Shown here: positions 1 through 20,947 of the stretch, piece after piece
How positions within the stretch are numbered: the stretch's first letter is position 1
How the letters are laid out: each line of letters begins with the position of its first letter
DNA from: Flavobacteriales bacterium
GTDB taxonomy: Bacteria > Bacteroidota > Bacteroidia > Flavobacteriales_F > PHOS-HE28
Assembly (NCBI GenBank): GCA_024640205.1
Contig: JAHEFL010000002.1
Location: 1 to 20,947 of the forward strand
Reading direction: 5' to 3'
DNA: 20,947 nucleotides
Position numbers and translations under genes: made by a program
The notes under the pieces: model-generated
What the model was told of the DNA's origin: nothing
What the model saw: the letters and a program-made list of their open reading frames with translations, nothing else
Database searches by the model: none

Positions 1-70
1 AAGAAGAACAAGAAGGTATCTGTGCATGGTCGATGGATTGGGACGGCGAAGATAATGGCCTCATGCAACC

Positions 71-101
71 CCGATACGGTGACGCATGCCACGCTTATCG
101 G
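71..101 (-). terminator. weak hairpin downstream of the HD-domain gene
   Basis: The arms ccgata (71-76) and tatcgg (96-101) pair, with a further GTG/CAC pairing inside. The hairpin begins 12 nt past the stop codon of the HD gene. No T-tract follows on the minus strand, so it is only a possible 3' end element. Nothing else is recognisable in bases 1-113. Confidence 0.25.
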
Positions 102-113
102 TCCATGGTGCGG

Positions 114-584
114 CTATTTCCGGATCTTACCAAGGACCATGTTGGCCTTCGCCTCCTCCACCAGTCGCTTCATACGATGGTAGGCCGTCAACTGACGATT
201 GTACCGCTTCAGGTCGGCCAGATCCAAATTCTCCACATGCAGCAGATCCATCTTGTCCGCAAGGTCATGGATCTTCACACGGATCGCCAGGTTGTTGAGC
301 ATCACCCGGTCGATGTACTGCTCATAGGTCTCCTCCTTACGCCTGGTGATGTGATCCAATGCCACCAGGACCCTTTCACTGAAGCCCTTTTTCGCCAGCT
401 CGTCCAAGGTCAGGTCCGACCGTTCCAGGACATCATGCAGCGCACCCAATATCTGTTCCTCAAGGTCCTGCCCGCGCATCATCACGCGCATCACGTGCAG
501 CACGTATGGTTTACCGAAGCGATCGACCTGGCCCTTATGGACCTTGGCGGCGATCCGTATCGCAGATTCCAGCAGGTGATCCAT
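114..584 (-). CDS. small stand-alone HD-domain phosphohydrolase (RelA/SpoT hydrolase-like)
   Basis: A 156-residue protein that is essentially only an HD domain of the RelA/SpoT hydrolase type (HD_4-like). The opening 'AAKVHKGQ.DRFGKPYVLH' (His16, His30) matches the family's 'A..aH.GQ.R..G.pYi.H'. The metal-binding His50-Asp51 sits in 'ALHDVLERS', and Asp107 in 'VKIHDLADKMD' occupies the position of the family's 'iKlADrlhN'. There is no synthetase, TGS or ACT domain, so it cannot make (p)ppGpp. By family it would hydrolyse (p)ppGpp or another nucleotide, acting in the cytoplasm. The substrate is not shown by the sequence, and the motif after Asp107 is divergent. The start at 584 leaves 23 bp to the upstream lipoprotein gene, so the two are probably co-transcribed. 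The TAG stop is at 114-116. Confidence 0.82.
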   Translation of the reverse strand: MDHLLESAIRIAAKVHKGQVDRFGKPYVLHVMRVMMRGQDLEEQILGALHDVLERSDLTLDELAKKGFSERVLVALDHITRRKEETYEQYIDRVMLNNLAIRVKIHDLADKMDLLHVENLDLADLKRYNRQLTAYHRMKRLVEEAKANMVLGKIRK

Positions 585-607
585 CGAACGAGCGCTTTCG
601 GAGATCG

Positions 608-1309
608 TTAATTGTTCAGTTCGATCCGCAGATCCAGGGCCTTCGGATCTTTCCCGATCACGCCGAAATCAGTCTCCATCCGCACTTCCCTGCTGCTGGT
701 GTTCTCCTTGCTCACACCGTCCGCCACACGGATATCAGCAATGTCCTGTGCGAAGGTGAAGCTGTAACGGTACTTCATACTCTCCAGCATCGCGGCCAAG
801 TCCATGCCATCCTCATCATTGACCCCATCGGCATCCTTATCCTTCGCCATCCCGGCGCCCAATTCATAGGCATGTCCATTGTTCTTGCGGACCAGGGTGT
901 TCCCTTCCCTTGTGAAGAAGGTATAAGCGGTACCCGTGCTGTCAGGCATCAATGCGTTCAGCGCCGCGTTGAGCGCATCCAGGTCCTTGAAGGAAAAACT
1001 CAGGCGCTGGACCCACTCCTGCTTGCTGTTCAGCTTCACCTTCTTGATCCCCGGGATCTGCTTCAAGGCTTCCACCTCTTCGCTCATGTCCATGGTACCC
1101 ATGTCCTCCATGCCTCCACCGTCGCCGCTTTCCTCGCTCATTTCGCCGAGCGTGCTCATCATTTCCCCCAACTCGCTCATGTCCACCACGTATTCCATGG
1201 TCCCGCTACCATCCTTTTTGAAGGTATAATGCTCCTCGATCGTAAGGCAACCACTGAACAGGACCACGCCGACCAGCGCGGGGAGGATCTTCCGAAACAG
1301 AGAGGGCAT
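608..1309 (-). CDS. lipoprotein with acidic Met/Gly-rich insert and calcium-loop-like motif, function unknown
   Basis: A 233-residue lipoprotein precursor. I chose the ATG at 1309 because it places a classic lipoprotein signal at the N-terminus ('ILPALVGVVLFSGC', acylated Cys21). The longer reading from 1468 would add 53 residues that cross the upstream terminator. After Cys21 comes 'IEEHYTFKKDGSGTMEYVVDMSEL', a pattern seen in Bacteroidota lipoproteins of unknown role. An insert rich in Met, Glu, Gly and Asp spans about residues 47-80. A predicted beta-rich body follows. 'DKDADGVNDEDGMD' (157-170) resembles the calcium loop of thrombospondin type 3 repeats. Location is inferred to be periplasmic, anchored to the inner or outer membrane. 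It lies just upstream of the HD-domain gene with a 23-bp gap. I do not recognise a named family, and the function is unknown. Confidence 0.82.
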   Translation of the reverse strand: MPSLFRKILPALVGVVLFSGCLTIEEHYTFKKDGSGTMEYVVDMSELGEMMSTLGEMSEESGDGGGMEDMGTMDMSEEVEALKQIPGIKKVKLNSKQEWVQRLSFSFKDLDALNAALNALMPDSTGTAYTFFTREGNTLVRKNNGHAYELGAGMAKDKDADGVNDEDGMDLAAMLESMKYRYSFTFAQDIADIRVADGVSKENTSSREVRMETDFGVIGKDPKALDLRIELNN

Positions 1310-1333
1310 GTGTGCAGGAGCGAAAAGTGAAGG

Positions 1334-1342
1334 CGCAAGATA
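1334..1342 (-). promoter_or_regulatory. possible -7 element for the lipoprotein gene
   Basis: On the minus strand this reads TATCTTGCG, close to the Bacteroidota -7 box TAnnTTTG. It sits 24 nt upstream of the lipoprotein ATG and downstream of the adhesin terminator, where a promoter is expected. I see no convincing -33 TTG, so this is weak. Confidence 0.25.
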
Positions 1343-1415
1343 CGCTCCATCCCTAAGCGGGCATCCGGTTCCTGAGGAAGCTCGACGAAGCTTTTTCGAC
1401 ACCCTGTCCTGAATG

Positions 1416-1446
1416 AAAAAGCCCGCACCGATCGCTCGGTGCGGGC
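1416..1446 (-). terminator. Rho-independent terminator of the adhesin gene
   Basis: A perfect 11-bp stem (gcccgcaccga 1421-1431, tcggtgcgggc 1436-1446) encloses the loop tcgc. On the minus strand it is followed by TTTTT (1420-1416). It begins 18 bp after the adhesin stop codon and separates that gene from the lipoprotein gene. Confidence 0.9.
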
Positions 1447-1464
1447 CTTCGATCATCTCGAACT

Positions 1465-4400
1465 TCAACGGGCCAGCAGGACGCGGAAAGTATGCTGTTG
1501 GTCACCATTGGTCACGCGCACGAACCATACCCCTGTTGCAAGGCGATCACCGGGTATCGTGATCCTACCGGGTGCCGCAGCAGCCTGCTCGCGCAAGCTC
1601 AAGCGTCCGGTGGCATCCAGCACTTCGATGTTCACCTGGTCACTATTGGAGAAGGTGTGATCGACGAAGATCATCGTGCCACTGCTCCACACATTGACAC
1701 TCGTGTTCCCGGAAACGGCCCCCAGCCCGGTATTGATATCCACCACCACTTCGATGGTCGTGGAGGAGGCGCAGCCGTTGCCGTATGCCGTGAGCGTCAC
1801 GGTGTAGGTCCCCACCATCGCATAGGTGTGCGTCGGATCGGCCTCCTCGCTGGTGGTTCCGTCACCGAATTCCCAGAAATACGAGTCGGCATCCGCGCTG
1901 GTGTTGAAGAACATCACAGGCTCCATGACCTGGATCTCCTCGGTCACCACCTCGAAAGCAGCCAGTGGTCCCGCACCTTCCCCGATGATCAAACCATCCA
2001 GGTTGCTCATGCATCCATTGGCATCGGTGATCGCTACGTCATAGCTACCCGCCACGGCCATGATCTCCGGCTCCGTGGCACCGTTACTCCAGAGGAACTC
2101 GTACGGGGCGACCCCACCGGAAGCCTCCACGCTAAGCATGCCATCTTCCACGCCGGGGCAGCTTGCATCCACGCTCTCCGTGGTCACCACGATCGGTTCT
2201 GGGGCGTCGATGGCAAAGGTGGTGATGAGTGTTCCGCAACCAGCTTCACTGCTCACATGGAGTTCATAGCTACCAGCTGGCAGTTCCTGTTCCACAATGG
2301 CACCCTGCCCGATCGCGAATTGCACGGCGACCGTAACTCCATCCATATCACGCCAGTGAACGTCCGTTGAACCCTCCACTGTGGTGATGGTGGCCACACC
2401 CGTGCCTTCCGCACAAAGCGCATCGGTCGTGCTGAACGGGATCGGTGCACTGGCATGGACAAGGAAGCGTGGCTCTGAAGCATCCGCTTCGGCATCGATT
2501 GAGAAGCTATAGCTGGCTCCTTCGCTCAATGGGGTCAGGGTACCGGTCATCAAGTCCTCCAACACCAGGCAGCTCAATGGTTCCAGCCCGCTCATATCGC
2601 TGGCCGTAACGGTGAACATCCCGGTGACCGGAACATCCACCAGCACCGGGATGGTGATGGCTTCCGAGTAGGTGCCGAAAAAGTTGATCGCCAACTCGTG
2701 CTCATCACTGGTGAGCGTGGAGATCTGTGGCGCGCTCGGGTGTGCAAAGTCGAACTTGAGCACGTCGGCGTCATCCAGCGCCGGGTTGCCATGCAGGAAT
2801 ACGATCAGTGCCTCATCCGAGTATTGATTGATGCCGCTCGATACGGTAAGTCGCAAGGTCGGCTGGGCTTCTTCCTGCCCTCCGAAGAACCCTCCATTCT
2901 GGTTGTTGGCCTTCGCACTTTCGTCAATAGTCGTGGTCACCGAAGATCCGCTTGCCTTTAACCAGAAACCCTGCGAGCTCTGGATCAATCCTGTAGCACC
3001 GTTCACCCCATTACCTACGCCATTCACAATGGTATATGAAGCTGTATTCCCGGTCGCGGGATCATAGATCCAGTAGGAAGAATCAACATCGGCACCGAAC
3101 TCAAGGTTCGAGAAGTCGATCTCCGAAGGAAGGGGGTTGCTCACCATGTTGAAGCCATCCACCAGCGGTGTGCTGGTATCGGTCCAACTCATGGGCAGCG
3201 TGAGCGGTGTGGCCGTTGGAGCGATCGTAGGCGGACCGGTCACATCAATTACGAACGCGGATGTACCACCGAGGGCATCGCCGCTCCACACGGCAAAGCC
3301 CTGTCCTATACCAAGGGATTGTCCCGTACCACTGACGCCTAAGAGACCATCGATCTCGTCGGTACCGGTATCCGTTTCGTCATACCAGCGGACGCTGGGC
3401 CAGAGATCACCATCCACGTAGAAGGGCGGGTAGTTGGAGCCCGGGAAGCCAGCGGTGAAGAAGTCATCGTTCCAGTCGGCCACGGTGCGACCGGCCACTG
3501 CGGAACCCAGCATGCGCCAGTTCGTGGCACCGGCCGGTATGTAGCGCTCCATGGTCAGGTTGCCAGTGAACGTTGCCGTGGAGGAAACAGGACCAAGTCT
3601 GCCCGCACCCGTTGCATTGCTGCGCAAGGTGAGCGAACCGCCGGTGACATCGAAGTCGCCATCCTCCAAAAGCAGGGTGCCGCGCACGACGAGTGCACTG
3701 ACAACGTCAGTTCCGCTGGGGGTGTTCACCACCATGTCGTACACGTCCATGGTACCGGTTCCACCAATAGTGCAGGACGTGCCCAACAGGGAAAGCTCAC
3801 TGTTGTCGTTACCGGTCAGAATGCCGTCGATGAGCGCGGTCGTTCCGAAAACAGTGAACGTGCCGTTGCTCAGTACCAGCGTACCACCCGTTTCCACGGT
3901 CACATCATCCACATCCACTCCGGAGGTATTGGTCACGATATGGGTGTTCTGGATCACCAGCGAGATATCCTCATCGATGACAACGCCGATGATCGGGGAT
4001 CCCATCGGAGTGGCGCTCCAGATGTCATCGCTCACGTTCCCGGTCGCCGTGGAATAAAGCACCGTCGGCGTGCCGACGCACACACAACTCACGTTCCACG
4101 TATCATTCAGTGTGGTCGGGTCCCCGTCATCGCAGGGTTGTCCTGGCACATCGGTCCCAAAGGGTACACCAAGGCAATCACACGGAGCGACCTCGACGGA
4201 TGTGTTGGTCGTGTACAAGGGGCATCCACCAACAGCAACGATCGTATAGGTGACCGTGTAGGTGCCTTCAGTGCTAGCGCCAAGATCGATAGCACCCGTG
4301 CTGGTATTGATACTCAGACCCGCAGGGGATGCGGAATAGGTGCCCCCCCCGGTCCCGGTCTGGGTCACTCCCGCCGTACCTGGATCGCTGCAATAAGGCG

Positions 4401-5445
4401 ATGACGGATAACTGATAGTAGCGCTGGGAGCTGCAGTTATTGTGATTGAGGCGTTCGCACTGATATCTGGACATGGGCCAGGAATGACAAGCGAGTAGGT
4501 TACCGTGTAGGTTCCTGGCGTACTGGTTCCAGTGTTCACTTGACCAGTTCCGGGAATTATTGAAAGACCAGCAGGTAACGCTGAATAAGTTCCGCCAGCT
4601 ACACCGGTCTGCGTAACGTTTACTGTTCCGGCTGTGCTACAGAATGGATTCCCGGTGTAGCCGATGCTTGCAGTCGGACAAGTGTAGGTAAGAGTTATCT
4701 GCCCGTTGGCTCCATTACCTCCAGCACCACCTGGACTTCCTCCTTGTTTTCGAGCTCCACCGCCTCCGCCACCCGGTGCAACACCAGCGGATCCGATATC
4801 TGTCGGATCTACGCCACCATTCCCACCATTACCACCGCCTGCTGGTGCAGTTCCACCCAACTGGTTCACCCCCGGATTACCGTTGCTTCCAATGCTTGCA
4901 GAGGATCCACCGCCGCCCCCAAAGCTTCCACTTCCAGACCCACCGCCACTGGCACCTACCCCACCTGTACCGAGGTCAGAACCGTGCGTTCCGGTTCCAG
5001 CAGCCCCACCCGATATCAGTGTGGTACCAATACCACCAGTCGCTCTAACGGTGGTGGCACTTCCGAACCAACTTTCACTTCCAGAGATCGTTGGAACGGG
5101 ATTCAATCCCCCTCCCCATCCGACCAGATAGCTATACGAATTGCCCGGTGTCACAGCCACTGTACCACCAGCAAATCCACCGCCTCCACCTCCTCCACGC
5201 TGCGAATTCCCGAGAAAAACATCCCCCCCTTTACCTCCGCCTCCCCAAACACGAGCTATCACAGTCGTAACCCCGGGAGGTGCGGTCCATGAACCAGCCC
5301 CACCTGCCGTTATCGTTTCGGTCACCTGGCCTTTGGAATCGAACGATAATCCCAATGAGAATACCATTAATAAAATGGCACTCATCGCACCGACGACACT
5401 TGATAATGGAACTCGTCCGGAAGTTGAAAAGAAAGAGCGGATCAT
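1465..5445 (-). CDS. large secreted mosaic adhesin with T9SS type A C-terminal sorting domain
   Basis: A 1326-residue secreted surface protein. The start at 5445 gives an N-terminal signal (hydrophobic stretch about 20-34, likely cleaved near Gln40). The open frame extends upstream to 5868, but that part runs through hairpin-rich non-coding DNA. Domains in order: glycine-rich domain (about 48-250); two Ig-like repeats of about 80 residues (257-338, 341-420) sharing 'GGTYSA.PAGLSI..., GTYTVTY'; a Cys/Asp module 'CDDGDPTTLNDTW' (422-460); a beta-helix-like region (about 465-630); the module containing 'ERYIPAGATNWRMLGS'; a SprB-type repeat (about 1084-1158, 'SGGVAPYEFLWSNGAT'); a PKD domain (about 1159-1237, 'FWEFGDGTTS..DPTHTY'); and a type A sorting signal (about 1238-1326, 'VEVLDATGR' style, ending 'FRVLLAR'). 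The signal implies export through the type IX system and attachment to the cell surface. A role in adhesion or gliding is inferred. It is monocistronic, with its own terminator. Confidence 0.9.
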   Translation of the reverse strand: MIRSFFSTSGRVPLSSVVGAMSAILLMVFSLGLSFDSKGQVTETITAGGAGSWTAPPGVTTVIARVWGGGGKGGDVFLGNSQRGGGGGGGFAGGTVAVTPGNSYSYLVGWGGGLNPVPTISGSESWFGSATTVRATGGIGTTLISGGAAGTGTHGSDLGTGGVGASGGGSGSGSFGGGGGSSASIGSNGNPGVNQLGGTAPAGGGNGGNGGVDPTDIGSAGVAPGGGGGGARKQGGSPGGAGGNGANGQITLTYTCPTASIGYTGNPFCSTAGTVNVTQTGVAGGTYSALPAGLSIIPGTGQVNTGTSTPGTYTVTYSLVIPGPCPDISANASITITAAPSATISYPSSPYCSDPGTAGVTQTGTGGGTYSASPAGLSINTSTGAIDLGASTEGTYTVTYTIVAVGGCPLYTTNTSVEVAPCDCLGVPFGTDVPGQPCDDGDPTTLNDTWNVSCVCVGTPTVLYSTATGNVSDDIWSATPMGSPIIGVVIDEDISLVIQNTHIVTNTSGVDVDDVTVETGGTLVLSNGTFTVFGTTALIDGILTGNDNSELSLLGTSCTIGGTGTMDVYDMVVNTPSGTDVVSALVVRGTLLLEDGDFDVTGGSLTLRSNATGAGRLGPVSSTATFTGNLTMERYIPAGATNWRMLGSAVAGRTVADWNDDFFTAGFPGSNYPPFYVDGDLWPSVRWYDETDTGTDEIDGLLGVSGTGQSLGIGQGFAVWSGDALGGTSAFVIDVTGPPTIAPTATPLTLPMSWTDTSTPLVDGFNMVSNPLPSEIDFSNLEFGADVDSSYWIYDPATGNTASYTIVNGVGNGVNGATGLIQSSQGFWLKASGSSVTTTIDESAKANNQNGGFFGGQEEAQPTLRLTVSSGINQYSDEALIVFLHGNPALDDADVLKFDFAHPSAPQISTLTSDEHELAINFFGTYSEAITIPVLVDVPVTGMFTVTASDMSGLEPLSCLVLEDLMTGTLTPLSEGASYSFSIDAEADASEPRFLVHASAPIPFSTTDALCAEGTGVATITTVEGSTDVHWRDMDGVTVAVQFAIGQGAIVEQELPAGSYELHVSSEAGCGTLITTFAIDAPEPIVVTTESVDASCPGVEDGMLSVEASGGVAPYEFLWSNGATEPEIMAVAGSYDVAITDANGCMSNLDGLIIGEGAGPLAAFEVVTEEIQVMEPVMFFNTSADADSYFWEFGDGTTSEEADPTHTYAMVGTYTVTLTAYGNGCASSTTIEVVVDINTGLGAVSGNTSVNVWSSGTMIFVDHTFSNSDQVNIEVLDATGRLSLREQAAAAPGRITIPGDRLATGVWFVRVTNGDQQHTFRVLLAR
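4066..4182 (-). other. Cys/Asp-rich module within the adhesin
   Basis: Encodes residues about 422-460, 'CDCLGVPFG...CDDGDPTTLNDTW...CVCVG'. This disulfide-capable module recurs in Bacteroidota T9SS cargo, often between Ig-like repeats. It is listed as a domain landmark, not as a separate gene. Confidence 0.55.
4186..4677 (-). repeat. two tandem Ig-like repeat units (about 245 bp each) inside the adhesin
   Basis: The encoded units at residues 257-338 and 341-420 align along their length. They share a Cys near the start ('PFCS', 'PYCS'), 'TQTG..GGTYSA', 'PAGLSI', 'TSTPGTYTVTYS' versus 'ASTEGTYTVTYT', and a later Cys. DNA identity is visibly lower than protein similarity, so the duplication is old. 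Confidence 0.8.
4702..5244 (-). repeat. glycine-rich low-complexity coding segment of the adhesin
   Basis: Encodes residues about 68-248, dominated by Gly with Ser, Ala, Thr and Asn, including runs of seven and six consecutive glycines. It corresponds to the glycine-rich domain found after the signal peptide of many Bacteroidota surface proteins. The GGN-rich DNA makes it prone to slippage and assembly errors. Confidence 0.8.
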
Positions 5446-5459
5446 GCGCAAAGTGTAAG

Positions 5460-5474
5460 GCGGCAAAAGGCCGC
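5460..5474 (-). promoter_or_regulatory. small hairpin in the adhesin mRNA leader
   Basis: GCGGC (5460-5464) pairs with GCCGC (5470-5474) around a 5-nt loop. It ends 14 nt before the adhesin ATG. If the leader includes it, the hairpin would sit beside the ribosome-binding region and could affect translation. No function is demonstrated by the sequence. Confidence 0.35.
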
Positions 5475-5717
5475 AGTTCGACGAGCGAAAGTACCAATTC
5501 CATGAGAGGATGGCAGGGCATGGATGGAGATGTTGTTGACAATGAAGGAATAGATAGTCTCGGTTGGCAGCCAACAGCAGTGAGTCATGAGTGCGAAGTC
5601 CACTGCCGATGGCTATGGATGCCGATGGGATACTATTGCCATTCGTACCCGTAAGGAATTCCCAGCTTCCGTTACAGAGGCGAGCCCACGAATGACAAAG
5701 GCGCCTCGCGGTGCCAT

Positions 5718-5741
5718 GTCTTTTGTGAACCTGTAGGGAGT
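5718..5741 (-). repeat. near-copy of the tRNA-Arg 3' end (21/24)
   Basis: This 24-nt stretch matches 5959-5982 at 21 of 24 positions, in the same orientation. The source segment covers part of the T-arm, the 3' acceptor strand and 8 nt beyond the mature tRNA 3' end. Such copies typically mark integration at a tRNA 3' end, or a partial duplication. No integrase gene is visible between the copies. Confidence 0.6.
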
Positions 5742-5760
5742 TCCCGCTTTGCAGCGGGAA
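5734..5760. repeat. hairpin element copy 1 (shared tagggagttcccgc core)
   Basis: The core tagggagttcccgc (5734-5747) recurs exactly at 5869-5882. Here TTCCCGC and GCGGGAA form a 7-bp stem around a 6-nt loop (5741-5760), followed by aaaa. It may be a small dispersed palindromic element, but two copies in one region do not prove that. Confidence 0.5.
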
Positions 5761-5776
5761 AAAACCTCGTCTCCAA

Positions 5777-5794
5777 TTCTTCACATGTGAAGAA
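5777..5794. repeat. 18-bp perfect palindrome
   Basis: TTCTTCACATGTGAAGAA reads identically on both strands. It has no spacer, which suits a dimeric regulator's operator better than an RNA hairpin. It lies about 330 bp upstream of the adhesin start. The link to any regulator is inference. Confidence 0.5.
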
Positions 5795-5817
5795 GGCTCC
5801 TGCCAATGCAACAGCAC

Positions 5818-5867
5818 TGGTCCAAAATGAAGAAAGCGCCGAATGGCGCTTTCTTCATTTTGGACCA
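5818..5867. terminator. perfect 23-bp inverted repeat, probable bidirectional terminator
   Basis: The arms at 5818-5840 and 5845-5867 are exact reverse complements around the 4-nt loop gaat. The GC core (GCGCC/GGCGC) is flanked by AAGAA/TTCTT and then AAAAT/ATTTT, so either strand's transcript yields a GC stem followed by a U-rich stretch. This is the form of a bidirectional terminator, although 23 bp is long. It would end read-through from the tRNA on the minus strand. Confidence 0.65.
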
Positions 5868-5868
5868 T

Positions 5869-5894
5869 TAGGGAGTTCCCGCGTCCAGCGCGGG
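5869..5894. repeat. hairpin element copy 2
   Basis: It begins with the same tagggagttcccgc core as 5734-5747. CCCGCG (5878-5883) and CGCGGG (5889-5894) form a 6-bp stem with a 5-nt loop. The stem sequence differs from copy 1 but pairing is kept, which suggests the fold is what is conserved. Confidence 0.5.
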
Positions 5895-5930
5895 ATGAAC
5901 TTCGCGCCTGTCCGTTCCTGCGGAACGAAC

Positions 5931-5955
5931 AAGGCCCCCGCTGAGCGAGGGCCTT
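5931..5955 (-). terminator. hairpin downstream of tRNA-Arg
   Basis: aaggccc (5931-5937) pairs with gggcctt (5949-5955). The stem continues as CGC/GCG after one mismatch, with a 3-nt loop. It starts 12 nt past the tRNA 3' end. The following minus-strand sequence is only moderately T-rich (GTTCGTTCC), so it could be a weak terminator or an RNA-processing boundary, backed up by the stronger repeat at 5818-5867. Confidence 0.55.
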
Positions 5956-5966
5956 GACGGCTTCTG

Positions 5967-6040
5967 TGAACCCGTAGGGAGTCGAACCCCAAACCTCCTG
6001 ATCCGTAGTCAGGTGCTCTATCCAATTGAGCTACGGGTCC
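5967..6040 (-). tRNA. tRNA-Arg (anticodon ACG)
   Basis: The 74-nt minus-strand sequence folds into a full cloverleaf. The acceptor GGACCCG pairs with CGGGTTC (one G-U). The D-stem is GCTC/GAGC, the anticodon stem CCTGA/TCAGG with loop CTACGGA, and the T-arm TGGGG/CCCTA with loop TTCGACT. The discriminator is A. The anticodon is ACG (wobble A probably edited to inosine), reading CGN arginine codons. CCA is not encoded; the bases after the discriminator are CAG. Confidence 0.97.
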
Positions 6041-6053
6041 TGAAAATCGACGG

Positions 6054-6080
6054 CAAAGATAGGCATCCGGGAAATGCCAA
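6054..6080 (-). promoter_or_regulatory. Bacteroidota-type promoter of tRNA-Arg
   Basis: The minus strand reads TTG (6080-6078), a 16-bp spacer, then TATCTTTG (6061-6054), an exact match to the -7 consensus TAnnTTTG. Transcription would start near 6047, about 7 nt before the mature tRNA. It lies between the YdcF-like gene and the tRNA. Confidence 0.75.
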
Positions 6081-6103
6081 CTCACAGGATGATCCTCTAT
6101 TCC

Positions 6104-6853
6104 TTAGATCCATCCGTTCGCCTTGTAGTAGGCGATGGCCATGAACTCCCGTGCGCAGGTGATCTCCAGTTTCAGCCGGTTCCACAGGTCGTAGCGTAAC
6201 AGGTCGCTACCGGATACATCCGGCACGTAAGCCTTACCCCCAACGCCCTCATAGAAATAGTCCAGATCGACGAACATGGGGGTATCCCATGCTGGTGCAC
6301 CACACACCCTGTTGAATCCGGCCTTTCGGAACGCTCGTACCGTGCGGTACATATTTTCCGGGGCCGTGACCACAGCTAAGCGCAAGCCTCGCCAACCGGG
6401 ATGATCACGGTAAAGTGTGATGGCCTGTTCGCGCGTATTGGTACCGGTCATCTCCCGATGGACCCGTTCCACTTCCACACCACGCATCGTAAGCTCATCG
6501 ACCATGGCCTGCATCACGAGGGTATCCAGCGGATGCATTACCACCACCTGTGCCTGCCTGCTGTTCTTCGCCCACTCCGATGAATGATAAAGGCGCAGCA
6601 TTTCATCGCCAGAAGGCATCCCGCTGCCGCCGAGCACTACGATGACCTGGGGTTCTTTGTCCTTGCACTGACCGGCCGCCGTACCGAGCCAGCGATGCGC
6701 TTCATAGGGATAGCCCGTGAAGGCAAGGAACAGCATCACAAAGGCCATCACCCCGAGCACGATGATCAACCTACGTAACCACTGGACGCCGCGCTTGCGC
6801 CATATAAGCGAACGCTCCCAACCCCTATGAAGAAAGCGGTTCATGCGTTCCAT
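6104..6853 (-). CDS. YdcF/SanA-like DUF218 membrane protein
   Basis: A 249-residue protein with a basic N-terminus, one membrane segment (about 29-46) and a DUF218 domain facing the periplasm. Family landmarks: 'VIVVLGGSG' (70-78), 'TGTNTREQA' (136-144), and 'LAVVTAPENMYRTVRAFRKAGF' (159-180), the counterpart of the family's 'lVTS..H..RA...f...G'. The His usually found in this last motif is replaced: the stretch reads Pro-Glu-Asn-Met-Tyr. SanA and ElyC relatives act in envelope integrity and peptidoglycan or lipid-carrier metabolism, but the family's biochemical activity is not settled. The start could be Met1 (6853) or Met4 (6844). It follows the M48 protease gene by 69 bp and may belong to the same transcript. 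Confidence 0.85.
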   Translation of the reverse strand: MERMNRFLHRGWERSLIWRKRGVQWLRRLIIVLGVMAFVMLFLAFTGYPYEAHRWLGTAAGQCKDKEPQVIVVLGGSGMPSGDEMLRLYHSSEWAKNSRQAQVVVMHPLDTLVMQAMVDELTMRGVEVERVHREMTGTNTREQAITLYRDHPGWRGLRLAVVTAPENMYRTVRAFRKAGFNRVCGAPAWDTPMFVDLDYFYEGVGGKAYVPDVSGSDLLRYDLWNRLKLEITCAREFMAIAYYKANGWI

Positions 6854-6863
6854 TTCCTGCCGT

Positions 6864-6890
6864 CAAAATACCTATTGAATGCTGCAAGGT
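6864..6890 (-). promoter_or_regulatory. possible promoter for the YdcF-like gene
   Basis: The minus strand has TTG, 14 bp, then TATTTTG just upstream of the start at 6853. The -7 box matches only in part, the spacer is short, and the implied start of transcription is almost at the ATG. This is a weak candidate, and read-through from the upstream operon is the alternative. Confidence 0.2.
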
Positions 6891-6922
6891 CGGGGCGTTC
6901 TCCCGAACCCGCACACCTGAAC

Positions 6923-7714
6923 TCAGGGCGTGTAATACTTCAGGGCCTCTGACATGTAGGCCTCAAGGTCCCGTATCCGGGTCTCATCGCTCGGGTGCGT
7001 GCTCAACAATTCCGGAGGTGTTTGTCCTCCACCGGAGCTCATCCGCTCCCAGAATTTCGGCGCTTCCCGTGGGTCATAGCCGGCCATGGCCATGAAGACG
7101 AGGCCCATTTTATCCGCCTCCGATTCATGCTTGCGACTGTAAGCCAGCATGCCAAGACTGCTTCCGATACCTACGCTTTGCAGAAAAAGGTCCCTCGCCA
7201 ATCCGGGGTTCTGCGCGGTGAACACCTCAAGCGTCATTCCTGCCGCTTGCACTGCCATACCCTGGCTCATACGCTCGTTCCCATGGCGTGCGATGGCATG
7301 GGCCACTTCATGCCCCATCACCACCGCAAGACCTGTTTCATCCTTGGTGACCGGAAGGATCCCTGTATAGAAAGCAACCTTACCCCCCGGCATGCACCAG
7401 GCATTCACCGTAGGCTCATCCAATACTTTGAACTCCCACTGGAAACCTGCCACGCGGTTCGAGGCGCGGTGGTCCTTGAGGTATTGCGTGGCGGAAGCAG
7501 CGATGCGATCGCCCACTTTCTTCACCATCAACGACCGCGGATCGGAGGCCGGGAGCACTTTCCCTGTCCGCATCACTTCCACGTACTGTTCATTCGCCAT
7601 GGTCATGATGGAAGCCTCGTCCACGAGGTTCATCTGCCGACGACCGGTAATGGGCACCTTGGCGCAGGATTGCACGCCCAGGATGCCGATAAGGAACAGC
7701 AGGCGCAGGTTCAT
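6923..7714 (-). CDS. M48 family zinc metalloprotease lipoprotein
   Basis: A 263-residue envelope protease. I chose the ATG at 7714 because it gives a lipoprotein signal 'LLFLIGILGVQSC' (Cys17). The frame is open further upstream, but that sequence is clpS in another frame. The zinc site is 'HEVAH' (135-139) with the third ligand in 'ESEADKMG' (Glu199). The C-terminal 'STHPSDETRIRDL' (238-250) is the conserved family ending. The N-terminal 'CAKVPITGRRQMNLVDE' is typical of the LoiP/YcaL/BepA-like branch, which degrades or helps fold outer-membrane proteins in the periplasm. The exact substrate is unknown. Its ATG overlaps the clpS TGA as ATGA, so the two are likely translationally coupled. Confidence 0.92.
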   Translation of the reverse strand: MNLRLLFLIGILGVQSCAKVPITGRRQMNLVDEASIMTMANEQYVEVMRTGKVLPASDPRSLMVKKVGDRIAASATQYLKDHRASNRVAGFQWEFKVLDEPTVNAWCMPGGKVAFYTGILPVTKDETGLAVVMGHEVAHAIARHGNERMSQGMAVQAAGMTLEVFTAQNPGLARDLFLQSVGIGSSLGMLAYSRKHESEADKMGLVFMAMAGYDPREAPKFWERMSSGGGQTPPELLSTHPSDETRIRDLEAYMSEALKYYTP

Positions 7715-7992
7715 GCGATGACCGCCGAGAGGCCCCTGTCCTGAAGGGCGGTGCACCGTGGCTCCAGGTGGTCGAAGGTGCCGCGCTTCACGCTGCATTT
7801 GCCGTTGTAATGCACGATCCACGCGCATTGCTCAGCCTGTATCGGGTCATGGCCACACACGTCCACCAAGCTGGAGATGACGTGATCGAAGGTGTTGTAG
7901 TCGTCGTTGTGAAGGATGATCTCCTTCACAGGCCCATGTTCCACGAGCATTTCCTCGAGAAGAGCCTCTTCGGCATGGACGTTCGCACGCAT
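7711..7992 (-). CDS. clpS: ClpS, N-end rule adaptor of the Clp protease
   Basis: A 93-residue adaptor that delivers N-degron substrates to ClpAP-type proteases (ClpC in Bacteroidota) in the cytoplasm. The core motif 'ILHNDDYNTFDHVI' (26-39, Asn29-Asp30-Asp31) holds the N-end-binding residues. 'AEQCAWIVHYNGKCSVKRGTFDHL' (53-76) carries the conserved His61, and 'LQDRGLSAVI' closes the fold. The length is normal. The ATG at 7992 is preferred; an in-frame GTG at 8022 would add ten residues of no clear family value. The gene lies 37 bp after the giant SPOR-protein gene and overlaps the M48 gene by 4 nt (ATGA). Its placement after tpiA and prmA recalls the tpiA-prmA-clpS order I associate with other flavobacteria (from memory). 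Confidence 0.93.
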   Translation of the reverse strand: MRANVHAEEALLEEMLVEHGPVKEIILHNDDYNTFDHVISSLVDVCGHDPIQAEQCAWIVHYNGKCSVKRGTFDHLEPRCTALQDRGLSAVIA

Positions 7993-8000
7993 GATGGGAA

Positions 8001-8008
8001 CAAAGGTA
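8001..8008 (-). promoter_or_regulatory. possible -7 box upstream of clpS
   Basis: TACCTTTG on the minus strand is an exact TAnnTTTG match 8 nt before the clpS ATG. No -33 TTG is present at the right distance, and the implied transcript would have almost no leader. It may be coincidence. Confidence 0.2.
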
Positions 8009-8029
8009 ATGCGGACGTGCACCCCGTGA

Positions 8030-11000
8030 TCAGGGCTTCGCGAGCACCTCCGGACCGTAGCGCTCCAACAGCACCCGTGCATCCCGCATCGGTATGCGCT
8101 TACCGTTCAGGTAGGCGGTAATGAAGGCATCCTTCACACCGAGCGTCACCGCCTCATCGCGCTGTGTTCGTGCACGCTCCTCGCTTAGGTATATGCCCGT
8201 CGTATAGCGGATCTTCCGGGTCTCGGTCAGCTCGCTGTTGAGAGGGCTGATGTTGAATAGTTTATCCAGCGCCACTGGCTTGCTGTAGACGCCGACCTGC
8301 ACGGTGAAGAAGAGTCCTTTGACTGTTTCTACCTGGCGCGCCGGGGCGGCACCAGGCTCGTTGTAATAAGAGGCTGCCTCTACTGCAGGTGTGTAAGAGG
8401 ACACGATCTCCTGTGCGCTCTTCGGGTAGCTGGCCAGCACGGTTTCGGTTTCTTGTTGTTGGCTTGGGGGTTGGGTGGCAGTCGGGGGTTGGATGGTGGT
8501 CGGAGGTTGGGTCGAGGTTGGAGTTTGGCTGGTAGCGGGCTGAGGAGTCGGGGGTTGGGCACGTACAGGAACCTCTGTGGTCCGTTGCACCGGTTGTTGC
8601 GTGGGGGTGCTTGCCTGATCCGTTCTTTCGGTCGTTCCGGCTTGGGCGACGGCGTCGGATGATGCCAATGCCCGCTGCGCGTCTGCCAAGGAAATACGAA
8701 CGCCATCCTTATATGCCACCACGAAGGCATCCCGATAACCACGTCCGCGAACTTGATCTTTGGCACCACTGGCCGAGCGGAGATCCGTGAAGAGTCCAGC
8801 TGTGTAACGGGTCAGGCCATTGTCCAGCCGCTCGCCGAGGACCGGGGTCATGTCACTGAAGGTGCTTTCAGGGATCGCGTTACGGAAGGCCCCGATCTGC
8901 ACGGCGAACACAACACCACCCGGCTTGTCCGAATCGATGGGTATCGGTGCGGCGTTCCGCGTTCCGTCCGGTCTCAATTGGAAGATGTTGCCGGTAAGAA
9001 CTTCCGGGAGCGCGGATGCGTTGCCTGAGGTCCGCGCTGTAGTATTCGCTCCTTCCGTGGACGCCGGTGGAGCGCTGTCCGTAGCGTTGGATGTAGTGTT
9101 GTTGGCGGCCCGGCTTCCGGCGGGGTCGATCCGTGCGACATCGCCGGTGGCGGCGGCCACGCGGGTGGCCGGCCTTTGATCGCCGGCCTGTCCACGCGTC
9201 TCTGCCAGAAGAATCTCCGCACGTCGGGCTCCCATTTCCAACGCCATCAAGCGGCTCGCGTCATCCTGTGACAAGCCCTGGAGCATCACGCTCGCCTGTG
9301 ATTCATTCAACGCGGCGGCACCGCGCAAACGGGCCGAAACGTTGTCCAGCGAATCCGCCTTGATCAGGAGACGATCGGAACGCTCAAGAAAAACCCGCGC
9401 GCGTTCCTGTCGTTCCTCCCGGGTCCGGTACTGCGGGTCGATGGCAGCATTCTCAGCCTCTTTTCTGAGTGCCTCACCCAGTGCCCTGTTCGCCACTGCG
9501 GCGGAGGTGGCCTCATCCGCTGCGTCGTACTGTTCCAATGCACGTGAACGCGCCTGGAAGTAGCGGCTCTCATCCGGGTTGTTGATCACCAGGGCTTCCT
9601 CCTCGTTGGTCAGGTAATAGTACTTGATCAAGCGTTCGCGCAGGACCTGTACCTGTTCCGCAGCCTGTTGGCGGTCCGTGGCCGCCATGCTCTCCTCGGT
9701 CTTGAGAACAGCCGCCTTGCTGACCGAATCCGCGAGCTGTCTATTACGAACGGCAAGTTTCTCCAATTCGATCCGTTCCTTTCGTTTGGCGCTGGTGGCT
9801 TGCTTCTCCTGTTCAGCTGCCTGTGCGGAGAGATCCCAAGCCTCCTGCTCCAAGCGCTCAGCATCCTGAGCTGCGCGAAGCGCAACTTCGCCCAGCAATT
9901 GGGGATCATCCGTTGACGGGTCGCCATTCACTGGCAGGATCGCCGGTTCATTGGCCAGATAATGGTCAAAACGCTTTGCCGGTGCCGCGGCTTTCGGATC
10001 CAGACGGGAATCCGCCTGAGCAGCCTCTTCCTGGGCTGCCTTCTGCGCGGCCGAACGAGCGGATGCAACACCGGCAGCTGATGTGGTCGGGATCACGGTC
10101 GGTACACCGGGCTCATTCGTTCCTGTCGCAGGCGATACCTCGGTCGGTGCCTCCGCACGTTCTTCCGGTTCCCCGGACGATCCATTCACGCTCTCCTTTG
10201 GTATTGTTGGCTCCACTTCACGTGCTGCGGTTCCCTCCGAAATCACCTCGCCGCCGGACCCCTCCTTTTCTGTTGGGCTGACCACTGACGGCGGTTCTGC
10301 GACATCGCGCGGTTCATCTCGCTGGGCCAGGACGCCCGCTGTGGTGGTCGTCCCTTTGCCCAGCACCTTGGCAGCGATCTCCTTGTAGGTCAACACCTCA
10401 CCGGGCGTGTATTGGCCACCTACCAGGTAGTTGTTCACTGTGATGGACCGATCAAGATCCCGCAATGCGACCAGTTCCAAGGCATAGGCGCTGCGATACA
10501 GGCTATCGCGCTCCACGATGTTATCGCTCCGATCAGCTTTGCGCCTATTCTCGGAGGCTTGCAGCGCTCGCCGCTGCGACTCCTCCTTGATCTCCTTCGC
10601 CATCAGCATGATGGGCTCACCCGGCGATCGGCCCTGTCTGGTAACGATCCGCTCCAACTGCTTCAAGCTGTCATTGGCCACCGCAAGTTCCTCTTTGGTC
10701 AGGAAGGCGGTACGTTGTCCGAGATCCGTGCGGACGATGAGGCGATCATCGCGAAGTCGATCCGTTTCGCGCTGTAGTTTTTCACGGTCCCTTCCAGGAG
10801 GCATCTGAGTCAGTATCGACGACATGGAATCGATACGGTTCGACAGGCTGTCGATCCGGATGAGATCGGCGTTCTTCAAGGCCAGCGCATCATCGACCTT
10901 GGAGGACCGATGCTTGAGGTCACTTTCGTAGACCTCTTCCCTGAGCGGTGCAAAAGCAACATAGTGATCATCGATCTCATCCGTTGGCGTACCTGGGATC

Positions 11001-14000
11001 CATCCATCGCGGGGTACGCTGACCGGTGTCGACGGACCATCGGTGTTCTCGACCGGAGAGGTTGCCGCAAGGGCCGCCACCTCCAAGCGACGGTCCTCCA
11101 GTACTTGATCGGCATTCTTCAGGTGCGTATCACGCAGTTTCCTCAGGCGGTCCAATCGGGGCAGGACCACTTCCGCCTGTTGCGGGTCCAGTTCCAGGAC
11201 GGCCACCTGACGGGACATTTCGCCGCGAATGCTGTCGGCCATCATCAACTCGAGACCATGCAGCCCAGCGGCCTGGTGATCCCTGTCGGGCATGCTCAGC
11301 AAGCGCTGCCTGTCGGCCTTGTAATCGGAGTACAATTGTTGTTGAAGCACACTGTCCTCCACATTCTTCGCGAACACCAAGGGGACCCGGGAATTGTCCG
11401 GGATCTCACTCCCGGAGATCCCCACCTCCCTACGCAATTGTTCCGTTGGATCGGCTGCCACGGGTTCCACATTGCGTTCCCTCGCCTGCGCTACCTCGAG
11501 CTTCCTCTCCAATTCACTGATCCGGGTTTCGAGACTGTCCCGTCTGTTCCGGCTCCGCTCCGCAGCTGCCAGTTGGCGCGTTTCCGAAAGCTCGTTCTCC
11601 AGGAGGAAGCTGTCCTCCAGAAGGGCCGCGTCGTTCGCGGCTTCCTGGTCCTGATCCTGAGGGGTCGTGATCGTGGTATTCCGCACCTCTTCCGGGGTGA
11701 GCATCGGTTCCACGGCCACGGCTCCTGCCGCCAGATCCCGTTCCAAGGTGCTCTGTAGGCCATCCTCCGAAGATCTTCCACCCTCCTCCGTTCCCGTTCC
11801 GGTCGGGACCGCTCCATCCTTCCCCTTTCCACTTCCCTGTTGAGCCGAAACATCCGCGTCCGTTCCGCCTTGCGCAGCATCGCTCGATCGTGTTGCTAGT
11901 GCATCACCACCGGTAGTGGACGAATTGCGTTCACCCGGCCCGGCAATGTCATCAGATACGGTCCTTTCAGTGGTACCAACTGTGCCACCGTCGTTGCTTA
12001 CCGGGACCTGCGTTACGGTTCGACCCTGCGGTTGCTCCCCGACCACATCCGATCGCTGGACATCCGTTGATCGAGTTGAATTCCGTTGCGCATCACCTCC
12101 TTGATCACGGTCCATGGTACGCGTGGTCGTGATCGGCGCTCCACCTGCAGCCGATGCTGCAGCCAACTCCCAATCAAAGGAGCGTGCCTCCACCTCGGCG
12201 TCAGTTGTGACAATGAGCGCATCATAGCGTTCGTCAATGGGCAGTGCCGCTATCCGCGTATCATTGCTTGTGATCCTCCTGGCCAGTGCCGCTACCTCAT
12301 CCGATGTTGGTGCCATTCCTCCACTGGTCGGTTCGCTGGATGTGAGATACCGTATCAGGGATGCCTTACCGCGCATCACTGCCGTCCCACGCTCCAGCGT
12401 ATTTGCCCGGGCCAGCGCGGTCGCGGTTTCCTCACGCAGGAACCCCAGCTGTTCCTTGTAGCCACTGATCTCCCGATCCAGATCCTCTTTCCGGCCTTTG
12501 TTACCCGTGCCATCGCGCTCACGCTCGAGGCGGTTGATGCGATCGGTAAGCTCACTTTCCTCGGTCCGTTTGGCATGCGCGCGATCCAGCGCTTTGGCAG
12601 CCTCGCGCTCCTGTTCGGATACCGCCCGGCGTGCAGCTTCCGCAATATCCGGCCGCGCACTGGGACCTGACTTGGAGTCCAAACGTTCCCTGAGGGATAC
12701 CAGATGCTTCAATGCATCCTGGTCACGGCCGTTGTTCAGACTACCGCTAAGGTCGGTCGCCAATTTCGTGGCTTCCATGGAACGCTGCCGCACATACAAT
12801 TCCTCCTCCTCCAGTTCCTGTGCGGACAGTTGCGCGGCACGCGCCCTCATGCTCGCTTCGCGGGAGCGCTGTCTCAGTGTCGCTGCCTCCAGCATCCGCT
12901 TGTTCCTCAAGCTTTCATCCGTGGTTGCCGAGGCTTCATCGATGATCTGCTGTGCTTCCCGGGCCGTTCGCTCGGACTCCGTGATGGCATCGACGGCCAT
13001 CGCGTAGGCTTCACTCCGCTGCGCTCCCAGGGAACTGACCTTCTGCGCCAATTCCTTGGCATCATCCTGTGCCAGGCGCAGTGCATCCTCCTTGCTAATG
13101 TCCCCGGTGAATCCGGCGCGGGTCATGATGTCACCAGCAGGTGCCAGAGGCTCCTGGGTCGTCTGTGCCACTACACGGTCCGCATTCACGTCGAGCCTTG
13201 CCCTGCGCCGTATCTCCTCCATGGCGAGGGCGATCAGATCGTCATCCAGTGGGTTATCGAAGTAGTTCCGGATCATCAACTTCTCCAGGTCGCCGTTCCG
13301 CACCAGGCTCAGTTCCTGACGATATGCCCTGGGTTGGTCGCTGCGCGGCACATCCACCATACCCACGTGCGTTTTTCCGCTGGGGCCACATTCCACCAAG
13401 AAGCGGAACCGACCTGTTCGCGGCAGGGCGAGCACATAGGTCCCGTTCATGTCGGTCCTCACATCGGCCACCTGTTCCCGTGTAGTGGCATCCTCCACGA
13501 TGATGTGCGCCCTCCGATCGTTGGCGTCGAACTCGCTGGAATAGGTCCCCTTCAGCACGGTGATGACCAGGGGCATCCGCTCAGTGGATACCCGGTACAC
13601 ATGCACTTTCCCCTGCCTGCTGCTACGCGCACTGGCGAAACAGGCTTCCTTGTGCTCCGCATCCACCATGTAGTAGATGTCGTCATCCGGCGTGTTCACG
13701 GCGAAATCCAGGTTCTCCGGCCTGCCGAAGGTGTACAGCCCCCGGTCGAAAACAGCCTTGAAGACATCGTATCCGCCCATGCTGTTGTGTCCTTTGCTAC
13801 TGAAGTAGAAGGTCTTCCCATCCGGGTGCATGAACGGGTAATCGTCGTCCAGATCGGTATTGATGAAACCGGCCAATTTCTCGGGTGTGGCAAAGCGCCC
13901 ATCAGGCAACAGCTCCGAACTATAGATATCCAGTCCGGTCTTCCCATCCTTGCCATAGCTGCTGAAATAGAAGCGACCACCCTTTCCTGGCAGGTAGACC

Positions 14001-14641
14001 AGGCTGCGCAGTTTGTTCTTCTTATCCAATGAGCTCTTCAACTCCTCCGGGGTCACCACGATACGTCCACCGATATCGCTGAGGTCATAGTACCGGAAGA
14101 ATTCCCTGTCCTCCACCTCCACCTTGCTACGCACGGTGATCTCCTTCAAATTCGCTAGAAGTTTTTGTCCATTGCGGCATTGGACCTCGAAGGCATCCAC
14201 GGGGCGCTCGGCAAGGATCTTCTTATCCGCTATCCCTTTGTAATGCTGGTAAACGACCTGTGCTTCCTTGAAACGATAGCTCAGGTGGTATGCCCTTCCA
14301 AGCCAATACCACGCATCGGCAGGGCTGGAAGGGTCCTCCGTAGCGTATTTCAGGTGACCGATCGCCTTTTCCTTGTCCTCACCGCCAAAAAGGAGACAGG
14401 CTCCGAAGCGATAATTGAGGGTACGGTCGGATGGTTCCAGACTTACCAGCTGGGAGTATAACGGTAGGGCCTCGAAATATCGGCCTTCGATGAAAAGGGC
14501 ATCGGCTTTGGCCTTCACCTGGGCATCACTGCCTTGTCCCATGACCAGTACGGGGACCATACATACCAACAGGAACACGAACGAACGGACCCCTTCCAAT
14601 GGTCGAGCCACCCTCCTCCATATGGACGTGCCTGAACTCAT
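8030..14641 (-). CDS. giant secreted TPR-PD40-CRD protein with long coiled coil and two SPOR domains
   Basis: A 2203-residue exported protein. Residues 1-36 form a signal peptide ('FVFLLVCMVPVLVMGQ') without a lipobox Cys. TPR-like helices span about 37-170. A PD40/WD40-like propeller region spans about 185-350, with the hallmark 'DDDYPFMHPDGKTFYFSSKG' and 'GGYDVF' (266-294). A carboxypeptidase-regulatory-like beta domain spans about 356-440 ('MNGTYVLALPRTGRF'). This order matches PorE of the type IX system, but the OmpA-like end is missing. Instead, coiled-coil stretches (about 500-830, 985-1430, 1525-1825) alternate with Ser/Thr/Gly/Pro-rich linkers. Two SPOR domains close the protein (about 1908-1992, 2108-2190), starting 'VFAVQIGAF' and 'FFTVQVGVY'. 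SPOR domains bind glycan strands lacking stem peptides, so periplasmic peptidoglycan anchoring is inferred. Its ATG overlaps the plsY TGA (ATGA). Exact role unknown. Confidence 0.9.
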   Translation of the reverse strand: MSSGTSIWRRVARPLEGVRSFVFLLVCMVPVLVMGQGSDAQVKAKADALFIEGRYFEALPLYSQLVSLEPSDRTLNYRFGACLLFGGEDKEKAIGHLKYATEDPSSPADAWYWLGRAYHLSYRFKEAQVVYQHYKGIADKKILAERPVDAFEVQCRNGQKLLANLKEITVRSKVEVEDREFFRYYDLSDIGGRIVVTPEELKSSLDKKNKLRSLVYLPGKGGRFYFSSYGKDGKTGLDIYSSELLPDGRFATPEKLAGFINTDLDDDYPFMHPDGKTFYFSSKGHNSMGGYDVFKAVFDRGLYTFGRPENLDFAVNTPDDDIYYMVDAEHKEACFASARSSRQGKVHVYRVSTERMPLVITVLKGTYSSEFDANDRRAHIIVEDATTREQVADVRTDMNGTYVLALPRTGRFRFLVECGPSGKTHVGMVDVPRSDQPRAYRQELSLVRNGDLEKLMIRNYFDNPLDDDLIALAMEEIRRRARLDVNADRVVAQTTQEPLAPAGDIMTRAGFTGDISKEDALRLAQDDAKELAQKVSSLGAQRSEAYAMAVDAITESERTAREAQQIIDEASATTDESLRNKRMLEAATLRQRSREASMRARAAQLSAQELEEEELYVRQRSMEATKLATDLSGSLNNGRDQDALKHLVSLRERLDSKSGPSARPDIAEAARRAVSEQEREAAKALDRAHAKRTEESELTDRINRLERERDGTGNKGRKEDLDREISGYKEQLGFLREETATALARANTLERGTAVMRGKASLIRYLTSSEPTSGGMAPTSDEVAALARRITSNDTRIAALPIDERYDALIVTTDAEVEARSFDWELAAASAAGGAPITTTRTMDRDQGGDAQRNSTRSTDVQRSDVVGEQPQGRTVTQVPVSNDGGTVGTTERTVSDDIAGPGERNSSTTGGDALATRSSDAAQGGTDADVSAQQGSGKGKDGAVPTGTGTEEGGRSSEDGLQSTLERDLAAGAVAVEPMLTPEEVRNTTITTPQDQDQEAANDAALLEDSFLLENELSETRQLAAAERSRNRRDSLETRISELERKLEVAQARERNVEPVAADPTEQLRREVGISGSEIPDNSRVPLVFAKNVEDSVLQQQLYSDYKADRQRLLSMPDRDHQAAGLHGLELMMADSIRGEMSRQVAVLELDPQQAEVVLPRLDRLRKLRDTHLKNADQVLEDRRLEVAALAATSPVENTDGPSTPVSVPRDGWIPGTPTDEIDDHYVAFAPLREEVYESDLKHRSSKVDDALALKNADLIRIDSLSNRIDSMSSILTQMPPGRDREKLQRETDRLRDDRLIVRTDLGQRTAFLTKEELAVANDSLKQLERIVTRQGRSPGEPIMLMAKEIKEESQRRALQASENRRKADRSDNIVERDSLYRSAYALELVALRDLDRSITVNNYLVGGQYTPGEVLTYKEIAAKVLGKGTTTTAGVLAQRDEPRDVAEPPSVVSPTEKEGSGGEVISEGTAAREVEPTIPKESVNGSSGEPEERAEAPTEVSPATGTNEPGVPTVIPTTSAAGVASARSAAQKAAQEEAAQADSRLDPKAAAPAKRFDHYLANEPAILPVNGDPSTDDPQLLGEVALRAAQDAERLEQEAWDLSAQAAEQEKQATSAKRKERIELEKLAVRNRQLADSVSKAAVLKTEESMAATDRQQAAEQVQVLRERLIKYYYLTNEEEALVINNPDESRYFQARSRALEQYDAADEATSAAVANRALGEALRKEAENAAIDPQYRTREERQERARVFLERSDRLLIKADSLDNVSARLRGAAALNESQASVMLQGLSQDDASRLMALEMGARRAEILLAETRGQAGDQRPATRVAAATGDVARIDPAGSRAANNTTSNATDSAPPASTEGANTTARTSGNASALPEVLTGNIFQLRPDGTRNAAPIPIDSDKPGGVVFAVQIGAFRNAIPESTFSDMTPVLGERLDNGLTRYTAGLFTDLRSASGAKDQVRGRGYRDAFVVAYKDGVRISLADAQRALASSDAVAQAGTTERTDQASTPTQQPVQRTTEVPVRAQPPTPQPATSQTPTSTQPPTTIQPPTATQPPSQQQETETVLASYPKSAQEIVSSYTPAVEAASYYNEPGAAPARQVETVKGLFFTVQVGVYSKPVALDKLFNISPLNSELTETRKIRYTTGIYLSEERARTQRDEAVTLGVKDAFITAYLNGKRIPMRDARVLLERYGPEVLAKP
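8471..8542 (-). repeat. four 18-bp tandem repeats encoding a P/T/Q linker
   Basis: Units at 8471-8488, 8489-8506, 8507-8524 and 8525-8542 encode PPTATQ, PPTTIQ, TPTSTQ and QPATSQ (residues 2034-2057). They form the flexible linker between the two SPOR domains of the giant protein. The copy number may vary between strains. Confidence 0.75.
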
Positions 14642-15288
14642 CCGTTGTCACCCTGTTTTCCGGCAAGGCTCATGCGATGCTCCTCACCACGGATCAATCT
14701 GCCGATGTTCTTTCGATGCGTATAGAACACGATCAAGCAGAGGAGGACCCCGAAGCCCATCTTGACCCCGCTCGCTTCGTGATAGATAAGTCCCATGGCC
14801 AAGGGAAACGCCAGTGCAGCACAAAGCGAACCTACGGACACATATCGGGTGAAAGCGAAGGCCAGCGCGAATGCCAGAACACAGAACATCGCCGCACCCG
14901 GGTGTATCGCGATGATGCCTCCGAAGGAAGTGGCCACACCTTTTCCGCCCGTGAAGTCCATGAAGACGGAGTACAGATGACCCAGTACCGTGGCGAGCAC
15001 GAGCGCCAAGCGGAACCACATCCATGAATCCGTATCAGGCTCCAACCCGCTGAAGTTCGGCAGGATCCGCACAGGAATGAAGCCCTTGGCGATATCCGCC
15101 AGCAGGACAGGCACCCCAGCACGCCAGCCCAGTACCCTGAAGGTGTTGGTAGCCCCCGCATTGCCGCTCCCATGCTGCCGCACATCAATGCCGTGGAAAG
15201 CCCTACCCCACCACACGCTGGTGGGAATGCTCCCGAACACGTAGGCAATGATCATTGCGGCTATGCCGTACACCCAAGGGAAGTCCAT
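14638..15288 (-). CDS. plsY: PlsY, glycerol-3-phosphate acyltransferase
   Basis: A 216-residue inner-membrane enzyme that transfers the acyl group from acyl-phosphate to glycerol 3-phosphate, giving lysophosphatidic acid, the first step of phospholipid synthesis. The three PlsY signature loops are present: 'GSIPTSVWWGR' (19-29), 'GSGNAGATNTFRVLG' (40-54), and 'GHLYSVFMDFTGGKGVAT' (103-120). The C-terminal 'HRKNIGRLIRGEE' (191-203) is also typical. Several hydrophobic segments match the family topology, and the length is normal. The start lies 3 bp after the stop of the 1506-residue gene. The stop overlaps the start of the giant SPOR-protein gene by 4 nt (ATGA), so translation of that protein is probably coupled to PlsY. 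Confidence 0.96.
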   Translation of the reverse strand: MDFPWVYGIAAMIIAYVFGSIPTSVWWGRAFHGIDVRQHGSGNAGATNTFRVLGWRAGVPVLLADIAKGFIPVRILPNFSGLEPDTDSWMWFRLALVLATVLGHLYSVFMDFTGGKGVATSFGGIIAIHPGAAMFCVLAFALAFAFTRYVSVGSLCAALAFPLAMGLIYHEASGVKMGFGVLLCLIVFYTHRKNIGRLIRGEEHRMSLAGKQGDNG

Positions 15289-15291
15289 GGT

Positions 15292-18200
15292 TCAGAGCCC
15301 GAATCGTTCCTTGAAATCCTCCACTTTCGTTCGTCCGCTCGGCATCAGGCCGAACTGGTAGGATGGTTCATCCTTTTTGCTGTCCAACCTGCGCTTGTCT
15401 TCCTTCTCCTCGGACAACATGGTATTGAACTGGTCATCACTGCTGTATGCATAAAGGTAATTCCGCGTGTATTGGAAGAACCAATAGTGCTCTTCGTCCA
15501 GCATCAGCAGGATGCTCATGATATCTCCACTGCGCTTTCGTTCCAGATGGACCTTTCCCTTGACGGTACGGTATATCGGTTTCTTCAGGATGGTGGCGAT
15601 GCCGATATCGCCTTCGCTCAACCAGCTCTGCTCCGGTCCGTTCCAGCGCATTTTCACATCGCCAAGGATGAGCGGCTTGATCAACTCGTCCGGCATCTTT
15701 TTGATCTCGCCTTTGAGGCTGAGTTCACTAATGAGTTTATCAGAACGCTCCAGGCCGAGCAATTCGCGGAGCATCTTCTCATAATAGGTGGTGGTGATGT
15801 CCAACTGCTTCTGCTCCGGGAAGGCCAATATCTCCGTTGCCATTCTTTCCAAGGCGTTGTCCATGAAGAAGAAGTCCGCGATCATCACCCCGCTGGAACT
15901 TGCTTTATCATCTTCCGTCTCGAAGCGCAAGCCACCCACCGTGGTCAGGTCGATCCTTCCCAGGTCGACCCCGAAATCCATGCGGCCATCCGCGAGCACC
16001 ACGCAATTGTCCGTGGCGAGGCTCACAAGGTCACCGGGCAGATCGCGCTGGCGGATCTTCTCCTTGTTGGAGATCATATACTCCTTCCTGTCCTTGTCAT
16101 AGAAAAGCAGTCCCTTGGCAGAGATGATCGTGCGATCCTTAACATCCTCGGTGCGGCTCAGGAAGGTACCGTAAGCCTTGTACGGGTCCTCGTCGGTGAG
16201 GTAAACACCCGCACCGATCCGCTCCCCTTCCGCATCATAGAGCGTGTCTGCCACCGGGATGAACACCTCCAAAGGATCGATCTCGCCCTTGAACGCCATC
16301 CAGTTCCGGGCCAGGCCATTGCATCCGTGCTGGATCCGTGTGCTACCGGTGAAGAGCAGCTCCTTCACGCTTGCGGTGAGCAACACATCCCCGAAGAAGT
16401 CGAAGGCAGGGCTCAACTGGAAATCCTGCTCCTGTGTGATCCGACCGAGAGCGTATGTCTGGAAGGTGGTGTCCACATTGATGTTGTGCATGTGGATCTG
16501 GAATTTCCTGCCCTCCTCATCCACATAATCCATATCCCCGACACCGCTGTATTGGCGCTTGGCCTTGATGTTCGCAGTGGCGTTGTAGATCCGATGGTAT
16601 CGCGTCACGAAGTTGGCCGTGATCACCGTGTTCGTCAGCGGATCCATCACCGCGTTCTTCCTGACCCGGACGATCATACTGTCCGGAGTGATCAAGGCAT
16701 CCGCCACCTGGATGTACTGCACTTCGCTGGCCGTGATCAAGTGCTTCTTAAGGTCGTAGCGGGCCTTGGGGGCCATGAAGTTGAGCGAATCCTGATCCGG
16801 ACGGATACTGATGAAATTGGAACCGGAAAGCTGTAGGTCCTCGTTCCCGGCAGCTGCCGTGCGATCGCTTTCCAGTTCGATATCACCCTGGTCCATGAAC
16901 CACTTGAAACGGTCCATGAAGCAGATGTACTGATTGACCGGGAATTCCACCTTGGTCTCGGTACCGTTGCTTACGAACTCGCCTATACGCTCATCCAGCT
17001 TGATGGTGGCATTCACGTTATCCGTCCGGAAGGCAATGCTGGATATGTCCCCATCGGTGAGGCGGAAGTCGGAGGTATCCGCATGGGCCAGCATGGTACC
17101 GAACTGATAGAGGTCCGATTCCAGCGTTGCATTGTGGAAATCGATCAGGCCTGCACCTGTCATGCCCTGTGGTGTCAGGTCCGTGATACCGTGAAGGTCC
17201 GCTTCACCATCGAACATGACCATGGCTTTCCTGAGCTTCTCGGTGCGCAGAACGTCCTGGGCTGGTTCAAGCCTCACGAACACATCGCCAGCTTCCACCT
17301 GTGGCACCTTGAGCTTCTCGGCAGAGGCCACGTTGGTAAGGGTATCCGCACGACCCAGCGTACTATCCGGTGTGAAGACCAAAGCTTTCGACATCAAGCT
17401 TGTCGTCAGGTAATCCATCCGCCCGTTGCCCTGCAGCCCCCTGTTGTTGAGCGTGATGGCATCGGTGAACTTCGCCTTCGTTCCATACAGCGGTAAACCC
17501 TGTTCACCGGTGCTTCGCTCGAAACCAAGCGCATAGTCCTTCTGGAGGCGGATCGGTTCGCGGATATCGGGAAAGATCCCCCCGCTTACCAGCGTGCCGG
17601 TGAAGGTCAGACCGGCGTTCGTGAAATTGTCCAGGCTGTCGATCGTGAACGGATCCGATCGATAGAAGAACCGTTCCCTGTCATACACACCTCGCTGTAT
17701 GGAGGCCTTGTCGTAGAAGACGAAGCTTTCCTGGGTGCTGTTGAACTTGGGGTACTCCGGGTATTTCTCCTGTTGCAGACCGCTCTTGTTGTTCTTTGCG
17801 TCGATCTCCAGCGATCCGGTCACCTGTTCCAGCACGTTCTTCACCCGCACCAGACCGTACACCCCGTTCTCATTGGGCTCGAAGCTGGAAGCCATGAAGG
17901 AGACCGAATCCACATTCAGAAGGTCCACGACGAAATCGTCATAATGGAAGTAGTACTCCTTCCCATAGTACTGCAAGCGACCAGCCTGGATGCTACCGCC
18001 AAAGGTGAAGTCCCTGTTCTTCTTGACCGTGACCGTGCGATCGCTGGGGAAAATGCGGACATCCTGCGAGTCGCTGACCACGATGCGCGCCACACCGCGC
18101 ATGGCAAGGTCATTGTTCAGCAGGTTCAAGGTGGCGTTCACCCCGTCATCCGCATTGGAATTGAATTGAAGCACGTCATAATCCTGCTTGCCCGCACTGT

Positions 18201-19812
18201 TCAGGATGTGCTGACGTAATCGCGGCGTGGTCTCCACCCATTCCGTTTCGGGATCGTAATTCAGGAAGCCCTTGTTGGACATGTCAATGAGCAGCGGCAC
18301 GACTGCCTCCTTCTGCATCCGGCTGTACAGGGCGAACTCCTGGGCGTAGAAATTGCCGCCGTTCTGCTTGCTGAAATCATGCAGTCGCACCATGGGATGC
18401 ACGCGATCGATGCCCATCATGGCACTGTAGCGGTTCTCCTTGAAATAGTTGAAGCTCTCAAAGCTGGCCCGGGTCTGGCTGCTTCCAAGGTGGTTCCCCA
18501 TCTGCAGCAAGGGGTCGCCCTGCTTCCATTGCAGCACCTCGAAATACATATCGAGCTGGTGGTAGGTGTCATAGAAGGGGGCCTTGCTCAAGCCCTCGTC
18601 CCGCTTGATGAGCGAGAGCTGCTTCTTGTCCTTCATGAAACGGAGGCTGACGCTCTGATGATGGATGGAGTCCTTGTCCAAGCGGATCGAAACAGCGACA
18701 TCGTCGCTCGTGATGCGCTCCGGATCTATACTGAAAAGCACCCCGACGGCCACGATGAACGTCCGGTTGTCCCTGTAGAAGGTGAGGTAGGCTGGTTCCT
18801 CCTTCGTACCGTAGCCCTGAAGTTTCGACCCATTCATGGTGAAACCACCCTCGAAATCGATGCCTGGAGCGATCTCCCTGATCTTAATGCGTCGGTCGTA
18901 ACTGGCGAAGCGGGGATAGCTGGATGTGCTTTCCTCCACATTGGCCAGCACCTTGTCGCTGATGCGGCCCAGCATGGATCGTTCGAAGTACGGATCATTG
19001 AACCGGACCGAATCCACATCGAACGCAGCGCTCTTCATGCGGATCTCGTAATGGTGGTCCCACTCGGCGAAGGTGGCGTTTGGGCTCAGTCCTGCCCTTT
19101 CCCACGTTACTCGACCGCCGACGCCCTCCCAGGTCTCACGCGTGGGATAATAGGTACCGCTGGTGTTCCGAATGACCGCACTATCGCCTTTTGCCAGGCA
19201 CACCAGATCGGCCGATGGGAACACCACCATCGGAATGCTGTCGAATTTGAACGTGAATTTGCTCGTATGGCTGCGCCATTGCGTACTGGCGCTTTGGAAG
19301 AGCGTATTGTCACGGAACAGGCCTGCGCAGGTGGTGATGAACGTGGACACGTTCTGTTTGCGTCCGCGCTCCATGAGTTGTTCCATGCCCTGCATCCAGG
19401 CGTCGAACTCCTTGGTCGTGCGACCTCCGTTGGGGAATGCTGCGACAGATGCGAGGTAATCGCGGAAATCCGGGAACGCGACGAAACGCTTCTTCAACAT
19501 GGAATTCGCCATTGCTGCGATCCGGGCCCTGTGCACCTCGGAATAGAAAGTGCCGTTCCAAGCCGGGGAGAAGACCGTTTCCATGAATTCCCTCCCCTCC
19601 TTCTTGTTCGCTTCCACGAGGAACTCCGTCATTTCCTGGAAGAACAGGGCCTGGTCCGACGAAAAGGGCTTGGTTTGGGCGCTTGTCAGGCATGGAAGCA
19701 TGGTCACCACCAGAAGCACGATCACAGGGGTCAAACCACATAAGCCCCGGGTAGGAACGACCGGACCTTTGAAGCTCGGCATTCTTGATGTGTTCACTCG
19801 ATGTTCCCCCAT
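15292..19812 (-). CDS. 1506-residue secreted protein of unknown function, repetitive beta-rich
   Basis: I do not recognise a named family. A signal peptide covers about residues 22-46 ('PVIVLLVVTMLPCLTSAQ'); the Cys in it is not in a lipobox. Met1 (19812) and Met11 (19782) are both possible starts. The body has no further membrane segment and no catalytic motif I can name. It is rich in aromatic and charged strands and repeats a loose pattern of the type 'G.G.mdY....f....i....D', for example 'LQGNGRMDYLTT', 'GVGDMDYVDEEG', 'ISAKGLLFYDKD' and 'LADGRMDFGVD'. Residues about 1000-1115 ('APKARYDLKKHLITASEVQYIQ') vaguely recall OstA/LptA-like beta-taco repeats, which is inference only. It starts 4 nt after prmA and ends 3 nt before plsY, so it is firmly within the operon. 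Periplasmic or outer-membrane-associated location is likely. Confidence 0.85.
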   Translation of the reverse strand: MGEHRVNTSRMPSFKGPVVPTRGLCGLTPVIVLLVVTMLPCLTSAQTKPFSSDQALFFQEMTEFLVEANKKEGREFMETVFSPAWNGTFYSEVHRARIAAMANSMLKKRFVAFPDFRDYLASVAAFPNGGRTTKEFDAWMQGMEQLMERGRKQNVSTFITTCAGLFRDNTLFQSASTQWRSHTSKFTFKFDSIPMVVFPSADLVCLAKGDSAVIRNTSGTYYPTRETWEGVGGRVTWERAGLSPNATFAEWDHHYEIRMKSAAFDVDSVRFNDPYFERSMLGRISDKVLANVEESTSSYPRFASYDRRIKIREIAPGIDFEGGFTMNGSKLQGYGTKEEPAYLTFYRDNRTFIVAVGVLFSIDPERITSDDVAVSIRLDKDSIHHQSVSLRFMKDKKQLSLIKRDEGLSKAPFYDTYHQLDMYFEVLQWKQGDPLLQMGNHLGSSQTRASFESFNYFKENRYSAMMGIDRVHPMVRLHDFSKQNGGNFYAQEFALYSRMQKEAVVPLLIDMSNKGFLNYDPETEWVETTPRLRQHILNSAGKQDYDVLQFNSNADDGVNATLNLLNNDLAMRGVARIVVSDSQDVRIFPSDRTVTVKKNRDFTFGGSIQAGRLQYYGKEYYFHYDDFVVDLLNVDSVSFMASSFEPNENGVYGLVRVKNVLEQVTGSLEIDAKNNKSGLQQEKYPEYPKFNSTQESFVFYDKASIQRGVYDRERFFYRSDPFTIDSLDNFTNAGLTFTGTLVSGGIFPDIREPIRLQKDYALGFERSTGEQGLPLYGTKAKFTDAITLNNRGLQGNGRMDYLTTSLMSKALVFTPDSTLGRADTLTNVASAEKLKVPQVEAGDVFVRLEPAQDVLRTEKLRKAMVMFDGEADLHGITDLTPQGMTGAGLIDFHNATLESDLYQFGTMLAHADTSDFRLTDGDISSIAFRTDNVNATIKLDERIGEFVSNGTETKVEFPVNQYICFMDRFKWFMDQGDIELESDRTAAAGNEDLQLSGSNFISIRPDQDSLNFMAPKARYDLKKHLITASEVQYIQVADALITPDSMIVRVRKNAVMDPLTNTVITANFVTRYHRIYNATANIKAKRQYSGVGDMDYVDEEGRKFQIHMHNINVDTTFQTYALGRITQEQDFQLSPAFDFFGDVLLTASVKELLFTGSTRIQHGCNGLARNWMAFKGEIDPLEVFIPVADTLYDAEGERIGAGVYLTDEDPYKAYGTFLSRTEDVKDRTIISAKGLLFYDKDRKEYMISNKEKIRQRDLPGDLVSLATDNCVVLADGRMDFGVDLGRIDLTTVGGLRFETEDDKASSSGVMIADFFFMDNALERMATEILAFPEQKQLDITTTYYEKMLRELLGLERSDKLISELSLKGEIKKMPDELIKPLILGDVKMRWNGPEQSWLSEGDIGIATILKKPIYRTVKGKVHLERKRSGDIMSILLMLDEEHYWFFQYTRNYLYAYSSDDQFNTMLSEEKEDKRRLDSKKDEPSYQFGLMPSGRTKVEDFKERFGL

Positions 19813-19816
19813 TCCC

Positions 19817-20689
19817 TTAGCCGCTGCTTCTATCGTCCGGACGCCTGCAACCCAGCAAAGCCCATTCCGCTTCGTTCAGTCTTTCATTCGGTTGTAATCC
19901 GAACTCCTTGGCCCGCTGCGCGAGCATGTGCCTATCATTCACAACGAATCCACTAAGCAGTACCGTACCTCCGGGACGTAAGGCCGCAGCCAGGAATGGC
20001 ATGGCTTCCATTAGAACATTGCGTTCAATGTTGGCCAAGATAGCGGCGAAGGAAAGGCCCTCCAGAGAGGACGCGTCACCCTTTTCCACAGTTATTGCGT
20101 GACAACCGTTCCGTTCGATATTGCTCTTTGCGTTGTCCACGGCCCCCGGGTCATTATCGATGGCAAGAATCCGGTTCGCACCAAGGCGTTCAGCCAGAAT
20201 GGCGAGCACCCCAGTGCCGCAGCCCAGGTCACAGACCTCCTTCCCGGCAAGATCCAGGGCGAGCATGGCTTGGATCATCATACGGGTGGTGGCGTGATGG
20301 CCAGTTCCGAATGCCATGCGCGGGGTGATGACCAGGTCATGAGCGAATCCATCCACGTGGGGATGGAATTCGGCACGGATGCGGACCTCGCGCCCCACTT
20401 CAACCGGCTGGAAGCTTCCTTCCCATTCGGAATTCCAATTACGATCGGCGATCTCCAGACTACTCCAATGAACGCTTACATGCGGGTCACGCAGGGTGAG
20501 CAATCCATCAAGCCGCGTTCCATCGAACCGATCGGATGGTATGTACGCCTTGAGTTCACCGGAAGGCCCTACCGGATCGGTCATGCCTTCCACGAACGAG
20601 TCGAATCCGAGATCGGCCAACTCCACCATCAGAATATCCCGCCAGGGATCGACCGGACTGATCAAGAAAGTAACCTCCGTGTACGGCAT
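19817..20689 (-). CDS. prmA: PrmA, ribosomal protein L11 methyltransferase
   Basis: A 290-residue class I SAM-dependent methyltransferase that trimethylates ribosomal protein L11 in the cytoplasm. An N-terminal substrate-recognition domain (about 1-110) is followed by the catalytic domain. Motifs: 'MAFGTGHHATTRMM' (125-138), the PrmA signature; SAM-binding motif I 'VCDLGCGTGVLAI' (152-164); acidic residue in 'ILAIDND' (174-180); and 'ILANIERNVL' (217-226), the PrmA version of the catalytic loop. The length is normal. The start at 20689 gives the expected 'MPYTEVTF' opening. It lies 71 bp downstream of tpiA with no clear promoter between them, and its TAA stop is 4 nt before the next gene's ATG. 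Confidence 0.95.
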   Translation of the reverse strand: MPYTEVTFLISPVDPWRDILMVELADLGFDSFVEGMTDPVGPSGELKAYIPSDRFDGTRLDGLLTLRDPHVSVHWSSLEIADRNWNSEWEGSFQPVEVGREVRIRAEFHPHVDGFAHDLVITPRMAFGTGHHATTRMMIQAMLALDLAGKEVCDLGCGTGVLAILAERLGANRILAIDNDPGAVDNAKSNIERNGCHAITVEKGDASSLEGLSFAAILANIERNVLMEAMPFLAAALRPGGTVLLSGFVVNDRHMLAQRAKEFGLQPNERLNEAEWALLGCRRPDDRSSG

Positions 20690-20713
20690 GGTGGATAAGG
20701 TCGGAATGTGAAT

Positions 20714-20727
20714 GGTCCGATCGGACC
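20714..20727. repeat. 14-bp palindrome between tpiA and prmA
   Basis: GGTCCGATCGGACC is a perfect palindrome, able to form a 5-bp stem with a GATC loop. It lies in the 71-bp gap just upstream of the prmA start. Without a T-tract it is a weak terminator candidate; it could equally be an operator or chance. Confidence 0.3.
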
Positions 20728-20760
20728 GATAGCCTGGGGGAGCATCAACTTCCGCACGTC

Positions 20761-20947
20761 TCAGCGGGCGGAATTACCGGCGATGCGCACCAGGTCGGTG
20801 AATGAAGTGGATGCCAGAGATGCACCACCGATCAAGCCGCCATTGATGTCCGGCAAGCTGAAGAGACCCTCCGCATTCGCCGGGGTGCAACTACCACCAT
20901 AGAGGATCGGAACGCTTTCCGCGTCCACACCTATCATTCGCACGAGC
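20761..20947 (-). CDS. tpiA: triosephosphate isomerase, C-terminal fragment (gene continues past the window)
   Basis: Sixty-one residues of the C-terminus of a TIM-barrel triosephosphate isomerase, which interconverts dihydroxyacetone phosphate and glyceraldehyde 3-phosphate in glycolysis. '[18 protein letters not shown]' and '[13 protein letters not shown]' are the family's phosphate-binding strand and loop (usual forms 'ilYGGSV...N..el' and 'DidGgLVGgASL'). The stop TGA is at 20763-20761. The reading frame stays open to the window end, so the start is missing and this is a partial gene, not a broken one. Confidence 0.93.

Follow-up and report, generated by a model that had tools for sequence, protein, structure and literature searches.

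A giant exported protein of Bacteroidia that joins a PorE-like front end to tandem SPOR domains

The locus and its gene neighborhood

The window, i.e., the whole stretch of DNA analyzed here, comprises 20,947 nucleotides of contig JAHEFL010000002.1 (assembly GCA_024640205.1) from a Flavobacteriales bacterium. It contains an ORF on the minus strand (8030..14641), which runs uninterrupted from ATG to TGA and encodes a protein of 2203 aa, referred to below as the giant. From the N- to the C-terminus, the giant is composed of a signal peptide, a TPR region, a short PD40 region, a carboxypeptidase-regulatory-like (CRD-like) domain, a middle of helical blocks and linkers, a SPOR domain, a linker, and a second SPOR domain. 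Two separate genes or a frameshift were considered and ruled out, because the protein is encoded by one ORF and relatives align collinearly over almost its entire length.

The neighboring genes are likewise located on the minus strand. Directly upstream lies plsY (14638..15288; Pfam 180 bits), which encodes a glycerol-3-phosphate acyltransferase, followed by a gene for a 1506-aa protein (15292..19812) and by prmA for the ribosomal protein L11 methyltransferase (19817..20689; Pfam PrmA 163.5 bits). Downstream, clpS (7711..7992; Pfam 66.6 bits on the longer ORF) precedes a gene for an M48-family metallopeptidase (6923..7714; Pfam Peptidase_M48 117.1 bits). The ATG of the giant overlaps the stop codon of plsY by 4 nt, clpS starts 37 nt past the stop codon of the giant if the internal ATG at 7992 is taken, and the M48 gene overlaps the stop codon of clpS by 4 nt with the internal ATG at 7714. 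From this spacing we infer that plsY, the giant, clpS and the M48 gene probably form one operon, which is the natural reading of the arrangement.

Conservation of this neighborhood was assessed at 37 loci, of which some have short flanks, five belong to the window's genus and one is the close relative L058, using the window genes as queries and counting matches on the same strand. The giant is often found between plsY and clpS in relatives: plsY lies directly upstream in 18 of the 37 loci and clpS downstream in 25, the 1506-aa protein and prmA are found upstream in 15 and 14, respectively, and the M48 gene downstream in 18. Seven loci contain none of the queried neighbors.

The 1506-aa protein looks exported and has no match in Pfam, NCBIfam or the PDB. 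Since 311 of the 396 Bacteroidia genomes sampled contain a match to it, it represents a wider core protein rather than a giant-specific partner. Further features of the window lie 3' of the M48 gene, again on the minus strand: a DUF218 protein (6104-6853), which we take to be SanA/YdcF-like, and an exported-looking protein of 1467 aa (1465-5868) that contains one glycine-rich and one PKD domain. The C-terminus of the latter resembles a T9SS sorting domain, a motif for which Pfam gave no match here. A sanA-like gene occurs near the giant in three of the 37 loci.

Domain architecture of the giant

Two sets of relatives were used. The first consists of 21 proteins from individual loci, including the window. 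The second was compiled from three queries, the window protein, a distant member and a mixed profile, with 526, 1268 and 803 matches passing E 0.001, respectively; the best 120 of each together make up 360 distinct proteins, window included, which are called the matches listed in the following.

A signal peptide spans residues ~1-35 (14537..14641), with the cleavage site placed by inspection and the hydrophobic stretch beginning at residue 23. A scan of the window protein found no transmembrane-like stretch past residue 60. The first-pass annotation had described a plain signal peptide and not that of a lipoprotein, and our data agree: the window protein shows no lipobox, and a crude pattern detects a lipobox-like motif in 15 of the 360 matches listed, 342 of which carry an N-terminal hydrophobic stretch.

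The front end follows the domain order of PorE. The TPR region (residues ~36-165; 14147..14536) is matched by TPR_2 in 17 of 21 loci and by designed TPR proteins in the PDB, while TPR_11 reaches 20.6 bits in the window protein, below the Pfam cut-off of 26.8. The PD40 region (residues ~215-352; 13586..13999) matches PD40 in 20 of 21 loci with a best E-value of 1.6e-11, and in the window protein it exceeds the Pfam cut-off (22.5 versus 20.9 bits). The CRD-like domain (residues ~360-450; 13292..13564) was located by alignment with paralogs and matches CarboxypepD_reg in 5 of 21 loci (best 6.8e-6), no Pfam match to this model being reported for the window protein. A profile-profile alignment (hhalign) of the family front end against six PorE-like paralogs from the same genome covers all three domains with a probability of 100 and an E-value of 8.3e-48, which bears out the PorE-like order proposed from the sequence and supports the assignment of the giant front end to the PorE superfamily. 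The N-terminal module scores above 200 bits in all 360 matches listed.

The propeller proposed at this position was retained in part. Over the initial portion of the propeller, the alignment pairs 66 giant residues with 158 columns of the paralog profile, and therefore about 90 propeller residues are missing just before the PD40 region. PD40 itself is present above the Pfam cut-off, while the region is shortened by this amount relative to the PorE-like paralogs.

The middle (residues ~505-1880; 9002..13129) was delimited from composition and periodicity, with borders drawn by eye. Helix-rich blocks, as judged from composition, lie near residues 505-840, 1000-1200, 1240-1430 and 1585-1815; they are charged, rich in Ala, Glu and Arg and poor in Pro and Gly, and are separated by linkers rich in Pro, Gly and Thr. 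Sequence identity of 20 relatives to the window is low in this region, with means of 0.06-0.34 per 40-residue block. With a simple home-made measure on 42-residue windows, heptad periodicity is weak, mostly with z <1.5 and a maximum of 2.4. As a consequence, a long coiled coil is unproven and no more than a guess, helix bundles being as likely for the middle. Two further leads were discarded. Internal repeats among the helical blocks are unconvincing (the best pair, H1a/H1b, has a probability of 78, the others <28), and the weak similarity of the middle to an Spt20-like protein in the PDB (E 9.2e-4) was taken as a composition effect.

The C-terminus carries SPOR 1 (residues 1906-1995; 8657..8926) and SPOR 2 (residues 2106-2195; 8057..8326). 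Pfam SPOR scores 11.2 bits on the whole window protein against a cut-off of 21, and the cropped SPOR 1 reaches 21.0 bits, equal to the cut-off. SPOR 1 matches the model at E<=0.1 in all 19 aligned loci, with a best value of 6.8e-7; L051 and L052, of the 21 loci, were left out since this region is not alignable there. Its profile finds the solved SPOR domain of CwlC (1x60, E 8.7e-4). SPOR 2, aligned without L045, L051 and L052, matches Pfam SPOR in 6 of 18 loci, the copy of the window not being among the six, and its profile retrieves no significant SPOR structure from the PDB (1x60 at E 0.37). Profile-profile comparison, however, relates SPOR 1 to SPOR 2 with a probability of 99.9. The SPOR assignment is thus secured by the family relatives, even though the score of the window sequence by itself does not exceed the Pfam cut-off. 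No OmpA C-terminal domain was matched in the C-terminus of the giant by Pfam or NCBIfam, so the earlier view of two SPOR domains in place of an OmpA end holds.

In RlpA, the side chains that contact denuded glycan are Q270 and three arginines; septal localization of FtsN depends on five residues, including Q251, R285, S254, W283 and I313; and K42 and K47 form the basic patch of the CwlC SPOR domain (PMC6895207). The candidate glycan sites of the giant consist of Q1915 and R1945 in SPOR 1 and of Q2115 and R2145 in SPOR 2. In the alignment of SPOR 1 with 1x60, Q1915 coincides with a Gln of CwlC and R1945 with K47. The Gln and Arg of SPOR 1 are present in 360 of the 360 matches listed. The Gln of SPOR 2 is present in 359 of 359, with Arg as its partner in 355 and Lys in 4. 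This count covered the two positions, Gln and basic residue; in the window, the place of FtsN S254 is taken by Ala in SPOR 1 and by Val in SPOR 2. By alignment, the Gln and basic positions of the giant correspond to residues that are important in the SPOR domains of RlpA, FtsN and CwlC (PMC6895207).

A third SPOR-like copy is present in 226 of the matches listed and combines the Gln with Ile in 149 and with Val in 45. Because the basic residue is usually missing, this copy may bind differently or not at all, and it is possibly degenerate or re-purposed. Outside the window's genus, a third SPOR-like domain was seen in L041-L045, L047-L050 and 15 of L089-L107. Elsewhere in the window's genome, Pfam SPOR matches two other proteins, L001 (G000:C76:66-269) and L002 (G000:C142:2388-2597), with frames of 373 and 187 aa; the same search misses the giant.

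Distribution of the family and its PorE-like paralogs

The architecture recurs widely. Two to four SPOR-like domains were found in 359 of the 360 matches listed, the exception (P0227) being a record named partial. The search for the same architecture suggested in the first-pass annotation was positive for front end and SPOR domains alike. The best 120 of 526 matches to the window query all have two SPOR-like domains. Among the best 120 of 1268 matches to the distant member, 119 have three and one partial record has one, and the best 120 of 803 matches to the mixed profile divide into 102 with three, 13 with two and 5 with four. In the set of 21 locus proteins, two SPOR-like domains each were counted for the window and nine close relatives, and three for nine others. 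Two short members, L051 (7880-12619, 1579 aa) and L052 (7444-11022, 1192 aa), contain zero and one SPOR-like domain, respectively; they group together in the tree described below, which suggests an early-branching or reduced form.

A seven-row full-length profile was used to scan sampled genomes. At E<=1e-100, the giant was detected in 166 of 396 Bacteroidia genomes, distributed over 74 of 198 genera and 33 family labels (counted by hand). Lowering the threshold to E<=1e-50 gave 205 of 396, some of the matches apparently being other PD40 proteins. The remaining 230 genomes without a match at 1e-100 are termed giant-negative, a few of which may be fragmented assemblies. With 230 of 396 Bacteroidia genomes lacking a strong match, the giant is not a universal division protein. 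Nineteen loci fetched from matched genomes show three SPOR-like domains in 15 and two in 4 cases. Family records are named Flavobacteriales, Cryomorphaceae, Sphingobacteriaceae, Bacteroidia and Bacteroidota, with Aurantibacillus circumpalustris as the one species, and database names are mostly hypothetical protein, PD40 domain-containing protein or WD40-like beta propeller protein. Scans of Pfam and NCBIfam with the window protein revealed no dedicated model for the giant.

Two NCBIfam models score far below their cut-offs on the window protein: T9SS_PorE reaches 84.8 bits (best stretch 222-418, cut-off 600) and CHU_0125_OmpA 87.7 bits (best stretch 221-402, cut-off 620). The genome encodes a separate full-length PorE-like protein, L033, with TPR, PD40, CRD-like and OmpA domains, which scores 501 bits and thus also lies below the cut-off of 600. 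The check for a separate PorE-like protein was therefore successful, and the possibility that the giant is the genome's own PorE was rejected on the basis of its low score and the presence of L033. Four further paralogs in the same genome, L034-L037, have OmpA-type C-termini. The sixth, L038 (1068-2681), is a TPR-PD40-CRD-like protein of 537 aa in which no OmpA match was found and which likewise lacks SPOR and the long middle. The paralog set thus comprises five proteins with OmpA-like ends and one without.

A tree was built from the PD40/CRD region common to 39 giants and the six paralogs, and was midpoint-rooted for drawing only. A branch with support 99/96 sets the giants apart from the paralogs, next to L038, which is the closest of the six to the giant front end. 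The giant is not a modified PorE: L033 is a separate protein in the same genome, and the giant front end groups in this tree with the OmpA-less L038 and not with the five OmpA-ended paralogs. Frames of ~530-548 aa that match the PD40 part of the giant recur among related genomes.

Possible roles and comparison with known systems

The giant may serve Bacteroidia as a scaffold in cell division or in building the envelope. We propose with moderate confidence that it is an exported scaffold, kept on amidase-denuded, septal glycan by its tandem SPOR domains and presenting the TPR/PD40 head to a partner. The septal tether put forward in the first-pass annotation is thus a plausible, predicted role. 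On this model, the signal peptide would send the protein to the periplasm via Sec in non-lipidated form. The two C-terminal SPOR domains, judged by their conserved residues, would bind glycan stripped by amidases, which could concentrate the giant at the septum or new poles, with the tandem copies adding avidity. The middle, ~1400 residues of helix-rich and disordered sequence, would provide reach from the wall site to the N-terminus, where the TPR/PD40/CRD head would dock to an outer-membrane or periplasmic partner. Relative to PorE, the stem-peptide reader OmpA_C would have been swapped for a reader of stemless glycan, so that an anchor to the wall in general would become an anchor to the septum. 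The end-to-end conservation of the architecture, the conserved Gln and basic residue, the N-terminal hydrophobic stretch, the PorE-like head and the presence in the window's genome of an Amidase_3 enzyme, of the type that generates denuded glycan, support this predicted scaffold.

Several observations speak against this scaffold. The recurrent neighbors plsY, clpS and prmA are genes of lipid metabolism, proteolysis and translation, not of division. For the window protein by itself, SPOR scores no higher than the Pfam cut-off, and SPOR 2 is recognized by Pfam in a third of the aligned loci. An N-terminal transmembrane anchor is predicted for most SPOR proteins (PMC6895207) but is absent from the giant. 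Moreover, SPOR could bind denuded glycan off the septum. A rival reading is a general envelope tether or ruler, with SPOR on denuded glycan anywhere, a middle that sets the spacing between outer membrane and wall or lateral organization, and no role in division. The retention of a long linker-rich middle despite low sequence identity fits such a tether, as does the lack of any division gene among the recurrent neighbors of the 37 loci searched with window genes; yet every known SPOR protein, according to PMC6895207, has a role in cell division or morphogenesis, and we regard the tether as rather unlikely.

Quite unlikely, in our estimate, is a T9SS accessory that fixes the machinery for secretion or gliding to the wall, in the role of PorE but with SPOR instead of OmpA. 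Its head is homologous to PorE, and the SprA translocon is present in all 72 giant-positive genomes tested (of 166). SprA is, however, about equally common without the giant (74 of the 79 tested among the 230 giant-negative genomes), so the giant is dispensable for having a T9SS, the co-occurrence is uninformative and it was rejected as evidence. The genome, in addition, has its separate OmpA-ended L033.

An analogy with Tol-Pal and CpoB, which couple outer-membrane constriction to septal wall splitting in proteobacteria, leads to a further reading, in which the giant would stand in for these proteins in Bacteroidia. Here, the tandem SPOR domains would read denuded septal glycan while the head, with its TPR and a PD40 that we take to be a TolB-type repeat, would grip outer-membrane partners. 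There is room for a Tol substitute, since the TolB_N model matches 4 of 396 Bacteroidia genomes and none of its matches falls in the window's genome (83% complete). Against it, two of the four (G097 and G381) carry the giant as well, giant-negative genomes are mostly without TolB_N, and the model is perhaps insensitive; phyletic complementarity was thus rejected for want of contrast, and we regard this analogy as quite unlikely. A fusion of unrelated ORFs by chance or misassembly, for which no supporting evidence was found, is already refuted to near certainty by the conserved architecture, present in 359 of the 360 matches listed and in fetched loci from many families, the giants forming one clade.

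The septal scaffold, our preferred reading, is best viewed against the systems whose parts it resembles. PorE is composed of TPR, a five-bladed propeller, a carboxypeptidase-regulatory-like domain and OmpA_C, the latter crystallized with part of a peptidoglycan peptide stem (PMC7192894), whereas SPOR binding needs the peptide stem removed (PMC6895207). The head of the giant thus appears attached to a reader of the opposite wall state. With PorE (NF052230) the giant shares the TPR/propeller/CRD order, export and a wall-binding C-terminus, its own binding being predicted. It differs by the absence of OmpA_C, by not being a lipoprotein as judged from its sequence, by two SPOR domains and by its score under the 600-bit cut-off; its length is about three times that of PorE, not four times as previously noted. 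The CHU_0125 family (NF053607; PMC5891637) has a similar front end, but the giant falls far under its cut-off and has no OmpA end. L038, the closest paralog, is also without OmpA, and differs by having neither SPOR nor the long middle. With FtsN, DamX, DedD, RlpA and CwlC, the giant has in common SPOR, as recognized by sequence, and a Gln and a basic residue conserved at the denuded-glycan site. In contrast to these proteins, it has no transmembrane anchor or Pfam catalytic domain, contains at least two SPOR copies, and carries a PorE-like front end within ~2000 aa.

In agreement with the first-pass annotation, which knew of no characterized protein of this arrangement, no description of it was found among the titles and abstract openings listed by searches of open-licence papers. 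The parts are of known kinds; their combination, size and conservation are apparently undescribed within the reach of that search. An exported protein of ~2000 residues, with wall-reading Gln and basic residues kept and common to 166 of 396 Bacteroidia genomes, thus stands without a Pfam or NCBIfam model of its own. The septal outer-membrane machinery of its phylum is, to our knowledge, poorly known. If our reading is true, the giant would supply a division or envelope scaffold for Bacteroidota, and the PorE-type head would be a reusable module that can be joined to opposite wall readers, for the stem peptide in the case of OmpA_C or for stemless glycan in the case of SPOR.
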